In this document: piece by piece, positions 1 to 64,000 of the stretch | Layout: the number at the start of each line of letters is the position of its first letter | Numbering within the stretch: position 1 is the first letter of the stretch | Translations under genes and position numbers: made by a program | Assembly (NCBI RefSeq): GCF_026163685.1 | Contig: NZ_JAOXSR010000001.1 | Coordinates: 310,001 to 374,000, forward strand | Source: Oerskovia flava | GTDB taxonomy: Bacteria; Actinomycetota; Actinomycetes; Actinomycetales; Cellulomonadaceae | Reading direction: 5' to 3' | DNA length: 64,000 nucleotides | Notes under the pieces: generated by a model | Told to the model about the DNA's origin: nothing | The model's database searches: none | Seen by the model: the letters and a program-made list of their open reading frames with translations, nothing else

Positions 1-220
1 CGTCGTCAAGGACGGCCGCTTCGGGGCGTACGTGACCGACGGCGAGACCAACCGGACGCTGCCGCGCGACACGACCCCCGAGTCGATCACGCCCGAGCAG
101 GCGATCGAGCTGCTCGCCGAGAAGCGCGCGCAGGGCCCCAAGAAGAAGCCCGCGCGCAAGCCGGCCGCGAAGAAGCCTGCCGCCAAGAAGCCCGCGGCCA
201 AGAAGTCCCCCGCGAAGTAG
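1..220 (+). CDS. topA: DNA topoisomerase I, C-terminal end (partial)
   Basis: Only the last ~72 codons are in the window, read from base 2. The text VVKDGRFGAYVTDGETN followed by ESITPEQAIELLAEKR matches the last zinc-ribbon-like C-terminal repeat of actinobacterial type IA topoisomerase I, which relaxes negative supercoils. It ends in a basic tail built from repeated KKPAA units. Such lysine-rich tails are usual in actinobacterial TopA, where they bind DNA and increase processivity. The gene stops at a TAG that runs directly into a strong hairpin. In relatives topA lies close to tmk and holB; here about 8.7 kb of other genes separate them. Confidence 0.9.
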   Translation, partial: VVKDGRFGAYVTDGETNRTLPRDTTPESITPEQAIELLAEKRAQGPKKKPARKPAAKKPAAKKPAAKKSPAK

Positions 221-271
221 AACCCCAGTGATCGACTGGGGTTCTACCTCGCGAACTGGGGTTCTACCTCG
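220..271. terminator. topA/gldA bidirectional terminator with duplicated arm
   Basis: GAACCCCAGT (220-229) pairs with ACTGGGGTTC (235-244) around a 5-nt loop. The right arm and its flank, ACTGGGGTTCTACCTCG, occur twice (235-251 and 255-271), so the left arm could pair with either copy. It lies between the converging ends of topA and the glycerol dehydrogenase gene. Confidence 0.75.
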
Positions 272-289
272 GCGGCTGCCGCGACCGGG

Positions 290-1435
290 TCAGTGGGCGA
301 CGTGCTTCTCGGGCTCCGGGAGGCCGGCGTCCGCCCGGACGCGCCGGGAGTAGCTCTCGATCGAGCGCAGCGCGTCGACCAGCTCGGGCACGTGGACGTC
401 GAACGGCATCGCGTGGATGGTCTCGCCCTCGGCCGTCGCGGACTGCGCGACGCGGGTGAGGTCGCCGACGTCGTCGGCCGTGAGCCCGATCTCGGTGAGG
501 GTGTTCGGCAGCCCCACACGGGTGGTGAACACGATGAAGTCGTCGATCTCCTGGGTGGGTGCGCCCTCCAGCACGAGCTGGGTCAGGGAGCCGATGTTGA
601 CCTTCTGGCCGTGGGTGAGGCCGTGGGTCTGGGGCGCGGCGGTCAGCCCGTTGTGGATGGCGTGCGCCGCGGCGAGCCCACCGGACTCGAAGCCCAGCCC
701 GGACAGCAGGGTGTTGGCCTCGACGACCTTCTCCACGGCCGGGGTGACGATGTGCTCGCGCACCGCCGCGATCGCCGGCAGGGCGTTCTCCCAGAGGATC
801 TTCCACGACAGCTCGGCGAGGGCGGTGCCCGTGACGAGCGGCAGGCCGCCGGCCATCGTCGTGGTGTTCGCCTGCGCGACCGCGCGGGCCTCGATCCACG
901 TCGCGAGCGCATCGCCCACGCCGGCGACGAGGAACTTCGCCGGGGCGTTCGCCACGAGCTGGGTGTCGACGAGCACGAGGTCCGGGTTGTGGGGGAAGAA
1001 CCGGTACTCCTCGAACGCGCCGTCCTCGGTGTAGATGACGGACAGGGCCGAGCAGGGCGCGTCCGTCGAGGCGACGGTCGGGACCGAGACCCAGCGGATC
1101 CCGGCGAGGTGCCCCGCGGCCTTCACCGCGTCGATCGTCGAGCCGCCGCCGACGCCCACGATCACGTCTGCGCCGGCCTCCTCGATCTCCCGGGCGAGCC
1201 GGTCGACCTCGGCCGCGGTCGCGTAGGTCCCGAACCCCGTGCGGTGGCGGGGGAGGTCGGCGGCCTGCAGCGACTCCGCGACGGTGTCCTGCACGAGAGC
1301 CCACACCACGTCGTCGGCGACGAGCAGGGGCTTGGTCCCGATGGGGGCGACGAACTCGCCGAGCCGGGTGAGGGCGCCGCGTGCCTGGACGTAGCGCAGG
1401 GGGCTGATGAGGGTACGGACAGGGACCACGGACAC
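290..1435 (-). CDS. gldA: Glycerol dehydrogenase (iron/zinc-type alcohol dehydrogenase)
   Basis: Oxidises glycerol to dihydroxyacetone with NAD+; cytoplasmic. The 381-residue protein has the Rossmann-type GVGGGST loop near residue 97. The expected metal ligands are present: an Asp near 175 in GVGDALATW, a His near 258 in AAHAIHNG and a His near 275 in GLTHGQK. This spacing fits family III metal-dependent GlyDH. I chose the GTG at 1435 because AGGAGG lies 5 nt upstream; an upstream in-frame ATG at 1513 has no such site. It is a single-gene unit facing topA. Dihydroxyacetone or hydroxyacetone reduction are alternative directions for the enzyme. Confidence 0.88.
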   Translation of the reverse strand: MSVVPVRTLISPLRYVQARGALTRLGEFVAPIGTKPLLVADDVVWALVQDTVAESLQAADLPRHRTGFGTYATAAEVDRLAREIEEAGADVIVGVGGGSTIDAVKAAGHLAGIRWVSVPTVASTDAPCSALSVIYTEDGAFEEYRFFPHNPDLVLVDTQLVANAPAKFLVAGVGDALATWIEARAVAQANTTTMAGGLPLVTGTALAELSWKILWENALPAIAAVREHIVTPAVEKVVEANTLLSGLGFESGGLAAAHAIHNGLTAAPQTHGLTHGQKVNIGSLTQLVLEGAPTQEIDDFIVFTTRVGLPNTLTEIGLTADDVGDLTRVAQSATAEGETIHAMPFDVHVPELVDALRSIESYSRRVRADAGLPEPEKHVAH

Positions 1436-1583
1436 GGGGACCTCCTCGGTGGGGCGGGAGTCGCAGGTCCGGCATGGGTGCGCCGTGCCCGGCGACACCT
1501 CGACTGTAGGCACGGCCCGTCGGGCATCGCCATCGCTGCAGGACCACCGGCGCGAGTCGGTGACGTTGGTCCCACGAGGGCGC

Positions 1584-4214
1584 TCAGTCCACGGAGACGG
1601 CGTCCAGCACCGGCAGCCGGGCCGCCCGGATCGCGGGCCAGACGCTCGCGACGAGTCCGATCACGACGGCCGCGCCGAGCACCCCCAGCACCTGTGTCCA
1701 GGGGATCGCGAGCGTGCTCAGCCCTTCGTCGGCGAGCACGCCTGGTAGCGCGGCACCGATCCCGATGCCCGTCGCGACCCCGAGCACGGTGCCGTAGACG
1801 GCCGTGAGGACGGACTCGATCGCGATGATCCCGGCGAGCTGGAGACGCCCGAGGCCGACGGCGCGCAGCAGCCCGATCTCGCGCGTGCGCTCGATGATGG
1901 ACAGCGCGAGCGTGTTGACGATCCCGAGGAGCGCGATGACGATCGACAGCGCCAGCAGGGCGTAGAGGATGACGAGCACCTGGTCGACCTGGTCGGCGAA
2001 CGCGGACGCCGTCTCCTCGCGGTCGAGGACGGTCAGCACGAGGTACGGCTCGACGGCGGCGAGCAGGTCGGCGCGCAGCGCCTCGGTCCCGGCGGGGTCG
2101 GTGGCCGTGACGTAGACGATCCGGACGGACTGCTGACCGGCGGGCACGAGCGCGTCGAAGAGGTCGTCGTCGACGACCACCCCCGTGCTGACGATCTGGC
2201 TGTCGATGACCGCACCGATGCGCACCTCCCGCGCGGCGGCGCCCGCTCCGAGCTCGAGCACGTCCCCGTGCTCCCACCCGCGCTCGCGGGCGGTGGACCG
2301 GTGCACGACGGCGTCCCCCGCCTCGAGCGCGGCCGTCGGGTCTCCCTGGATCGCCACAGGGTCGAGGGCGGTCGCGAAGAACCGGGCGGGCACCCCGCCG
2401 ACGTCGGCGCCCCGGGCCTCGGTCCCGGCGGGTGCGTCGACGGCCAGGGCCGGCGTCACGCCGAGCCGGACGGCGTCGACGCTCTGCGTCCCGGGCACCG
2501 CCTCGACGGCGCGCAGCGCACCGTCGGGCACGACCCACGTCGCGGAGTCGACGAGCAGGTCGGCGCGGACCTCCGTCTCGACGACGGTGCGCACGGAGGC
2601 TTGCGTGGACGCCGCGATGACGCCCGTGACGGAGACGAGCGCCATCCCGATGAGCAGCGCGCCCGCCGTGCTCGCGGTGCGCCGCGGGGTGCGGGTGACG
2701 TTGCCGCGGGCGAGGCGGCCCAGCGGGCGGAGCGCGGCGACGAGGGGGGCGGCGAGGACCGTGAGGACACCGCGGGCGACCGCGGGCGACCCGACGAGCA
2801 CCCCGACCAGCACGAGGCCCGCGCCGACGCCGAGGAGCAGGCGCGGGTCGAGACCGTCGACGACCTCCCACCCTGTGGGGGCGTCGCTCACCGACGCGCC
2901 GAGGTGCGCGGCGAGCACCAGCACGCCCGCACCCACCGCGACGAGCACCAGGCCCGCGGCGGCGCGGACACCCGTGCCCCGGTCGGGGGCCACGTCGTCG
3001 CGCATCGCCTGCACCGGCGGGACGAGCGCGGCCCGGCGGGCGGGCAGGATCGCGGCGAGCACGCTGACGAGCGCGCCGAGGCCCACCGCGAGGACGATCT
3101 GCGTGGCGTCGAGCGGTGCTCGGCCGGAGAACTCCAAGCCGCCGGCGGCCAGGCCCGCCCGGATGAGCCGGACGAGCCCGGCTCCCGCGAGCACCCCGAG
3201 CGCCGCCCCGACGACCCCGACGACGAGCGCCTGGGCGAGCACGGACGCGAAGACCTGCGCCGGGGACGCCCCGAGGGCACGCAGCAGGGCGAGCTCCCGC
3301 AGGCGCTCACGGACCGACATCGCGAACGTGTTGGTGATGATGAAGGCGCCGACGAACAGGGCGATCGCGGCGAAGACGAGCAGGAAGGTCTCGATGAAGC
3401 CCAGCACCTGCTCGACGGCCTCGCCGGCCTCCTCGCGGACCTGGTCGCCCGTGACGGCCTCAGCGCCCTCGGGCAGGCTCGCCCCGACGCGGTCGGCGAG
3501 GCCCTGGGCGTCGACGTCTGCTCCGGCGTCCGTACCGGCGTCGGCGTACACGGAGATCATCGCCGCGAGCCCGTCGGGGGCGTAGGCGGCGCGGGCGGTG
3601 GCGTCATCGATCCCGACGAGCACGGCCCCCGCGGGCGCCGCCTCGACCGTGAAGACCCCGGCGACCTCGACCTCGCTCGGCTCGTCGCCGAGCACGACGG
3701 TGGTGGTGTCGCCGACCTCGAGTCCGGCCGTGCGCGCCGCGCTCTCCTCGAGGACGATCTGCCCGCCGGCCGGCCACGCGCCGTCCGCCAGGGTCAGGCT
3801 GGGGTCCTGCGGGTCGATCGAGAACGCCGTGCTGGGAGGGCCGGAGGTGACGACGGCCGTGCCGTCCGCCGAGACGAGGACGACGGGGCCCGAGACGTCG
3901 GGCACGGCGCGGTCGACGCCGTCGAGCCGCGCGAGGTCGTCGGCGAGGTCGAGCGGCACGAGGCTGCGGGCCTCGCCGAAGCCGCCACCGGAACCTCCGC
4001 CCGCGCCGGGGTTGTCGGACTCGAGCACGTCGGCGCCGCGCACGTAGACGTCGGCGACGAGCGTCGTCGCGATGATGTCGTCGAACGTCGAGGACAGCAT
4101 GCCCCGGAACGCGAACGTCCCCACGACGAACGCGACCCCGAGCGTCACCGCGAGCACGGAGAGCACGAACCGCACGAGGTGGGCGCGCACGCCCCGCAGC
4201 GCGACGCGGATCAC
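1584..4214 (-). CDS. ABC transporter permease, FtsX/MacB type (two FtsX domains)
   Basis: An 876-residue integral membrane protein. It has an N-terminal helix (LVRFVLSVLAVTLGVAFVVG), a large extracellular MacB-PCD-like domain (about 40-260) with a Gly-rich insert, and an FtsX four-helix domain. A second extracellular domain and a second FtsX domain follow (around TREIGLLRAVGLGRLQL). This duplicated layout is usual for actinobacterial exporters of lipoproteins, peptides or drugs and does not indicate import. The GTG start overlaps the stop of the ATPase gene by 4 bases (GTGA), so the two are translationally coupled. The substrate is unknown. Long open frames on the other strand are codon-bias shadows. 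Confidence 0.85.
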   Translation of the reverse strand: MIRVALRGVRAHLVRFVLSVLAVTLGVAFVVGTFAFRGMLSSTFDDIIATTLVADVYVRGADVLESDNPGAGGGSGGGFGEARSLVPLDLADDLARLDGVDRAVPDVSGPVVLVSADGTAVVTSGPPSTAFSIDPQDPSLTLADGAWPAGGQIVLEESAARTAGLEVGDTTTVVLGDEPSEVEVAGVFTVEAAPAGAVLVGIDDATARAAYAPDGLAAMISVYADAGTDAGADVDAQGLADRVGASLPEGAEAVTGDQVREEAGEAVEQVLGFIETFLLVFAAIALFVGAFIITNTFAMSVRERLRELALLRALGASPAQVFASVLAQALVVGVVGAALGVLAGAGLVRLIRAGLAAGGLEFSGRAPLDATQIVLAVGLGALVSVLAAILPARRAALVPPVQAMRDDVAPDRGTGVRAAAGLVLVAVGAGVLVLAAHLGASVSDAPTGWEVVDGLDPRLLLGVGAGLVLVGVLVGSPAVARGVLTVLAAPLVAALRPLGRLARGNVTRTPRRTASTAGALLIGMALVSVTGVIAASTQASVRTVVETEVRADLLVDSATWVVPDGALRAVEAVPGTQSVDAVRLGVTPALAVDAPAGTEARGADVGGVPARFFATALDPVAIQGDPTAALEAGDAVVHRSTARERGWEHGDVLELGAGAAAREVRIGAVIDSQIVSTGVVVDDDLFDALVPAGQQSVRIVYVTATDPAGTEALRADLLAAVEPYLVLTVLDREETASAFADQVDQVLVILYALLALSIVIALLGIVNTLALSIIERTREIGLLRAVGLGRLQLAGIIAIESVLTAVYGTVLGVATGIGIGAALPGVLADEGLSTLAIPWTQVLGVLGAAVVIGLVASVWPAIRAARLPVLDAVSVD

Positions 4215-4963
4215 GACGGCTCCGCGACCGCGGCCAACGCGTCGAGGACGTCCTGCTGGGACGGGTCGAGGATCTCGCCGGCGATGCGGCCGTCGGCGAG
4301 GAACACGACCCGGTGTGCGTAGGAGGCCGCGCGCGGGTCGTGCGTCACCATGACGACGGTCTGGCCGAGCTCGTCCACCGAGCGGCGCAGGAACGCCAGC
4401 ACCTCGCCGGACGAGCGGGAGTCGAGGTTGCCGGTGGGCTCGTCGGCGAAGACGACGGAGGGCCGCGAGACGAGCGCTCGTGCGCACGCGACCCGCTGCT
4501 GCTGCCCGCCCGACAGCTCGGACGGCCGGTGGTGCAGGCGGTCGGCGAGCCCGACGGCGCCCACGACCTCGTCGAACCAGTCTCGGTCGACCGGGGTGCG
4601 GGCGATGTCGAGGGGGAGTGTGATGTTCTCGGCCGCGGTGAGCGTGGGCACGAGGTTGTACGACTGGAAGACGAAGCCGATCCGGGTGCGCCGCAGCGCC
4701 GTGAGCCGCCGCTGGGACATCCGGGAGATGTCCTGGCCGTCGACCACGACCTGGCCGGCGGTCGGGGTGTCGAGACCCGCCATGCAGTGCATGAGCGTCG
4801 ACTTCCCGGAGCCGGAGGGTCCCATGATCGCGGTGAGGTGCGCCCCGGAGAAGGCGACGTCGACGTCGTCGAGGGCGCGCACCGCCGTCGGGCCGGAGCC
4901 GTAGACCTTCACCAGGCCGTGCGCGCTCGCTCTGGCGGCGGGTGTGGGTGTCGGTTCGGCCAT
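4211..4963 (-). CDS. ABC transporter ATP-binding protein (MacB/LolD type)
   Basis: 250 residues with all ATPase motifs: Walker A GPSGSGKST, Q-loop FVFQSYNL, signature LSGGQQQR, Walker B VVFADEP followed by TGNLDS, and H-loop VTHD. The TGNLDS text and the FtsX-type partner place it in the MacB/LolD export group. It powers the downstream permease, with which it overlaps by 4 bases. The ATG at 4963 begins MAEPTPTP. No ribosome site is visible, and CACGAT lies 6 nt before the ATG, so the message may be leaderless, though the -10 match is weak. It is divergent from the oxidoreductase at 5084. Confidence 0.9.
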   Translation of the reverse strand: MAEPTPTPAARASAHGLVKVYGSGPTAVRALDDVDVAFSGAHLTAIMGPSGSGKSTLMHCMAGLDTPTAGQVVVDGQDISRMSQRRLTALRRTRIGFVFQSYNLVPTLTAAENITLPLDIARTPVDRDWFDEVVGAVGLADRLHHRPSELSGGQQQRVACARALVSRPSVVFADEPTGNLDSRSSGEVLAFLRRSVDELGQTVVMVTHDPRAASYAHRVVFLADGRIAGEILDPSQQDVLDALAAVAEPS

Positions 4964-5071
4964 GGGCCCATCGTGGCCCGTCGCCGTCCGGTGCGCATCA
5001 CCCGGCGGAAACTTCTGGTGCCGGGCTCGCCCACTCGGTGGACGACGCGCCTGAGAGCGATCCCACAGCGA

Positions 5072-5077
5072 TAGCGT
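5072..5077 (+). promoter_or_regulatory. -10 box TAGCGT of leaderless oxidoreductase mRNA
   Basis: TAGCGT ends 6 nt before the ATG at 5084. That spacing puts the transcription start on the start codon, and there is no Shine-Dalgarno sequence. Confidence 0.6.
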
Positions 5078-5083
5078 TGCCCC

Positions 5084-6172
5084 ATGAGCAACGAAGCCAG
5101 CGTGCAGCAGCAGTCCGCCTCCGCGGGGAGCGTCAGCGGCCCGGTCGACGGGCTGCCGGTCGACGTCACGGGCGTCGTCCCCGACCCCCGGACCGCTCCG
5201 ACGATCCGCTGGGGGATCCTCGGTGCCGGCGGCATCGCGTCGTCGTTCGCCGAGGCGGTGCGCCAGCACACCCAGGCGCGGGTCTCCGCCGTCGGCTCGC
5301 GGGACCGCACGCGCGCGGAGCGGTTCGCCACGGCGCACGGCATCCCCACCACGCACCACGGGTACGACGAGCTCGTCCACGACGACACGGTCGACGTGGT
5401 GTACGTCGCGACGCCGCACTCGCACCACCGCGAGCACGCGCTCCTCGCGATCGCGGCGGGCAAGCACGTCCTGGTCGAGAAGGCGTTCACCCGCAACGAG
5501 GCCGAGGCGCGCGAGGTCTTCGAGGCTGCCGCGGCGGCCGGCGTGTTCGTCATGGAGGCCATGTGGACGCGGTTCCTGCCGCACGTCGCGGCGATCCGCG
5601 GGGTGATCGCCCGCGGCGAGATCGGTGAGGTCGTCAACCTCAGCGCCGACCACGGTCAGTTCTTCCCGTACGACCCGGGCCACCGGCTCTACGCACCCGA
5701 GCTCGCGGGCGGCGCGCTGCTTGACCTCGGCGTCTACCCGGTCTCGTTCGCGCACGACGTGCTCGGCGCGCCGGACACGGTGACCGCCGTCGGCGCGCTC
5801 ACCGAGACCGGCGTCGACGGGCAGATCAGCATGGCGTTCGGCTACGGGGCGCGCACGCAGGCGACGCTCTCGACGACGCTGTGGTCACGCACCGCGACAC
5901 AGGCCGTGATCTCCGGGACCGCCGGGCGCATCGAGGTGGACGGCACGTTCTACGCGCCCACGTCCTTCCGGGTCGTGCGGCACGACGGCGCGATCTGGGA
6001 CTATTCCGGCTTCACCGGCGAGGGCAAGCAGTACCAGGCGGCCGAGGTGGCCCGCTGCGTCGAAGCGGGTCTGACGCAGAGCCCGCGCATGACGTGGGAC
6101 GGCACGCTCGAGGTCATGCGGACGATGGACGAGGTCCGCCGGCAGATCGGTGTGTCCTACCCGGGGGAGTGA
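5084..6172 (+). CDS. Gfo/Idh/MocA family oxidoreductase
   Basis: A 362-residue NAD(P)-dependent sugar or polyol oxidoreductase. The Rossmann fingerprint is WGILGAGGIASSFAEAV (about 45-60), and the family EKAFTRNEAEA motif carries the substrate-binding Lys near 130. The C-terminal beta-sheet domain follows. It resembles the subgroup that includes D-xylose dehydrogenases and dihydrodiol dehydrogenases. The N-terminal ~40 residues before the Rossmann fold are low in structure and may be a loose extension. It stands alone between a divergent ABC pair and a convergent small gene, so its substrate cannot be read from context. Confidence 0.85.
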   Translation: MSNEASVQQQSASAGSVSGPVDGLPVDVTGVVPDPRTAPTIRWGILGAGGIASSFAEAVRQHTQARVSAVGSRDRTRAERFATAHGIPTTHHGYDELVHDDTVDVVYVATPHSHHREHALLAIAAGKHVLVEKAFTRNEAEAREVFEAAAAAGVFVMEAMWTRFLPHVAAIRGVIARGEIGEVVNLSADHGQFFPYDPGHRLYAPELAGGALLDLGVYPVSFAHDVLGAPDTVTAVGALTETGVDGQISMAFGYGARTQATLSTTLWSRTATQAVISGTAGRIEVDGTFYAPTSFRVVRHDGAIWDYSGFTGEGKQYQAAEVARCVEAGLTQSPRMTWDGTLEVMRTMDEVRRQIGVSYPGE

Positions 6173-6471
6173 GCCTCGCCGGGCTCGTCCGTCGTGGGTT
6201 CGTGAGGCGTCGGCTCGTCCGGTGCATCCGCCGCAGCCGAGGTGTGCTCGACGACGTAGCTGCGGCCGTCCGGGCCCGTGACGTACTCGAAGCGCGTGCG
6301 CAGCTCGCGCTCGCGGGACTGCTCCTCCGGGGAGACGCCGCGCCCGGGGGAGCCCTGCCGCCCGACCTGCGCCGGGCCGAAGATCGGCAGGAACCCCTCG
6401 GTCAGGCGCAGGCCCAGCGGTCGGCGTGCGCGGTCGCGTCCGGTCGAGCCCTTCGTCGTGCGGTCCGTCAT
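6157..6471 (-). CDS. Hypothetical 104-residue protein
   Basis: I do not recognise the family. The protein is hydrophilic and starts MTDRTTKGSTGRDRARRPLG. A short conserved-looking stretch near 55-75 reads RFEYVTGPDGRSYVVEHT, and an acidic Pro/Thr-rich tail follows. It has no signal peptide or membrane segment. AAGGA lies about 9 nt before the ATG. Its last 16 bases overlap the end of the convergent oxidoreductase gene. Its upstream region carries the palindromic operator shared with the divergent MarR gene, so it may be the regulated partner. Confidence 0.6.
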   Translation of the reverse strand: MTDRTTKGSTGRDRARRPLGLRLTEGFLPIFGPAQVGRQGSPGRGVSPEEQSRERELRTRFEYVTGPDGRSYVVEHTSAAADAPDEPTPHEPTTDEPGEAHSPG

Positions 6472-6506
6472 GCGCGTCGTCCTTCCGGCCTGCGTCGGGT
6501 ACAAAA

Positions 6507-6541
6507 ATGCTTGGTGCACCAAAGAGTGGTCCACCAAGCAT
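6507..6541. promoter_or_regulatory. MarR/OhrR-type double operator
   Basis: TTGGTGCACCAA (6511-6522) is a perfect 12-bp palindrome. A second related copy, GTGGTCCACCAA, lies at 6526-6537, 15 bp further on. The pair is enclosed in a perfect 10-bp inverted repeat: ATGCTTGGTG at 6507-6516 and CACCAAGCAT at 6532-6541. It sits between two divergent genes and 15 bp upstream of the MarR -10 box, as expected for autorepression. Confidence 0.75.
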
Positions 6542-6555
6542 AGGGCGGCCGTCGG

Positions 6556-6561
6556 TACGCT
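6556..6561 (+). promoter_or_regulatory. -10 box TACGCT of leaderless MarR mRNA
   Basis: TACGCT, then 6 nt, then the ATG at 6568; there is no ribosome site. Confidence 0.6.
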
Positions 6562-6567
6562 GGCGAC

Positions 6568-7035
6568 ATGACCGATCCCCAGGTACCGGCGGACCCCCTC
6601 GCGCTCGAGGCGCAGGTCTGTTTCGCGCTGTCCGCGGCCGCGCGCGCGATGGTCGCCATGTACCGCCCGCTGCTCGACCCCCTCGGCCTGACCCACCCGC
6701 AGTACCTCGTGCTCCTCGCGCTGTGGCAGGACGCCGCAGCGGGCCAGGCCACCACCGTCACCGGCCTCGCGGACCGGCTCCTGCTCGACCCGGGGACGCT
6801 CTCCCCGCTCCTCAAGCGCCTGGAGGCCTCGGGCTACCTCGAGCGGACGCGGTCCGCCCGTGACGGGCGGCTCGTCGAGGTACGGCTCAGCGGCTCGGGC
6901 CACGCGCTGCGCGAGCGCGCCGAGCAGATCCCGCCCGCGATCGTGCGCGCCACCGGGATGACGGAGGACGAGCTGCGCGACGTGCACGTCGCCGCGTCGA
7001 GGGTCGTCGCCGCGTCCAGGCGCGACCAGGTCTGA
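6568..7035 (+). CDS. MarR family regulator, OhrR-like
   Basis: A 155-residue winged-helix repressor. The N-terminal QVCFALSAAARAM places a single Cys (C18) where OhrR has its peroxide-sensing cysteine, followed by Y32 at the same spacing as in OhrR. The second OhrR tyrosine is replaced: the family text LTYPQY is LTHPQY here (H43), although the next Tyr is kept. The winged helix (LADRLLLDPGTLSPLLKRLEASGYLERTRSARDGR) is intact. OhrR proteins sense organic hydroperoxides and normally repress ohr. No ohr gene is in the window; the likely targets are its own gene, the divergent small gene and perhaps the membrane protein downstream. Confidence 0.82.
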   Translation: MTDPQVPADPLALEAQVCFALSAAARAMVAMYRPLLDPLGLTHPQYLVLLALWQDAAAGQATTVTGLADRLLLDPGTLSPLLKRLEASGYLERTRSARDGRLVEVRLSGSGHALRERAEQIPPAIVRATGMTEDELRDVHVAASRVVAASRRDQV

Positions 7036-7049
7036 GGGACGCGACTCCG

Positions 7050-8165
7050 GTGGGAGGAGACGAGCCAGCCCCGCGCGAGGCCGCCGTCGGGCGATGGACG
7101 CGCGCCACCGTGCGCTTCCTGTCGATGCGCCCGCGCTGGGCCATGGCGGGGCGCGCCGCGGTCGCCGCCGCGCTCGCCTGGACGGTCGGTCTCGTCGCCC
7201 CCGAGCCCTTCTCCGACTACCCGTACTACGCGCCTCTCGGCGCCGTCGTCGCGACGTCCACGACCGTCGCCGGGTCCGTGCGGCACTCGGTGCAGGCCGT
7301 CGGCGCGATCGTCCTGGGCGCGGTGATCGCCCGGGGCGTCGACCTCGTCCTCGCGCCGAGCGCTGGATCGGTCGCGGTGGTCGTGGCGCTCGCGGTCCTC
7401 GTCGGCGGCTGGCGGGTCTTCGGCATGATGGGCCAGTGGGCGGCGACGTCGGCGCTCTTCGTCCTCATCATCGGCAACGAGGACAAGGTCGGGTTCGTCA
7501 CGGCCTACGCCGGCCTCGTCGTCGTCGGCGCGGGCATCGGCATCCTGGTGAACCTCGCCGTCCCGTCCCTCCTGCTCGTCCCGTCGGAGCGTGAGCTGAC
7601 CCGGCTGCGGGACACCCTCGCCGAGCAGCTCGAGGAGGTGGCCGAGGGCCTCGAGAAGGAGAGCCCGCCGACGGCCGAGGAGTGGGCAGAGCGCCGCCGT
7701 GCGGTGCAGCCGGTCCTCGAGCAGACCCGCGCCAGCATCGCGCGCTCGCAGGAGGCGACCCGCGGGAACGTCCGGGCGCGCGTGCACCGCCGGATCGAAC
7801 GGACGGCTCAGCAGCTCGGGTGGGCGCAGGCGCTCGACGTCGGCGCCTCCGTGGTCAGCGAGGTCACCCGGCTCGTCGCGGAGTGGGAGCGCCAGGATCG
7901 CTCCGACGTGGCGCTCGGTCCCCGGTTGCGGCCGACGACGGCGGAGGCGGTCGCCGCCTACGCCCGGGCGCTGCGCGCCGACGACGGCTCGCCCGACGGG
8001 CCGTCGACCGAGGAGGTGACCGACGCCGTCGACGAGGTGCGCCGCGAGGTGCGGGTCGTGCGAGGCGGGTCGGACGAGGACTACTTCGCGGCCGGAGCCC
8101 TCGTCCTCGCCCTGCGTCGGGGCGTCGCCGCGCTCGCACGCGACACGGGCGTCAGCGGTCCGTGA
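7050..8165 (+). CDS. FUSC/aromatic acid exporter-like membrane protein
   Basis: 371 residues. The first ~170 carry about five or six membrane helices: AAVAAALAWTVGLVA, a hairpin around SVQAVGAIVLGAVIA, VAVVVALAVLVGG, ATSALFVLIIG and AGLVVVGAGIGILVNLAV. The rest is a helical, charged cytoplasmic domain (ELTRLRDTLAEQLEEVAEGLEKE). This half-size layout fits the aromatic acid exporter/FUSC family. The GTG at 7050 has GAGGGA 10 nt upstream. It starts 14 nt after the MarR gene, so the two are probably co-transcribed and peroxide- or ligand-controlled. Its last 14 bases overlap the convergent HAD gene. The substrate is unknown. Confidence 0.7.
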   Translation: MGGDEPAPREAAVGRWTRATVRFLSMRPRWAMAGRAAVAAALAWTVGLVAPEPFSDYPYYAPLGAVVATSTTVAGSVRHSVQAVGAIVLGAVIARGVDLVLAPSAGSVAVVVALAVLVGGWRVFGMMGQWAATSALFVLIIGNEDKVGFVTAYAGLVVVGAGIGILVNLAVPSLLLVPSERELTRLRDTLAEQLEEVAEGLEKESPPTAEEWAERRRAVQPVLEQTRASIARSQEATRGNVRARVHRRIERTAQQLGWAQALDVGASVVSEVTRLVAEWERQDRSDVALGPRLRPTTAEAVAAYARALRADDGSPDGPSTEEVTDAVDEVRREVRVVRGGSDEDYFAAGALVLALRRGVAALARDTGVSGP

Positions 8166-8874
8166 CGGTGATCCCGTCCGGGCCGACCGTGAACCGCACG
8201 GCCGCCAGGTCGACGGCCCCGGCGTCGGGTGCGGGGGAGGTGCCCGCCAGCTCGGCGAGCGTATGGGTCCCCGCGACGACGAGGACCGCGCAGCCCGCGG
8301 CACGTGCCGCGGCGACGCCCGCGGGCGCGTCCTCGACGACGAGGCAGCGCGCGGGGTCCACCCCGAGGCGGCGGGAGCCCAGCAGGAACGGGTCCGGGGC
8401 GGGCTTGCCGTGCGTCACGTCGTCGGCGGTCACGACCACCTGAGGAGCGTCGAGCCCGGACGCCCGGATCCGGACCGCGGCGAGCGGCCCCGTGCAGGAC
8501 GTCACGATCGCCCGCCGGTCCTCCGGCAGGCTCGCGAGCGCCTCCGGCGTGCCGGGCAGGATCGTCACGCCGTCGGTGTCCTCCAGCTCGAGCTCGAGGA
8601 TCCGCGCGAAGGCCTCCTCGACCCGGTCGGCCGGCAGGAGACGCGCGATGAGCGAGCGGGCCGGCGTGCCGTGCTCGATCTGGAAGCTCTCGGCGCCCGG
8701 CAGGTCGTGCTCGGCCGCCCACCGCCGCCAGCACCGCTCGACGGCGGGCACGGAGTCGATGAGCGTGCCGTCCATGTCGAACAGCACGGCGTCGAAGGTA
8801 CGGCCCGCGAACGCGGCACCGGGCGTGGGCGGCGCCGTGCGGGCGCGGTCGGTCGAGGGCTCGGTGGAGGGCAT
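8152..8874 (-). CDS. HAD-superfamily phosphatase (beta-phosphoglucomutase-like)
   Basis: 240 residues. Motif I is FDMDGTLID near residue 35, with the nucleophile and acid/base Asp pair. Motif II is IVTSCTG, the Lys comes from THGKPAPDPFLLG, and motif III is CLVVEDAPAGVAAARAAG. The cap lies between motif I and II, as in the beta-PGM/sugar-phosphatase subgroup. The substrate is probably a small sugar phosphate. A GTG lies one codon upstream, but the ATG at 8874 is 6 nt from a TAGCCT -10 box, which favours a leaderless start there. It is divergent from tmk. Confidence 0.85.
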   Translation of the reverse strand: MPSTEPSTDRARTAPPTPGAAFAGRTFDAVLFDMDGTLIDSVPAVERCWRRWAAEHDLPGAESFQIEHGTPARSLIARLLPADRVEEAFARILELELEDTDGVTILPGTPEALASLPEDRRAIVTSCTGPLAAVRIRASGLDAPQVVVTADDVTHGKPAPDPFLLGSRRLGVDPARCLVVEDAPAGVAAARAAGCAVLVVAGTHTLAELAGTSPAPDAGAVDLAAVRFTVGPDGITVTDR

Positions 8875-8880
8875 CACTCG

Positions 8881-8886
8881 AGGCTA
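8881..8886 (-). promoter_or_regulatory. -10 box TAGCCT of leaderless HAD phosphatase mRNA
   Basis: On the minus strand TAGCCT is followed by 6 nt and the ATG at 8874. It is 24 bp from the oppositely directed tmk -10 box, so the two promoters overlap. Confidence 0.6.
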
Positions 8887-8909
8887 CCCGGCGCGTGGGA
8901 CGCCGCGGC

Positions 8910-8915
8910 TACAGT
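8910..8915 (+). promoter_or_regulatory. -10 box TACAGT of leaderless tmk mRNA
   Basis: TACAGT, then 6 nt, then the GTG at 8922. Confidence 0.6.
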
Positions 8916-8921
8916 GGGCGC

Positions 8922-9695
8922 GTGAGCGGACCCGGGTACTTCATCTCCTTCGAGGGCGGCGACGGTGCCGGCAAGTCGACGCAGGCGCGCCTGCTCGGGG
9001 AGTGGCTGGGTGACCTGACCGGCAGGGACGTCGTCCTCACGCGCGAGCCGGGCGGGACGCCGCTCGGGCTCGAGCTGCGGCAGGCCGTGCTGCACGGCGG
9101 TGACATGGACGCGCGGACCGAGGCGCTCCTGTACGCCGCGGACCGTGCGCACCACGTGGCGAGCGTCGTGCGCCCCGCGCTCGAGCGCGGGGCGGTGGTT
9201 GTCACGGACCGCTACCTCGACTCGTCCGTCGCCTACCAGGCGGGGGGTCGGGAGCTCGGCGCGGACGAGGTCGAGCTCATCTCCCGCTGGGCCGTGCAGG
9301 ACCTCATGCCGGACGTCACGGTGCTGCTCGACCTCGATCCGGCGCTCGCCGCGCGCCGCATGGACCGCGCGCACGACCGCCTGGAGCGGGCAGGGGCGGA
9401 GTTCCATCGGCGCACGCGCGAGGCCTTCCTGCGGCGGGCCGCGCAGGATCCCGAGCGGTGGCTGGTCATCGACGCCTCCGCGCCCGTCGAGGACATCCAG
9501 GGACAGATCCGCGTGGACGTCGCGGCGCGCCTCGCCCTGACGCCCGTCGTCGAGGAGGCCGAGGACACCATGGCCGCCGATCCCGACGACGGGTTCGACG
9601 ACTCGGACACCGCGATCGGCTACACCCGGCCGCGCGACGCGCAGACGGGCGGACGTGCCCCGGCCGACCACGGCCAGGAGGCGAGCAACGCGTGA
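8922..9695 (+). CDS. tmk: Thymidylate kinase
   Basis: Phosphorylates dTMP to dTDP in dTTP synthesis; cytoplasmic and essential. The P-loop is FEGGDGAGKSTQARLL near residue 10. The DR(Y) motif is in VVTDRYLDSSVAYQ, and the lid region is RMDRAHDRLERAGAEFHRR. It has 257 residues, about 40 more than typical bacterial Tmk; the extra part is an acidic C-terminal tail (PDDGFDDSDTAIGYTRPRD). The GTG at 8922 is chosen from protein homology and the leaderless promoter. Its stop overlaps the holB start (GTGA), so the pair forms a coupled operon. Confidence 0.95.
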   Translation: MSGPGYFISFEGGDGAGKSTQARLLGEWLGDLTGRDVVLTREPGGTPLGLELRQAVLHGGDMDARTEALLYAADRAHHVASVVRPALERGAVVVTDRYLDSSVAYQAGGRELGADEVELISRWAVQDLMPDVTVLLDLDPALAARRMDRAHDRLERAGAEFHRRTREAFLRRAAQDPERWLVIDASAPVEDIQGQIRVDVAARLALTPVVEEAEDTMAADPDDGFDDSDTAIGYTRPRDAQTGGRAPADHGQEASNA

Positions 9696-10828
9696 GCGTC
9701 TGGGACGACGTCGTCGGGCAGGAGCACGCCGTCGAGGTGCTCCAGGGAGCGGTCCGCGACCCGGCCGCGATGACCCACGCGTGGCTCTTCACCGGGCCCC
9801 CCGGCTCGGGCCGCTCCAACGCCGCCCGTGCCTTCGCGGCAGCCCTGCAGTGCGAGCAGGGCGGCTGCGGGCACTGCCAGGCCTGCACGACGTCGCTCGC
9901 CGGCACCCATGCCGACGTCACCCTCGTCACGACCGAGAAGGTGACGATCGCGATCGACGAGGTGCGGGACCTCGTCGGGCTCGCGAGCCGCAGCCCGTCC
10001 CAGGGCCGTTGGCGGGTCATCGTCGTCGAGGACGCCGACCGGATGGCCGAGCGCACCACGAACGTCCTCCTCAAGGCGATCGAGGAGCCACCCCCGCACA
10101 CCGTGTGGGTCCTGTGCGCGCCCAGCCCCCAGGACGTCATGGTGACGATCCGCTCACGCTGCCGCGCCATGGTCCTGCGCGTGCCGCCCGTCGCGGCCGT
10201 CGCACGGCTGCTCGTCGAGCGTGACGGCGCCGACCCGGCGCTCGCCGAGGGCGCGGCGCGCGCCGCGCAGAGCCACATCGGGCTGGCGCGCCGCCTCGCG
10301 CGGGACCCGGACGCCTGGCAGCGCCGCACGTCGGTGCTCGCGATCGCACGCCGCATCCGCGGCGTCGGCGACGCGGTCCTGGCCGCGGGTGAGCTCGTCG
10401 AGGTCGCGCAGTCCGAGGCGAAGGCCGCGACCGCAGAACGCGACGCGGCGGAGAAGGCCGAGCTCTTGCGGTCCCTCGGCGCGGAACCCGGTGAGACGCT
10501 GCCCCCGCGGCTGCGCTCGCAGGTCACCGAGCTCGAGAAGGACCAGAAGCGCCGCGCGACCCGTCACCAGCGCGACGTGCTCGACCGCGCGATGGTGGAC
10601 CTGCTGTCGCTCTACCGCGACGTGCTCGTCGTACAGCTGGGAGCAGAGGTCGAGCTCGTCAACACCGAGCTCGCCGAGACCGTGCGCTCGCTCGCCGAGG
10701 ACTCGACGCCCGAGCAGACGGTCCGGCGCATGGACGCGATCGGGGTGGCTCGGGAGCGCCTCGACGGGAACGTGGCGCCGCTCCTCGCACTCGAGGCCAT
10801 GGCGATCGCCCTGCGCCCGCAGGGCTGA
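9692..10828 (+). CDS. holB: DNA polymerase III subunit delta'
   Basis: A clamp-loader subunit that, with gamma/tau and delta, loads the sliding clamp. It has 378 residues. The N-terminal text WDDVVGQEHAVEVLQGAV leads to an AAA+-like fold. The P-loop is altered to GPPGSGRSN, with Arg for the catalytic Lys, which suits a subunit that binds ATP poorly. A zinc module CEQGGCGHCQAC follows, then the SRC-type motif in IRSRCRAMVLRVPP. The C-terminal collar domain is helical. AGGAGG lies 10 nt before the GTG, and the gene overlaps tmk by 4 bases. Confidence 0.93.
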   Translation: MSVWDDVVGQEHAVEVLQGAVRDPAAMTHAWLFTGPPGSGRSNAARAFAAALQCEQGGCGHCQACTTSLAGTHADVTLVTTEKVTIAIDEVRDLVGLASRSPSQGRWRVIVVEDADRMAERTTNVLLKAIEEPPPHTVWVLCAPSPQDVMVTIRSRCRAMVLRVPPVAAVARLLVERDGADPALAEGAARAAQSHIGLARRLARDPDAWQRRTSVLAIARRIRGVGDAVLAAGELVEVAQSEAKAATAERDAAEKAELLRSLGAEPGETLPPRLRSQVTELEKDQKRRATRHQRDVLDRAMVDLLSLYRDVLVVQLGAEVELVNTELAETVRSLAEDSTPEQTVRRMDAIGVARERLDGNVAPLLALEAMAIALRPQG

Positions 10829-10840
10829 CCGGAACCTGCC

Positions 10841-11374
10841 TCACGGGGAGCCGTCGCGCGACCGGACCCACAGCGTCGTCGTGCGGTCGTCCTGCACCTG
10901 CGTCCCGACGGCCCGGAACCCGGCGCGGGCCGCGACCGCCTCGCTCGCCTCGTTCCCCACGACGGTGGCGAGCCGCACCTCGTGGTAGCCCGCTCCGAAA
11001 CCCCACGTGGCCAGCTCCACCACGGCGCACGTCGCGAGGCCGTGTCCGCGGCCGACGGGGAGCAGCGCGTAGAAGACCTCCGCGGCGAGCGGCGTCCGTG
11101 CAGCGACGCCCGCGGTGCCGACGGGCTTACCGTCGAGCAGGACCACGTACCGGGCCGTGATCCCCGCCCGGTCGCGCTCCACCGCCACCCGCACCCGTTC
11201 GCGGGCGTCGTCGTCCGACAGATCGGGCGGGTAGTAGGTCCACCGGGGCACGTCGGCGACGCGGGAGAGCGCCTGCTCGAGGGGCCAGTCGTGCGACGTC
11301 AGCCGCCGCAGCCCACCCCCTGGCGCGTCCGCCAGGGCGAGCTCGTCCGGTGGTCCGGCACGCAGCGTGGCCAT
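10841..11374 (-). CDS. GNAT family N-acetyltransferase
   Basis: A 177-residue acyl-CoA-dependent acetyltransferase. The acetyl-CoA-binding motif A is EVFYALLPVGRGHGLATCAVVELATW, with the Q/R-x-x-G-x-G/A pattern as GRGHGLA. Motif B is LATVVGNEASEAVAARAGFRAVG, the usual RimJ/RimL-like ending. The substrate, whether a protein N-terminus, a small amine or a toxin, cannot be told. It is convergent with holB, with a gap of 12 nt. The start at 11374 fits a leaderless message. Confidence 0.82.
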   Translation of the reverse strand: MATLRAGPPDELALADAPGGGLRRLTSHDWPLEQALSRVADVPRWTYYPPDLSDDDARERVRVAVERDRAGITARYVVLLDGKPVGTAGVAARTPLAAEVFYALLPVGRGHGLATCAVVELATWGFGAGYHEVRLATVVGNEASEAVAARAGFRAVGTQVQDDRTTTLWVRSRDGSP

Positions 11375-11380
11375 CCGTCG

Positions 11381-11386
11381 ACGATA
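11381..11386 (-). promoter_or_regulatory. -10 box TATCGT of leaderless GNAT mRNA
   Basis: On the minus strand TATCGT, then 6 nt, then the ATG at 11374. Confidence 0.6.
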
Positions 11387-11410
11387 TCGGCACGATGTGC
11401 TGCGCCGGCC

Positions 11411-11438
11411 GTGCCGTCCCGCTCGGGCGGGGCGGCAC
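11411..11438 (-). terminator. Hairpin after SHOCT-domain gene
   Basis: GTGCCGTCCCGC (11411-11422) and GCGGGGCGGCAC (11427-11438) form a 12-bp stem with one G-T type mismatch and a 4-nt loop, 22 bp past the gene end. Confidence 0.5.
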
Positions 11439-11460
11439 AGCCGGCACGTCTGCGCTCAGC

Positions 11461-11835
11461 TCAGGCCAGCGCCTTGGCCTTGAGCGTCGTGAACTCCTCC
11501 GGGCTGATCGCCCCGGAGTCGAGGAGCGCCTTGGCGCTCGCGATCTGGTCGGTCGGGGACGCGGCGGCGACCTGGCGGATGTAGGAGTCGGTGTCGTCCT
11601 TGGCCTGTCGGATCATCTCCTGCTGCCGTTCGGCCATGCCCCTGCCCCGAGCGATGAGGTAGACGAGCGCAGTGAGAACGGGCAGGAAGATGAGGAAGAT
11701 CACCCACACCGCCTTCCACCAGCCGGAGAGCTGGTGGTCACGGAACAGGTCCCCGACGATCTGGAAAAGGACCATGAGATAGGCGATGAAGAAGAAGCTG
11801 TAGACCAGGAGCCAGAAGAAGTCCCAGAAGTCCAT
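11461..11835 (-). CDS. Small membrane protein with PLDc_N-like helices and SHOCT domain
   Basis: A 124-residue protein. The N-terminal part (DFFWLLVYSFFFIAYLMVLFQI) and a second helix (AVWVIFLIFLPVLTALVYLIA) are two membrane segments resembling the phospholipase-D N-terminal domain. After a charged stretch (MAERQQEMIRQAKDD) the C-terminus is a SHOCT motif (IASAKALLDSGAISPEEFTTLKAKAL). Such proteins are common in actinobacteria and of unknown function; SHOCT is thought to mediate oligomer contacts. The ATG at 11835 has AAAGGG 8 nt upstream. Confidence 0.75.
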   Translation of the reverse strand: MDFWDFFWLLVYSFFFIAYLMVLFQIVGDLFRDHQLSGWWKAVWVIFLIFLPVLTALVYLIARGRGMAERQQEMIRQAKDDTDSYIRQVAAASPTDQIASAKALLDSGAISPEEFTTLKAKALA

Positions 11836-12052
11836 CGTTGCAACCCTTTCTCGATTGCGGGCCCGAGGGGCCGCGGGATGCGGTACCAAGACGACCCGAC
11901 ACGAGGAATCTAGCGATTCGGACCTCTCCGCGCGCGCCACGCCCGAGGGTCCTGGGGTCACGATCCGGTGTCACCTCGGTGCCCGGTGCTGCGGTGGCTG
12001 CCGTTTGCGTCGACGATGGACCCGTACAGGCGCCCACCTCGAGGAGTCCCGC

Positions 12053-12628
12053 ATGCTCACCGCCCGCCGTGCCCCCGCGCTCGCCGCGGGAGCGCTCCTG
12101 CTCGTCATCACCGCGTGCGCCACCGGGACGGAGCCAGGAGGCGCCAGCCCGACGTCGCAGCCCGAGGAGAGCGGGACGGTACCTGAGGACGAGACCACCC
12201 AGGAGGAGACCGTGGATCCGGACGGTGAAGGCCGACCAGACGCCGCCGACATGACGCTCGAGCCGGGCGCGAGCGGCCGAGGGCTGCCCGCAGGTATCGA
12301 CGCCCCGACGGACGGGGGCAGCGGCGCGGCGTGGACGGACCAGGACGGGCTGCTGTACGTGTTCACGCACGGCTCCAGCTCGTGTCCTGTGCTCGCCGAG
12401 GGTGCGGCCGAGGTGGCGGACGGCGACGTCGTCGTGACGTTCATCGAGATCCCCGCGGACCAGGTCTGCACCATGGACTACGTTCCCGCGACGACCGTCG
12501 TGTCGGTCCCGGACGGCGTCGACGCGTCCGCCCCGGTGACGGTCGTGCTCGACCGGGACGGTTCGGTCTCGGTGCCGGCGCGCACGGACGGCGCGCCCGG
12601 TGAGGCGGCCTGGGTCGGCCTCGCCTGA
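12053..12628 (+). CDS. Secreted lipoprotein, hypothetical
   Basis: 191 residues. A lipoprotein signal (LAAGALLLVITAC, with the lipobox Cys near 20) is followed by a disordered Thr/Glu/Pro-rich spacer (about 22-75). The globular domain contains one conserved-looking Cys pair, in HGSSSCPVLAEG and ADQVCTMDYVPAT, probably a disulfide. I do not recognise the family. GAGGAG lies 6 nt before the ATG. It probably anchors to the outer face of the membrane. It stands alone between the divergent SHOCT gene and the TAP-like hydrolase. Confidence 0.7.
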   Translation: MLTARRAPALAAGALLLVITACATGTEPGGASPTSQPEESGTVPEDETTQEETVDPDGEGRPDAADMTLEPGASGRGLPAGIDAPTDGGSGAAWTDQDGLLYVFTHGSSSCPVLAEGAAEVADGDVVVTFIEIPADQVCTMDYVPATTVVSVPDGVDASAPVTVVLDRDGSVSVPARTDGAPGEAAWVGLA

Positions 12629-12735
12629 CCCCGTAGCGAGCCACATCGACCGAGCGACGATCGATATGTCGTGAAGACCCCGTGAAAGGCGGTTCGCGGC
12701 GATCGTGCGGTGAGGTGTTTACCAGGCCGAGCGGC

Positions 12736-12741
12736 TACCTT
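12736..12741 (+). promoter_or_regulatory. -10 box TACCTT of leaderless hydrolase mRNA
   Basis: TACCTT, then 6 nt, then the GTG at 12748. This supports that GTG over the in-frame ATG at 12682. Confidence 0.6.
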
Positions 12742-12747
12742 GGCGTG

Positions 12748-14289
12748 GTGAGATCCCCCTCCCGCGCGCTCCCGCTCGTCTGTGCCTCCGCTCTCGCGGT
12801 CGTCCTCGCCCTGGGGGCGTGCACCGCCCCGCCGAAGGTGCAGACACCGGCCGACGAGGCGAATTCCTCGTCGGCACCCGGCACCGGCGACGGCGCACCG
12901 GCCGGCTACGAGGACTACTACACGCAGAGCCTCGACTGGACGGACTGCGGCGGTGGCTTCGAGTGCACGACGGTGCGCGCTCCGCTCTCCTGGCAGGACC
13001 CCGACGCCGGCGACATCGACCTCTCGGTCAAGCGGATGCCGGCGGGCGGGGAGAAGATCGGCTCCCTGCTCACCAACCCCGGTGGCCCGGGAGGCTCGGG
13101 GCTGGAGTTCATCGACGCCGCGATCAGCAGCTTCGGCGACCCTGTCACCGAGGCCTACGACGTCATCGGCTTCGACCCCCGCGGGGTCGGGGAGTCGACG
13201 CCCGTGGAGTGCTTCGACGACGCGCGCAAGGACGAGTCCCTCTCGCGGGACTTCCCGTACACGGCCGAGGGCATCGAACCTCGCGCCGAGGAGCTCGCCG
13301 CCTGGGGCGAGGCGTGCGCGGAGCGCTCGGGCGATCTCCTCGCGAACGTCGACACCCAGAGCGCGGCGCGCGACATGGACATGATGCGCGCGGTCCTCGG
13401 CGACGAGAAGCTCAACTACCTCGGGTACTCCTACGGCACACAGCTCGGCGCGACGTACGCGGGCCTCTTCCCGGAGCGCGCCGGCCGCCTGGTGCTCGAC
13501 GGCGCGATCGACACGACCCTGACGTCCGACGAGGTCGGCGCGCAGCAGGCCGTCGGCTTCGAGAACGCTCTGCGGGCGTACGTCACGGACTGCCAGGGCG
13601 GCGCCGGCTGCCCGCTGTCCGGGTCGGTGGACGACGGCATGGCCCAGATCCGTGACCTGCTCGACCGCGCGTTCGACAACCCCCTGCCGACGACGGGCGA
13701 GCGTCGCGTGACGCAGACCCTCGCGTTCTACGGCGTCGCCGTCACCCTGTACAACGACGGCAACTGGTTCCTCCTCACGCAGGCGCTCACCGAGGTGTTC
13801 GAGGACGGCGTCGCGGACACCCTGCTGTTCCTCGCCGACTTCTACAACGACCGCAACCCCGACGGCTCCTTCTCGTCGAACTCGGCCGAGGCGTTCCGCG
13901 CCGTGAACTGCCTCGACGACCGCGGCAACCCCGACCCGGACTTCATGGCGGCCCAGCTCGAGGAGATCGAGGCGGCGGCCCCGACGATGGGCACGTTCTT
14001 CGGGTACGGCGGGCTCACGTGCGCCGACTGGCCCGTCCCGCAGGTCGAGCAGGAGTTCGACCTCGCCGCCGCGGGCGCCGACCCGATCCTCGTCATCGGC
14101 ACGACCAACGACCCGGCCACGCCGTACGTGTGGTCCGAGGGGCTCGCCGAGACGCTCGACTCCGGGGTCCTCGTGACCTGGGAGGGTGAGGGGCACACGG
14201 CCTACGGCCGGGCGAACGACTGCCTCGAGGACGCCGTCGATGCGTTCCTCGTGGACGGGACCGTCCCCGAGGACGGCCTCACCTGCTGA
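12748..14289 (+). CDS. Secreted alpha/beta hydrolase, tripeptidyl aminopeptidase type (TAP-like)
   Basis: A 513-residue exported serine hydrolase. The start is a lipoprotein signal (VCASALAVVLALGAC). The oxyanion region is NPGGPGGSGLEF, the nucleophile elbow GYSYGT lies near residue 228, and the acid is in GTTNDPATPY. The His is in GEGHTAYG within the C-terminal TAP-like domain. Homologues are the Streptomyces SlpD/SlpE and Tap proteases that release N-terminal tripeptides. The start at 12748 gives a normal signal peptide. A gene of this family between holB and tRNA-Thr is a common actinobacterial arrangement. Confidence 0.88.
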   Translation: MRSPSRALPLVCASALAVVLALGACTAPPKVQTPADEANSSSAPGTGDGAPAGYEDYYTQSLDWTDCGGGFECTTVRAPLSWQDPDAGDIDLSVKRMPAGGEKIGSLLTNPGGPGGSGLEFIDAAISSFGDPVTEAYDVIGFDPRGVGESTPVECFDDARKDESLSRDFPYTAEGIEPRAEELAAWGEACAERSGDLLANVDTQSAARDMDMMRAVLGDEKLNYLGYSYGTQLGATYAGLFPERAGRLVLDGAIDTTLTSDEVGAQQAVGFENALRAYVTDCQGGAGCPLSGSVDDGMAQIRDLLDRAFDNPLPTTGERRVTQTLAFYGVAVTLYNDGNWFLLTQALTEVFEDGVADTLLFLADFYNDRNPDGSFSSNSAEAFRAVNCLDDRGNPDPDFMAAQLEEIEAAAPTMGTFFGYGGLTCADWPVPQVEQEFDLAAAGADPILVIGTTNDPATPYVWSEGLAETLDSGVLVTWEGEGHTAYGRANDCLEDAVDAFLVDGTVPEDGLTC

Positions 14290-14345
14290 CCCGGTCACCG
14301 CCTGCCGGCACCGAACCCTGACCGACGGCGTCCGTCCGTGACGCT

Positions 14346-14375
14346 TTGGAGACTCGGCCGATGGCCAGGTACAGT
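14346..14375 (+). promoter_or_regulatory. Promoter of tRNA-Thr
   Basis: TTGGAG (14346-14351) and TACAGT (14370-14375) are separated by 18 bp, a good housekeeping promoter about 58 bp before the mature tRNA. Confidence 0.6.
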
Positions 14376-14433
14376 GGGGCCGCGCTCGTTGCTCCGGCAC
14401 CGGGATCACTCCGGTGCGCTGGACCCTGCGCGC

Positions 14434-14506
14434 GCCGCCTTAGCTCAGTCGGCAGAGCGTCTCACTCGTAATGAGAAGGTCGTGGGTTCGATTCCCACAG
14501 GCGGCT
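14434..14506 (+). tRNA. tRNA-Thr (anticodon CGT)
   Basis: A 73-nt cloverleaf. The acceptor GCCGCCT (14434-14440) pairs with AGGCGGC (14499-14505), and T14506 is the discriminator. The D-arm is TAGCTCAGTCGGCAGAGC. The anticodon stem TCTCA/TGAGA encloses the loop CTCGTAA with anticodon CGT, and the T-arm is GTGGGTTCGATTCCCAC. CCA is not encoded. It reads ACG, a frequent Thr codon in this GC-rich genome. Confidence 0.97.
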
Positions 14507-14512
14507 CAGACC

Positions 14513-14544
14513 GAAGGCCCGGAACGTCACCGTTCCGGGCCTTC
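14513..14544 (+). terminator. tRNA-Thr terminator
   Basis: A perfect 14-bp stem, GAAGGCCCGGAACG with CGTTCCGGGCCTTC, and a TCAC loop, 7 bp after the tRNA. No T-run follows, as is common in actinobacteria. Confidence 0.75.
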
Positions 14545-14613
14545 GTCGTGTCGCGGTGCACCGCGCGCGGAAGTTCATCCACATCCCGCTTGGGCGCGGA
14601 CACCTGCGCGAAC

Positions 14614-14619
14614 TAGCCT
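14614..14619 (+). promoter_or_regulatory. -10 box TAGCCT of leaderless def mRNA
   Basis: TAGCCT, then 6 nt, then the ATG at 14626. Confidence 0.6.
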
Positions 14620-14625
14620 CGGGCC

Positions 14626-15315
14626 ATGTGGAGCTTTCGGCGTCGTCGCCCGGTGACCTACCTGCTCGGGGCGCCGGTCGAGTCCTACCCCGACGTCCCG
14701 CCCGAGGTGGGGCGTGGGCAGGTGCGGCGGATCACGGAGGTCGGTGAGGACGTCCTGCACCAGCCGTGCCGCCCGGTGGCCGAGCTCGGGACGCCCGAGC
14801 TTGCGGCGCTCGTGGACGACCTGTTCGCCACGATGGACAACGCGGAGGGCGTCGGGCTCGCCGCCAACCAGATCGGTGTGGGGCTGCGCGTCTTCGTCTA
14901 CGACGTCGAGGACGAGGACGGTGACCGGCACGTCGGGCACGTCGTCAATCCCGTCCTCGAGATCACGAGCGACCCGGAGGACCCGGAGGAGCAGGACGAG
15001 GACGACGAGGGCTGCCTGTCCGTCCCCGGCGCCTACGCACCGCTGTCGCGGGCGTGGAGCGCGCGGGTCCGCGGCGTCGACCAGTACGGCGACGAGCTGC
15101 TGCTCGAGGCGGACGGCTACCTCGCGCGAGCGTTCCAGCACGAGGCGCAGCACCTCGACGGCCGCCTCTACATCGACCTCCTCACCGAGCGTGCCCGTCG
15201 GGACGTGCTCACCGAGATGCGTGAGGAGCGCCCGGCGATCCTGGAGGGCCGTCGCGAACGCGCCGTGGCCCAGGGCCGGGAGCCCGCCGAGTACCCGGAA
15301 CGCCCCCGCGTCTGA
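14626..15315 (+). CDS. def: Peptide deformylase
   Basis: Removes the formyl group from nascent N-terminal Met; a cytoplasmic metalloenzyme. It has 229 residues. Motif 1 is GVGLAANQIGV (GhGhAAxQ), motif 2 is EGCLSVPG with the metal-binding Cys, and motif 3 is QHEAQHLDG with the HExxH metal site. The usual Asp before the last His of motif 3 is Gln here, but all three metal ligands and the catalytic Glu are kept. An N-terminal ~25-residue extension (MWSFRRRRPVTYLLGAP) and an acidic insert (EDPEEQDEDDEG) before motif 2 make it longer than E. coli Def. Confidence 0.93.
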   Translation: MWSFRRRRPVTYLLGAPVESYPDVPPEVGRGQVRRITEVGEDVLHQPCRPVAELGTPELAALVDDLFATMDNAEGVGLAANQIGVGLRVFVYDVEDEDGDRHVGHVVNPVLEITSDPEDPEEQDEDDEGCLSVPGAYAPLSRAWSARVRGVDQYGDELLLEADGYLARAFQHEAQHLDGRLYIDLLTERARRDVLTEMREERPAILEGRRERAVAQGREPAEYPERPRV

Positions 15316-15321
15316 GGGTCG

Positions 15322-16152
15322 TCAGCCCAGCCGCCGCACGAGCAGGAGAGCGCCGCCCGTCAGGGCCATGAGGGCGCCGACACCCATCGCGAGGAGCATC
15401 GACGTCGAGTCGCGAGGGGCCGGGGGAGGTGGCGCGCCGCGCTCGCTCGCGTGGGCGAGGCCGCCGCTCGTGGAGGGCTCGTCGCTGGCGGTGACCGGCT
15501 CCTCGGAGGGTTCCTCGGTCGGCTCCTCCGTCGGCTCCTCGGTGGGCTCGACCTCCTCCTCGACGGGTGGCTCCTCGGCCTCCTCCACGTCGGGTGCGGG
15601 TGCCTCGGTGACCGGGACGGCCGACTCCTGCTCAGGCTCCTCCGGGGCCGGCGGCGCCGTGGGCTCGGACGACGTGGTCGGGCGAGGGGTCGACGACGGC
15701 CGGGGCTCGGGCTCGGGTCCGCCCGGCTCCGGCGTCGGCAGGGACTCGACCTCGTCCTCGCTGCAGACCGGGTCGTCGCCGCCCCAGACGCTGTGCATGT
15801 CTCGCAGGCCGGTGACCTGCACCCAGCGCAGGCAGTGCCCGTCCCGGTGGTGGCGCCCGAGGCGGTCGAACGTGAGCTCGCCGTCTTCGACGTCGGCGGG
15901 GCGGTACATCTGCGTGTACCAGCGGGAGTGCGATCCGTCGAGCGCCGTCACCTCGTAGTGGAGCGACCCCCAGTCGGACCACAACCGCGTCGGGTCGAAG
16001 GTCACGGACGTCGGCGTCACCGTGATCTCTCCGGAACCGTCGCGCTGCGCGACGACCCCGCCGACCGGCTGTGCTGCCGCGGGTGCGGCCGCGCCCCACC
16101 ACGCCGTCGCGATCAGCGCGGCGGCGAGCGTCGCGGCGGCGACTCGGCGCAT
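15322..16152 (-). CDS. Exported, membrane-anchored protein with EEPT repeats
   Basis: 276 residues. The signal peptide (VAAATLAAALIATAWWGAAAPAAAQP) is followed by a ~100-residue globular part with GSHSRWYTQMYRP, HCLRWVQVTG and PVCSEDEVESLP and a possible Cys pair. A long Pro/Glu/Thr wall-spanning region follows, with a short tandem EEPTEEPTEEPTEEP run. The C-terminal helix (SMLLAMGVGALMALTGGALLLV) ends in RRLG. There is no LPXTG before the helix, so it is anchored by the helix rather than by classical sortase. GGAGG lies 8 nt before the ATG. A -10 TACGAT at 16210-16215 would give a leader of about 50 nt. The function is unknown. Confidence 0.7.
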   Translation of the reverse strand: MRRVAAATLAAALIATAWWGAAAPAAAQPVGGVVAQRDGSGEITVTPTSVTFDPTRLWSDWGSLHYEVTALDGSHSRWYTQMYRPADVEDGELTFDRLGRHHRDGHCLRWVQVTGLRDMHSVWGGDDPVCSEDEVESLPTPEPGGPEPEPRPSSTPRPTTSSEPTAPPAPEEPEQESAVPVTEAPAPDVEEAEEPPVEEEVEPTEEPTEEPTEEPSEEPVTASDEPSTSGGLAHASERGAPPPPAPRDSTSMLLAMGVGALMALTGGALLLVRRLG

Positions 16153-16264
16153 CGGTGGGTCCTCCAGCTGCCGCGCGGGGCGGCGTCCGTGGGTGGTGAG
16201 CGCTGACATCGTACGCAACCTCACCCGTCCGCGGACAGCGCCGGGCCTCTGCCCGATCCCGCGC

Positions 16265-16837
16265 TCAGAGACCGGCGATCCAGGTCCGCACGGCGACGCC
16301 CACCTCGAGGTCCCGACCCTTGACGTCGTGCGCCCCCGGCAGCAGGACGGTCGTCACCGGTCCGCGGATGGCGGCCGAGTGCTGCTCGAGCTCTTCCGGC
16401 GACCCGAACGGGTCACGGTCGCCCGAGACGAACAGCACCGGGACGTGCAGGTCCCCGAAGTGGTCGACCCGCAGCGAGGACGGCTTGCCCGGCGGGTGCA
16501 GCGGGTAGCTGAGGAGCGCGAGCCCGGCCGCGGGCAGGATGTCCGCGACCGCCATGGAGCACATCCGGCCGCCGTACGACCGGCCGCCGAGCACGAGCCG
16601 CTCGGTCGCGACGCCCAGCTCCTCGGCGAACCGGTGGGCCTCCTCGGCGAGGTGGGCGACGGCGACCGCGGGCCGGTCGGGCATCCGCCTGCCCGCGAGC
16701 CGGTACGGGAAGTCGACCCGACGGACCGGGAGCGGGGCCACCGCCTCCTCGACCGCGACGAGGGTGTGATGGTCACGGCCGGCACCTGCGCCGGGGGTGA
16801 GCAGGAGGCCGGCCACGGGAGATCTGTCACCAGTCAT
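16265..16837 (-). CDS. Alpha/beta hydrolase (dienelactone-hydrolase/Tex30-like)
   Basis: A 190-residue single-domain hydrolase. The nucleophile elbow is GGRSYGGR near 87-94, the acid Asp is in VSGDRDPFG, and the His is in LPGAHDVKG near the end. The N-terminal LLLTPGAGAGRDHHTLV is the oxyanion-hole loop. Small hydrolases of this group (KANL3/Tex30-like) are cytoplasmic and their substrates are unknown. The start at 16837 gives a compact protein; an upstream GTG or ATG would add only a few unconserved residues. It is downstream of, and co-directional with, the copper ATPase, but a hairpin separates them. Confidence 0.8.
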   Translation of the reverse strand: MTGDRSPVAGLLLTPGAGAGRDHHTLVAVEEAVAPLPVRRVDFPYRLAGRRMPDRPAVAVAHLAEEAHRFAEELGVATERLVLGGRSYGGRMCSMAVADILPAAGLALLSYPLHPPGKPSSLRVDHFGDLHVPVLFVSGDRDPFGSPEELEQHSAAIRGPVTTVLLPGAHDVKGRDLEVGVAVRTWIAGL

Positions 16838-16874
16838 CGCGCCAGTCTTCCAGCAGCGCACGACGCACGACGAA

Positions 16875-16907
16875 CCGCCCGGCCCCGCGATGCACGGGGC
16901 CGGGCGG
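16875..16907 (-). terminator. Terminator of copper ATPase gene
   Basis: A perfect 13-bp stem, CCGCCCGGCCCCG (16875-16887) and CGGGGCCGGGCGG (16895-16907), with a 7-nt loop, just past the ATPase stop at 16922. Confidence 0.7.
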
Positions 16908-16921
16908 CGACAGGGCGGGTG

Positions 16922-19033
16922 TCAGGACGACGCGAGGCGCTCGGGGGCGAGGTCGATGCGTCGCAGCAGCTGCGCGTTCGCCGCCACGATCACGGTCGAC
17001 GCGGACATCAGCACCGCACCCACCGCCATCGGCAGGACGAAACCGACCGGCGCGAGCACACCCGCGGCGAGCGGCACGGCGGCGATGTTGTACCCCGCCG
17101 CCCACCACAGGTTCTGCCGCATCTTCCGGTAGCTCGCGTGCGACAGCTCGATCACCGACAGCACGGACCGCGGGTCGTCGCTCGCCAGCACGACCCCGGC
17201 CGACGCGATCGCGACGTCCGTGCCCGCGCCGACCGCGAGGCCGACGTCCGCCTGCGCGAGCGCGGGGGCGTCGTTCACACCGTCGCCGACCATCGCGACG
17301 ACCCGGCCCTCGTGCTGCAGCTCGGCGACCTTCGCGTCCTTGTCCTCGGGCCGCACACCGGCGAACACCTGGTCGATGCCCAGCGATCGGGCGACCGACT
17401 CGGCGACCGGCGGCGCGTCCCCCGTGATCATGACGACACGGATGCCCCGGCGGTGCAGCGCGTCGACCGCCTCGCGGGACTCCGGCCGGATCTCGTCGGC
17501 GAGGGCGAACGCACCGAGCACCGTCGCGTCGTCGGCCGGGCCGTCGTCCTCGCCCAGGGCGAGCGCGTGCAGGACCGTCGCGCCCTCCCTCTCCCAGGTC
17601 GCGGCGTCTGGCAGGGGGGCCAGGCCGTGCTCGGCCAGGAGCGCGGGTCCGCCGACGGCGAGCCGGCGGCTTCCCACCGTGGCCCGCACCCCGACGGCGG
17701 TCGACGACCGGAAGTCGCTCGCCACCGGGACGTCCAGCCCGCGGTCGGTCGCCGCGGCGGCGATCGCGCGGGCGAGCGGGTGCTGGGAGTCCGCCTCGAC
17801 GGCCGCGGCCAGCGCCAGGACCGCGTCCTCGTCCTGGCCGGGGGAGACGGCGCGGTGCGTGACGACCGGCTCGCCACGGGTCAGGGTGCCGGTCTTGTCG
17901 AACAGCACGGTGTCGACCGTGCGCATGCGCTCGAGCGCGAGGCGGTCCTTGACGAGCACACCCGCACGGGCGGCGCGCTCGGTGGAGATCGCGACGACGA
18001 GCGGGATCGCCAGGCCCAGGGCGTGGGGGCAGGCGATCACGAGGACGGTGATGGTCCGCACGAGTGCTTCCTCGGGTGTCCCGAGGACCAGCCAGGCGGC
18101 CACGGTGACGGCGGCCGCGGCGAGGGCGTACCAGAACAGCCAGCCCGCGGCGCGGTCCGCGAGGCGCTGCGTCCGTGAGCTCGACGCCTGCGCCTCGGCG
18201 ACCAGCCGCTGGATCCCGGCGAGCGCGGTGTCGGCGCCGACGGCGTCGACCCGGACGCGCAGGGCGTCGTCGATCGCGACGGTCCCGGCCACCACCGGGT
18301 CGCCCTCCGCGCGCAGCACGGGACGGGACTCACCCGTGATCATGGACTCGTCCACGTCCGCGCTGCCGGCGGACACGACGCCGTCGGCGGGCACACGCCC
18401 ACCCGGTCGGACGACGACGACGTCCCCCACCCCCAGGTCGGACGGCGAGACCGTCGTGGTCGTCCCGTCCGCGTCGACGCGCTCGGCCTCGTCCGGCAGG
18501 AGGGCCGCGAGCGAGTCGAGGGCGGACCGGCTCGCGGCGAGCGACCGCATCTCGATCCAGTGCCCCAGCAGCATGATGACGACGAGCAGCGTCATCTCCC
18601 ACCAGACGTCGAGCTCGTGCGAGAGCAGGCCGAGGCTCGCACCCATCGACGCGACGTAGGCCGTCGTGATCGCCAACGAGATGAGGAGCATCATCCCGGG
18701 TGACCGGTCCCGCAGCTCGCCGACCGCACCGGTGAGGAACGGTCGACCTCCCCAGAAGAAGACGACCGAGCCCAGGACGGGCGAGACCCACGGGACCCAC
18801 GCGGCGTCGGGCAGGTCGTAGCCGACGAGCATCGCGAACATCCCGCTGAACCCGATCACGGGGACGGCGAGGGCCAGCATGATCCAAAACAGCCGCCGGA
18901 ACTGCGCGACGTGGTCGCCGTGCCCGCCGTGGCCGGCGTGTGCGTCGTGCCCTGCGTGCGCATCGTGGCCGGCGTGCGCGTCGTGGTGCGTGTGCTCGTG
19001 GTGCTGCGTGCGGTCGAGCTCGTCGTGCTGCAC
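16922..19033 (-). CDS. copB: Copper-translocating P-type ATPase, CopB type
   Basis: 703 residues; exports copper (or silver) at the expense of ATP. It has no CxxC metal-binding domain. Instead the N-terminus (about 8-40) is His-rich, with three tandem AHAGHD-type units. The transmembrane metal motif is CPH near 334, which marks the P1B-3 (CopB) group rather than CPC. Others are TGES near 231, DKTGTLT near 381 and GDGVNDAPAL near 581. About eight membrane helices are visible. GTG at 19033 with AGGAGG 5 nt upstream. A CsoR-like operator lies 24 bp before the start. Confidence 0.92.
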   Translation of the reverse strand: MQHDELDRTQHHEHTHHDAHAGHDAHAGHDAHAGHGGHGDHVAQFRRLFWIMLALAVPVIGFSGMFAMLVGYDLPDAAWVPWVSPVLGSVVFFWGGRPFLTGAVGELRDRSPGMMLLISLAITTAYVASMGASLGLLSHELDVWWEMTLLVVIMLLGHWIEMRSLAASRSALDSLAALLPDEAERVDADGTTTTVSPSDLGVGDVVVVRPGGRVPADGVVSAGSADVDESMITGESRPVLRAEGDPVVAGTVAIDDALRVRVDAVGADTALAGIQRLVAEAQASSSRTQRLADRAAGWLFWYALAAAAVTVAAWLVLGTPEEALVRTITVLVIACPHALGLAIPLVVAISTERAARAGVLVKDRLALERMRTVDTVLFDKTGTLTRGEPVVTHRAVSPGQDEDAVLALAAAVEADSQHPLARAIAAAATDRGLDVPVASDFRSSTAVGVRATVGSRRLAVGGPALLAEHGLAPLPDAATWEREGATVLHALALGEDDGPADDATVLGAFALADEIRPESREAVDALHRRGIRVVMITGDAPPVAESVARSLGIDQVFAGVRPEDKDAKVAELQHEGRVVAMVGDGVNDAPALAQADVGLAVGAGTDVAIASAGVVLASDDPRSVLSVIELSHASYRKMRQNLWWAAGYNIAAVPLAAGVLAPVGFVLPMAVGAVLMSASTVIVAANAQLLRRIDLAPERLASS

Positions 19034-19056
19034 GGTGGCCTCCTGATCTTCGTCGA

Positions 19057-19075
19057 TATACCCCTACGGGGTATA
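19057..19075 (-). promoter_or_regulatory. CsoR-like copper operator
   Basis: TATACCCC (19057-19064) and GGGGTATA (19068-19075) form a perfect 8-bp inverted repeat around TAC. G-tract dyads flanked by TAT are typical CsoR/RcnR-family sites. It overlaps a possible -10 (TATACC on the minus strand), so binding would block transcription of the copper ATPase. No csoR gene is in the window. Confidence 0.7.
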
Positions 19076-19110
19076 GCAACAGCAGAGCACGCCGAGATCT
19101 TCCCGAGGTG

Positions 19111-19437
19111 TCAGTCGGGCTGGCTCGTCACGGTCGTCAGCAGGAACGCGCAGTCCTCGAGCGCGACGACGGCGTGCCGCTCGTGGGTGAGCACGCGCAG
19201 CTCGCCGGTCCCCAGGTCCTCGTCGCCGCCGACCGCGGTCACCCGCACCCGGCCGCGCAGCACCTGCAGCGACGCCGCGGGCGGGGCGTTGTGCTCCCCG
19301 AGCTCGACCCCCGCGACGAGCGCGAGGATCGTCTGCCGCAGCGGACCGTCGTGCACGACCACCTCCGCGCTCCGGCCGTTCTCGGCGGCACGCGCCCCGG
19401 TGAGGTGCGCGTCGGTGAGCAGCTCGATGTTCGTCAT
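19111..19437 (-). CDS. Cupin-domain protein
   Basis: A 108-residue single cupin barrel. GVELGEHNAPPAASLQVLRGRVRVTAVG corresponds to cupin motif 1 with few metal-type His, and GELRVLTHERHAVVALEDCAFLLTTV is the second motif. The family is common in actinobacteria as small proteins near stress genes; catalytic or sensor roles are possible. CGGAG lies 6 nt before the ATG at 19437. It is divergent from the pentapeptide-repeat gene and lies upstream of the copper ATPase on the same strand, with an independent promoter region between. Confidence 0.7.
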   Translation of the reverse strand: MTNIELLTDAHLTGARAAENGRSAEVVVHDGPLRQTILALVAGVELGEHNAPPAASLQVLRGRVRVTAVGGDEDLGTGELRVLTHERHAVVALEDCAFLLTTVTSQPD

Positions 19438-19506
19438 GGTGGCTCCGGTGTCGGGGCGGCAAGGGCCTCCATCATGGCAGGGCTCCTGGGTGTCGGCAGG
19501 GCCGGG

Positions 19507-19512
19507 TAGCGT
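19507..19512 (+). promoter_or_regulatory. -10 box TAGCGT of pentapeptide-repeat gene
   Basis: TAGCGT, then 7 nt, then the ATG at 19520; probably leaderless. Confidence 0.55.
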
Positions 19513-19519
19513 CGCGGGA

Positions 19520-20134
19520 ATGGCGAGAAGCACGCAGGGCCCCGGACGGCAGACGAGCACCCGCACCGGCGAGGACTGGGGTGGGCGCACGGTGGACGCG
19601 GAGACCTTCGAGGGTGTCGAGTTCGTGGACTGCGACCTCTCCGAGGTCGTCACGGCCGGTGCGACCTTCATCGACTGCGCGTTCCGCGGGGTCCAGCTCA
19701 ACGCCTCCGCCCACACGGACACGGCGTTCACCAACTGCACCTTCGCCCGGTCGACGTTCTTCGACACCACGTTCACCCGGTGCAAGCTCGTCGGTTCCGT
19801 GTTCGACGACTGCACGTTCGACCTCCTGCGGGTCGAGGGCGGCAACTGGTCCTTCGTCGAGATGCCGCGGGCAGACCTGACCTCGGCCGTGCTGCGCGGC
19901 GCGCGGTTCCGGGAGGCCGACCTGACCGGCGCCCGCTGCGCGGGAGCGACGCTGCGCGACCTCGACCTGTCCGGCGCGCTGCTGCACCGGGCGGACCTCA
20001 CCGGCACCGACCTGCGGGGCAGCGACCTCAGCGCGCTCGACCCGCTGTCGGCGACCCTCACCGGAGCGATTATCGACGCCGGTCAGGCGCTCACGGTCGC
20101 CGACGCGCTGGGTCTCGACGTCCGCGCCGACTGA
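19520..20134 (+). CDS. Pentapeptide-repeat protein
   Basis: 204 residues made mostly of A(D/N)LXX-type pentapeptides: FVDCDLSEVVTAGATFIDCAF, TNCTFARSTFFDTTF and ADLTGARCAGATLRDLDLSGALL. These form a right-handed quadrilateral beta-helix. Some members (Qnr, MfpA) mimic DNA and protect gyrase. This one has no diagnostic feature for that, so no function is assigned. The start at 19520 follows a leaderless promoter; further upstream frame is non-coding. Confidence 0.85.
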   Translation: MARSTQGPGRQTSTRTGEDWGGRTVDAETFEGVEFVDCDLSEVVTAGATFIDCAFRGVQLNASAHTDTAFTNCTFARSTFFDTTFTRCKLVGSVFDDCTFDLLRVEGGNWSFVEMPRADLTSAVLRGARFREADLTGARCAGATLRDLDLSGALLHRADLTGTDLRGSDLSALDPLSATLTGAIIDAGQALTVADALGLDVRAD

Positions 20135-20242
20135 GGCGGGCACCACAGCGACCGCCCGCCGCGCTCGCGTCATGATCCGGCCCGCGAGCGGTCTCTTCTC
20201 CTGGTACCCGACACCCCGGGTGCCGAGAGAGGAATGGTGCCC

Positions 20243-22177
20243 GTGGCTCCCGAGAACCCGATCGACGTCGCGACACGCTCCGACGAGGAGCTCGTCGCGT
20301 CCGTCCGGGACGGCGACGCCGACGCCTACGCGACCCTCTGGGAGCGGCACGCGGGCGCGGGCCGGGCCGCCGCACGACGGATCACGGGATCGTTCGACCC
20401 GGAGGACCTCGTGCAGGAGGCCTACGTGCGGATCCTCGCCGCGATCCGGTCGGGCCACGGACCGACGGGCCCGTTCCGTCCCTACCTCTACCAGTCGATC
20501 CGGAGCATCGCCGCCAGCTGGGCACGCTCGCCGCAGCTCTTCCCGGTCGAGGACGTGCCCGAGGTGGGCGACCCGCGCGACATCGCCGAGACCGTGCTCG
20601 ACGGGTCGATGACGACCCGCGCGTTCCGGCGCCTGCCGCAGCGCTGGCAGGCGGTGCTCTGGTACACCGAGGTCGAGGGCATGGAGCCGCGGGACGTCGC
20701 GCCGCTGCTCGGACTGCAGGCCGGGGCGGTGTCCGCGCTCGCGTACCGCGCGCGCGAGGGTCTGCGCCGCGAGTGGCTCCAGGTCCACGTCAACGAGGAG
20801 GCCGTCGCGCCCGAGTGCCGCTGGGCGGTCGCCCGGATGGCGGAGCACCAGCGCGGTGCGCTGTCGGCCGTCGCGCGAGACCGCTTCGACGAGCACCTCA
20901 CCGGCTGCCTGTCGTGCGCGATCCTCGTCGAGGAGATCGACGAGGTGGCCTCCCGGCTCGCGCTCGTCCTCGTGCCGCTGGTCCTCGGCCTCCCCGCCGT
21001 GCTCGGTGGCGGGTCCGCCGCGGTCGGCGTCCTGGCCTCCGGTGCGCCCGTGGGCACCGGTGCGCCCATGGTGGCGGGCGGACCGGTGGTGACCGACACC
21101 TCGACGAGCGGGGTCGGCCCCACGGGGGGCGGGTCTGCCAGCGCGGCGAGCGCCGCCACCGGTCACGGCGCGCTCCTCGCCGGGCTGATCGCCGTCGGTG
21201 CGGCGACGGTCGCGGGCGTCCTCGCGTTCGCGCAGCCCTGGGCCGGTGAGACGCCGGTCCCGGCCACCGAGTCCGTCGCGGCACCCGCGACACCGTCGGT
21301 CACCCTGCCGGAGCCGGACCACGACGTTCGTGAGACCACGGACGACACCGCCGACGACACGGTCGCCGAGCCCGGAGGGGAGGTCGCGGCGGACGACACC
21401 GGGGTAGCAGGCAGCGAGCATCGGGAGGACGGGGCCGACGCGCCGACGGAGGAGCTGGCGGAGGAGGACACGGGCACCGGCCCGGCGGCGGAGACCCCCG
21501 CGGCGCCGGAGAGCTCTGAGGGCTCGACGGGTCTCGTCCCACCTACCGTCCCTGTGCGCCCACCCGATCCTGTGGACCCGACCGATCCGGAGGTGCCGGT
21601 CGTGCTCGACGCGCCGACCGTCGTCGGCCCGGCAGCAGGTGAGCTCGTCCATCTCCCGGAGCTCGGCGGGGAGGGGACCCCCGGAGCGCTCGTCGAGCTG
21701 CTCGACGCGCGCGACCAGGTCGTCGGCACCGCGACGGTCGACGAGGCCGGCGCCTGGACGGCGGTGCCGTGGGGGCTCGACGGCTCGGGCGAGCAGACGA
21801 TCGTCGCCCGCCAGAGCCAGCGCACCGGGGGAGTCGACGTCGTGTCGGAGCCGAGCGGCGCCGTCGGGCCGTACACCTTCGAGCGACCACGTCTGACCGC
21901 CCCCGCGGACGGGGCGAGCGTGCCGTACTCGGTGCTCGACCTCGACGGCAACGGCGAGCTCGACGACCTCCAGGTGGTCCTCACCGGGCAGGCGGGACGT
22001 GTCCTCGAGGTCGTCGTCGACGGGGTCCCGACGGGCAACCGGCACACGGTCGGGCTGCTGCCGCTCGTCCGGACGCTGTCCGGTCTCGCTCCGGGCGAGC
22101 ACACGGTCGGAGTGCGCTACGTGGCGGACGACCGGGTGGGCCCGCTGCGGGTGTCGGCGTTCACGATCGTGCCCTAG
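20243..22177 (+). CDS. ECF-type sigma factor fused to zinc-finger anti-sigma-like, membrane and extracellular domains
   Basis: 644 residues, about three times the length of a normal ECF sigma factor. Sigma-2 is at about 24-75 (DADAYATLWERHAG to FDPEDLVQEAYVRILAAI) and sigma-4 at about 122-170 (LPQRWQAVLWYTEVEGM to AYRAREGLRREWL). A zinc-finger anti-sigma motif HLTGCLSC (Hx3Cx2C) follows at about 218-225, then hydrophobic segments at about 238-256 and 311-333 and a long acidic/Pro-rich stalk. A C-terminal Ig/Big-like extracellular part ends the protein. Such one-chain sigma factors are known in actinobacteria. An ATG at 20234 abuts the GAGAGAGGA site with no spacing; the GTG at 20243 is better placed. 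The stop is 1 nt from the convergent stress gene. Confidence 0.85.
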   Translation: MAPENPIDVATRSDEELVASVRDGDADAYATLWERHAGAGRAAARRITGSFDPEDLVQEAYVRILAAIRSGHGPTGPFRPYLYQSIRSIAASWARSPQLFPVEDVPEVGDPRDIAETVLDGSMTTRAFRRLPQRWQAVLWYTEVEGMEPRDVAPLLGLQAGAVSALAYRAREGLRREWLQVHVNEEAVAPECRWAVARMAEHQRGALSAVARDRFDEHLTGCLSCAILVEEIDEVASRLALVLVPLVLGLPAVLGGGSAAVGVLASGAPVGTGAPMVAGGPVVTDTSTSGVGPTGGGSASAASAATGHGALLAGLIAVGAATVAGVLAFAQPWAGETPVPATESVAAPATPSVTLPEPDHDVRETTDDTADDTVAEPGGEVAADDTGVAGSEHREDGADAPTEELAEEDTGTGPAAETPAAPESSEGSTGLVPPTVPVRPPDPVDPTDPEVPVVLDAPTVVGPAAGELVHLPELGGEGTPGALVELLDARDQVVGTATVDEAGAWTAVPWGLDGSGEQTIVARQSQRTGGVDVVSEPSGAVGPYTFERPRLTAPADGASVPYSVLDLDGNGELDDLQVVLTGQAGRVLEVVVDGVPTGNRHTVGLLPLVRTLSGLAPGEHTVGVRYVADDRVGPLRVSAFTIVP

Positions 22178-22178
22178 C

Positions 22179-23102
22179 TCACCGGACGACCGTCACGGGG
22201 CACGGTGCGTGGTCGACGGCCTGTCGGCTCACCGAACCGAGCAGCAGCCGGTCGAAGCCGCCGAGCCCGCGGTTGCCCACCACCAGCCGCTCCGCACCCT
22301 CGGCGGCCGCGAGGAGACCGCGGGAGGGTGGTGCGTGCACGACGGAGCGTCGCAGGCGCTCGGGCGGCAGGTCGATCTCGGCCTTCTCGATCGCCGCGTC
22401 GAGCGCGTCGGCGGCGAAGCGCTCGTAGTCGTCGATCGGCGGTGCCCACCCCCAGGAGTCGGGCAGCGGCGCGAGCGTGACGATCTGCCAGCAGTACACG
22501 GCCACCAGGACGGACCCGGTCCGTCGTGCGGCCTCGGCGCCGTGCCGCAACGCGGTGACCGCCGTGGACGATCCGTCCACCCCGACCACCACCCGCGGCA
22601 GAGCCCGCTCGCCGGGCTCACCGGGCTCGTCGTGCGGCTCGCCGCGGACGATCGTCACCGGTCCCGTCGCGTGCTGCACGACGGCGGACGAGACGGATCC
22701 GAGCACGGTCCGCCCCAGGCGACCCAGCCCGCGGCGGCCGAGGACGAGCATCGCGGCCTCCTCGCCCAGGGAGAGCAGCGTGGGGACCGGTGCGCCCTGG
22801 ACCTCGACGGCGATCGCGTCCACGTCGATGCCGAGGCGAGCACCGGCCGCGACGAGTCCCGCGTCGAGCAGGTCGGTGGCCGCGCGGCGGCGCTCGGCCA
22901 CCAGCCCGGCCAGGGCGCCGGTGTCCGTGGCCGACAGCCCGTCCCGCCACGAGGGTTCCCACACGAGCACCGCGCTCAGAGGCAGGTCGCGGCTCACGGC
23001 CTCCCGCAGCCCCCAGGTGAGGGCGGTGCGTGACCCGGCCGAGCCGTCGACGCCGACGACGATCCCGCCGGGACGGACGAGGTCCTGCGTTGCTGGTGCC
23101 AC
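22179..23102 (-). CDS. Universal stress protein, tandem UspA domains
   Basis: 307 residues with two UspA folds (about 12-155 and 165-305). Each carries the ATP-binding ending: VLGRRGLGRLGRTVLGSVSSAVVQHATGPVTIV and VGNRGLGGFDRLLLGSVSRQAVDHAPCPVTVV. The G-2x-G-9x-G-(S/T) pattern means it probably binds ATP. Tandem USPs in actinobacteria belong to hypoxia/stationary-phase regulons. The GTG at 23102 has AGGAGA 10 nt upstream. Confidence 0.92.
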   Translation of the reverse strand: MAPATQDLVRPGGIVVGVDGSAGSRTALTWGLREAVSRDLPLSAVLVWEPSWRDGLSATDTGALAGLVAERRRAATDLLDAGLVAAGARLGIDVDAIAVEVQGAPVPTLLSLGEEAAMLVLGRRGLGRLGRTVLGSVSSAVVQHATGPVTIVRGEPHDEPGEPGERALPRVVVGVDGSSTAVTALRHGAEAARRTGSVLVAVYCWQIVTLAPLPDSWGWAPPIDDYERFAADALDAAIEKAEIDLPPERLRRSVVHAPPSRGLLAAAEGAERLVVGNRGLGGFDRLLLGSVSRQAVDHAPCPVTVVR

Positions 23103-23199
23103 CGACGTCGGTCTCCTCGAGGTGCCCGCAGGGCGCGGGGGTGTGCGGATGGGGCGGGCAGGGTGCTGGTACGGCGGGCGGGATCCTGACGGCGATCGC

Positions 23200-23814
23200 T
23201 CAGAACCGGGGGCCGTCCTCCCCGTGCAGGAGGTTGCGGATGGGTCGGGTGATCACGTCGACGCGGTCGAGCAGGCTCGACGGTCCGGCGATGACGATGG
23301 CGCGGTCGGCGAGCGGGACGTAGGCCGCAGCGGTCTCGCGCACCCTGACCTGCAGCGCGGGCCGTGCGACACCGTCGACGGTGTACGGCTCGGTCGTGAG
23401 CTCGGCGGCGTCGACCTCGGTCACGATGGCCCGCATCGCCGCGCGGTACTCCTGATAGCTGTCCAGCAGGTCTTCCTCGTCCGCGACGTCGGAGTGCAGC
23501 GGCGCGGCCAGCGCGCCGCTGAGGGCGGCGCGCACGATGTCCGCGGCCTGCTCCTCGTCGTCCGGGCGGACCCGGAGCGTCTCGATGTCGAGCGTCTCGC
23601 CGAGGTAGGACACGTACGAGCGCAGGAACCGCTCGTCGGACGGGTCATGGTCACCCGTGCTCGTCCCGGTGACGGTCTCCTCGTCGAGGTCGAGTCCCCA
23701 GGTGAGGGGGTCGTCGACCTCGCCCACCAGGCCGCTGAACCGTGCGAAGCGCGCGACGATCTGCTCCCAGGCGTCGTGAGCGGGGGGGTCGGGGTGATCG
23801 TCGGGACGGGGCAT
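23200..23814 (-). CDS. Hypothetical 204-residue protein
   Basis: I do not recognise the family. It is an acidic, soluble alpha/beta protein with no signal. Recurring text includes WEQIVARFARFSGLVGEVDDPLTWGLDLDEET near the start and VRVRETAAAYVPLADRAIVIAGPSSLLDRVDVITRPIRNLL near the end. AGGAGG lies 4 nt before the ATG at 23814. It is transcribed towards the universal stress protein, 97 bp upstream of it, so the two may share a transcript. It is divergent from clpC. Confidence 0.65.
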   Translation of the reverse strand: MPRPDDHPDPPAHDAWEQIVARFARFSGLVGEVDDPLTWGLDLDEETVTGTSTGDHDPSDERFLRSYVSYLGETLDIETLRVRPDDEEQAADIVRAALSGALAAPLHSDVADEEDLLDSYQEYRAAMRAIVTEVDAAELTTEPYTVDGVARPALQVRVRETAAAYVPLADRAIVIAGPSSLLDRVDVITRPIRNLLHGEDGPRF

Positions 23815-24092
23815 GGTCCTCCTCACGGCGGCTGCGACGGGCACGCACTGACGAGCCTGCCCCTCCGGGGCCCCGGGGTCAACGGCCGTCGGGCGTGTCG
23901 TGCACGCCGCATGGAGCTGGTCGTGCCGGTCGCGCGGCCCGGTACGCGAAGGTCACGGCGTGAGCCCTCTTTCACGCCAGTGGCGAACATCGGCATATCG
24001 AGGCCCTACGGCTCGTTGGTCGCGGATAGAGTCGATGCGGTCAGGCCTGAGCACCACCGGCGCAGGTGTACGCCGCTCGTGAGGAGCAGCAC

Positions 24093-26660
24093 ATGTTCGA
24101 GAGATTTACCGACCGAGCCCGTCGGGTTGTCGTCCTTGCCCAAGAAGAGGCGCGGATGCTCAACCACAACTACATCGGCACGGAGCACATCCTGCTCGGC
24201 CTCATCCACGAGGGCGAGGGCGTCGCTGCGAAGGCGCTCGAGTCCCTCGGCATCTCCCTGGACGGTGTGCGCACCCAGGTCACGGAGATCATCGGCGAGG
24301 GCCAGCAGGCCCCGAGCGGCCACATCCCGTTCACGCCGCGTGCCAAGAAGGTCCTCGAGCTCTCGCTGCGCGAGGCGCTCCAGCTGGGCCACAACTACAT
24401 CGGGACCGAGCACATCCTGCTCGGCCTCATCCGCGAGGGCGAGGGCGTCGCCGCCCAGGTGCTCACCAAGATGGGTGCCGACCTCAACAAGGTGCGCCAG
24501 CAGGTCATCCAGCTGCTCTCGGGCTACCAGGGCAAGGAGCCGGTCGCTGCCGGCGGCCCCGCCGAGGGCCAGCCGTCCGGTTCGGCCGTGCTGGACCAGT
24601 TCGGCCGGAACCTCACGCAGGCCGCGCGCGAGGGCAAGCTCGACCCGGTCATCGGTCGCACGCTCGAGATCGAGCGCGTGATGCAGGTCCTGAGCCGCCG
24701 CACCAAGAACAACCCCGTCCTCATCGGCGAGCCCGGTGTCGGCAAGACCGCGGTCGTCGAGGGCCTCGCCCAGGACATCGTCCGCGGAGACGTCCCCGAG
24801 ACGCTCAAGGACAAGCAGCTCTACACGCTCGACCTCGGCGCCCTGGTGGCGGGCTCGCGGTACCGCGGTGACTTCGAGGAGCGCCTGAAGAAGGTCCTCA
24901 AGGAGATCCGCACCCGCGGCGACATCATCCTGTTCATCGACGAGATCCACACCCTCGTGGGTGCCGGCGCCGCCGAGGGCGCGATCGACGCCGCGAGCAT
25001 CCTCAAGCCGATGCTCGCCCGTGGTGAGCTCCAGACCATCGGTGCCACGACGCTCGACGAGTACCGCAAGCACGTCGAGAAGGACCCGGCGCTCGAGCGT
25101 CGTTTCCAGCCGATCCAGGTCGCCGAGCCGGCGCTGCCGCACGCGATCGAGATCCTCAAGGGTCTGCGCGACCGCTACGAGGCGCACCACCGCGTGTCCA
25201 TCACGGACGCCGCGCTGGTCTCGGCCGCGACGCTCGCCGACCGCTACATCAACGACCGGTTCCTGCCGGACAAGGCGATCGACCTGATCGACGAGGCCGG
25301 CGCCCGCCTGCGCATCCGCCGGATGACGGCTCCGCCCGAGCTCAAGGAGCTCGACGAGCAGATCGCCGACGCGCGCCGGGACAAGGAGTCGGCGATCGAC
25401 GAGCAGGACTTCGAGAAGGCGGCACGGCTGCGCGACAGCGAGAAGCAGCTCACGCAGAAGCGTGCCGACAAGGAGAAGGCCTGGAAGTCGGGTGACCTCG
25501 ACACGGTCGCAGAGGTCGACGAGGAGCTGATCGCGGAGGTCCTGGCGATGTCCACGGGCATCCCCGTCTTCAAGCTCACGGAGGAGGAATCCAGCCGCCT
25601 GCTCCACATGGAGGACGAGCTGCACAAGCGCGTCGTCGGCCAGGAGGCAGCCATCAAGGCGCTCTCGCAGGCCATCCGTCGCACGCGCGCCGGCCTCAAG
25701 GACCCGAAGCGTCCCGGTGGGTCGTTCATCTTCGCCGGGCCCACGGGTGTCGGCAAGACCGAGCTCGCCAAGGCGCTCGCCGAGTTCCTCTTCGGCGACG
25801 AGGACGCGCTCATCCAGCTCGACATGTCGGAGTTCTCCGAGAAGCACACCGTCTCGCGGCTGTTCGGCTCGCCCCCCGGCTACGTCGGGTACGACGAGGG
25901 CGGTCAGCTCACGGAGAAGGTGCGGCGCAAGCCGTTCTCGGTCGTCCTGTTCGACGAGGTGGAGAAGGCGCACGCCGACATCTTCAACTCGCTCCTGCAG
26001 ATCCTCGAGGACGGTCGTCTCACGGACTCCCAGGGTCGAGTCGTCGACTTCAAGAACACCGTGATCATCATGACCACGAACCTCGGCACGCGAGACATCG
26101 CCAAGGGCGTCCAGACCGGCTTCAACGCCGGCGGCGACCTGGTGACGTCGTACGAGCGCATGAAGGCCAAGGTCAACGACGAGCTCAAGCAGCACTTCCG
26201 TCCTGAGTTCCTCAACCGTGTCGACGACGTGGTGGTCTTCCCGCAGCTCTCGCAGGCGGAGATCGTCGCGATCGTGGACCTCATGATCGCCAAGCTCGAC
26301 TCCCGCATGCGGGACAAGGACATGGGGATCGAGCTCACGCCCGCCGCGAAGTTCCTGCTGGCGGACAAGGGCTACGACCCGGTCCTCGGTGCCCGTCCGC
26401 TGCGTCGTGCAATCCAGCGCGACATCGAGGACGTCCTGTCGGAGAAGATCCTCTTCGGCGAGGTCAAGGCCGGCGAGATCATCGTGGTCGACGCCGAGGG
26501 CGAAGGCCTGCTGGGCGAGTTCACGTTCCGCGGGGTCCCCAAGGGCGACCACTCCCGCGGGCCGCTGAGCGTCGCCGCCGCGAGCGCGATCAACGCGCCC
26601 ACGGGCATCTCCACGGCGGACCTCCCGCCGACCGGGGAGCTGCAGGCCGGCGCGGAGTGA
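24093..26660 (+). CDS. clpC: ATP-dependent Clp protease ATPase subunit ClpC
   Basis: An 855-residue AAA+ unfoldase that feeds proteins to ClpP; essential in many actinobacteria. The tandem N-domain repeats read [22 protein letters not shown] and [23 protein letters not shown]1 has GEPGVGKT near 212, the UVR-type middle region is about 425-470, and D2 has GPTGVGKT near 549. Sensor and arginine-finger text ([27 protein letters not shown]) is present. The ATG at 24093 has GAGGAG 6 nt upstream. Codon use is the strongest in the window, as for a highly expressed gene. I see no clear ClgR box upstream. Confidence 0.96.
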
Positions 26661-26707
26661 CCTGACACCGGTGCTCTCGACCTGACACGGTCCGCTCGAC
26701 CTGACAC
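26659..26707 (+). repeat. Three direct repeats GACCTGACAC after clpC
   Basis: GACCTGACAC occurs at 26659-26668, 26679-26688 and 26698-26707, with periods of 20 and 19 bp. The first copy starts in the clpC stop codon. The array is directly followed by the terminator. Confidence 0.8.
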
Positions 26708-26716
26708 AGGGCACGG

Positions 26717-26780
26717 ACCCGCACCACGACGAAGCCCCGGACCCCCTCACGGAGGTCCGGGGCTTCGTCGTGGTGCGGGT
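26717..26780. terminator. 27-bp perfect inverted repeat between clpC and sugar ABC operon
   Basis: The left arm at 26717-26743 and the right arm at 26754-26780 are exact reverse complements, with a 10-nt loop. It serves two converging transcripts: clpC and the fucose-locus ABC genes. Confidence 0.85.
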
Positions 26781-26814
26781 GGTGCCGGGGTGGTGCCCGG
26801 TGGTGCCGGCGGGA

Positions 26815-27642
26815 TCAGCCCTTGACGGCGCCTGCCGTCAGGCCCGTCGCCAGGCGGCGCTGGACGAGGATGAAGAAGATCATCACGGGGACGGTGATGA
26901 TCGTGGAGCCTGCCATGACGGCTCCCCAGTCGTTGGAGTACTGGCCGAAGAAGGACCGCAGCCCGATCGCGACCGTGTAGTTCTCGGTCGCGCCGCCCAG
27001 CATCGTCAGCGCGAAGATGAACTCGTTCCACGCGGTGATGAAGCTGAAGATGCTCGTCGCGACGAGCCCGGGCGCCACGAGCGGCAGCAGGACCGACCAG
27101 AACATGCGCCCCCAGCTGGCGCCGTCGAGGTACGCGGCCTCCTCGAGCTCGACGGGGACCGCCGCCACGAAGCCGCGCAGCATCCAGATGCCGAACGCGA
27201 GCGCGAGCGTCACGTAGACCACGACGAGGCCCGCCAGGGTCCCGAGGAGCTGCAGGTCGCGGACCTGCACGAACAGCGGGATGACGAGCGCCTCGAGCGG
27301 AACCATCTGCACGATGAGGATGAGCATGAGGATCTGCGTGCGCATCCGGAAGCGGAAGCGTGCGACCGCGACGGCGGCGAGCAGCGCGAGGACCGCGGAG
27401 ACGAGGACCGTCGCGCCCGCCACGATGAGCGAGTTGCGCAGGAACACCGTGAAGCCGCCCTCGTCGAGGACGAACGCGAAGTTGTCGAGCGTGAGCTCCT
27501 GGGGAAAGAACGAGCTCGACCGTCCGGCGCGGGCGTCGAAGGCGCTCGCCAGCATCCAGTAGACGGGGAACAGCGTGAAGATCAGCAGGAGCGCCACGAG
27601 GACGCCCTTGCCGATCGTGTGCGCGGGGGAGGTTCGTCTCAC
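26815..27642 (-). CDS. Carbohydrate ABC transporter permease (MalG type)
   Basis: A 275-residue inner-membrane protein with six helices and the EAA loop (EEAAYLDGASWGRMFWSVLLPLVAPGL), which contacts the ATPase. CUT1 family. The GTG at 27642 overlaps the stop of the partner permease by 4 bases. No ATPase is encoded in the operon, as is usual in actinobacteria, where a shared MsiK-type ATPase serves many importers. Position between clpC and the fucose genes suggests import of fucose or fucosides. Confidence 0.9.
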   Translation of the reverse strand: MRRTSPAHTIGKGVLVALLLIFTLFPVYWMLASAFDARAGRSSSFFPQELTLDNFAFVLDEGGFTVFLRNSLIVAGATVLVSAVLALLAAVAVARFRFRMRTQILMLILIVQMVPLEALVIPLFVQVRDLQLLGTLAGLVVVYVTLALAFGIWMLRGFVAAVPVELEEAAYLDGASWGRMFWSVLLPLVAPGLVATSIFSFITAWNEFIFALTMLGGATENYTVAIGLRSFFGQYSNDWGAVMAGSTIITVPVMIFFILVQRRLATGLTAGAVKG

Positions 27643-28610
27643 AGCTCTTCCTCCTTGAGGATCGTGCGCACGTAGACCGCGGTGATCGAGAGCAGCAGCA
27701 ACGTCAGCAGGACGGCGATCGCTGAGCCGAACCCGTAGCGGTTCTGGCCGAACGACTCGACGTAGGACCACACCCCGAGGTTGAGCACCTCTCGGTTCGA
27801 CCCGGCCCCACCGGGCATGAGGTAGACCTGCGCGAACACCTTGAAGTCCCAGATCGTCGACAGGATGATGACGACGGCGAAGACCTGGCGCAGCTGCGGG
27901 ACGATGATCTGGAAGAACCGTCGCCACCCGCCCGCACCATCCATCTCCGCGGCCTCGAGCATCTCCTTGGGCACACCGAGCAGGCCGGCGAGGACGGTGA
28001 TCGCGACGAACGGGAAGCCGTGGTGGATGACGTTGAGCAGGACGATCGCGTAGAAGCTGAAGCGCCCGGTGAACCAGTTCACCGGGTCGTCCATGAGCCC
28101 CATGTTCATGAGCGTCTGGTTGAAGATGCCGCGGTCGGCGTCGAAGATCCACACCCACACGTAGGTGCCGGTGACGGCGGGCATGGCCCAGGCCGCCATG
28201 ATCGCGCTCGAGACGATGGTGCGCCACGTGGTCCCGAGGGACGCGAGGAGCACGGCGACCGCGGTCCCGAAGGCGACGGTTCCGGCGACGGCCAGTACGG
28301 CGAAGCCGATGGTGTTGGGCAGGACGATGGTCCAGAGCTGCGCGGAACCCAGGATCTCGGCGAAGTTCGCGAAGCCGATCCAGTTGGGCTCGCCCGAGAC
28401 GATCTCGCGGAGCCCGTAGTCCTGCAGCGAGAACAGCACCACACGGATGAGCGGCCACAGGAGGAGGACCGCGAGGACGAGGAGCGAGGGGGCGAGCAGG
28501 AGCCAGGGCCGGGCGAGCGCGGCGCGGCGCCGGCTGAGGGGGCGACGCCCGGTGGGGGCGGGCGAGCTGCCCGCCCCCACCGGCGCTGCCGTGGGCAGCT
28601 GGGTCGACAT
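27639..28610 (-). CDS. Carbohydrate ABC transporter permease (MalF type)
   Basis: 323 residues. A cytoplasmic N-terminus rich in Pro and Arg precedes helices starting at WLLLAPSLLVLAVLLLWPLI. The EAA loop is LEAAEMDGAGGWRRFFQIIVPQLRQVF. It pairs with the MalG-type permease downstream and starts 6 nt after the binding-protein gene. No clear ribosome site precedes the ATG, so translation may depend on coupling. Confidence 0.9.
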   Translation of the reverse strand: MSTQLPTAAPVGAGSSPAPTGRRPLSRRRAALARPWLLLAPSLLVLAVLLLWPLIRVVLFSLQDYGLREIVSGEPNWIGFANFAEILGSAQLWTIVLPNTIGFAVLAVAGTVAFGTAVAVLLASLGTTWRTIVSSAIMAAWAMPAVTGTYVWVWIFDADRGIFNQTLMNMGLMDDPVNWFTGRFSFYAIVLLNVIHHGFPFVAITVLAGLLGVPKEMLEAAEMDGAGGWRRFFQIIVPQLRQVFAVVIILSTIWDFKVFAQVYLMPGGAGSNREVLNLGVWSYVESFGQNRYGFGSAIAVLLTLLLLSITAVYVRTILKEEEL

Positions 28611-28616
28611 ACGGCG

Positions 28617-29912
28617 TCAGTCGCCGTTCAGGGTGTCGGTCAGCTCCTGTGCGGCGGCGGCGCTCGCGTCCTCGACGCTCGACTGGCCCGAGAGGATCGC
28701 CTGCATCATGACGCTCGTGGTCTTCTGCGCCTGCACGGCGCCGAAGGCCGGCGAGGCCGGCACGGAGGCGCCGCCGTCGACGAACTGCTGGGCGAAGGGT
28801 GCGACCAGCGGGTCGTCGCTGCCGACGGCCTCGTCGAGGAGGGAGGACTGGCCCGGGAAGTACCCGGACTGCGAGGCCCACTCCTGAGCGAACTCGCCGG
28901 TCGTCATCATCTCGATGAACGCGAAGGCGAGGTCCTTGTCGTCGGAGGTCTCGAACATGCTCAGGTGCGAGCCGCCAAGCACGGAGGGGGAGATCCCGCC
29001 GTCCTTGCCCGGGATCGGCACGGCGGAGAACTTGCCGTCCATGTCCGGGTTCTTCTCGATGATCGCGGCGGGCGTCCAGGAGCCCATGACCGCCATCGCG
29101 ACGTCACCCTCGGCGAACGCGTCGAGGACGTCGGTCTCGCGCCAGGTCACCGCGCCGGCCGACGACAGGTTGTGCTCTGTCGCGAGGCCGGTCCAGAAGG
29201 AGATGCCCTCGCGCGCACCGGGGGAGTCGAGTCCGGAGGTCCACGTCTCGCCCTCGAGCGTCGCGACGTCTCCGCCACCGCCCCAGACCCATGGGTAGAC
29301 CGTGAACTCGGCGTCACCGGGCACGGCGACGGCCACCATGTCGGGGTTCGCGTCCTTGACGGCGATCGCCGCGTCCTCGATCTCCTGCCAGGTGGTCGGC
29401 GCCTCGAGGCCGAGCTCGTCGAAGACCTCGGTGTTGTAGACGAACGAGCGCACGCCGGCGTACCAGGGCATGCCGTAGAGCTCGCCGTCGTACGTGCCGG
29501 CCTCGACCAGGCCGTCGACGAGGTCGTCACCGAGCCCGGCGCCCTCGACGTACTCGCCGAGGGGCGCGAGCGCACCGGCGTCGGCGAACTCGGGCGTCCA
29601 GGTGGTCCCGGTCTCGGCGACGTCCGGCGTCGTGCCGCCGGCGATCGAGGTGACGAACCGGTCGTGGGCGTCGCCCCACTCGACGAACTCGACGTTGAGC
29701 TCGGCACCGGTCTCCTCGGTGAACGCCTCGCCCACGGTGTCGAAGAACTCGTCCGAGCTCGGGTTGGTCCCCTGCATGATCCACACGTCGAGCGTCTTGC
29801 CGGCGCCGTCGACGTCGCCACCCTCGCCGCCGTTCCCGCCGCCGGAGCAAGCAGTCAGGCCGAGAGTCACCACGCTGAGAGCGGCTACTACGGGGAGTCT
29901 TGTTGATCGCAT
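28617..29912 (-). CDS. Extracellular sugar-binding lipoprotein (ABC importer)
   Basis: 431 residues, solute-binding family 1. The lipobox is VTLGLTACSGG, with the lipidated Cys near 23, then a Gly-rich linker. The mature domain starts LDVWIMQGTNPSSDEFFDTVGEAF. The Trp-rich C-lobe (GVRSFVYNTEVFDELGLEAPTTWQE) is typical of sugar binders. I chose ATG 29912 because GAAGAGG lies 5 nt upstream and the signal peptide is then normal. It is the first gene of the three-gene importer operon. The ligand is not readable; fucose or fucosylated oligosaccharides are inferred from the neighbours. Confidence 0.9.
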   Translation of the reverse strand: MRSTRLPVVAALSVVTLGLTACSGGGNGGEGGDVDGAGKTLDVWIMQGTNPSSDEFFDTVGEAFTEETGAELNVEFVEWGDAHDRFVTSIAGGTTPDVAETGTTWTPEFADAGALAPLGEYVEGAGLGDDLVDGLVEAGTYDGELYGMPWYAGVRSFVYNTEVFDELGLEAPTTWQEIEDAAIAVKDANPDMVAVAVPGDAEFTVYPWVWGGGGDVATLEGETWTSGLDSPGAREGISFWTGLATEHNLSSAGAVTWRETDVLDAFAEGDVAMAVMGSWTPAAIIEKNPDMDGKFSAVPIPGKDGGISPSVLGGSHLSMFETSDDKDLAFAFIEMMTTGEFAQEWASQSGYFPGQSSLLDEAVGSDDPLVAPFAQQFVDGGASVPASPAFGAVQAQKTTSVMMQAILSGQSSVEDASAAAAQELTDTLNGD

Positions 29913-29972
29913 CAGGGCCTCTTCACCATGTCGAGTCACACATGTCGGTCGTGCGGAGTTGCCGTCTCCGCT

Positions 29973-30040
29973 GCTTGTAAGAGATCTTCACATATTCGAG
30001 GAGCGGCGACCTCCTCGCGCTTGTAAGAGATCATCACACA
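29973..30040. repeat. Two direct repeats in the importer promoter region
   Basis: GCTTGTAAGAGATCTTCACATA (29973-29994) recurs as GCTTGTAAGAGATCATCACACA (30019-30040), differing at two of 22 positions, 46 bp apart. A further TTTCACAC-ended dyad lies near 30050-30070. They are upstream of the binding-protein gene and are probably regulator sites. Confidence 0.65.
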
Positions 30041-30108
30041 TGGACTGAAGTGTGGAAGTAAATTTCACACAGTGGTAACGAAACCGTGATCTGGCGAGAC
30101 GGCGGGGG

Positions 30109-30441
30109 TCAGGCCAGGTGCCACGCCTCGGTCATCTCGGACCACGGGGTGCCCGGAGGCGTGCCGGGAGGCGCCTCGACCGGCGTCTGGCACGGGTCGG
30201 TGTGCGTCCACCACTCCTGCGTGACCGGGTCTGCGGCGATGCGTGCCATGTCCGCGTCGTGATCGGCCCCGACGTACTCGTAGTACGCGAACAGCAGCTC
30301 CCCGTGGATGAAGATGGTGTAGTTGGTGACGTGGTGAGTCGAGAGGGTCGCCTCGACCTCGGGCCACACCGCGGCGTGCAGCTCGAGGTACCGCTCGCGC
30401 ATGCCCGGCGTGATCCGGACGACCTGACCGTGGCGCTCCAT
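30109..30441 (-). CDS. L-rhamnose mutarotase family protein (probable L-fucose mutarotase)
   Basis: A 110-residue protein of the RhaM fold (COG3254-like). The family text is present: YLELHAAVWPEVEATL near the start, NYTIFIHGELLFAYYEY in the middle, and PVTQEWWTHTDPCQTPV near the end. Such enzymes interconvert sugar anomers. In fucose gene clusters RhaM relatives are used for L-fucose, supplying the anomer used by the dehydrogenase. AGAGGA lies about 8 nt before the ATG. It is divergent from the lactonase gene and upstream of the importer operon. Confidence 0.85.
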   Translation of the reverse strand: MERHGQVVRITPGMRERYLELHAAVWPEVEATLSTHHVTNYTIFIHGELLFAYYEYVGADHDADMARIAADPVTQEWWTHTDPCQTPVEAPPGTPPGTPWSEMTEAWHLA

Positions 30442-30531
30442 GAGTGATTCCTCTCGAGTGATCGGTTCTACCCAGCGTAGAATCTGCTATATGCCTGTTA
30501 TGGGGCTATCGAAACGGCGGAAGATCTACGA

Positions 30532-30541
30532 TACATTCGAT
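30532..30541 (+). promoter_or_regulatory. -10 box TACATT plus ACATTCGAT motif of fucose operon
   Basis: TACATT (30532-30537) is 6 nt before the ATG at 30544, so the operon mRNA is probably leaderless. ACATTCGAT (30533-30541) overlaps it and is the reverse complement of the motif repeated at 40375-40396 near the fuconate dehydratase. Confidence 0.55.
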
Positions 30542-30543
30542 GA

Positions 30544-31464
30544 ATGATCCGGGACGGCATCGTCGATGCCCATCATCACCTGTGGGTGCGTGCACGCCAC
30601 CCGCAGGACTGGATCGACCCCACGAGCATGGCCGCGATCGACGCGGACTTCACGCCGGACGACCTCGCCGCCGCGACGTCCGGGCACGGGATCGAGGGGA
30701 CCGTCGTCGTGCAGTCGGTGAGCTCGACCTCCGAGACGCTCGACCTCCTCGACGTGGCCGCGGGCTCGTCGCTCGTGCGGGGCGTCGTCGGCTGGGTGGA
30801 CGTCCGCGCGCCCGACGTGCCGGAGCGGCTCGCGAGGCTGCGCGCCGCACGGGGTGGTGACCGACTCGTCGGCATCCGGTACATGGTCCAGGCCGAGGCC
30901 GACCCCCGGTTCCTCGACCGCGACGACGTCCGCCGGGGCATCGCGGCCGTCGCGGCGGACGACCTCGTCTTCGACCTCGTCGTGCGCGACCACCAGCTCG
31001 CGGCGGTCGTGCGGCTCGTCGAGGCGCAGCCGCAGAGCCGGTTCGTCCTCGACCACCTCGGCAAGCCGCCGCTCGCGGACGGGCACCTGGCGACGTGGTC
31101 CGCGGACCTGGCGCGCCTGGCCTCCTGCCCGAACGTCAGCGCCAAGCTCTCCGGGCTCGTCACCGAGGCGCGGTGGGACGACTGGACCCCGCGCGACCTG
31201 CGGCCCGCCGTCGACCACGCCCTGGAGACCTTCGGTGCCGACCGGCTCCTGTACGGCTCCGACTGGCCGGTGAGCCTGCTCGCCGCGTCGTACGGTCGCT
31301 GGGTCGAGGCCCTCGACGACCTCCTGGCAGGCCTGAGCCCCGCGGAGCAGCACGCCGTCTGGCAGGGCACCGCCCGTCGCGTCTACGGCCTGCCGTCGGC
31401 GTCGCCCCCGACGGGGAGCACCCCCTCGACAGCGCCCGCAGCGGGCGAGAAGGAGAGCACGTGA
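30544..31464 (+). CDS. Amidohydrolase-family lactonase (probable L-fucono-1,5-lactonase)
   Basis: 306 residues, amidohydrolase 2 family TIM barrel. The metal-site HxH text is VDAHHHLW near residue 8. Later motifs include RFVLDHLGKPPL and the near-terminal LLYGSDWPVSLL with the catalytic Asp. Relatives hydrolyse L-fuconolactone or L-rhamnonolactone to the sugar acid. Context fits the second step of non-phosphorylative fucose breakdown. It overlaps the next gene by 4 bases (GTGA), beginning an operon with the SDR, AKR, FAH and GH95 genes. Confidence 0.88.
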   Translation: MIRDGIVDAHHHLWVRARHPQDWIDPTSMAAIDADFTPDDLAAATSGHGIEGTVVVQSVSSTSETLDLLDVAAGSSLVRGVVGWVDVRAPDVPERLARLRAARGGDRLVGIRYMVQAEADPRFLDRDDVRRGIAAVAADDLVFDLVVRDHQLAAVVRLVEAQPQSRFVLDHLGKPPLADGHLATWSADLARLASCPNVSAKLSGLVTEARWDDWTPRDLRPAVDHALETFGADRLLYGSDWPVSLLAASYGRWVEALDDLLAGLSPAEQHAVWQGTARRVYGLPSASPPTGSTPSTAPAAGEKEST

Positions 31465-32231
31465 ACAGCACCGAGCTGGACGGCCTGCGCGCCGTCGTGA
31501 CCGGCGGCGCGCAGGGCATCGGCGCCGCGATCGTCCGGGCGATGGCCGAGCGCGGCGCCCGCGTCGTGAGTCTCGACCGGGTCGCGGAGACGGGGCCCGA
31601 CGCCGTGGGGTCCGTGGTCGCCGACCTCACCGACGACACCGCGGTGCGCCGCGCGATCGACGAGGCCGCCGAGCTGCTCGGCGGGATCGACGCGCTCGTG
31701 AACAACGCCGGCATCGGGCTCCGCGGCACGATCGAGGACAACGACGACGCGGACTGGATGCGCCTGCTCGACGTCAACGTCCTCGGGATCGTGCGGGCGA
31801 GCCGGGCCGCGCTGACGCACCTGCGGGCGTCGGACCACGCCGTCATCGTCAACACGTGCTCGATCGCGGGCTGGGCCGGGATCCCCGACCGGGCGGCGTA
31901 CAGCACGTCGAAGGGCGCCGTCCAGGCCCTCACGCTCGCCATGGCGGCCGACCACGTGCACGACGGCGTCCGCGTCAACGCGGTCAACCCCGGCACGGTC
32001 GACACGGTGATGGCACGCGGGCACATCGCCGCTGCGGCCGACCCCGTCGCCGAGCTCGCGGCCATGGAGTCACGCCAGGCGACCGGCCGGATGGTCAGCC
32101 CCGAGGAGGTCGCGCACGCGGTCTGCTACCTCGTGAGCCCTCTCGCCTCCTCGACGACCGGCACGTTCCTCGCGGTCGACGGCGGGATGCACGGCCTGCG
32201 CCTGCGCGGCCCGGCCGCGAGCGGGTCCTGA
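31461..32231 (+). CDS. Short-chain dehydrogenase (probable 2-keto-3-deoxy-L-fuconate dehydrogenase)
   Basis: 256 residues. The cofactor loop is TGGAQGIG, followed by NNAG. The catalytic triad is Ser in NTCSIAGW and YSTSK (Tyr and Lys). An Asp after beta-2 (SLDRV) suggests NAD preference. In the fucose pathway an SDR of this kind oxidises 2-keto-3-deoxy-L-fuconate to the 2,4-diketo acid. A fucose-dehydrogenase role is the alternative, but the aldo-keto reductase next door suits that better. AGGAGA lies just before the GTG, and 4 bases overlap the lactonase gene. Confidence 0.86.
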   Translation: MNSTELDGLRAVVTGGAQGIGAAIVRAMAERGARVVSLDRVAETGPDAVGSVVADLTDDTAVRRAIDEAAELLGGIDALVNNAGIGLRGTIEDNDDADWMRLLDVNVLGIVRASRAALTHLRASDHAVIVNTCSIAGWAGIPDRAAYSTSKGAVQALTLAMAADHVHDGVRVNAVNPGTVDTVMARGHIAAAADPVAELAAMESRQATGRMVSPEEVAHAVCYLVSPLASSTTGTFLAVDGGMHGLRLRGPAASGS

Positions 32232-32232
32232 C

Positions 32233-33240
32233 ATGGCCGCGCGCACGACGACGGTCGGTCGCGACGTCCGCCTGACCCCGCTCGGGTACGGGGCCGCCCA
32301 GGCGGGCAACCTCTACCGCGAGGTCGGCGACGCCGAGACAAGGGCGGCGTTCGACCGGGCGTGGGACCTCGGGCTGCGGTACTTCGACACCGCGCCCCAC
32401 TACGGCCTCGGGCTGTCCGAGCGCCGGCTCGGGGACGCGCTGAGGGGCCGGCCGCGCGACGAGCTGGTCGTCTCCACGAAGGTCGGTCGCCTGCTCGTCC
32501 CTTCGCCCGAGACGGCTCACGAGCGCGACCTGCCCGGGTTCGACGTCCCCGCCACCCATCGCCGCGAGTGGGACCTCACCCGCGACGGGGTGCTCCGCTC
32601 CCTCGAGGAGAGCCTCGAGCGCACCGGGCTCGACCGCTTCGACGTCGTCTACCTCCACGACCCGGACCACCTCGAGGACCAGGCCGTCCGGGAGGCCATC
32701 CCCGCCCTCGTGGAGCTGCGAGACCAGGGGGTCGTGGGCGCCGTCGGCGCGGGGATGAACCAGTCGGCGATGCTCACGCGGTTCGTCGAGCGCACCGACG
32801 TCGACGTCGTCATGTGCGCGGGGCGGTTCACCCTGCTGGAGCAGCCCGCGCTCTGCGACCTGCTTCCCGCCGCGACCGCCCGCGGCGTGGGCGTCGTGGT
32901 CGCCGGCGTCTACAACTCCGGGCTCCTCGCCCGCGACCGGCCGGCCGACGACGCCACCTACGACTACCAGCAGGCCCCCGCCGCGCTCGTCGACCGAGCC
33001 CGCCGGATCGCCGCCCGCTGCACGGAGCACGGCGTCACCCTGCCGCAGGCCGCGCTGGCCTACGTCCGCCGCCACCCCGCCGTGGCGAGCACCGTCGTCG
33101 GCCTCCGGACCGCCGCCCAGGTCGAGCAGACGGTGGAGCGAGCCGCCGCCGTCGTGCCCGACGCCCTGTGGGACACCCTGGCCGGCGACGGCCTGCTCGA
33201 CCCCGCCGCGCACCCCGCGGCCTTCGCCCGACACCCCTGA
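32233..33240 (+). CDS. Aldo/keto reductase (probable L-fucose dehydrogenase, D-threo-aldose type)
   Basis: A 335-residue AKR barrel. RYFDTAPHYGLGLSERRLGDAL holds the catalytic Asp and Tyr, STKVGRLL holds the Lys, and VYLHDPDH holds the His. This subgroup includes D-threo-aldose 1-dehydrogenases, which oxidise L-fucose to L-fucono-1,5-lactone with NAD(P)+. It starts 1 nt after the SDR stop in the same operon. It would carry out the first step of the pathway. Confidence 0.87.
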   Translation: MAARTTTVGRDVRLTPLGYGAAQAGNLYREVGDAETRAAFDRAWDLGLRYFDTAPHYGLGLSERRLGDALRGRPRDELVVSTKVGRLLVPSPETAHERDLPGFDVPATHRREWDLTRDGVLRSLEESLERTGLDRFDVVYLHDPDHLEDQAVREAIPALVELRDQGVVGAVGAGMNQSAMLTRFVERTDVDVVMCAGRFTLLEQPALCDLLPAATARGVGVVVAGVYNSGLLARDRPADDATYDYQQAPAALVDRARRIAARCTEHGVTLPQAALAYVRRHPAVASTVVGLRTAAQVEQTVERAAAVVPDALWDTLAGDGLLDPAAHPAAFARHP

Positions 33241-33286
33241 CGTACCGCGTGCGACACGCACGCACGACTCCGCACGAGACGAGGAC

Positions 33287-34174
33287 ATGATGCACCTGCT
33301 CCGCCTGGGCCCCGTGGGCCAGGAGATCCCCGCCGTCACCGACGACGACGGGGTGGTCCACGACCTGCGGCCGGTCACGGCCGAGATCGACGGCGCGTTC
33401 CTCGCCGCGGGCGGCATCGACCGGGCGCGGGCCGCGCTCGCTGCGGGCGAGCTGCCCGTGCTCCGCGGGGCGCAGGACCTGCGCCGGGGCGCGCCCGTCG
33501 CGCGGCCACCCGCCGTCATCTGCATCGGGCAGAACTACGCGGCGCACGCCGCCGAGTCCGGCGCGCGGCCGCCGTCGGTGCCGATCGTGTTCCTCAAGCA
33601 CCCCAACACGGTCGTGGGCCCGGACGACACCGTGCCCCTGCCCCCCGGTGCCGAGAAGCTGGACTGGGAGGTCGAGCTCGCGATCGTCGTCGGGCGGCGG
33701 GCCAGCTACCTCGCGTCGGTCGAGGAGGCGCGTGCGCACATCGCGGGCTTCACCACGGTCGACGACATCTCCGAGCGGGCGTGGCAGATGGACGAGTCCC
33801 TCGGCCAGTGGTCGAAGGGCAAGTGCGGCGAGGCGTTCGCCCCGACCGGTCCGGCGCTGGTCCCCGCCGACGAGGTCGACCCCGGCGCGCTGCGGCTGCG
33901 GTCCTGGGTCAACGGGGAGCCCCGGCAGGACTCGTCCACGCGCGACATGATCTTCGACGTCGACCACCTCGTGTGGCACCTGAGCCAGTACATGGTGCTC
34001 GAGCCGGGCGACCTCATCTCCACCGGCACCCCGGAGGGCGTGGCGTTCTCGGGCCGCTTCCCCTACCTCCGGGACGGCGACGTCGTCGAGATCGAGATCG
34101 AGGGCTTCGGGCGCCAGCGGCACGCCGTCCGCACACCGGCCGCCGTGCGCGCGAGCGCCGCCCTCGTCCCGTGA
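33287..34174 (+). CDS. Fumarylacetoacetate hydrolase family (probable 2,4-diketo-3-deoxy-L-fuconate hydrolase)
   Basis: 295 residues. The FAH-fold metal ligands are in [23 protein letters not shown] and the [10 protein letters not shown] ending, and [12 protein letters not shown] carries the catalytic region. Relatives cleave 2,4-diketo-3-deoxy-L-fuconate to pyruvate and L-lactate, the last pathway step. Two ATGs are adjacent; 33290 is slightly better spaced from GAGG, with little effect on the protein. It overlaps the fucosidase gene by 4 bases. Confidence 0.88.
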
Positions 34175-36594
34175 TCGCCAGCCCGAGCGCGACGGATCCG
34201 GGTCTCGTGCTGCGCTACGACGCACCCGCGACGGCCTGGACCGACGCCCTGCCGATCGGCAACGGCTCGCTCGGGGCGATGTGCTTCGGCGGTACGGGCC
34301 TGGACCGGCTGCAGGTCAACGACGACACGTGCTGGTCGGGGTCCCCGGCGAGCGCCGCCCGGCCGGCCCCGGGCGCGGGCCCGGAGGCCGTGCGCCGCGT
34401 CCGTGCCGCGCTCGCCGCGGGGGACGTGCGGGCGGCGGAGGACGAGGTCAGAGCCCTCCAGCACGGGCACAGCCAGGCGTACCAGCCGCTCGTCGACCTG
34501 TGGATCGCAGCGTCTGACGCCCCGGACGCACCCGTCGAGGACTATCGACGCACGCTCGACCTAGGTGCGGCCGTCGCCGCGCACACCTGGCAGCGGTCGG
34601 GCGTGGTCGCGACGCAGGAGGCGTGGGCGAGCGCTCCTGCCCGGGCGATCGTCGTGCGTCGTAGCGCGCAGGACCTCGCGCGCGCGCCCGCCGTGCTGCC
34701 CACCACCGAGGTGCGGGTCACGTCCGTGCACCCGACCGCCGTCGTGACCGCGCGGCTCGACGACCGCTCCCGTGGCGGGCGCGTCGAGGCGGTCGTGCGG
34801 ATGCCCTCGGAGGTCGCGCCCCCGCACGAGGACCCTGCGCAGCCCGTCGTCTACGACGACGCACCGGGTGCGGCCGTCACCGCCGTCGTCGGGATGCGCG
34901 TGCTGACGGACGGCGAGATCGAGGTGGACGACGGCGGTCTGCGCGTCACGGGTGCGAGCCACCTCACCGTCGCGCTCGGCAGCCGGACCGACCACACCGA
35001 CCCGCTCACTGCGCCGCACGGTGACGTCGGCGCCCTGCGCACCGAGCTGGACCTGGCCCTCGACGGGCTCGCCCGCCGGCTGCGGGCCGACGCGGACGAG
35101 GTGCGCGCCGAGCACGTGGCCGACCACGACGCGCTCTTCGGCCGGGTCACGCTGCGGCTCGGGGAGGGCTCGGACCTGGCGACGGACGAGCGCGTGCGTC
35201 GGCACGCCGACGGCGACGAGGACCCGGGGCTGGCGGCGCTCGTCTTCCAGTACGGCCGGTACCTCATGGTGGCGGGCTCGCGGCCAGGGACGCTGCCCCT
35301 GACGCTGCAGGGCATCTGGAACGAGGAGGTCCGGCCGCCGTGGAGCAGCAACTACACGACGAACATCAACCTCGAGATGAACTACTGGCCCGCCGACGTC
35401 GCGAACCTCGCCGAGTGCCACCGCCCCCTCCTCGACTGGCTGGGGCACGCCCGCACCACGGGCGGGGTCGTGGCGCGCGAGCTCTACGGGCTCGACGGCT
35501 GGGTCCTGCACCACAACTCCGACGCGTGGGGCTTCGCCCTGCCCGTCGGGGAGGGTGACGCGGACCCGTGCTGGTCCATGTGGCCGCTCGGGGCCGTCTG
35601 GCTCGCCCGCCACGCCTGGGACCACTATGACGTCACGCGGAACCTCGACCACTTGGAGCACAGCGGCTGGCCCCTCGTCCGGGACGCGGGGCTCTTCGCG
35701 CTCTCGTGGCTCGTGGACGGGCCCGACGGGCGGCTCGTGACATCGCCCTCGACGTCGCCCGAGAATCACTTCCGCGCCCCCGACGGGCAGCCTGCCGCGC
35801 TGAGCACGTCGACCACCGCCGACCTGGCGCTGATCGGCGACCTCCTCGAACGCGGCCTGGACGTCCTGGACGCGCTGGCTCCCCGCGGTGTGTACGACGA
35901 CGCGTGGCGGACCCGGGCGGCCGACGCCCTCGCCCGCCTGCCCCGGGAACGGGTCGGCCCCGACGGGCGCCTGGCGGAGTGGTCCCAGGACGTCGAGGAC
36001 ACCGAGCCTGACCACCGGCACACCACCCACTTGGTCGGCGTCTACCCGGCGGCGCGGATCGACCCCGAGCGCACGCCCGGGCTCGCGGACGCGGCGCTGC
36101 GCACCCTCGACGCCCGCGGTCCGCGGTCCACCGGGTGGGCGCTCGCGTGGCGGCTCGCGCTGCGCGCCCGGCTTCGGGACACCGACGGCGCCGCCGCGAC
36201 CCTGCGCGCGTTCCTCGCGCCCACCGGCGACGCTGCCGACCCGGGACGCGCCGGCGTCTACCGCAACCTGTTCTGCGCCCACCCGCCGTTCCAGATCGAC
36301 GGCAACTTCGGCTTCACGGCCGGTGTGGCCGAGATGCTCCTGCAGTCTCGCTCCGAGAGCCCCGGTCGCACCGTGCTCGACGTGCTGCCCGTGCTGCCCG
36401 CGTCGTGGAGCGAGGGCGAGGTTCGCGGGCTGCGGGCCCACGGTGCCGTCACGGTCGACCTCGCCTGGCACGCGGGCGACGTCACCGTGCGGCTCGTGGC
36501 CGACCGCGACCACCAGGTGGTCGTGCGAGGTCGTGGGCCGGACACGACCCTCGACCTGGTCGCCGGCGTCCCGACCGTGCTCCGACCCGGGTAG
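34171..36594 (+). CDS. Alpha-L-fucosidase, glycoside hydrolase family 95
   Basis: 807 residues, typical for GH95, an inverting enzyme acting on alpha-1,2-linked and other fucosides. The N-terminal super-sandwich domain starts [24 protein letters not shown]. In the (alpha/alpha)6 barrel, [13 protein letters not shown] and [15 protein letters not shown] (about 385-410) contain the Asn pair that activates water, TSPENHF (about 530) holds the acid Glu, and QIDGNFGF (about 708) the conserved Asp. There is no signal peptide, so it acts inside the cell on imported oligosaccharides. The GTG at 34171 overlaps the FAH stop (GTGA); the longer upstream frame is out-of-frame coding of the FAH gene. Confidence 0.92.
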
Positions 36595-36615
36595 GGCGTG
36601 TCAGCCCTCCCGGCC

Positions 36616-36927
36616 TCACCCCTCGGGGAGCTCCCAACCCAGGTCGCTGCAGAGCCCGATGAAGTCCGTGGCCGTGGCCACCCGGTCAGCCTCAGCGCTG
36701 TCGGCGAGCTCGTCTGCTGCGGTGATCAACGAACCCTGATCCGAGTCCTCGAGGCCTTCCTGGGCCAGGGCCACCATCTTGTCGAAGTGGTCGGTTTCGC
36801 GCCCGCCCGTGCTCCAGGCGTGGATCGCGTTGCACGCGTCCTCTTCCGCAAGGGAGAGCCCGCTCGAGCAGGCTCCCAGACCCAGGAGCAGGACGGGCAC
36901 GCACACGAGCACCATCGGCTTCCGCAT
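36616..36927 (-). CDS. Small lipoprotein, hypothetical
   Basis: 103 residues. The lipobox is VLLLGLGACSSG, with Cys near 20. The remainder is acidic and mostly helical (LAEEDACNAIHAWSTGG ... DFIGLCSDLGWELPEG) with two further Cys. The function is unknown. On the minus strand TACGGT, 6 nt before the ATG at 36927, gives a leaderless promoter. Together with the next gene it interrupts the fucose genes on the plus strand. Confidence 0.65.
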   Translation of the reverse strand: MRKPMVLVCVPVLLLGLGACSSGLSLAEEDACNAIHAWSTGGRETDHFDKMVALAQEGLEDSDQGSLITAADELADSAEADRVATATDFIGLCSDLGWELPEG

Positions 36928-36933
36928 CGACCC

Positions 36934-36939
36934 ACCGTA
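36934..36939 (-). promoter_or_regulatory. -10 box TACGGT of leaderless lipoprotein mRNA
   Basis: On the minus strand TACGGT, then 6 nt, then the ATG at 36927. Confidence 0.5.
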
Positions 36940-37082
36940 GTGCCGTGACCTGGCGCGTCGCGAGGTCACGGCACCATCAACCCCACGTGAGAGGGTGGTT
37001 GCCGTCCCAGCCGCGGTGCGTTCCGACGCGCTGTGTGCCGACGCCGTGTCACGAGAGGCCGGGTGCCCGGCTGGAGGCAGAG

Positions 37083-38141
37083 TTGACGAACCCTGACATG
37101 TCCCGCGGTGCTCGTCTGGCCGCCCACGGAGCCGTGTCCACGGCGCTGTCGCTGTGCAGCGACCGCAGCCTGCAGGAGCTCGTGGACGCCGCCACGCCGA
37201 TCGGTGCCGGCATCGGCGGGCAGGCCGTCCTGCTGGAGGTCGACGGAACCGCGGTCTTCGTCAAGCAGGTGCGCCTGACCGACCTGGAGCGCCGGCCGGA
37301 GAACGTCCGCTCCACCGCGAACCTGTTCGGGCTGCCGGACTTCTGCCACTACGGTGTCGGCACCATCGGCGCTCCCGGGTTCGGAGCCTGGCGCGAGCTG
37401 GCCGTGCACACCATGACGACGAGCTGGGTGATCGAGGGAGACCACGAGGGCTTCCCGTTGATGTACCACTGGCGGGTGCTCCCGGACTCCGGCCAGCCGC
37501 TTCCCGAGGAGCTGGCCGATGTGGAACGAGCAGTCGCCTACTGGGGAGGTGGATCGGGCATACGCCGCCGGATCGAGGCTCTGCAGCACTCCTCGGCGAG
37601 CATCACGCTGTTCCTGGAGTACATCCCGCAGAACCTGCACGCCTGGCTGGGTGACCAGATGGGAGCCGGTGACGAGGCCGCGGAGCGGGCCTGCGCCATG
37701 GTGGACGACGAGCTGGAGGCCGGCATCTCGTTCATGAACGCCCACGGGCTGCTGCACTTCGACGCCCACTTCGAGAACATCCTCACGGACGGCAGCCGGC
37801 TCTTCTTCGCCGACTACGGTCTCGCGATCTCCTCCCGCTTCGACCTCGCTCAGGGAGAGGTCGACTTCTTCGACGAGCACCGCAGCTACGACCGGAGCTA
37901 CGCCGTCACGCACCTGGTGAACTGGCTGGCCGTCGCCCTGTACGGGTACGGACCGGAGGAACGCCAGGCGTTCGTGCGCTCCTGCGCCCAGGGGGTGTCC
38001 CCGCAGGGAGCCCCCGCGGCGGTCGCGGCAGCTCTCGTCCGGCACGCACCGGTCGCCGCGGTGATGGGGGACTTCTACCGTCGGTTCCAGCGGGAGAGCC
38101 GGGCGACGCCCTACCCGCTGGCAGCGATCCGCCGGGAGTGA
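37083..38141 (+). CDS. Protein-kinase-fold phosphotransferase of unknown substrate
   Basis: 352 residues. Kinase-like landmarks are an invariant-Lys strand TAVFVKQVRLTDLE, a hinge-like LFLEYIPQNLHAWL, a catalytic loop GLLHFDAHFENIL (Asp, His and Asn in order), and a metal loop FFADYGLAIS with Asp. This is closer to the APH/RIO-like branch than to Hanks-type kinases; there is no HRD and no membrane segment. The TTG at 37083 has GGAGG 5 nt upstream; an ATG 5 codons later is the alternative. It lies between the fucosidase and the fucose regulator but shows no link to sugar metabolism. A small-molecule or protein kinase role is possible. Confidence 0.72.
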   Translation: MTNPDMSRGARLAAHGAVSTALSLCSDRSLQELVDAATPIGAGIGGQAVLLEVDGTAVFVKQVRLTDLERRPENVRSTANLFGLPDFCHYGVGTIGAPGFGAWRELAVHTMTTSWVIEGDHEGFPLMYHWRVLPDSGQPLPEELADVERAVAYWGGGSGIRRRIEALQHSSASITLFLEYIPQNLHAWLGDQMGAGDEAAERACAMVDDELEAGISFMNAHGLLHFDAHFENILTDGSRLFFADYGLAISSRFDLAQGEVDFFDEHRSYDRSYAVTHLVNWLAVALYGYGPEERQAFVRSCAQGVSPQGAPAAVAAALVRHAPVAAVMGDFYRRFQRESRATPYPLAAIRRE

Positions 38142-38174
38142 GGACGTCGGAACGCGTGGGGGATGGCGAGAGAC

Positions 38175-38882
38175 CTAGGTCTGCTCGTCGTCGACGGGCA
38201 CCGAGCGCAACGACTGCTCGACACCCAGCAGGTGGTTCGCCATCCGGATGCGCGCGGCCTCGGGGTCCCGGGACGAGAGTGCCGTGAGGATGTCGACGTG
38301 CTCCTGGTGGGTTCGACCCTCGACGCCCTCCTCGTGCAGGCCGCGCCACAGGCGCTCGCGGACGGTGCGGCTCGCGAGCGACTCGACGAGGGCGGCGAGG
38401 ACGGGGTTGCCGGAGTGCCGGGCGATGATCCGGTGGAACGCGATGTCCACCTCGATGAACTGCTCGTGGTCGTCGGCCGCGCCACCCTCGAGGGTCCCCG
38501 CGACGCCGTCGAGCAGGGCGCGCGCCTCGGCGAGGGCGTCGTCGGTGATGCGGGTCGCGGCGAGTGCGGCGGCCTCGGTCTCGAGGATGCGGCGCACGGC
38601 GTGGAACGGCTGGGCGCTGCCGTCACCCTGGAGCTCGACGACGAAGCCCATGGGGGCGAGCAGCCGGGCCGGATCGAGGCTCGTGACGTAGGTGCCGTCG
38701 CCCTGCCGGGTGTCCACGATCCCGAGGATGGACAGGGCGCGCACACCCTCGCGCAGCGAGCCGCGCGAGACGCCGAGGGCCTCGGCCAGGTCCTTCTCGA
38801 CGGGGAGGCGGTCGCCCGCGGACAGGTCGCCGTCGATGATCATGCGCTTGATGCCGGCGACGACATCATCGGTGCGGGACAT
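38175..38882 (-). CDS. GntR/FadR-family regulator of the fucose locus
   Basis: 235 residues. The N-terminal winged helix (VVAGIKRMIIDGDLSAGDRLPVEKDLAEALGVSRGSLREGVRAL) is followed by the all-helical FadR C-terminal domain with FHRIIARHSGNPVL and a metal-type His pattern (near DIAFHRII and TRTHQEHVDIL-type text). Such regulators sense small acids. It begins 14 nt after the fuconate dehydratase gene on the same strand, and also has CATAAT 6 nt before its ATG, so it may have its own leaderless transcript. Its ligand is probably a pathway acid such as fuconate. Confidence 0.88.
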   Translation of the reverse strand: MSRTDDVVAGIKRMIIDGDLSAGDRLPVEKDLAEALGVSRGSLREGVRALSILGIVDTRQGDGTYVTSLDPARLLAPMGFVVELQGDGSAQPFHAVRRILETEAAALAATRITDDALAEARALLDGVAGTLEGGAADDHEQFIEVDIAFHRIIARHSGNPVLAALVESLASRTVRERLWRGLHEEGVEGRTHQEHVDILTALSSRDPEAARIRMANHLLGVEQSLRSVPVDDEQT

Positions 38883-38888
38883 GACCCG

Positions 38889-38894
38889 ATTATG
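38889..38894 (-). promoter_or_regulatory. -10 box CATAAT of FadR-type regulator
   Basis: On the minus strand CATAAT, then 6 nt, then the ATG at 38882. It lies at the end of the dehydratase reading frame. Confidence 0.45.
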
Positions 38895-38896
38895 GC

Positions 38897-40258
38897 TTAC
38901 CGGACGGGCGCGAGCACGGAATCCTCTGATGACTGGCGCATGGACCAGTAGCCGCCGTCCGGGAACCGGAACTCCGCGACCGACGCAGGGTGCATCTGGG
39001 TCGAGTACCCGGGCCGCGCGGGCAGGACGTAGCCGCTGCCGGAGCCGGTGTCGGCGACGACGCACGGGTCGGTGAAGTGCTCGTGCAGGTGGTCGACGAA
39101 CTCGGTCACCCGGCCCTCCAGGTCGCCGGCGATCGCGACGTAGTCCAGCACCGAGACGTGCTGGACCATCTCGCACAGACCGACGCCCCCGGCGTGCGGG
39201 CACACCGGGACACCGAACTTCGCCGCGAGGAGCAGCACGGCGACGATCTCGTTGATGCTCGCGAGCCGCCCGGTGTCGAGCTGGCAGAAGTCGATCGCGC
39301 CGGCCTGGAAGAACTGCTTGAACATCACGCGGTTGTGGCAGTGCTCGCCCGTGGCGACCCCCACGGGTGCGACGGCGCGGCGCACCGCGGCGTGGCCGAG
39401 GACGTCGTCGGGCGAGGTGGGCTCCTCGATCCACAGCGGGTCGAACCGGGCGAGCTCCCGCACCCACTCGATGGCCTGCGGGACGTCCCACACCTGGTTG
39501 GCGTCGATCATGAGCCGGCGGTCGGGGCCGATGACCTCGCGGGCGATCGAGCAGCGCCGCACGTCGTCGGCGAGGTCGGCGCCGACCTTGAGCTTGACGT
39601 GCCCGTAGCCGGCGTCGACGGCCTCCTGGCACAGGCGCCGGAGCTTGTCGTCGCTGTACCCGAGCCAGCCGGCCGACGTCGTGTAGACGGGGTAGCCCGT
39701 GCGCTCGAGGTGCGCGACACGCTCCGCCTTCGTCGCCTCCTTCGCCCGCAGGATCGCCAGGGCCTCGTCGCGTGTGAGCGCGTCGGAGAGGTAGCGCAGG
39801 TCTGCCGCGTCGACGAGCTGCTCGGGCGTCATGTCGGCGAGCAACCGCCACAGGGGCTTGCTCGCGCGCCGGGCCACGAGGTCCCACGCCGCGTTGAGGA
39901 CGGCGGCGACCGACAGGTGCACGACGCCCTTCTCCGGTCCGAGCCAGCGGAGCTGGGAGTCGGAGGTGAGGGAGCGATAGACGGCGCCCATGTCTGCGGC
40001 CATCTCGTCGACGTCCCGGCCGACGAGGAGCGCGGCCTGCTGGCGTGCGGCCGCCGCGACGATGTCGTTGCCGCGGCCGATCGTGAACGTCAGTCCGTAG
40101 CCACCGAGCGGGGCGCCGGTCGTGTCGGTGCCGTCGGTGCGCAGCACGACGTAGGCCGCGGAGTAGTCGCCGTCCTTGTTCATCGCGTCCGACCCGTCCG
40201 CCGTGAGGGAGGTGGGGAAGCGGACGTCCTCGATCTCGACGCCGGTGATCGTGGGCAT
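38897..40258 (-). CDS. L-fuconate dehydratase (enolase superfamily)
   Basis: Dehydrates L-fuconate to 2-keto-3-deoxy-L-fuconate. It has 453 residues. The catalytic K-x-K is in HVKLKVG (about K222/K224). The Mg ligands are D252 in MIDANQVWD, Glu in [13 protein letters not shown] and Glu in [12 protein letters not shown]. The His is in [15 protein letters not shown]. The EHCHNR and HAGGVGLCE texts are characteristic of fuconate dehydratase. The ATG at 40258 has GAGG 5 nt upstream, better than an upstream frame start at 40318. It completes the fucose pathway, though it is transcribed on the strand opposite to the other catabolic genes. Confidence 0.92.
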
Positions 40259-40374
40259 ACGGACCTCGCAGAGCATCGCCGCGAGGAATCTCGCGTAAAC
40301 ATCAGATGACTCGATCACCGTAGTCCAGCGAAACGGGCACGGTCAAGCGCAGAGAGCCCGCTCGGGGCGAAGAG

Positions 40375-40396
40375 ATCGAATGTCTATCGAATGTCT
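40375..40396. repeat. Perfect tandem ATCGAATGTCT upstream of fuconate dehydratase
   Basis: ATCGAATGTCT occurs at 40375-40385 and 40386-40396 with no gap. The reverse complement of its first nine bases recurs at 30533-30541 in the lactonase promoter, so it is a candidate pathway operator. Confidence 0.65.
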
Positions 40397-40432
40397 GTGG
40401 CGCTCGCGGGAGGATTCCCGTGCCAGGGGCGC

Positions 40433-41062
40433 TCAGTCGGCGAGCAGTGCCCGGATGTCCCTCTCCGCCTGTGCGGGGGTGGTCGGCCGGCAGCCGAGCG
40501 CGACCCACTGCCGCACGAGGCGGGGTTCGTCGCGCCACAGCCCCCAGCCGCGGCGCAGCAGCGTCAGCGGGGGCTTGCGCATCTCCCCGAGGTCCCGCAG
40601 CAGGCGGAACCAGAAGGTCATCAGACGAGGGCGGCGCAGGCAGATCGCGTCCGCGAGGATGCCCTCGGCCTGCGCACGCCCGACCAGCTCGGCGGCGAAG
40701 ATGCCCTCCGCGAGCACCACCCGCGAGCCGGTCACGTCGAGACGCGTGGTGCCGGTGCGGCGCGAGGTCGGGATGTCGTACACGGGCATGTCGCAGTGCC
40801 CTGTGCGGCACAGCTCGACGAGCGCCGCGAGGGCGTCCCCGGCGTCCCAGCTCCCGGGGGCGTCCCAGTCGACGATGCCGAACCGCTGCGGCATCCCGGG
40901 GTGGTCGACGTCGTGGTAGAAGTCGTCCAGCGCCACCACCGGCAGGCCGAGACGCCGCGTGAGCGACGTCTTCCCCGAGCCCGACGGGCCCGTCAGCAGG
41001 ACGATGCGACGGGGGAGCTCCCGGCTCCCGGGCGGCAGGTCGAAGAGGGTGGGGTCGCTCAC
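40433..41062 (-). CDS. Uridine kinase-like P-loop ATPase
   Basis: 209 residues. Walker A is LTGPSGSGKTSLTRRL near residue 20. The phosphate-acceptor side text is VVALDDFYHDVDHPG, as in uridine kinases and phosphoribulokinases, followed by DWDAPGSWD and the lid region MPVYDIPTSRRTGTTRLD. AEGIFAAELV is the Walker B-like strand. The C-terminus is unlike canonical Udk, so the substrate may differ. The GTG at 41062 overlaps the TetR gene stop by 4 bases, so it is made with that regulator. Confidence 0.78.
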   Translation of the reverse strand: MSDPTLFDLPPGSRELPRRIVLLTGPSGSGKTSLTRRLGLPVVALDDFYHDVDHPGMPQRFGIVDWDAPGSWDAGDALAALVELCRTGHCDMPVYDIPTSRRTGTTRLDVTGSRVVLAEGIFAAELVGRAQAEGILADAICLRRPRLMTFWFRLLRDLGEMRKPPLTLLRRGWGLWRDEPRLVRQWVALGCRPTTPAQAERDIRALLAD

Positions 41063-41730
41063 GAGGCCCCATTCTCCCGCACGTGGATGCCCGCGCAGGC
41101 GTCGAGGAGCAGCTCGAGGCCGACCGCGAACTCGTCGGCGAAGGAGTGGCCGCTCCGAGCGGCCTGTGCGGTGACGAGCTCGACCAGGTGCGGGTAGGTG
41201 TCGGCGGGGAGCCGCTCGAGCATCTCTCGGGCGAGGTCGGCCGAGTCGTCGGGGTCCGTCAGCAGCAGGCTCGCCTCCTGGAGGGCGAAGCCGTAGACGA
41301 ACGAGTCGAGCAGGGCGTAGACGTGCCCGGTGGCCGGGACCGAGAAGCCCGCGCCGCGCAGGCAGCCGAGCAAGGCGTCGTGGTGCGCGAGGGTCGCGTG
41401 GCCGGGTGCGCGCCGGGAGTCGAGCAGCGGAAGGGCCCACGGGTGCCGACGCAGGACGGCGCGCTTGGACGTGGCGACGGTGGTGAGCGCCGCGCGCCAG
41501 TGCGTCCCCGCCGGGGCAGGGCTCATCTTCGCGAAGACCGCGTCCACCATGGCGCCGAGCAGGTCGTCCTTGTTCGCGACGTGGGTGTAGAGCGACATCG
41601 CCTCGACGCCGAGCGCCTCGCCCAGCCTGCGCATGCTCAGCGCCCGGAGCCCGTGGGCGTCGACGAGCGCGATCGCGGCCGCGACCACGTCGTCGCGCCG
41701 CAGCGGTGCCTCGCGTCGGGCGGGTGTCAT
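41059..41730 (-). CDS. TetR family regulator
   Basis: 223 residues. The helix-turn-helix is VVAAAIALVDAHGLRALSMRRLGEALGVEAMSLYTHVANKDDLL near 15-60, and a TetR_C-type ligand domain follows. GGAGGAGG lies 4 nt before the ATG. Two dyads in the upstream region are probably its own operators and also cover the divergent oxidoreductase promoter. It is co-transcribed with the kinase-like gene through a 4-base overlap. Confidence 0.88.
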   Translation of the reverse strand: MTPARREAPLRRDDVVAAAIALVDAHGLRALSMRRLGEALGVEAMSLYTHVANKDDLLGAMVDAVFAKMSPAPAGTHWRAALTTVATSKRAVLRRHPWALPLLDSRRAPGHATLAHHDALLGCLRGAGFSVPATGHVYALLDSFVYGFALQEASLLLTDPDDSADLAREMLERLPADTYPHLVELVTAQAARSGHSFADEFAVGLELLLDACAGIHVRENGAS

Positions 41731-41751
41731 GCGGCCTCCTCCGTTGACGAT

Positions 41752-41788
41752 CCTTACACCGTAAAGCTACAGTCCTTACACTGTAAGG
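41752..41788. promoter_or_regulatory. Tandem TetR operators
   Basis: CCTTACA C TGTAAGG (41774-41788) is a perfect 15-bp dyad. A related, less perfect copy (CCTTACACCGTAAAG, 41752-41766) lies 22 bp away. They sit between the divergent tetR and deazaflavin-oxidoreductase genes. Confidence 0.75.
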
Positions 41789-41817
41789 GTCGACGACGGA
41801 ACGTGGAGGTGGTCAGC

Positions 41818-42204
41818 GTGCCGATGCCCAGGTGGTGGGGCCAGGTCAACAAGCGGGTGTTCAACCCGGCCGAGCTGCGGCGGGGAAAGCGGCCTGTCCT
41901 CAGCCACGTGGGCCGTGTCTCCGGCACGGCCTACCGGACGCCGCTCGACGCGTTGCCCGTGGCCGGCGGGTACGTGTTCGTCCTCGTCTACGGCTCCCGG
42001 TCCGACTGGGCCCGCAACATCCTGGCCGCCGGGCACGCCACCCTGACGGTCGAGGGGCGCGACGTCGCCCTCACCGCTCCGCGGGTGATCGGTGAGGACG
42101 AGGCGTGGGCCGCCGTCGGCGACGACGCCGCGCGCCCCCCGCGCGTGCTGCGGATCACGGAGTTCCTCCGCATGGATCTCGACGTGTCCGCCGGCGGAGC
42201 ATGA
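41818..42204 (+). CDS. Nitroreductase/deazaflavin (F420)-dependent oxidoreductase-like protein
   Basis: 128 residues, split-barrel fold of the DUF385/DDN type. RRGKRPVLSHVGRVSGTAYRTPLDALPV is the family signature, followed by GSRSDWARNILAAGHATLTVEGRDVAL. Members use F420 or FMN, or bind fatty acids. The GTG at 41818 has GGAGG 8 nt upstream. It is divergent from and probably controlled by the TetR repressor. The substrate is unknown. Confidence 0.85.
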   Translation: MPMPRWWGQVNKRVFNPAELRRGKRPVLSHVGRVSGTAYRTPLDALPVAGGYVFVLVYGSRSDWARNILAAGHATLTVEGRDVALTAPRVIGEDEAWAAVGDDAARPPRVLRITEFLRMDLDVSAGGA

Positions 42205-42346
42205 CACCTGTCATGGCCTGACCGTGACGACCAGGTGAGAACTCGTGCCGTGCCGCACTGCTCGCGGCGCCGCGGCGGGGAGAGGGTGGGACCAGCGCAC
42301 CGAGAGGTGCGGACGGAACCTTCCACGACCCACCGAGGAGCACCTG

Positions 42347-42817
42347 ATGATCGAGTCGTTGCGCGAGTTCACCGAGGGCCTGCCGGACCTCGTCCAGTGG
42401 CTGGCCGTCGTGCTGGCCGGCGCCATCCCCTTCGTCGAGTCCTACTTCGGCTCCGTGATCGGCATCCTCGCGGGGGTGAACCCGGTCGTGGCCGTGGTGG
42501 CGGCGATCGTCGGCAACGTCGTCTCCATGACGGTCCTGGTGCTCGGTGCGGCCAGGGCGCGCGAGGCGGCACTGCGGAACCGGGAGCAGACGAGCTCGCC
42601 CAAGCGCCAGAAGCTCAAGCGCATGTTCGACAAGTACGGCGTGGCCGGTGTCAGCCTGCTCGGTCAGACGGTGCTCCCGAGCCAGATCACGTCGCTCGCG
42701 ATGGTGTCCTTCGGGGCGTCGAAGACCGCCGTGATCCGCTGGCAGATCGTCTCGATCATCCTGTGGGGTGTGCTCTTCGGTGTCCTCGCGACCCTCGGGG
42801 TCGACCTGGTGGCGTGA
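42347..42817 (+). CDS. Small multidrug-export-family membrane protein
   Basis: 156 residues with about four membrane helices: LVQWLAVVLAGAIPFVESYFGSVIGILAG, PVVAVVAAIVGNVVSMTVLVLG, a charged loop, then a segment around KYGVAGVSLLGQTVLPSQITSLAMV and the final WQIVSIILWGVLFGVLATLGV. The AIPFVE text fits the putative small multidrug export family. GAGGAG lies 6 nt before the ATG at 42347. No drug link is shown by the context. Confidence 0.7.
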   Translation: MIESLREFTEGLPDLVQWLAVVLAGAIPFVESYFGSVIGILAGVNPVVAVVAAIVGNVVSMTVLVLGAARAREAALRNREQTSSPKRQKLKRMFDKYGVAGVSLLGQTVLPSQITSLAMVSFGASKTAVIRWQIVSIILWGVLFGVLATLGVDLVA

Positions 42818-42828
42818 GCCGTGCGTCC

Positions 42829-43239
42829 TCAGTCGAGGACGGCGAAGGCCTCGACCTCGACGAGCACGTCCGGCTCGAAGAGGATCTCGACGCCGATCAG
42901 CGCCACGGGCGGCAGCGGCCGGGGGATCCCGAGCTCGTCGGCGACACGGTCGATGCCGGCCATGAAGTCGGCCATCATCTCGGGCTTCCACCCGGCCGCG
43001 TAGAACGTGAGGCGGACGACGTCGGAGAACGTCGCGCCGGCACCGGTCAGGCCGAGCGCGGTGTTCCGCAGCGCCTGCGCGACCTGACCGGTGAGGTCGC
43101 CCGCGGCGACCGGCCTGCCGGCGGCGTCGCGGGCGATCTGACCGGCGACGTGCACCTGGCGCGTGCCGGTGCCGATCGCGACGTGGTGGTAGGGGACGGG
43201 CTGGAACATCCCCTCGGGGGAGAGCAGCTGGACGGGCAC
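42829..43239 (-). CDS. RidA/YjgF family protein
   Basis: 136 residues with the RidA fold. Text includes YHHVAIGTGTRQVHVAGQIARDAAGRPV, the central GATFSDVVRLTFYAAGW and the near-terminal RPLPPVALIGVEILFEPDVLVEVEAFAVL. The Arg that anchors substrate carboxylate in imine deaminases is not preserved in its usual place (PPVALIGV instead of a PAR-type motif), so it may belong to a non-deaminase subfamily. AGAGGA lies 6 nt before the GTG start. It is divergent from an HxlR regulator. Confidence 0.82.
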   Translation of the reverse strand: MPVQLLSPEGMFQPVPYHHVAIGTGTRQVHVAGQIARDAAGRPVAAGDLTGQVAQALRNTALGLTGAGATFSDVVRLTFYAAGWKPEMMADFMAGIDRVADELGIPRPLPPVALIGVEILFEPDVLVEVEAFAVLD

Positions 43240-43261
43240 GGGGTGTCCTCTCGGTAGGGCG

Positions 43262-43282
43262 GGTAGGTATCACCTGTCTACC
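43262..43282. promoter_or_regulatory. Dyad between ridA-like and HxlR genes
   Basis: GGTAG (43262-43266) and CTACC (43278-43282) flank an 11-nt centre that itself contains GTATCACC. The position between divergent genes suits an HxlR operator. Confidence 0.45.
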
Positions 43283-43318
43283 TGGTCACCGAAGGGAACT
43301 TCAACGAGACTAGGTGTC

Positions 43319-43708
43319 ATGGTGGATACCCCAGACCCCGCGTCCGCGCAGGAGCAGACCACGACGGTGCAGGTCACCCCGACGCAGCGAGAGCTGCTCG
43401 ACGAGGTGCTCGACAAGTGGTCCCTGCACGTCCTCGACACGCTGTGCGAGCGGCCCCGGCGCTTCAACGAGCTGCGACGGGCGATCCCCGTCGTGACGCA
43501 GAAGTCGCTCACGGCGACCCTGCGGCGGCTCGAGCGCAACGGCATGGTCGAGCGGGTCGTCATCAGCGACCGTCCGGTCGCCGTCGAGTACCGCATCACG
43601 GCGCTCGGGGACACGCTCCAGGACCTCATCGACGCCCTGCTGGGCTGGAGCGGCGAGCACCTGCCCGCCGTCGAGGACGCGCGCGCCCGCTTCGACGGCG
43701 AGGACTGA
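43319..43708 (+). CDS. HxlR family regulator
   Basis: A 129-residue winged helix. DEVLDKWSLHVLDTLCERPRRFNELRRAIPVVTQKSLTATLRRLERNGMVERVV is the HxlR/MarR-like core. The C-terminus ITALGDTLQDLIDALLGW is the dimer helix. It probably represses itself and the divergent RidA-family gene in response to an electrophile or redox signal. An in-frame GTG directly follows the ATG. Confidence 0.86.
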   Translation: MVDTPDPASAQEQTTTVQVTPTQRELLDEVLDKWSLHVLDTLCERPRRFNELRRAIPVVTQKSLTATLRRLERNGMVERVVISDRPVAVEYRITALGDTLQDLIDALLGWSGEHLPAVEDARARFDGED

Positions 43709-43714
43709 GGGCCG

Positions 43715-44377
43715 TCAGCCGACGAGCACCACGTGCAGGGTCCGCGGGCCGTGGACACCCTCGACCCGGGAGAGCTCGATGTCGCTCGTCGCGCTGGGTC
43801 CGGAGATCCAGGTCTGGGGGCGGCCCGGGTACGCAGCGAGCAGGCGCACACCCTCGGGCACGGTGTGCACGACCTGCTCTGCCCGGACCACGCACACGTG
43901 CAGGTCGGGAACGAGCGAGATCGCCCGGCGGCCCTGGTCGGGTTCACCGTCGAGGACGATCGTGCCCGTGTCGGCGATCGCGACGCGGGCCGCGGTGACG
44001 ACCGCGTCGACCTCGTCCAGCTCGAGCGCCGAGCGAGGGTCCTCGCGGGAGTCCTGCACGACGACGGTGCCCGCCCCGAGCGCGTCCGTCCACCCCGCGG
44101 GCAGCCGGGGCGGCACGACGACGGAGCGTGCGTCGGCCAGCAGGTCGCCCACCACGCGGGCCACCTCGTCGTCACCGCTCGCCCGGTGCACGTGCGCCTT
44201 GTAGTCCTCCAGCCGGTCCACGAGGATCTCGAGCGCCGTCGCCGAGCCCGGTGCGTGCTCGCTCGCCGTCCGGTACGTGCGGGCGGGCTGCGCTGCGGAC
44301 GGCGCCGCAGCCCCTGCCTTCCCGTCGCCGGAGAGCGCGGCACGCACCCTGGCCAGGACCTCGTCGCGCGCGCTCAT
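43715..44377 (-). CDS. lutC: Lactate utilization protein C (LUD domain)
   Basis: 220 residues. The LUD-fold ending DIELSRVEGVHGPRTLHVVLVG is diagnostic. ADARSVVVPPRLPAGW and IADTGTIVLDGEPDQGRRAISLVPDLHVCVV are the core strands. It is part of the LutABC L-lactate dehydrogenase complex. It overlaps lutB by 4 bases (ATGA) and is last in the operon. Confidence 0.9.
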   Translation of the reverse strand: MSARDEVLARVRAALSGDGKAGAAAPSAAQPARTYRTASEHAPGSATALEILVDRLEDYKAHVHRASGDDEVARVVGDLLADARSVVVPPRLPAGWTDALGAGTVVVQDSREDPRSALELDEVDAVVTAARVAIADTGTIVLDGEPDQGRRAISLVPDLHVCVVRAEQVVHTVPEGVRLLAAYPGRPQTWISGPSATSDIELSRVEGVHGPRTLHVVLVG

Positions 44378-45957
44378 CGTGCATCGTCCTCGTCGTGCGG
44401 GGGGCCGTCGTGCGGGGGTTCGTTGTGCGTGGGTCCGTCGTGGTCCTCGGCCCACCAGGACCGGAAGCTCTGCCGGGCGGGGACGGGCAGGTCTCTCGAC
44501 GACGTCCAGCGCGACCCCGGGAACGGGAGCCGCGACACGCGTCCGTCGCGACCGCCGGCCAGGCGGCCGAGCACCGCCGCCTTCTCGGCGAGCTCGAACC
44601 GCCGCTCGTCGCGCATGACGAACGACGCGGCCTTCATCGCGGCGCCCCACCCCGTCGGCCGGCCCTCGCGGTCGGCGTCGACCTCGCGCGCCCGCAGCTC
44701 GACGAGGATCGACGGGATGTCGATCTTCACGGGGCAGACGTCGTAGCACGCGCCGCACAGCGTCGACGCGTAGGGGAGCGCGGAGTTCGGGTCGTCGTGC
44801 CGCCCGCCGCCCCCGGCCGAGCTCTTCGTCAGCTGCGGTGTGAGGATCGCGCCGATCGGCCCGGGGTAGACCGAGCCGTAGGCGTGGCCACCGACCCGCT
44901 CGTAGACCGGGCACACGTTGAGGCACGCCGAGCAGCGGATGCAGTGCAGGGCGGCGCGGCCGACCTCGTCGGCGAGGACGTCGGTCCGGCCGTTGTCGAG
45001 CAGCACGAGGTGGAACGCCTGCGGCCCGTCACCCGGCGTGACGCCCGTCCACAGGGACGTGTACGGGTTCATCCGCTCGCCCGTGGAGGAGCGGGGGAGC
45101 AGCTGCAGGAACACCTCGAGGTCGGCGTAGGTCGGCACGAGCTTCTCGATGCCCATGACGGTGATGAGCGTCTCCGGGAGCGTCAGGCACATCCGCCCGT
45201 TGCCCTCGGACTCGACGACCGCGAGGGTGCCGGTGTCCACGACGCCGAAGTTCGCGCCGCTGATCGCGACCTTCGCGGAGAGGAACTTGCGCCGCAGGTG
45301 CGCGCGGGCGGCCATCGCGAGCTCGCGCGGTGCGTCCGTGAGGTCGGCGGGTACGTCGCCCATGCGCTGCAGGAAGATCTCGCGGATCTCGGCGCGGTTG
45401 CGGTGGATCGCGGGGACGAGGATGTGGGACGGCATGTCGTCGGCGAGCTGCACGATGAGCTCGGCGAGGTCGGTCTCGACGGCGGCGATGCCCTCGGCGG
45501 CGAGCGCCTCGTTGAGGCCGATCTCCTGCGTCGCCATCGACTTGACCTTGACGACCTCGGTCTCGCCCGTGGCCTTGACGAGGTCCGCGACGATCCGGTT
45601 GGCCTCGTCGGCGTCGCGGGCCCAGTGCACGACGCCGCCCCGTGCGGTGACGTTGCGCTCCAGCTCGGTGAGGAGCTCGGGCAGGCGTGCCATGACGTCG
45701 GTCTTGATCGCGGAGCCCGCGTCGCGCAGCGCCTCCCAGTCCGGGACCTCGTCGACGACGAGCGCGCGCTTGGCGCGGATGGTCGACGTCGCGTGGCCCA
45801 GGTTGGTCCGCAGCTGGGTGTTCGCGAGCGCGGCCCGGGCGGCGTCCGGGAATGTCTCGCCCCACCGCAGGGGGTCGTCGGGGTGCGGGACGTCGCCGAA
45901 CGGGGCGGCGTCGTCGGGCACGGTGCGACGGCGGGGGAGGCCGAGGAAGGTGCTCAT
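44374..45957 (-). CDS. lutB: Lactate utilization iron-sulfur protein B
   Basis: 527 residues. An N-terminal LUD domain (GGVVHWARDADEANRIVADLVKATG to LVPTYADLEVFLQLLPRSS) is followed by two 4Fe-4S ferredoxin motifs, CIRCSACLNVCP and CGACYDVCP. A C-terminal Pro/His/Asp-rich tail (GPTHNEPPHDGPPHDEDD) follows. It transfers electrons from lactate oxidation. It overlaps lutA and lutC by 4 bases on each side. Confidence 0.93.
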   Translation of the reverse strand: MSTFLGLPRRRTVPDDAAPFGDVPHPDDPLRWGETFPDAARAALANTQLRTNLGHATSTIRAKRALVVDEVPDWEALRDAGSAIKTDVMARLPELLTELERNVTARGGVVHWARDADEANRIVADLVKATGETEVVKVKSMATQEIGLNEALAAEGIAAVETDLAELIVQLADDMPSHILVPAIHRNRAEIREIFLQRMGDVPADLTDAPRELAMAARAHLRRKFLSAKVAISGANFGVVDTGTLAVVESEGNGRMCLTLPETLITVMGIEKLVPTYADLEVFLQLLPRSSTGERMNPYTSLWTGVTPGDGPQAFHLVLLDNGRTDVLADEVGRAALHCIRCSACLNVCPVYERVGGHAYGSVYPGPIGAILTPQLTKSSAGGGGRHDDPNSALPYASTLCGACYDVCPVKIDIPSILVELRAREVDADREGRPTGWGAAMKAASFVMRDERRFELAEKAAVLGRLAGGRDGRVSRLPFPGSRWTSSRDLPVPARQSFRSWWAEDHDGPTHNEPPHDGPPHDEDDAR

Positions 45958-46772
45958 CGGTGACCGCCCTCGGTCGCGCCGGCGCGCTCCTGCGTGCCCT
46001 GCGCCCCGACGGGTGCCGGCGCCGGGTCCTCGCGCGTGGAGGCGAGGATCTCTGCCAGGTGCATCGTCGCGACCCCGCTGCGTGCCCGGCTCAGCCCGCC
46101 GCCGATGTGCATCAGGCACGAGTAGTCGCCCGCCGTGACGACCGCGGCGCCCGTCGACGAGACGTTCGCCATCTTGTCGTGGAGCATCGCTGTGGAGGTG
46201 TCGGAGTTCTTCAGCGCGAACGTCCCGCCGAACCCGCAGCAGCTCTCGGCGTCCGGCAGCTCGACGAGGTTCATGGCCTCGACGGCGCGCAGCAGCTGCA
46301 GCGGCTTGTCGCCCACACGGATCATCCGCAGCGAGTGGCAGGTGGGGTGGTAGGTCACGCGGTGGGGGAACCATGCCCCGACGTCCGTCAGGCCGAGCAC
46401 GTCGACGAGCAGCTCGGAGAGCTCGTACGTCTTGGCCGCGACGGCCTCGGCCCGCGCCCCCAGGCCGTCGAGGCCCGCGCGACGGCAGACCATGCCCTGC
46501 TGGTGGCGGATCGACCCGGTGCAGGAGCCCGACGGCACGACGATCGCGTCCCACTCGCCGTCGAGCACGGGCTCGAACGTCTCGACGTGGTGGCGGATCA
46601 CCGGCACGGCCTCGTCGAAGTAGCCGGTGTTGACGTGCATCTGGCCGCAGCAGGTCTGCTTCTCGGGGAACACGACCTCGTGCCCGAGGCGCTCGAGCAG
46701 CCGGACGGTGGCGCGGGGGGCCTGCGGGAACATGACGTCGGCGATACAGGTGGCGGTCAGGGCGATACGCAT
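45954..46772 (-). CDS. lutA: Lactate utilization iron-sulfur protein A
   Basis: 272 residues with two CCG-type domains: EKQTCCGQM near 50 and DAESCCGFGG near 190, with CTGS and HPTCHSLR between. This heterodisulfide-reductase-like module is the LutA (YkgE) type. The ATG at 46772 has AGGAGA 5 nt upstream; a longer frame start would add unconserved residues. It is first in the lutABC operon, downstream of paired FadR-type operators. Confidence 0.92.
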   Translation of the reverse strand: MRIALTATCIADVMFPQAPRATVRLLERLGHEVVFPEKQTCCGQMHVNTGYFDEAVPVIRHHVETFEPVLDGEWDAIVVPSGSCTGSIRHQQGMVCRRAGLDGLGARAEAVAAKTYELSELLVDVLGLTDVGAWFPHRVTYHPTCHSLRMIRVGDKPLQLLRAVEAMNLVELPDAESCCGFGGTFALKNSDTSTAMLHDKMANVSSTGAAVVTAGDYSCLMHIGGGLSRARSGVATMHLAEILASTREDPAPAPVGAQGTQERAGATEGGHR

Positions 46773-46836
46773 CCGGTCTCCTGGGGGCGAGTCGGTTCCG
46801 GTCTCGCGACGCATCGGCGACGGTGCGCGACGAGGC

Positions 46837-46885
46837 TGTGGTCAGACCACAGAGGGACCACTGTAGACGATGTGGTCAGACCACA
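46837..46885. promoter_or_regulatory. Two identical FadR-type operators in lut promoter
   Basis: TGTGGTCAGACCACA is a perfect dyad at 46837-46851 and again at 46871-46885, with centres 34 bp apart. The second copy extends to ATGTGGTCAGACCACAT and ends 14 bp before the regulator -10 box. TGGTC-N-GACCA fits LldR-type FadR regulators. Confidence 0.85.
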
Positions 46886-46899
46886 TGACACCGTGTCGT

Positions 46900-46905
46900 T
46901 ACGCT
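46900..46905 (+). promoter_or_regulatory. -10 box TACGCT of leaderless lut regulator mRNA
   Basis: TACGCT, then 6 nt, then the GTG at 46912. Confidence 0.6.
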
Positions 46906-46911
46906 GGGCCC

Positions 46912-47625
46912 GTGCGCACCCACGAACGCGTCCTCGCCCGCATCGAGGCGGACCTCGCCGCCGGGCGCTGGGCCCTCGGCGAGCGCCTGCCCGGCGAACG
47001 CGTCCTCGCCGAGGAGCTCGGCGTCTCTCGGCCGTCCGTCCGCGAGGCGCTGCGGGTGCTCGAGGCGATGGGGATCGTGCGGACCGCGGTCGGGTCGGGG
47101 CCCGACGCCGGCGCCTCCGTCATCGACCGGCCGGCCGCCGGGCTCGGCGCGGCCGTGCGCCTGCACGTCGCCTCCGGGACGCTCGCGGTGCGGGACGTCG
47201 TCGAGACCCGGGTGCTGCTCGAGACCTGGGCGGTCGCCGAGGCGGCAGGGCGGGTGGGCGCGGGCAGCGTCGACGCCCAGGCCGTCGACGCGCTCCTCAC
47301 CGAGGCGAGCGGCCTGCTCGACCGGATGGACGACCCCGCGCTGTCGGCGACGGCCTTCCACGAGCTCGACGCGTCCTTCCACCTCGTCCTCGTGCGCCTC
47401 GCGGGGAACGCGCTGGTCGAGGCCGTCATGACGGGGCTGCGCGGCGCCGTCGAGTCCTACGTCGCGGCGGGCAGCGCCGGGCTGCCGTCGTGGGAGACCA
47501 CCGCGACGCGGCTGCGGGCCGAGCACCGCGGCGTGCTCGCCGCCGTCGGCGCGGGCGACGGGGCCGGTGCCGCCCGGGCCGTGCGCGAGCACATCGAGGG
47601 CTTCTACCGGGAGGCCGGTCTGTAG
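46912..47625 (+). CDS. FadR-type GntR regulator of lactate utilization
   Basis: 237 residues. The winged helix is VLARIEADLAAGRWALGERLPGERVLAEELGVSRPSVREALRVLEAMG, followed by a FadR-type C-domain (DVVETRVLLETWAVAEAAGRV and ELDASFHLVLVRLAGNALVEAVM). It is divergent from lutABC with two dyad operators between, so it is the probable lactate-responsive repressor (LldR/LutR-like). Confidence 0.9.
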   Translation: MRTHERVLARIEADLAAGRWALGERLPGERVLAEELGVSRPSVREALRVLEAMGIVRTAVGSGPDAGASVIDRPAAGLGAAVRLHVASGTLAVRDVVETRVLLETWAVAEAAGRVGAGSVDAQAVDALLTEASGLLDRMDDPALSATAFHELDASFHLVLVRLAGNALVEAVMTGLRGAVESYVAAGSAGLPSWETTATRLRAEHRGVLAAVGAGDGAGAARAVREHIEGFYREAGL

Positions 47626-47633
47626 GTGGCGGC

Positions 47634-47887
47634 TCAGGAGCCCAGCGCGAGCGTGACGACGAGCAGCGCGGGGACGCAGAGCACCGTCGTCACGATCCCG
47701 GCGGGCGTCGCGAGGGGCAGGGGGTGGGTCGCGACGCGGCGCGCCACCATTCGCGGCAGACCGCCAGCATCCCGAGCGCGCAGACGACCGTGGCCGTCGC
47801 CGCCGCCGCGGCCGACCACAGCAGCCCGAGGTCGGCGGCCGCGAGGGTCGAGAAGAGCAGGCACGGCGTCGCGACGATCGCGCCCAT
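47634..47887 (-). pseudogene. Small three-helix membrane protein, reading frame shifted near 47735
   Basis: Two adjacent frames together read as one small membrane protein. Frame 1 starts at the ATG at 47887 (MGAIVATPCLLFSTLAAADLG, then SAAAAATATVVCALGMLAVCREWW). It stops at 47690 if not shifted. Frame 2 continues LPLATPAGIVTTVLCVPALLVVTLALGS to 47634. A shift in the C-rich run near 47735 would join them into about 84 residues with three helices. It could be a real frameshift, a sequence error, or two overlapping small genes. Confidence 0.35.
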
Positions 47888-47913
47888 GGTGGCGAGCGCG
47901 GCGAGGATCGCGG

Positions 47914-49119
47914 TCAGCGGGCCGCCCAGGGAGCGCCGAGGTCCCGGAACGTCCGCCCGGTCCGGGACACCTCCTCGCACCAGGCGGCGACGTCGTGGAC
48001 CACGGGCCGGCGCTCGTCATCCTCGCCGACCCACGTGACGTGCTCGGCGGTGATCGGCGTGGGACCGGGGGCGGTGCGCACGGCCTCGAGGACCCGGGTG
48101 AAGGCTCCCGTGTCCCGCAGGTCGCACAGCAACCCCGCGTCGGGGTCCTGCCGCGCGGCGAGCAGGTCCGCCAGCAGGTCGATCCGGGTGTGCTGCTCGG
48201 TGCGCCGGCCGCGGGTCCCGTCGACATGGACGACGTCGGTCTCGTAGCCGAGGGTCACGGTGCCGAGCGTGCCGTGGACGACGACGCGCGCCGGGGTGCG
48301 CTCCTCGGCGCAGAGCGTCAGACCGCACGCGACCTGCGTGCCGTCGTGGGCCACGACCCGGACGGACGACGTGTCGTCGGCCTCGATCGGGTTCGCCCGG
48401 TAGAGGTCGACCTCGACCGACGCGACGTCCTGCGCGCGGGTGACGCCCGCGACCCGCAGGGCGGTGGCGACCGCGTGCGCGAGCGGGTTCGTCACGACGC
48501 CGTCGACGACGTCCCGGCCGCCCATGCGGCGTCGGCCGGCCCACGGTGCCCGCGCCCAGTACCCGGCGGTGCGGACCCACGTCCCCACCGCGCCGATCCG
48601 CACGACGTCGCCGATCTCGCCATCGGCCACGATCCGGGCGACCGCGTCGAGCGCGGTGGAGCCGAACGTCTGGAAGCCGACCTGGCACCGCCGTCCCGTC
48701 TCGGCGACGACCTGCACGAGCACCTCGTGCTCGGCGAGCGACGGGGTCGGCGGCTTCTCGAGGAGCACGTCGCACCCGGCCCGCAGCGCCGCCGTCGCCA
48801 GCGGCACGTGCGTGGGGATCGGGGTGCAGAGCACGACGACGTCGGGCCGGTGAGTGCCCAGCCCGTCGAGCGTCCCGCCGTCCGGCGAGCCGTCCAGCAG
48901 GTCGTCGAGCGCGGCGAACCACCGCGTGCCGGACGGCGTGTGCTCCTGGTCGCCGGGGCCCTGCGGGTCGACGACGGCGACCAGCTCGACGGTCCCGGCG
49001 GTGTGCAGGTCGACGAGCCGGCGCAGGTGCGAGGCGCCGTGGCCGTGCGCGCCGACGAGGGCGACGCGCGCGACTCGCGTGACGCCGGTGGTGCCGCTCG
49101 CCCGGGAGAGGTCAGGCAC
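47914..49119 (-). CDS. Gfo/Idh/MocA family oxidoreductase
   Basis: 401 residues. The N-terminal Rossmann fingerprint is VALVGAHGHGASHLRRL. LLEKPPTPSLAEHEVLVQV holds the conserved EKP, and CQVGFQTFGSTALDAV starts the C-terminal domain. The GTG start overlaps the LacI-DUF6807 gene by 8 bases, so the two are translated together. Gfo/Idh partners of DUF6807 proteins are usually sugar or sugar-acid oxidoreductases of glycoside breakdown; the exact substrate is not readable. Confidence 0.85.
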   Translation of the reverse strand: MPDLSRASGTTGVTRVARVALVGAHGHGASHLRRLVDLHTAGTVELVAVVDPQGPGDQEHTPSGTRWFAALDDLLDGSPDGGTLDGLGTHRPDVVVLCTPIPTHVPLATAALRAGCDVLLEKPPTPSLAEHEVLVQVVAETGRRCQVGFQTFGSTALDAVARIVADGEIGDVVRIGAVGTWVRTAGYWARAPWAGRRRMGGRDVVDGVVTNPLAHAVATALRVAGVTRAQDVASVEVDLYRANPIEADDTSSVRVVAHDGTQVACGLTLCAEERTPARVVVHGTLGTVTLGYETDVVHVDGTRGRRTEQHTRIDLLADLLAARQDPDAGLLCDLRDTGAFTRVLEAVRTAPGPTPITAEHVTWVGEDDERRPVVHDVAAWCEEVSRTGRTFRDLGAPWAAR

Positions 49120-51121
49120 GGGCCGTCTCCTCGCTGCTGCTCTCCGCTGTGCTGCTCTTCTCGATGCCTCGAGCGAGCCGGTCGGCGGTCCGGGCTGCGA
49201 GGTGCGCGGCCTCCTCGAGGGACAGTGCGTGATCCACGAGCACGGCTGACAACCCGATCTCGAGCGTCGAGCCCGCCGGGACGGTCAGGGGCTCGTCCCA
49301 CGCGAGCGCCGGACCCGCGCCGGGGTACTCGGCCGCCCGCACGAACCAGGGGCGCACCGTGTGCGGCGCGCCGTGCTGGAGGAGCAGGAGCGTCGTCGGC
49401 CCGGTCTCGTGGTCCTGGACGAACGCGACCCAGGGTGACGTCGAGCCGTGCGCGAGCTCCTCGCCCACGCCGGTCGCCGAGAGCACGGCGGTCGTCGCCG
49501 CGGGGGCGACGCGCCAGAAGAGCCCGCCGTAGCCCGCGCCGGGTCGCCCGTTGGTCGCCGGGCTCGCGATGACGAGGTCCCCGTGCTCGGCGTGCAGGGC
49601 GCTGCGCCAGTCGAGGACCCAGGCGTCCGTCCCGCCCGCGGCCTCGGCGACGAGCTCGCAGCGCAGCGTGCGCTCCTCGCGCGCCTGGGGATCGCCCGAG
49701 GCGGCGGACCAGAGGACCTCGTCGTGCAGGGTGGTCCCGTCGGCCCGGGCGCCGCCGCTGACCTGGCGCCCGTGGTTGTCGAGGAGCGTCGGGCCCTCGT
49801 CGCGCACGAACGTCCGTCCGCCCCAGTGGCTCGTGCCGTTGACGTCCGCGACCGCGACCGACGCGCCGTAGTGGTGGCGGTGGTCCACCGGCCCGGCATC
49901 GGTGAGGGCGATGCCGCCGAGCGTGTGCACGGGGTGCAGGAACGGGCGGGGCGAGTGCACGGCGGGGATCCGGTCGCCGGGCTCGTAGCGTGCCAGGTGC
50001 AGGTCCCCGAGCGCGAGAACGCTCGCGTCACCCTCGGACCGCCAGCGCGGGCCGGGGGCGGACGGTGTGGCCGCGCCGCGCGGCGGCGGTACCGGGCCGG
50101 TGCTCGCCCGCACCTCGATGCGGGGCTCGAACTGCGTCGGACCGAGCGTGGCCGGGTCGACGCCGGGGTCGTTGATCACGGCCCGCAGACGCTCCCACGC
50201 ACGTCGCCCGAGATCTGCCTGCGGGACGGCCGCCGTCGTCAGGGACGGCGTCGAGAAGCGGGCGAGCTCGATGTCGTCGAAGCCGACGATCGAGACGTCG
50301 CCGGGAACCGCGACGCCGGTCTCGTTGAGCCGGGCGAGCAGCCCGAACGCCACGAGGTCGTTGAACGCGACCACCGCGGTGGCGCGGGTCGCGAGCGCGG
50401 TGTCCGCGGCGGCGAAGCCCGCGTCGACGGTCGACCCGCAGGGCAGGTGGTCGATGCGCACGTCGGGGTGCCGCTCGCGCGCCACCCGCAGGCCGCGCAG
50501 GCGTGCCGCGTCGGACGCGCTGCCGACCGGGCCGGCGAGGTACGCGAGATGGCGGTGGCCGAGCGCCACCAGGTGCTCGACGACGGCGGTCGCGCCGTGC
50601 GCGAAGTCGATGGACAGCGTCGGCGTGGCCGCGGAGCCGGGCTGGGGTGCGGTGAGCTCGCGGTTGACGAGCACCACCGGGTGCGCGCGGGGGAGCAGCT
50701 CGCGCAGGTCCTGCTCGGGCATCCGCGGTGAGACGAGGACGAGGGCGTCGCACCGCAGCCGGGCCTCGAGCGCGATCTCCGCCTCGGCGCTCGGGTTCTC
50801 CGCGGTGTCGGCGACCAGCACCCGGTAGCCGTCGGGGTCCGCCGCGCTCATGATGCCGCGCAGGATCTGCTGGAACAGGGGGTTGCCGAGGTCCGGCACG
50901 ACGAGCGCGACCGTCTCGGTCCGCCCGAGGGACAGGCTCCGCGCGACGTTGCTCGGCCGGTACTGAAGCTCGGCCGCAGCCTCGCGGACCCGGCGGCTGA
51001 TCTCCGGGTCGACCGTGGACCGGCCGTTCATCACCCGGGAGACCGTGGCTCGCGAGACCCCGGCCGCGCTCGCGACCTCGGCGATCGTCACGGTCGGACG
51101 TCGCTCGCTCACCTTCGACAT
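49112..51121 (-). CDS. LacI-family repressor fused to a DUF6807 domain
   Basis: 669 residues, about twice a normal LacI. The HTH is VTIAEVASAAGVSRATVSRVMNG at about 10-33. The hinge and periplasmic-binding-like domain (about 60-340) runs from TVALVVPDLGNPLFQQILRGI to SIVGFDDIELARFSTPSLTT. From about 360 a DUF6807 (so-called PmoA) domain follows: SVLALGDLHLARYEPGDRIPAVHSPRPFLHPVHTLGG, VDHRHHYGASVAVADVNGTSHW and WVLDWRSALHAEHG. GGAGG lies 5 nt before the ATG. It is divergent from a sugar ABC importer with CCGG-centred LacI dyads between. The methane-monooxygenase label of DUF6807 is misleading. The fused domain may sense or process the inducer. Confidence 0.85.
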   Translation of the reverse strand: MSKVSERRPTVTIAEVASAAGVSRATVSRVMNGRSTVDPEISRRVREAAAELQYRPSNVARSLSLGRTETVALVVPDLGNPLFQQILRGIMSAADPDGYRVLVADTAENPSAEAEIALEARLRCDALVLVSPRMPEQDLRELLPRAHPVVLVNRELTAPQPGSAATPTLSIDFAHGATAVVEHLVALGHRHLAYLAGPVGSASDAARLRGLRVARERHPDVRIDHLPCGSTVDAGFAAADTALATRATAVVAFNDLVAFGLLARLNETGVAVPGDVSIVGFDDIELARFSTPSLTTAAVPQADLGRRAWERLRAVINDPGVDPATLGPTQFEPRIEVRASTGPVPPPRGAATPSAPGPRWRSEGDASVLALGDLHLARYEPGDRIPAVHSPRPFLHPVHTLGGIALTDAGPVDHRHHYGASVAVADVNGTSHWGGRTFVRDEGPTLLDNHGRQVSGGARADGTTLHDEVLWSAASGDPQAREERTLRCELVAEAAGGTDAWVLDWRSALHAEHGDLVIASPATNGRPGAGYGGLFWRVAPAATTAVLSATGVGEELAHGSTSPWVAFVQDHETGPTTLLLLQHGAPHTVRPWFVRAAEYPGAGPALAWDEPLTVPAGSTLEIGLSAVLVDHALSLEEAAHLAARTADRLARGIEKSSTAESSSEETARA

Positions 51122-51242
51122 CGTGGCCTCCAGCTTTCCGGTCGGTGGGCCTCGCGCTCGCGTTCGCGGGGGCGGGCCGGTGATGTCCCAGCGTGTGTGG
51201 GGGGCGTGCCGACGCTGGCGGCCCAGTCCGACGGTACACCAT

Positions 51243-51291
51243 GGGAAACCGGTTCCCTGCGTGCTACAGTCCTCGATCAGCAACCGGTTTC
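51243..51291 (+). promoter_or_regulatory. LacI operators flanking the importer -10 box
   Basis: GGAAACCGGTTCCC (51244-51257) and GCAACCGGTTTC (51280-51291) are near-palindromes centred on CCGG, with centres 35 bp apart. TACAGT (51265-51270) between them is a likely -10 box of the importer operon. The CCGG core is unusual for the LacI family, where CG-centred sites prevail. Confidence 0.7.
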
Positions 51292-51398
51292 TCACGGAAG
51301 AGGACCGGCTCTGGTCAACGACGATCCGAAAGGTCAGCCGATGGAACGCATCCACGTGCGGCGCGCCGCACGGCGTGGGCTCGACGAGGGAGGCAGAG

Positions 51399-52340
51399 AT
51401 GTCCGTCCTCGGTGAGCTACGCTCGTCCCGCAAGGCCGCGAGCGGGCCCAGGGCCCGTGGGGGCCTGCGACGCGGTGACGGCCGGGCGGCGGCCCTCTTC
51501 CTCGCCCCGTGGTTCGCCGGTCTGCTCCTCATCACCGCGGGCCCGATGGTCGCCTCGGGATACCTCTCCCTCACGAACTACAACCTTCTGCAGCCGCCCG
51601 AGTGGATCGGCCTCGACAACTACTCGCGGATGCTCGAGGACCCGCGCCTCCTGAACTCCCTCCAGGTCACGTTCACCTACGTGTTCGTCTCGGTGCCGCT
51701 GCAGCTGGCCGCGGCGCTCGCGCTCGCCCTGCTGCTCGACCGGGGGCTCAAGGGCCTCGCCATCTACCGGTCGGTCTACTACCTGCCCTCCCTGCTGGGC
51801 GGCAGCGTCGCCATCGCGATCCTGTGGCGCCAGGTCTTCGGTTCCGACGGTCTGGTCAACCAGGTCCTCGCCTTCTTCGGCGTCCAGGGCCAGGGGTGGG
51901 TGTCGCACCCCGACTACGCGCTCGGCACCTTGATGGCCCTCAACGTGTGGACCTTCGGGGCACCGATGGTGATCTTCCTCGCCGGCCTGCGGCAGATCCC
52001 GCAGATGTACTACGAGGCCGCGTCGATCGACGGCGCGGGCAAGATCCGCCAGTTCCGCTCGATCACCGTCCCGCTGCTGACGCCGATCATCTTCTTCAAC
52101 CTCGTCCTGCAGGTGATCAACGCCTTCCAGACGTTCACCCAGGCCTACGTGGTCTCGGGCGGCACCGGCGGTCCCGCCGACTCGACGATGTTCTACACGC
52201 TGTACCTGTACCAGCGGGGCTTCGGGGCCCTCGACATGGGGTACGCCTCCGCCATGGCCTGGCTGCTCCTCGCGATCGTCGCCGGGATGACGGCCGTCAA
52301 CTTCCTCGCCTCCAAGTACTGGGTCTTCTACAATGACTGA
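51399..52340 (+). CDS. Sugar ABC transporter permease (MalF type)
   Basis: 313 residues with six helices starting RAAALFLAPWFAGLLLITAGPMV. The EAA loop is YYEAASIDGAGKIRQFRSITVPLLTP. GGGAGG lies 5 nt before the ATG at 51399. It is the first gene of the importer operon and overlaps the next permease by 8 bases. No ATPase is encoded here. Confidence 0.9.
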   Translation: MSVLGELRSSRKAASGPRARGGLRRGDGRAAALFLAPWFAGLLLITAGPMVASGYLSLTNYNLLQPPEWIGLDNYSRMLEDPRLLNSLQVTFTYVFVSVPLQLAAALALALLLDRGLKGLAIYRSVYYLPSLLGGSVAIAILWRQVFGSDGLVNQVLAFFGVQGQGWVSHPDYALGTLMALNVWTFGAPMVIFLAGLRQIPQMYYEAASIDGAGKIRQFRSITVPLLTPIIFFNLVLQVINAFQTFTQAYVVSGGTGGPADSTMFYTLYLYQRGFGALDMGYASAMAWLLLAIVAGMTAVNFLASKYWVFYND

Positions 52341-53262
52341 CGCGACCGTGCGCGACGCCGCGCCCCCTGCCACCACGACCCTCACCGAGCTGGCGGCATC
52401 GATGCCGCCGGGACCGCCTCGGCGGTTCCGCCGCCGCTCCAGCGTGAAGTCGGCGCTCAAGCACACGGGCCTCATCGCCTTCGGCTTCGTGATGCTCTAC
52501 CCGCTGCTGTGGATGATCGCGAGCTCGTTCAAGCCCTCGGCGCTGATCTTCCGCGAGCCCGGCCTCATCCCGAGCGAGGTCGACCTCAGCAACTACTCCG
52601 AGGGCTGGAACGCGCTGCTGCACCCGTTCAGCCACTACCTCATGAACTCGGCGATCATCGTCGCCGGATCGCTGCTGGGGAACCTGCTCGCGTGCTCGCT
52701 CGCGGCCTACGCGTTCGCGCGGCTGAAGTTCAAGGGCCGCACCCTGTGGTTCGCGATCATGCTCATGTCGATCATGCTGCCGATCCACGTCATCATCGTG
52801 CCGCAGTACATCCTGTTCTCCCAGCTGGCGTGGATCAACACGTTCCTGCCGCTGATCGTGCCCAAGCTGCTCGCCACGGACGCGTTCTTCATCTTCCTCA
52901 TGGTGCAGTTCTTCCGCGGCATCCCGACCGAGCTCGACGAGGCGGCGCGCCTCGACGGCTGCGGGCACGGACGCATCTTCTTCCGCATCATGCTGCCGTT
53001 GTCGGTGCCCGCCCTGGCCACGACCGCGATCTTCACCTTCATCTGGACGTGGAACGACTTCTTCAGCCAGCTGATCTTCCTCACCAAACCCGACATGTAC
53101 ACGGTCCCGGTCGCGCTGCGCACGTTCGTCGACTCGACCGGCCAGAGCTCGTGGGGCTCGCTCTTCGCGATGTCGATCGTGTCCCTGATCCCCGTGTTCC
53201 TCGTCTTCCTCTTCGGCCAGAAGTACCTGGTCAAGGGCATCGCCACGACCGGCATCAAGTAG
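52333..53262 (+). CDS. Sugar ABC transporter permease (MalG type)
   Basis: 309 residues. A ~40-residue soluble N-terminus precedes six helices starting HTGLIAFGFVMLYPLLWMIASSF. The EAA loop is LDEAARLDGCGHGRIFFRIMLPLSVPA. It pairs with the MalF-type permease upstream. Confidence 0.9.
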   Translation: MTDATVRDAAPPATTTLTELAASMPPGPPRRFRRRSSVKSALKHTGLIAFGFVMLYPLLWMIASSFKPSALIFREPGLIPSEVDLSNYSEGWNALLHPFSHYLMNSAIIVAGSLLGNLLACSLAAYAFARLKFKGRTLWFAIMLMSIMLPIHVIIVPQYILFSQLAWINTFLPLIVPKLLATDAFFIFLMVQFFRGIPTELDEAARLDGCGHGRIFFRIMLPLSVPALATTAIFTFIWTWNDFFSQLIFLTKPDMYTVPVALRTFVDSTGQSSWGSLFAMSIVSLIPVFLVFLFGQKYLVKGIATTGIK

Positions 53263-53321
53263 CCGGTCACGGTCCGTACGCAGGCAAACAACGACGTTTC
53301 GTCACGCACCCAAGGAGAGTC

Positions 53322-54668
53322 ATGAGTACATCGATCACCCACCGGCAGCGCCCTGCCCGGGGCGCCCTCCTGAAGGTCGGCGCGCTGCTGACCGTCGGGG
53401 CGCTCGCCCTCGGTGCCTGCGGCGGTGACCGCGGCGCCGCAGGCCCGGCCGACACCGACACGACCGCCGCCGAGGAGGGGGAGGACGTCACCATCCGCTT
53501 CTCGTGGTGGGGGTCGGACACCCGGCACGAGGTGACGCAGGAGGTCCTCGACCTCTTCATGGCGGAGAACCCGGACATCACCGTGGTCGGTGACTTCACC
53601 GACTGGGGCGGCTACTGGGACAAGCTGTCCACGACGGTCGCGGCGGGCGACGCCCCGGACGTCATCACGCAGGAGGAGCGCTACCTCGCGGACTACGCGA
53701 GCCGCGGCGTGCTCGCCGACCTCAGCACCCTCGACATCGACACGGCCGAGGTCGACCCGGGCGTCGTCGCGTCGGGCGAGGTGGACGGCGGCCTCTACGG
53801 GATCGCGACCGGGATCAACGCGTACGCGGTCGTCGCCGACCCGCAGATCTTCGCCGACGCGGGCGTCGAGATGCCCGACGACACCACGTGGACGTGGGAC
53901 GACTACGTCGAGATCGCGTCGGAGATCTCCGCGAGCGGCGAGGACGTCTTCGGCGCCCAGGACTACGGGTTCAACGAGCCCGGCTTCGCGATCTGGGCCC
54001 GGCAGCAGGGCCAGAACCTCTACACGCCCGAGGGCACGCTCGGCTACGACGAGCAGACCCTCGCCGACTGGTGGCAGACCTCGCTCGACCTCCAGGACTC
54101 GGGTGGCACGCCCGACGCCGCGCGGTCCGTCGAGATCGACGCCGGCGGCCCCGAGCAGTCGCTCCTCGGCACGAACACCGGCGCGATGGGCGTGTGGTGG
54201 ACCAACCAGCTCGGGGCGATCTCCGCGGCCGCCGGCCGTGACCTGGAGCTGCTGCGCTTCCCCGGTGAGTCGGAGCACGAGCGGACCGGCATGTACTTCA
54301 AGCCGGCCATGTACTACTCGGTGGCCGAGACGTCCCAGCACCCGGAGGCCGCCGCGAAGCTCGTCGACTTCCTGCTCAACGACCCGGCGGCCGGTGAGCT
54401 GATGCTCTCCGACCGCGGCATGCCGGCCAACACGTCGGTGCGTGACGGGATCCAGGAGCTCCTGCCGCCGGTGGAGCAGCAGGCCGCCGCGTTCCTCGAG
54501 GACCTCGAGGACGAGATCGTCGACGGCGCGCCCGTCCCGCCGGTCGGCGCCGGTGAGGTCGTCGAGATCATCCGCCGGATCAACACGGAGGTCCTCTTCG
54601 GCCGGCTCAGCCCGCAGGAGGCCGCCGCACAGTTCACGGCCGAGGTCGAGGCCGCGACCGGCAGCTAG
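53322..54668 (+). CDS. Extracellular sugar-binding lipoprotein (ABC importer)
   Basis: 448 residues. The lipobox is LTVGALALGACGGD, with Cys near 33. The mature protein starts VTIRFSWWGSDTRHEVTQEVLDLF, a family-1 solute-binding fold with many aromatic residues in the cleft (WGGYWDKLSTTVAAGDAPDVI). AAGGAGA lies 4 nt before the ATG. A terminator-like hairpin after its stop limits read-through into the oxidoreductase gene, as is common for binding-protein genes that need excess product. The ligand is inferred to be the glycan broken down by the adjacent enzymes. Confidence 0.9.
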   Translation: MSTSITHRQRPARGALLKVGALLTVGALALGACGGDRGAAGPADTDTTAAEEGEDVTIRFSWWGSDTRHEVTQEVLDLFMAENPDITVVGDFTDWGGYWDKLSTTVAAGDAPDVITQEERYLADYASRGVLADLSTLDIDTAEVDPGVVASGEVDGGLYGIATGINAYAVVADPQIFADAGVEMPDDTTWTWDDYVEIASEISASGEDVFGAQDYGFNEPGFAIWARQQGQNLYTPEGTLGYDEQTLADWWQTSLDLQDSGGTPDAARSVEIDAGGPEQSLLGTNTGAMGVWWTNQLGAISAAAGRDLELLRFPGESEHERTGMYFKPAMYYSVAETSQHPEAAAKLVDFLLNDPAAGELMLSDRGMPANTSVRDGIQELLPPVEQQAAAFLEDLEDEIVDGAPVPPVGAGEVVEIIRRINTEVLFGRLSPQEAAAQFTAEVEAATGS

Positions 54669-54675
54669 TCCCTGA

Positions 54676-54710
54676 CGGGCGGACCCGGGGCTGCGCCCCG
54701 GGTCCGCCCG
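54676..54710 (+). terminator. Hairpin after binding-protein gene
   Basis: Perfect 15-bp arms CGGGCGGACCCGGGG (54676-54690) and CCCCGGGTCCGCCCG (54696-54710) with a 5-nt loop. It is probably a partial terminator or a stabilising 3' end within the operon. Confidence 0.7.
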
Positions 54711-54754
54711 TGCTCGTCCCACCGGAGTCCCACCCGGGAAAGGAAACCCCCGAC

Positions 54755-56116
54755 ATGCCCCACGCCCCGTCCCTCGCCCCCGCCGCCCCGGGTGCCGCAG
54801 CCGTCGCCGGCCGCGTCCCGCCGTCGGCCCCCGAGCGCCGGCGCTACGCCGTGGCAGGTACCGGGCACCGCGCGCAGATGTACGTCGACGCCCTGCAGGG
54901 CCCGCACGCCGACGTCGGGCAGCTCGTGGCGTGGTGCGAGCCCAACCCGGTGCGGGCGGCGTACTACGACGCGCTCGTCGGCACCGCGCGCCCGACGTAC
55001 GCACCCGCGGACCTCGAGCGCATGATCGTCGACGAGCAGGTCGACACGGTCGTGGTGACGAGCCCGGACCGGACGCACGCGGACGTCGTCGGGCGCGCCA
55101 TGCGTGCCGGTGCCGACGTGGTCCTCGAGAAGCCGATGACCACGAGCGTCGAGGGCTGCCACGACATCCTCGCCGCGGTGCGGGACACGGGTCGCGACCT
55201 CGTGCTGACCTTCAACTACCGCTACTCCCCGCGGAACTCCGCCCTCAAGCAGGTCGTGGCGTCGGGGGAGATCGGCGAGGTCACCTCGGTGCACTTCGAG
55301 TGGGTCCTCGACACGATGCACGGCGCCGACTACTTCCGCCGCTGGCACCGCGAGAAGGCCACCTCCGGCGGGCTGCTCGTGCACAAGGCGAGCCACCACT
55401 TCGACCTGGTCAACTGGTGGCTCGCGGACGACCCCACGTTCGTCGTCGCGCGCGGCGGCCTGCGCTTCTACGGCGACTCGGGGGCCGGCGCCGCCACCGC
55501 CGACCCCGCGCCCTTCGCGCTCGACCTCGACGACGACCCGCGGCTCGCGAGCCTCTACGGCGACGCCTCCCAGCACGACGGCTACCGGCGCGACCAGGAC
55601 GTGTTCGCCCCCGGGGTGAGCATCGAGGACACCCTGTCCGTGCTCGTCGAGTACTCGCGCGGCGCCCTGCTCACCTACTCCCTGACGGCGTACGGCCCGT
55701 GGGAGGGGTATCGCGTCTCGGTGACCGGCACCCGCGGGCGCGCCGAGCTCGAGGTCGTCGAGCGCGCCGCCGTGCTCGTCGGCGACGAGGGCCGCCTGGT
55801 GCTCGACCCGAGCGCGGTCGAGGACGCCTCGGTGGACCCGGTACGCCGGCGCGGCGAGCGGCTCGTCGTCCAGCGCCACTGGGAGCCCGCCCGCGAGGTC
55901 GAGATCCCGCAGGGGGAGGGTGCGCACGGAGGCGGCGACGCCGTCCTGCTCGCGGACCTGTTCCGCGGTGCGGGCGACGACCCGCTCGGTCGGCCGGCAG
56001 GCCTGCGGGACGGGGTGCTCTCGACCGCCGTCGGGCTGGCCGCGAACCGGTCCCTCGCGAGCGGGGAACCGGTGCGGATCGCCGACCTCGGGCTGCACGT
56101 CGGGGAGCGCCCATGA
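54755..56116 (+). CDS. Gfo/Idh/MocA family oxidoreductase
   Basis: A 453-residue member. The Rossmann fingerprint is YAVAGTGHRAQMYVDAL near 30, and VVLEKPMTTSVEGCHDIL holds the EKP. NYRYSPRNSALKQVVASGEIGEV and HKASHHFDLVNWWLADDP form the C-terminal domain. AAAGGAAA lies ahead of the ATG at 54755. It overlaps the altronate-dehydratase-type gene by 4 bases, so it is probably a sugar-acid or glycoside oxidoreductase of the same pathway. It might replace the missing hexonate dehydrogenase. Confidence 0.85.
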   Translation: MPHAPSLAPAAPGAAAVAGRVPPSAPERRRYAVAGTGHRAQMYVDALQGPHADVGQLVAWCEPNPVRAAYYDALVGTARPTYAPADLERMIVDEQVDTVVVTSPDRTHADVVGRAMRAGADVVLEKPMTTSVEGCHDILAAVRDTGRDLVLTFNYRYSPRNSALKQVVASGEIGEVTSVHFEWVLDTMHGADYFRRWHREKATSGGLLVHKASHHFDLVNWWLADDPTFVVARGGLRFYGDSGAGAATADPAPFALDLDDDPRLASLYGDASQHDGYRRDQDVFAPGVSIEDTLSVLVEYSRGALLTYSLTAYGPWEGYRVSVTGTRGRAELEVVERAAVLVGDEGRLVLDPSAVEDASVDPVRRRGERLVVQRHWEPAREVEIPQGEGAHGGGDAVLLADLFRGAGDDPLGRPAGLRDGVLSTAVGLAANRSLASGEPVRIADLGLHVGERP

Positions 56117-57678
56117 CCGTCACGACCCACGCGAGCGACGTCCTGCTCGTCCTGCGGGCGGGTGACGACGTCGCCGTCGCCACCCGCGACCTCGTGGCCG
56201 GGACGATCGTCGACGGCGTCCCGTCCGGAACGGTGGAGGGCGAGTCCCTGACCGTCGCCGGCGAGGTCCCGCGCGGCCACAAGATCGCGCTGCGCGACGT
56301 CGCGGCGGGCGCGCGCGTCCACAAGTACGGCCAGTCGATCGGTGTCGCGACGCGCGACGTCGCGGCGGGCGAGCACGTGCACTCGCACAACCTCGCGATG
56401 GACACCTCCGAGCACACCGGGCACGAGCTCGGGGGCCAGCACGTCGAGCTGGCGGTCCCGCCCGGGCCGCGCCCCACGTTCCGCGGGTACCGCCGCGCGG
56501 ACGGGAAGGTCGGCACCCGCAGCTACGTCGCGATCCTCACGTCGGTCAACTGCTCGGCCAGCACCGCGCGGATGATCGCCGACCAGTTCCGCGGGCTCGC
56601 GATGGACGCCTACGGCGACGTCGACGGCGTCGTCGCGCTCACCCACACCTCCGGGTGCGGCCTCGTGCCCGCGAGCGAGGGCGCCCAGGTGCTCCTGCGC
56701 ACGCTGCGCGGGTACGCCCAGCACCCCAACGTCACCGGCATCCTCGTGCTCGGCCTCGGCTGCGAGATGATCGCCGTCGACACGATCCTCGCGGGCGCGC
56801 AGGTCTCGCCCGACACCCTGGTGCGGACCCTGACCATCCAGGACTCGGGCGGTGTCCGTGCGACCGTGCGCGCCGGGGTCGCCGCCGTGCGGGAGATGGC
56901 CGACGAGATCGACGCGCGCTTCGCGCGCGAGGACTGCGACGTCTCCGAGCTGGTGCTCGGGCTGAACTGCGGCGGCTCCGACGGGTACTCGGGGATCACC
57001 GCGAACCCGGCGCTCGGCCAGGCGTCCGACCGGCTCGTCGCCTACGGCGGCACGTCGGTGCTCGCGGAGACGCCTGAGGTGTTCGGCGCCGAGCACCTGC
57101 TCACCCGGCGCGCGGTGACCCCCGAGGTCGCCCAGCGCCTGCTGGACCGCCTGGAGTGGTGGCAGGGCTACGCCGCCGCCGGCGGCGGGAGCCTCGACAA
57201 CAACCCCTCGCCCGGCAACAAGGCCGGCGGCCTGACGACGATCCTCGAGAAGTCGCTCGGTGCGGTCGCCAAGGGCGGGCAGGCCGACCTCGCGGCCGTC
57301 CACGAGTACGCCGACCCCCTCGACACCAAGGGCTTCGTCTTCATGGACACGCCCGGGTACGACCCCGTCTCCGTCACGGGCATCGTCGCCGGCGGTGCGA
57401 CCGTCGTGTGCTTCACGACCGGCCGCGGGTCCGTGTTCGGGTGCAAGCCCACGCCGTCGATCAAGCTCGGGACCAACAGCGAGCTCTACGAACGGATGGC
57501 CGAGGACATCGACATCGACTGCGGTCGCATCGTCACGGGCGACGCGACCCTCGAGCAGGTCGGCGACGAGATCTTCGCGCGCATCCTCGCCGTCGCGTCG
57601 GGGGAGCAGACCGTCAGCGAGGAGCTCGACCTCGGTGGCGAGGAGTTCGTCCCCTGGCAGCTCGGCACGGTGACATAG
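56113..57678 (+). CDS. Altronate dehydratase-family protein (UxaA type)
   Basis: 521 residues. An N-terminal SAF domain (GHKIALRDVAAGARVHKYGQSIGVAT and DVAAGEHVHSHNLAMD) is followed by the galactarate dehydratase/altronate hydrolase domain. That domain has GYRRADGKVGTRSYVAIL, the Cys-rich text THTSGCGLVPASEG, LNCGGSDGYSGITANPALG and TTGRGSVFGCKPTPSIKLGTN. It dehydrates altronate, or a related hexonate, to a 2-keto-3-deoxy sugar acid. The ATG overlaps the upstream stop (ATGA). Galactarate- or idonate-type substrates cannot be excluded. Confidence 0.88.
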   Translation: MTVTTHASDVLLVLRAGDDVAVATRDLVAGTIVDGVPSGTVEGESLTVAGEVPRGHKIALRDVAAGARVHKYGQSIGVATRDVAAGEHVHSHNLAMDTSEHTGHELGGQHVELAVPPGPRPTFRGYRRADGKVGTRSYVAILTSVNCSASTARMIADQFRGLAMDAYGDVDGVVALTHTSGCGLVPASEGAQVLLRTLRGYAQHPNVTGILVLGLGCEMIAVDTILAGAQVSPDTLVRTLTIQDSGGVRATVRAGVAAVREMADEIDARFAREDCDVSELVLGLNCGGSDGYSGITANPALGQASDRLVAYGGTSVLAETPEVFGAEHLLTRRAVTPEVAQRLLDRLEWWQGYAAAGGGSLDNNPSPGNKAGGLTTILEKSLGAVAKGGQADLAAVHEYADPLDTKGFVFMDTPGYDPVSVTGIVAGGATVVCFTTGRGSVFGCKPTPSIKLGTNSELYERMAEDIDIDCGRIVTGDATLEQVGDEIFARILAVASGEQTVSEELDLGGEEFVPWQLGTVT

Positions 57679-57699
57679 GACCGCCTGTCACCCACCCGA

Positions 57700-57763
57700 C
57701 GCTGAGTGCATGAGAACGGCTGGCTCGAAGCGATTCGAGCCAGCCGTTCTCATGCACTCAGCG
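57700..57763. terminator. 30-bp perfect inverted-repeat terminator
   Basis: Arms at 57700-57729 and 57734-57763 are exact reverse complements, with a 4-nt GCGA loop. It is shared by two converging transcripts: the dehydratase and the mannonate-dehydratase-like gene. Confidence 0.88.
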
Positions 57764-57769
57764 AGGAGG

Positions 57770-59065
57770 TCACCAGTCGTGGACCGTGCCGTCCTTGAGC
57801 CGGTTGAACGGCAGGTAGGCGGGCTGGTACTCGAAGCGGGCGGCGGCCTCGTCGTCGTGCTCGACGCCGAGACCCGGGGCGTCGCCCGGGTGCAGGTGGC
57901 CGTCGACGAACGTGAACGACTGCCGGAACACCTCGTCGGTGAGCGGCGAGTGCTTCATGTACTCCTGGATCCCGAAGTTGTGGATCGCGAGGTCAAGGTG
58001 CAGCGCGGCGGCCATGCCGACCGGCGAGATGTCGGTCGGCCCGTGGATGCCCGACTTGATCTGGTACTGCGCTGCGAAGTCGAGGATGCGGCGCAGGGCC
58101 GTGATGCCGCCCGTGTGGGTCACGGCCGAGCGCACGTAGTCGACGAGCTGCTCACGGATGATCGTCTGGTAGTCCCAGACCGTGTTGAAGATCTCGCCGA
58201 TCGCGAGCGGTGTCGTCGTGTGGTGCCGGACCAGGCGCAGGGCCTCCTGGTTCTCGGCGGGGGTGCAGTCCTCGAGCCAGAAGAGGTCGTACGGCTCGAG
58301 GTCCTTGCCGAGCCGCGCCGCCTGGATCGGGGTCATGCGGTGGTGGCCGTCGTGCAGGAGCGGCAGCTCCGGCCCGAACTCGGCGCGGACCGCCTCGAAG
58401 ACGCCCGGGACGTGGCGCAGGTAGGCGCGGGTGTCCCAGTCCTCCTCTGCCGGCAGCGGCGCCCGCCGCGCGGGTTCGTAGTCGTAGCGCCCGCCCTCGG
58501 ACGCCTGCGCCGCGACGCCGTAGACGGCGTCGACGCCCGGGACCGACGTCTGCACGCGGATCGAGCGGTAGCCCTCGTCGAGGTGCTGGCGGATCGAGTC
58601 GAACAGCTCGGGCAGGTCACGGCCGGACGCGTGCCCGTACGCCATGATGCCCCGCCGGGAGGCCCCGCCCAGGAGCTGGTACAGCGGCAGTCCGGCGAGC
58701 TTCGCCTTGATGTCCCACAGCGCGACGTCGACCGCCGCGATCGCGGCCATCGTCACCGGTCCGCGGCGCCAGTAGGCGCTGCGGTAGAGGAACTGCCACG
58801 TGTCCTCGATGGTGTGCGCGTCGCGCCCGATCAGCAGCGGCACGACGTGGTCCCGCAGGTAGGACGCGACGGCGAGCTCGCGGCCGTTGAGCGTGGCGTC
58901 GCCGAGCCCGGTGACGCCGTCGGAGGTCGTGATGCGCAGCGTGACGAAGTTGCGGCCCGGGCTCGAGACGAGCACCTCCGCCGAACGGATCGCGGTACCG
59001 CCGGGCGTGGCGGACGGCGCGGTCGAGCCCTGCGGGGTGGGCGTCGTCGGGGTGTGGGTCGTCAT
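57770..59065 (-). CDS. D-mannonate dehydratase-family enolase (ManD/RspA type)
   Basis: 431 residues, enolase superfamily. Mg ligands are Asp in LLHDGHHRM, Glu in [11 protein letters not shown] and Glu in [14 protein letters not shown] following HTGG and [13 protein letters not shown] carry the catalytic His, and GYRSIRVQ holds an Arg. The texts are ManD-like. It probably makes 2-keto-3-deoxygluconate from mannonate (or gluconate in low-activity members). GGAGA lies 5 nt before the ATG. It is in the same direction as the uronate isomerase, 49 bp upstream of it, which suits an operon. Confidence 0.86.
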
Positions 59066-59114
59066 CAGGCTCTCCGTCGAGTCGGGTGCGGGGGATGCGG
59101 TGCTGGGGTCGGGG

Positions 59115-60614
59115 TCAGGCGCCGGGCCGCGGGTAGGAGGCCTTCGGCAGGTGGTAGGCAAGGTCGACGGCGGTCTCGACAGCCTCGTCGAGCCCGAGCC
59201 GGTGCTCGGCGACCAGGCGGGCGAGGTGCCCGGCGTCGACGCGGCGGGCGAGGTCGTGCCGCGCGGGGATCGAGCAGAAGGCTCGGGTGTCGTCGACGAA
59301 CCCGCTCGTGTTGTAGAAGCCCGCGGTGTCGGTCGCGGTCTCGCGGAAGCGCCGCATGCCGTCCGGGGTGTCGAGGAACCACCACGGCGCCCCGAGGCGC
59401 AGGGCGGGGTAGGCCCCGGCGAGCGGGGCGAGCTCGCGCGAGAACGACGTCTCGTCGACCGTGAACGCGATGAGCCGGAAGTTCTTGTGGTGGCCGAACG
59501 CCTCCAGCACGGGCCGCAGCGCGTGCACGTACTCGGTGGCCACCGGGACGTCGTACCCCTTGTCCTGGCCGTAGGCGCGGACCACCTCGCCGCAGTGGTC
59601 GCGCAGCACCCCGGGGTGGAGCTGCATGACGAGGCCGTCCTCGGCGGACATCGACGCCATCTGGAACAGCATGTGGGCGGAGAACGCCGCTGCGTCCTCC
59701 GCAGACGCCTCGCCGCGCAGCGCGGCGTCGACGATCCGTGCCGCGTCGGCGTCGTCGAGCGGCGTCGTGTCGGCGGACAGGTGGCCGTGGTCGGTCGCGC
59801 GAGCACCGGCCGCGACGAACGCGGCCCGGCGGGAACGCAGGGCGTCGAGGTAGCTCGCGTAGCCGACGACGTCGGCCCCTGCGGCCTCCCCGAGCGCGCG
59901 CACGTGGTCCGACCAGTCCGGCCGGTCGACGTGGAGCAGCGGGTCGGGGCGGAACGTCGGGACGACCCGGTCGCCCCACCCGTCGGCCGCGAGGCGGGCG
60001 TGGTCGACGAGCGGGGACTGCGCCGGGTCCGTCGTGGCGAGGATCTCGATGTTGAACTGCTCGAAGAGCGCCCGCGGGCGGAACTCCGGTCGTGCGAGGC
60101 GGTCCACGAGGTGGTCGAACAGCTCGTCGGCGGTCTCGGTGGACGGCGCGACGGGAGCGTCGAAGACGTCGACGAGCGCGTGCTCGAGCCAGTATCGCGT
60201 CGGTGTCCCGCGGTACAGGTGCCACCCCGCGCAGAAACGTCGCCAGATCTCGCGCGGGTCCGTCTCGGCGGCCGGCGTGCCCTGCGGGGCGGAGCCCACG
60301 GGGGAGACCCCGAGGCTGTGCACACCGTCGACCCCGGGGGCTCCGTGGCGGGAGGTGCTCTGCGCGACGAGCATGCGCACGAGGTAGTGGTCGGGGGTGA
60401 TGAACAGCTCGGCCGGGTCACCGAACGGGGCGTCGTCGGCGAGCAGGCCCGCGTCGACGTGCCCGTGCATCGACACGACGGGCAGGCCGGCGGTGGCGGC
60501 GTAGATCTCGCGTGCCAGCGGGCGCAGCGCCGTGTCGGCGGGCAGGGCGCGGTCGGGGTGGAGCGACCACGAGGCCGGCGCGGTGGTCGTGTGACGGTGG
60601 GCCGTGCTGGTCAA
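59115..60614 (-). CDS. uxaC: Glucuronate (uronate) isomerase
   Basis: 499 residues, UxaC family amidohydrolase-fold enzyme; interconverts D-glucuronate/fructuronate and D-galacturonate/tagaturonate. The metal site is in [12 protein letters not shown]. Later features are [24 protein letters not shown] and [12 protein letters not shown]. The TTG at 60614 is the start because AGGAGG lies 5 nt upstream; an upstream ATG at 60650 sits in the operator. It is expressed with the ManD-type gene. It feeds both the altronate and mannonate branches. Confidence 0.9.
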
Positions 60615-60634
60615 GTGATCCTCCTGAGACGTGG

Positions 60635-60650
60635 ATGCGAACGTTTGCAT
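60635..60650 (-). promoter_or_regulatory. LacI-type operator at uxaC
   Basis: ATGCGAACGTTTGCAT matches its reverse complement at 7 of 8 pairs and is centred on CG, the classical LacI/GalR pattern. A looser copy lies at 60691-60705. It is unlike the CCGG dyads at 51244-51291, so another repressor may bind here. Confidence 0.65.
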
Positions 60651-60719
60651 GCTACTCCAACAAGTGGTCCTGTATCGAAGCGAGCACAGTTGCCAATCGT
60701 TCGCACGGTGCCGAGGTGA

Positions 60720-60768
60720 ACCCGGGTCCGCTCCCCGTGCCGGCGGGAGAGTCGGAGCGGACCCGGGT
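60720..60768 (-). terminator. Terminator of the multidomain secreted protein gene
   Basis: Perfect 15-bp arms ACCCGGGTCCGCTCC (60720-60734) and GGAGCGGACCCGGGT (60754-60768) with a 19-nt loop, directly after the stop at 60776. Confidence 0.7.
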
Positions 60769-60775
60769 CCGGGCG

Positions 60776-63700
60776 TCAGCCGCAGGCGGGCGCCTCGTGC
60801 TCCGTCGTCGAGACGCTCTCGCGCTCGTCGGCGGGGTCGGACGGTCGGGCCGTGACGCTCACCGAGCCGGCTGCCGGCTCGGCGTCACGCACCACGAACG
60901 ACTGGTACGCGCTCTTGCCGGGAGCGACGTCGGTGAAGGACCTCGTACCGAACGAGGAGTCGATCTCCACGTCGACCGCGACCGTGTCGTCGTTCACGAC
61001 CCGCACCGCGACGTGGGGCTTGCCGGCGACGCACCGGGCCTGAGCGGTCGTGCTGACCGCCACGCCCTCCGGCGACTCCTCGACCCCCGACAACCGCTCG
61101 ATCCAGATGTTGCGGAAGAGCGGGTTCAGACCCGGGTCGCCGTGGTCCTGCAGGCGGATGTGACCCGGCGTCGGGCCCTCCTCCTTCCCGTTGCCGGTCT
61201 TGCCGTCGATAGCGACGTCGTCGTGCACGACCTCCCCGTTCCAGACCAGCGTCAGACGGGCGTCGGCGGTCTTGGTACCCGAGCTGTCGAAGCGCGCGGC
61301 CGTGAACTCGATGTCGTACGTCTGCCACGTGCCCATGGGTGTCGCGGCGTTCACGTCCGGTGCCTTCTTCAGGTAGATCGCGCCGGCGTCGTTGGTGCCG
61401 GGCGGGTCGATCCCGAAGGACTCGAGGATCTGGATCTCGAAGCGCTCCTGGATGTAGACGCCGCTGTTGCCGCGGGCCTGGCCCGTCTGGGACGGGTCAT
61501 GCTCCGGCTGGTACCACTCGACGTGCATCCGGAAGTCCTCGAACTTCTCCTTCGTGCGGATGTCGCCACCGAACGACTCCAACGTCCCGTCCGCGACCGG
61601 CCACGTGGCCGGTCCGCCCGAGACCGCCTCCCATGCGTCGAGGTCGCTGCCGTCGAAGAGCACGGTGCGCTCGGTCGGCGTGACGGTGAGGCTGTCGAGG
61701 TTCACGTGTCCGATGTCGTCGTCGTCATGGACGTAGGCGATGGTGTTCGCCCCCTCGCGCAGCTCGACCGTCTCGGTCTGGGTGGCCCACCTGGACCACT
61801 GCACGGTGCTGTCGAGCCAGGTCTGCTTCACCTTCTCCCCGTTGACGTACAGGCTGAGGTTTCTCGGCATCGGCCTCGGGTCGTTGTTCTGCCCGTTGGC
61901 GTACCGCAGCACCAGGTCGTGCGGGCCGGCCTCGTCCGCGCGGACGGCGAAGGTGGTGCGCGCGCCGGGCTCCCAGTTGCGGTCGACGAACCCGGAGCCG
62001 GAGTAGCCGGCGTGGTTGCTGTTCCAGCCCGCCCCGCCGCCGATGTCGGCCGCCTCGGCCTCGTAGACCGGCGGGGCGACCGAGCCGTCCGGCAGGCGCG
62101 TGAGCGTGTACCAGGCCTCGGTGCTCCACAGCTCCTCGCCACCCTCGGCAGAGAAGGGGCGAGGGGAGTGGACGTTGACGACGCGACCGGGCTTCAGCCC
62201 GGCGATCTCGAGCGCGACGGTCGTGCGGTCCTCCGACAGCGTCGCCGCCGTCACCTCGAGGTCCTCCTCGTCGACCTTCGGTCCGCCGTACTGCGGGGTC
62301 GCGACGTAGCGCCACTGGGCGGCCGTGTACTTCGACGCGAGGTCCTGCGCGGTCTCCTCGGAGAGCGGCTGCGTGTACTCGATCTCGAACCCGCCCTCGA
62401 CGGCCCGCATCTCGAGCATGTCGAAGGCCCGGCTCTCGTCGAACGTGAGCTTCTGCAGCCCGTGGCTGAGCTTGCCCGCCTGGCCCCAGTTGCCGGACCA
62501 GCCGATGCCGCCGACGTAGATCGAGCCGTCGGGGCCGACGCTCGTGCGGCTGACGCCGGACTCCAGGCCCTGCGTCATGCGGAACACGGCCCCCTGCTCC
62601 TCGCCGGCGACCTCCTCGAGGAACGCGCGCTGCAGGCCCCCGTAGGTCACGTCACCGATGGCCATCTGCCCGGCGAAGACGCCCTCGGTCAGCACGACCG
62701 GGTTGCTCGGCGAGTTCGAGATCTCGTTGTGCGGCAGCCACAGCACGGGCTCCGTGACGGGCTGGTCGTCGTAGGGGCCGTCTGGGTTCGTGTAGTGGTG
62801 GTAGAACGCGCCCTGCTCGACCCGCACGAGCTTCGACGTCGGGATGCGCACTCCCTGGTTGTCGGTGACGTACATGCCCCCGTCGGCGCCCCAGCCGAGC
62901 CCGTTCGGCGTCCGCAGCCCGCCCGCGACGTACTCGACCTCGCCGGTGTCCCCGTCGATCTTCATGACCGAGCCGCGGTTCTCCGCGAGCTGGGGGTCGA
63001 GGGAGTTGCCGCCGGGCACCATGGCGATGCCGGTCGTGACGTAGAAGTGGCCGTCCTCGTACAACAGGCCGAACGCGAACTCGTGGTAGTTGCCGCCGAA
63101 GGGCCACGTCGCGATCGTGTCGTACTCGTCGGCGACCTCGTCGCCGTCGGTGTCGACGAGCCTCGTGAGGCCGTGCTTCTCCGACACGTACAGCTCGCCG
63201 TCGACGTACGCGACGCCCATCGGCTCCTCGAGGTTCTCCGCGACTTTCGTGTAGGTCACCTCGCTCGCCTCGGCATCACCGGTGACGTGGTCGATCAGGT
63301 ACACCTCGCCGAGCTCGGTCAGCCGGTCGCCGCCCCACGTCGAGATCGCCATGCGGCCGTCCGGGAGCCAGTCCATGCCGGTCACCTGCGGCTGGAAGCC
63401 GTCGGGGCGCAGGTTCGTCAGGGTGTAGTCGGGGTGCACCTCGGTCAGCGGCAGCCCGTCGCCCGGCGCCTCGCTGACGCCCTCGCACTCCTTGCGGCCC
63501 GGCGCCGTCACCCGCGTGACGTCGGCGTCCGTGCTGAGCACCGAGTTCGGGACGAGCGTGAAGCTCGTCGCGCCCGGTGGGCGCCACTCGAGCTTGAGGC
63601 GCTGGTCGAAGTCACCGTCGAAGTGGTCGATGTGCAGCGCGCGGTAGCCCGGCTCGAGGTCCACGGACCCGTCCTTGGGCGACGCGCCGTGCCGGCCGGG

Positions 63701-64000
63701 GTGGTCGACCACGAGCTCGTCGTCGAGCAGCAGGCGGGCGCCGTCGTCGCTCGTGAGCCGGAAGTCGTACGTGCCGGCCTCGGGAGCGTTGAGGTAGCCT
63801 GTGACCTCGGTGACGAAGCGGTTCGCGAGACCGAAGTCTGCGTTCGTGGTCCAGTCGATCGTCGGCATGATCTTGTCGACGTTCGGGGTCTGACCGGGCT
63901 TGAGCGTGCAGTAGTCGTCGAGGACGACCTGCACGTCGAACACCCGCAGGGTCACGCCGGGTTCCTGCGGCCGGATGTCGGCCTGCGCGGTCGCCTGGAC
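60776..64000 (-). CDS. Multidomain secreted protein: PA14, beta-propeller, CBM and DUF1080 (partial, 5' end missing)
   Basis: More than 1,070 residues; the start lies beyond the window, but the first visible text (VQATAQADIRPQEPG) looks like the region just after a signal peptide. A PA14-like domain is first (APEAGTYDFRLTSDDGARLLLDDELVVDH). A six-bladed-propeller sorbosone/quinoprotein-dehydrogenase-like region follows (TGMDWLPDGRMAISTWGGDRL to GGLRTPNGLGWGADGGMYVTDNQG). A carbohydrate-binding module (YEAEAADIGGGAGWN to GANTIAYVHDDDDIGHVNLDSL) precedes a DUF1080/3-keto-disaccharide hydrolase domain (LFDGSDLDAWEAVSGGPATWPVADG to GHIRLQDHGDPGLNPLFRNIWIERL). The Cys-containing tail ends it. It probably acts outside the cell on a glycoside or polysaccharide. 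The domain set, and the neighbouring Gfo/Idh and LacI-DUF6807 genes, suggest 3-keto-glycoside chemistry. Confidence 0.8.
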   Translation of the reverse strand, partial: VQATAQADIRPQEPGVTLRVFDVQVVLDDYCTLKPGQTPNVDKIMPTIDWTTNADFGLANRFVTEVTGYLNAPEAGTYDFRLTSDDGARLLLDDELVVDHPGRHGASPKDGSVDLEPGYRALHIDHFDGDFDQRLKLEWRPPGATSFTLVPNSVLSTDADVTRVTAPGRKECEGVSEAPGDGLPLTEVHPDYTLTNLRPDGFQPQVTGMDWLPDGRMAISTWGGDRLTELGEVYLIDHVTGDAEASEVTYTKVAENLEEPMGVAYVDGELYVSEKHGLTRLVDTDGDEVADEYDTIATWPFGGNYHEFAFGLLYEDGHFYVTTGIAMVPGGNSLDPQLAENRGSVMKIDGDTGEVEYVAGGLRTPNGLGWGADGGMYVTDNQGVRIPTSKLVRVEQGAFYHHYTNPDGPYDDQPVTEPVLWLPHNEISNSPSNPVVLTEGVFAGQMAIGDVTYGGLQRAFLEEVAGEEQGAVFRMTQGLESGVSRTSVGPDGSIYVGGIGWSGNWGQAGKLSHGLQKLTFDESRAFDMLEMRAVEGGFEIEYTQPLSEETAQDLASKYTAAQWRYVATPQYGGPKVDEEDLEVTAATLSEDRTTVALEIAGLKPGRVVNVHSPRPFSAEGGEELWSTEAWYTLTRLPDGSVAPPVYEAEAADIGGGAGWNSNHAGYSGSGFVDRNWEPGARTTFAVRADEAGPHDLVLRYANGQNNDPRPMPRNLSLYVNGEKVKQTWLDSTVQWSRWATQTETVELREGANTIAYVHDDDDIGHVNLDSLTVTPTERTVLFDGSDLDAWEAVSGGPATWPVADGTLESFGGDIRTKEKFEDFRMHVEWYQPEHDPSQTGQARGNSGVYIQERFEIQILESFGIDPPGTNDAGAIYLKKAPDVNAATPMGTWQTYDIEFTAARFDSSGTKTADARLTLVWNGEVVHDDVAIDGKTGNGKEEGPTPGHIRLQDHGDPGLNPLFRNIWIERLSGVEESPEGVAVSTTAQARCVAGKPHVAVRVVNDDTVAVDVEIDSSFGTRSFTDVAPGKSAYQSFVVRDAEPAAGSVSVTARPSDPADERESVSTTEHEAPACG

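Follow-up and report, generated by a model that had tools for sequence, protein, structure and literature searches.

A LacI-type repressor fused to a DUF6807 domain in Oerskovia flava, and its probable place in pectin and uronate breakdown

Introduction

What is a domain of the DUF6807 family doing at the end of a transcriptional repressor, and which genes does that repressor control? The question arises from a single gene of Oerskovia flava, lying in a 64,000-nucleotide stretch of contig NZ_JAOXSR010000001.1 (hereafter the window, meaning the whole stretch of DNA analyzed), in which a LacI-type regulator and a DUF6807 domain (PF14100) are read as one chain. The open-access literature searched contains neither a proven activity or function for DUF6807, PF14100 or PmoA-named members nor a report of a LacI-DUF6807 fusion. 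Published appearances of the domain include a PF14100 reading frame that shares a putative operon with two novel beta-galactosidases (PMC5342196) and the use of PF14100 as a marker of the methane monooxygenase PmoA (PMC10291797). The analysis described here combines domain searches, comparative genomics, operator mapping and structure prediction, and the fusion most likely represents a pectin/uronate repressor joined to an enzyme-like protein from the same pathway.

The Fusion Gene and Its Neighborhood

Both LacI domains, the helix-turn-helix and the effector domain, and a complete DUF6807 are encoded in one uninterrupted frame of 669 codons (Table 1). In Pfam searches, PF00356 scored 55.5 bits against a cut-off of 27, and the effector region was recognized by Peripla_BP_3 (PF13377; residues 181-341, 100 bits) and by PF00532 (79 bits). 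The PF14100 match reached 204 bits against a cut-off of 27 and covered profile positions 4-269 of 270, that is, its full length. The effector domain also matches the CcpA structure 1rzr (E = 1.5e-41), and the sugar-contact residues R197, N246 and D274 of LacI correspond to R207, N254 and D282 of the fusion, residues that are identical in all 45 fusions compared. By its helix-turn-helix, effector domain, sugar-contact residues and palindromic operator, the N-terminal half is, on sequence grounds, a LacI-family transcription factor.

A sequence-only reading of this DNA had placed both parts in a single 669-residue chain, overlapped over 8 bases by a Gfo/Idh gene. The frame, the Pfam domains and the GTG at 49119, inside the end of the fusion, bear this out; the coordinates given for the gene also stand, and the strand, absent from that account as are the operators and the regulon, is minus. 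Several in-frame GTG codons occur within the gene (residues 315, 337, 388 and others), none with a clear upstream Shine-Dalgarno sequence, and an internal start yielding a free DUF6807 protein is not supported by the sequence.

Table 1. Coordinates of the fusion, its domains, candidate operators and neighboring genes in the window.
Feature	Position	Strand	Details
Gfo/Idh oxidoreductase gene	47914..49119	minus	GTG start 49119; PF01408; 8-bp overlap with fusion
LacI-DUF6807 fusion gene	49112..51121	minus	669 aa; ATG at 51121; stop 49114-49112
DUF6807 domain	49196..50017	minus	residues 369-642; PF14100; beta-sandwich in AlphaFold2 model
LacI effector-binding domain	50099..50917	minus	residues about 69-341; PF00532/PF13377
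LacI helix-turn-helix	50951..51088	minus	residues 12-57; PF00356
Operator 1 GAAACCGGTTCC	51245..51256	none	candidate by sequence
Operator 2 GCAACCGGTTTC	51280..51291	none	candidate by sequence; 35 bp from operator 1
ABC sugar importer permease 1	51399..52340	plus	divergent; PF00528
ABC importer permease 2	52333..53262	plus	PF00528
ABC importer solute-binding protein	53304..54668 (start approximate)	plus	PF13416/PF01547
Second Gfo/Idh oxidoreductase	54752..56116	plus	PF01408
Altronate/galactarate dehydratase-like, UxaA/GarD family	56158..57678 (start approximate)	plus	PF20629, PF04295
D-mannonate dehydratase ManD	57770..59059	minus	NF043051; 704 bits, cut-off 550
Uronate (glucuronate) isomerase UxaC	59115..60650	minus	NF002794; 498 bits, cut-off 387

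Of 110 fusion loci, 86 have an ortholog of the Gfo/Idh gene close by and 24 show no Gfo/Idh neighbor, and the importer genes are kept in 82 of the 86 loci that have both fusion and Gfo/Idh. At the edge of the window, a large minus-strand protein (60776-64000, its N-terminus beyond the window) carries PA14, DUF7133/SGL, CBM35/CBM6 and 3-keto-disaccharide hydrolase (PF06439) domains. On the opposite side, LutA/LutB-type lactate utilization genes (44377-46814, minus) directly adjoin the pectin locus, with a FadR-type GntR regulator (46870-47622, plus) divergent from them; LutA/LutB and GntR genes also adjoin the fusion in some relatives.

Conservation of the Fusion

A fused gene may reflect an assembly or sequencing error that joins two genes, and the earlier reading had named precisely this outcome, with separate genes in the homologues, as fatal to its proposal. 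The homologues turned out to be fused. With the fused-type DUF as query, 279 relatives were recovered from 84,980 species genomes; among the best 80, which were inspected, 79 are fused in frame in independent named actinobacterial assemblies. These belong to Cellulosimicrobium, Cellulomonas, Isoptericola, Promicromonospora, Myceligenerans, Demequina, Antribacter, Sanguibacter, Kribbella, Actinophytocola, Ruania and others, and the fusion protein belongs to plant-polymer-degrading soil actinobacteria. Within the family, 107 of 222 genomes encode DUF6807, and LacI and DUF share a common frame in 60 of the 107 DUF matches at loci of GTDB relatives. Three loci depart from the single frame: at L113, a long branch in the DUF tree, LacI and DUF6807 are two genes with an ATGA overlap and an adjoining GH43 gene, and at L056 and L067 the two parts are out of frame. 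Since both the 60 GTDB matches and the 79 named loci are in frame, the fusion is neither chance nor assembly error, and an artefact deserves practically no credence.

The fusion occurs in several families of the order. A 396-genome sample of the phylum, in which the three best candidates per genome were scored, gave no further full-length fusion outside the order. A plasmid search matched the LacI part, with no match covering 80% of the query, and a PHROGs search gave no match.

Operators and the Pectate Lyase Regulon

The promoter common to the fusion and the ABC sugar importer contains a pair of conserved candidate operators, GnAACCGGTTnC, placed between the fusion ATG at 51121 and the divergent permease ATG at 51399. 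This sequence is a palindrome with a central CG, found near predicted target promoters, and its two matches within the window compare with 0.05 expected. A fixed 16-mer palindrome rule missed most operators because their flanks vary, and the core AACCGGTT recovered them. In the 22 kb upstream of fusions this core has 66 occurrences, compared with 19 in the remaining 567 kb of locus DNA, and all 66 upstream cores carry the outer G and C of GnAACCGGTTnC. Among the paired sites, 50 pairs are spaced by 34/35 bp and 24 by 45/46 bp, counts that come from partly redundant loci, and the two classes differ by one helical turn. A few loci have operators 87-99 bp apart. Most fusion loci have a pair or a single site directly upstream of the fusion, out to Kribbella and Actinophytocola.

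Across the whole genome, only four operator sites were found, the locus pair and one at each of two PL1 pectate lyase genes. One site lies 31 bp upstream of the first lyase gene (L114:3095-5071) and the other just upstream of the second (L115:1288-3015); these are the sole two PF00544 genes of the genome. In 14 other fusion genomes, a PL1 gene adjoins 20 of 40 distant sites by tblastn, the remaining half having no adjoining PL1 gene, and the 55 reading frames flanking the distant sites include 19 matches to Pectate_lyase_4, 3 to pectinesterase and 2 to a PL9-type helix. As a control, 20 operator sites taken from fusion-free genomes were inspected, and none lies beside PL1. The distribution of the enzymes follows that of the fusion, with PL1 present in 22 of 26 fusion genomes vs 1 of 28 without it; the Fisher p of 5e-10 is too small and overstates the evidence, because the compared genomes are related. 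Even so, PL1 presence and absence alternate inside single genera (g4, g9 and g17). A separate observation concerns Promicromonospora, where the fusion gene has as its neighbor a protein of 1113 aa (L246:7062-10400) that combines a pectinesterase domain with two stretches of pectate lyase.

Each genome encodes dozens of LacI-like candidates (59 at first look) and LacI operators are alike, so the operator and the pectate lyase sites might belong to another LacI paralogue while the fusion controls something else. Such an assignment is very improbable, given the sites directly upstream of most fusions in genera as distant as Kribbella and Actinophytocola and the control sites that never adjoin PL1. 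It is highly probable, instead, that the LacI half represses a pectin/uronate regulon. Read from the DNA, the sites point to a tie between the fusion and pectin breakdown, hinting at where DUF6807 acts. The earlier guess of uronic acids as ligands gains support from the pectate lyase regulon and the UxaA, UxaC and ManD neighbors.

Free DUF6807 Genes and Unfused Operons

That DUF6807 is elsewhere a separate protein next to a Gfo/Idh gene had been stated in the sequence-only reading, and the genomes agree. The same genome has a second, free DUF6807 gene (L001, G000:C1:395187-396071) downstream of another Gfo/Idh gene. Ten fusion-free loci of the family contain the same importer, a related Gfo/Idh gene (49-57% identity) and, directly downstream of it, a free DUF6807; UxaA and UxaC are often present at these orthologous loci, and several have a separate LacI gene. 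The DUF tree places the free copies of these operons as sister to the fused clade; the latter forms almost a single group. Because DUF6807 stands as a free gene in unfused orthologous operons, the domain is, judging by gene order, a component of the operon's pathway that in the fusion clade is located on the repressor. At the Sanguibacter-type loci L067 and L068, a LacI-linked DUF6807 is accompanied by an additional free copy beside Gfo/Idh, a natural duplication for telling two DUF6807 roles apart.

Fold and Conserved Residues of the DUF6807 Half

The AlphaFold2 model of the DUF6807 half (pLDDT 95.3) forms a galactose-mutarotase-like beta-sandwich and ends with a long helix (residues 635-668). 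In VIA-align, its best match is the PL26 exo-rhamnogalacturonan lyase 5xqg (Z 17.3); several mutarotases and lyase or hydrolase sandwich domains match at Z 14-16.7, including several mutarotases at Z 15-16 over 210-227 residues. Foldseek gave weak matches (E 4e-4 at best, TM only 0.3-0.4), and a PDB sequence search with a 69-row DUF6807 profile found no relative. As modeled, DUF6807 has the galactose mutarotase-like beta-supersandwich fold, and a shared fold alone tells nothing about its function. PmoA identity was considered and rejected: a helical membrane fold would be expected, and the confident model is a beta-sandwich with one terminal helix. The methane monooxygenase label, already doubted from the sequence, is therefore unsupported. 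Since PF14100 is DUF6807, the PF14100-based PmoA counts of PMC10291797 probably do not reflect methane oxidation.

The other outcome that had been named as refuting was a second half that is only a generic beta-sandwich without pocket conservation. The sandwich part of that statement stands; the domain is not an eroded generic one, because at least 90% of fused members keep 41 of the 53 positions conserved in both free DUF6807 groups, the other 12 being altered. The kept positions include H396, D413, H414, E482, R484, R526, W536, R537, W592, R595 and D630. W416, Y444, H455 and, nearly, N431 have been lost from the fused clade and are fixed in both free groups; because of these losses, the activity of the fused domain may be altered or gone. 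One further position varies with gene context: all fusions that neighbor Gfo/Idh retain H417, and H417Q appears only where that neighbor is missing, in 13 fusions (L088-L094, L097, L101-L103, L250 and L252) that have no Gfo/Idh directly downstream. The substitution probably arose in two or three evolutionary events and may mark loss of catalysis.

These losses open the tentative possibility that a former enzyme now serves as a second ligand sensor, in which binding of an intermediate would change operator binding without catalysis. The absence of W416, Y444 and H455 fits such a sensor, as do the fusions without a Gfo/Idh neighbor, 13 of them with H417Q, the second free DUF6807 at L067 and L068, and the precedent of BzdR, a regulator with an enzyme-derived domain (PMC3602430). 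On the other hand, W416H, Y444P/S, N431S and the loss of H455 also occur in free copies nested within the fused clade (L067_11415 and L068_7965), so they mark the clade and not the fusion. Moreover, the 41 kept positions include H396, D413, H414, E482, R484, R526, R537 and R595, and the LacI half has intact effector residues of its own.

Proposed Function and Significance

The preferred reading, which we hold to be moderately probable, is a local pectin/uronate repressor on one chain with a sugar-processing-type protein from the pathway under its control. It is based on the operator, the PL1 sites and distribution, the occurrence of DUF6807 as a separate gene in the unfused operon, the 41 kept DUF6807 positions, the invariant LacI effector residues and the retention of H417 next to Gfo/Idh. 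The LacI half would bind the paired GnAACCGGTTnC operators between the fusion and the ABC importer, as well as single sites at distant pectate lyase and pectinesterase genes, and would let go once a pectin-derived sugar, the ligand we infer, occupies the intact LacI pocket. Release would induce the importer, the lyases, the fusion itself and the overlapping Gfo/Idh gene. Because the operator pair lies in the divergent promoter, the arrangement suggests joint induction of the importer with the fusion and Gfo/Idh, as would suit an enzyme. The DUF6807 half would then act on the same sugar chemistry, with presumed mutarotase-, epimerase- or lyase-type catalysis, alongside its Gfo/Idh partner, and the repressor would carry its own pathway enzyme. 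That DUF6807 is such an active pathway domain working with Gfo/Idh is itself rated slightly above even.

A structural role was weighed as well, in which DUF6807 fixes the oligomeric state or operator pairing, like the C-terminal tetramerization helix of LacI. Joined dimers are suggested by the paired operators, whose spacing of 34/35 or 45/46 bp is helically phased, and the long helix at residues 635-668 ends the model; nevertheless, this role leaves the kept polar residues and the conserved Gfo/Idh neighbor unexplained, and it is improbable. A more elaborate form of the pathway-enzyme reading places two metabolic inputs on one chain, the LacI pocket for the inducer and an active DUF6807 that, with Gfo/Idh, makes or removes it. 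Although doubtful, it would mean that the repressor sets its own ligand level, a built-in control of the signal, and would give DUF6807 its first function.

The analysis places a large uncharacterized family in one concrete pathway, the breakdown of pectin and uronates alongside a Gfo/Idh partner, so that DUF6807 substrates can be chosen instead of guessed. It also offers a conserved example of a repressor that would bear a protein of the pathway under its control, with natural fused, split and duplicated versions on hand for comparison, and an operator sequence that lists the regulon.

Comparison with Known Systems

LacI-family regulators of uronate and pectin genes are known, namely KdgR, UxaR, UxuR and ExuR, as set out by Ravcheev et al. 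2014 (PMC4052901); what is new here is the conserved operator. The fusion resembles these regulators in its helix-turn-helix, its periplasmic-binding-like effector domain, its palindromic operator with central CG and its predicted regulation of uronate genes, and differs from them in the additional 280-residue DUF6807 domain. The words "fused" and "fusion" are absent from the main text of that survey.

With other DUF6807 proteins (PF14100, formerly labeled methane oxygenase/PmoA), the C-terminal half shares a full-length domain and family-wide conserved residues, whereas unlike the free members it is joined to a repressor, has DHxHH in place of DHxWH and has lost H455. Galactose mutarotase-like proteins, the PL26 lyase 5xqg, HepC and GH36 sandwich domains resemble it in fold (Z 14-17 over ~200-240 residues; Foldseek E about 1e-3), yet their identity to it is 7-11%, and a common fold is no evidence of function.

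Other regulators joined to domains derived from enzymes include NadR, PutA, ROK repressors and MurR. The present protein, like BzdR (PMC3602430), unites a DNA-binding regulator and a metabolic-enzyme-type domain on one chain. Unlike BzdR, NadR, PutA, ROK repressors and MurR, it keeps LacI whole, sensor domain included, and adds a second domain of metabolic type behind it.
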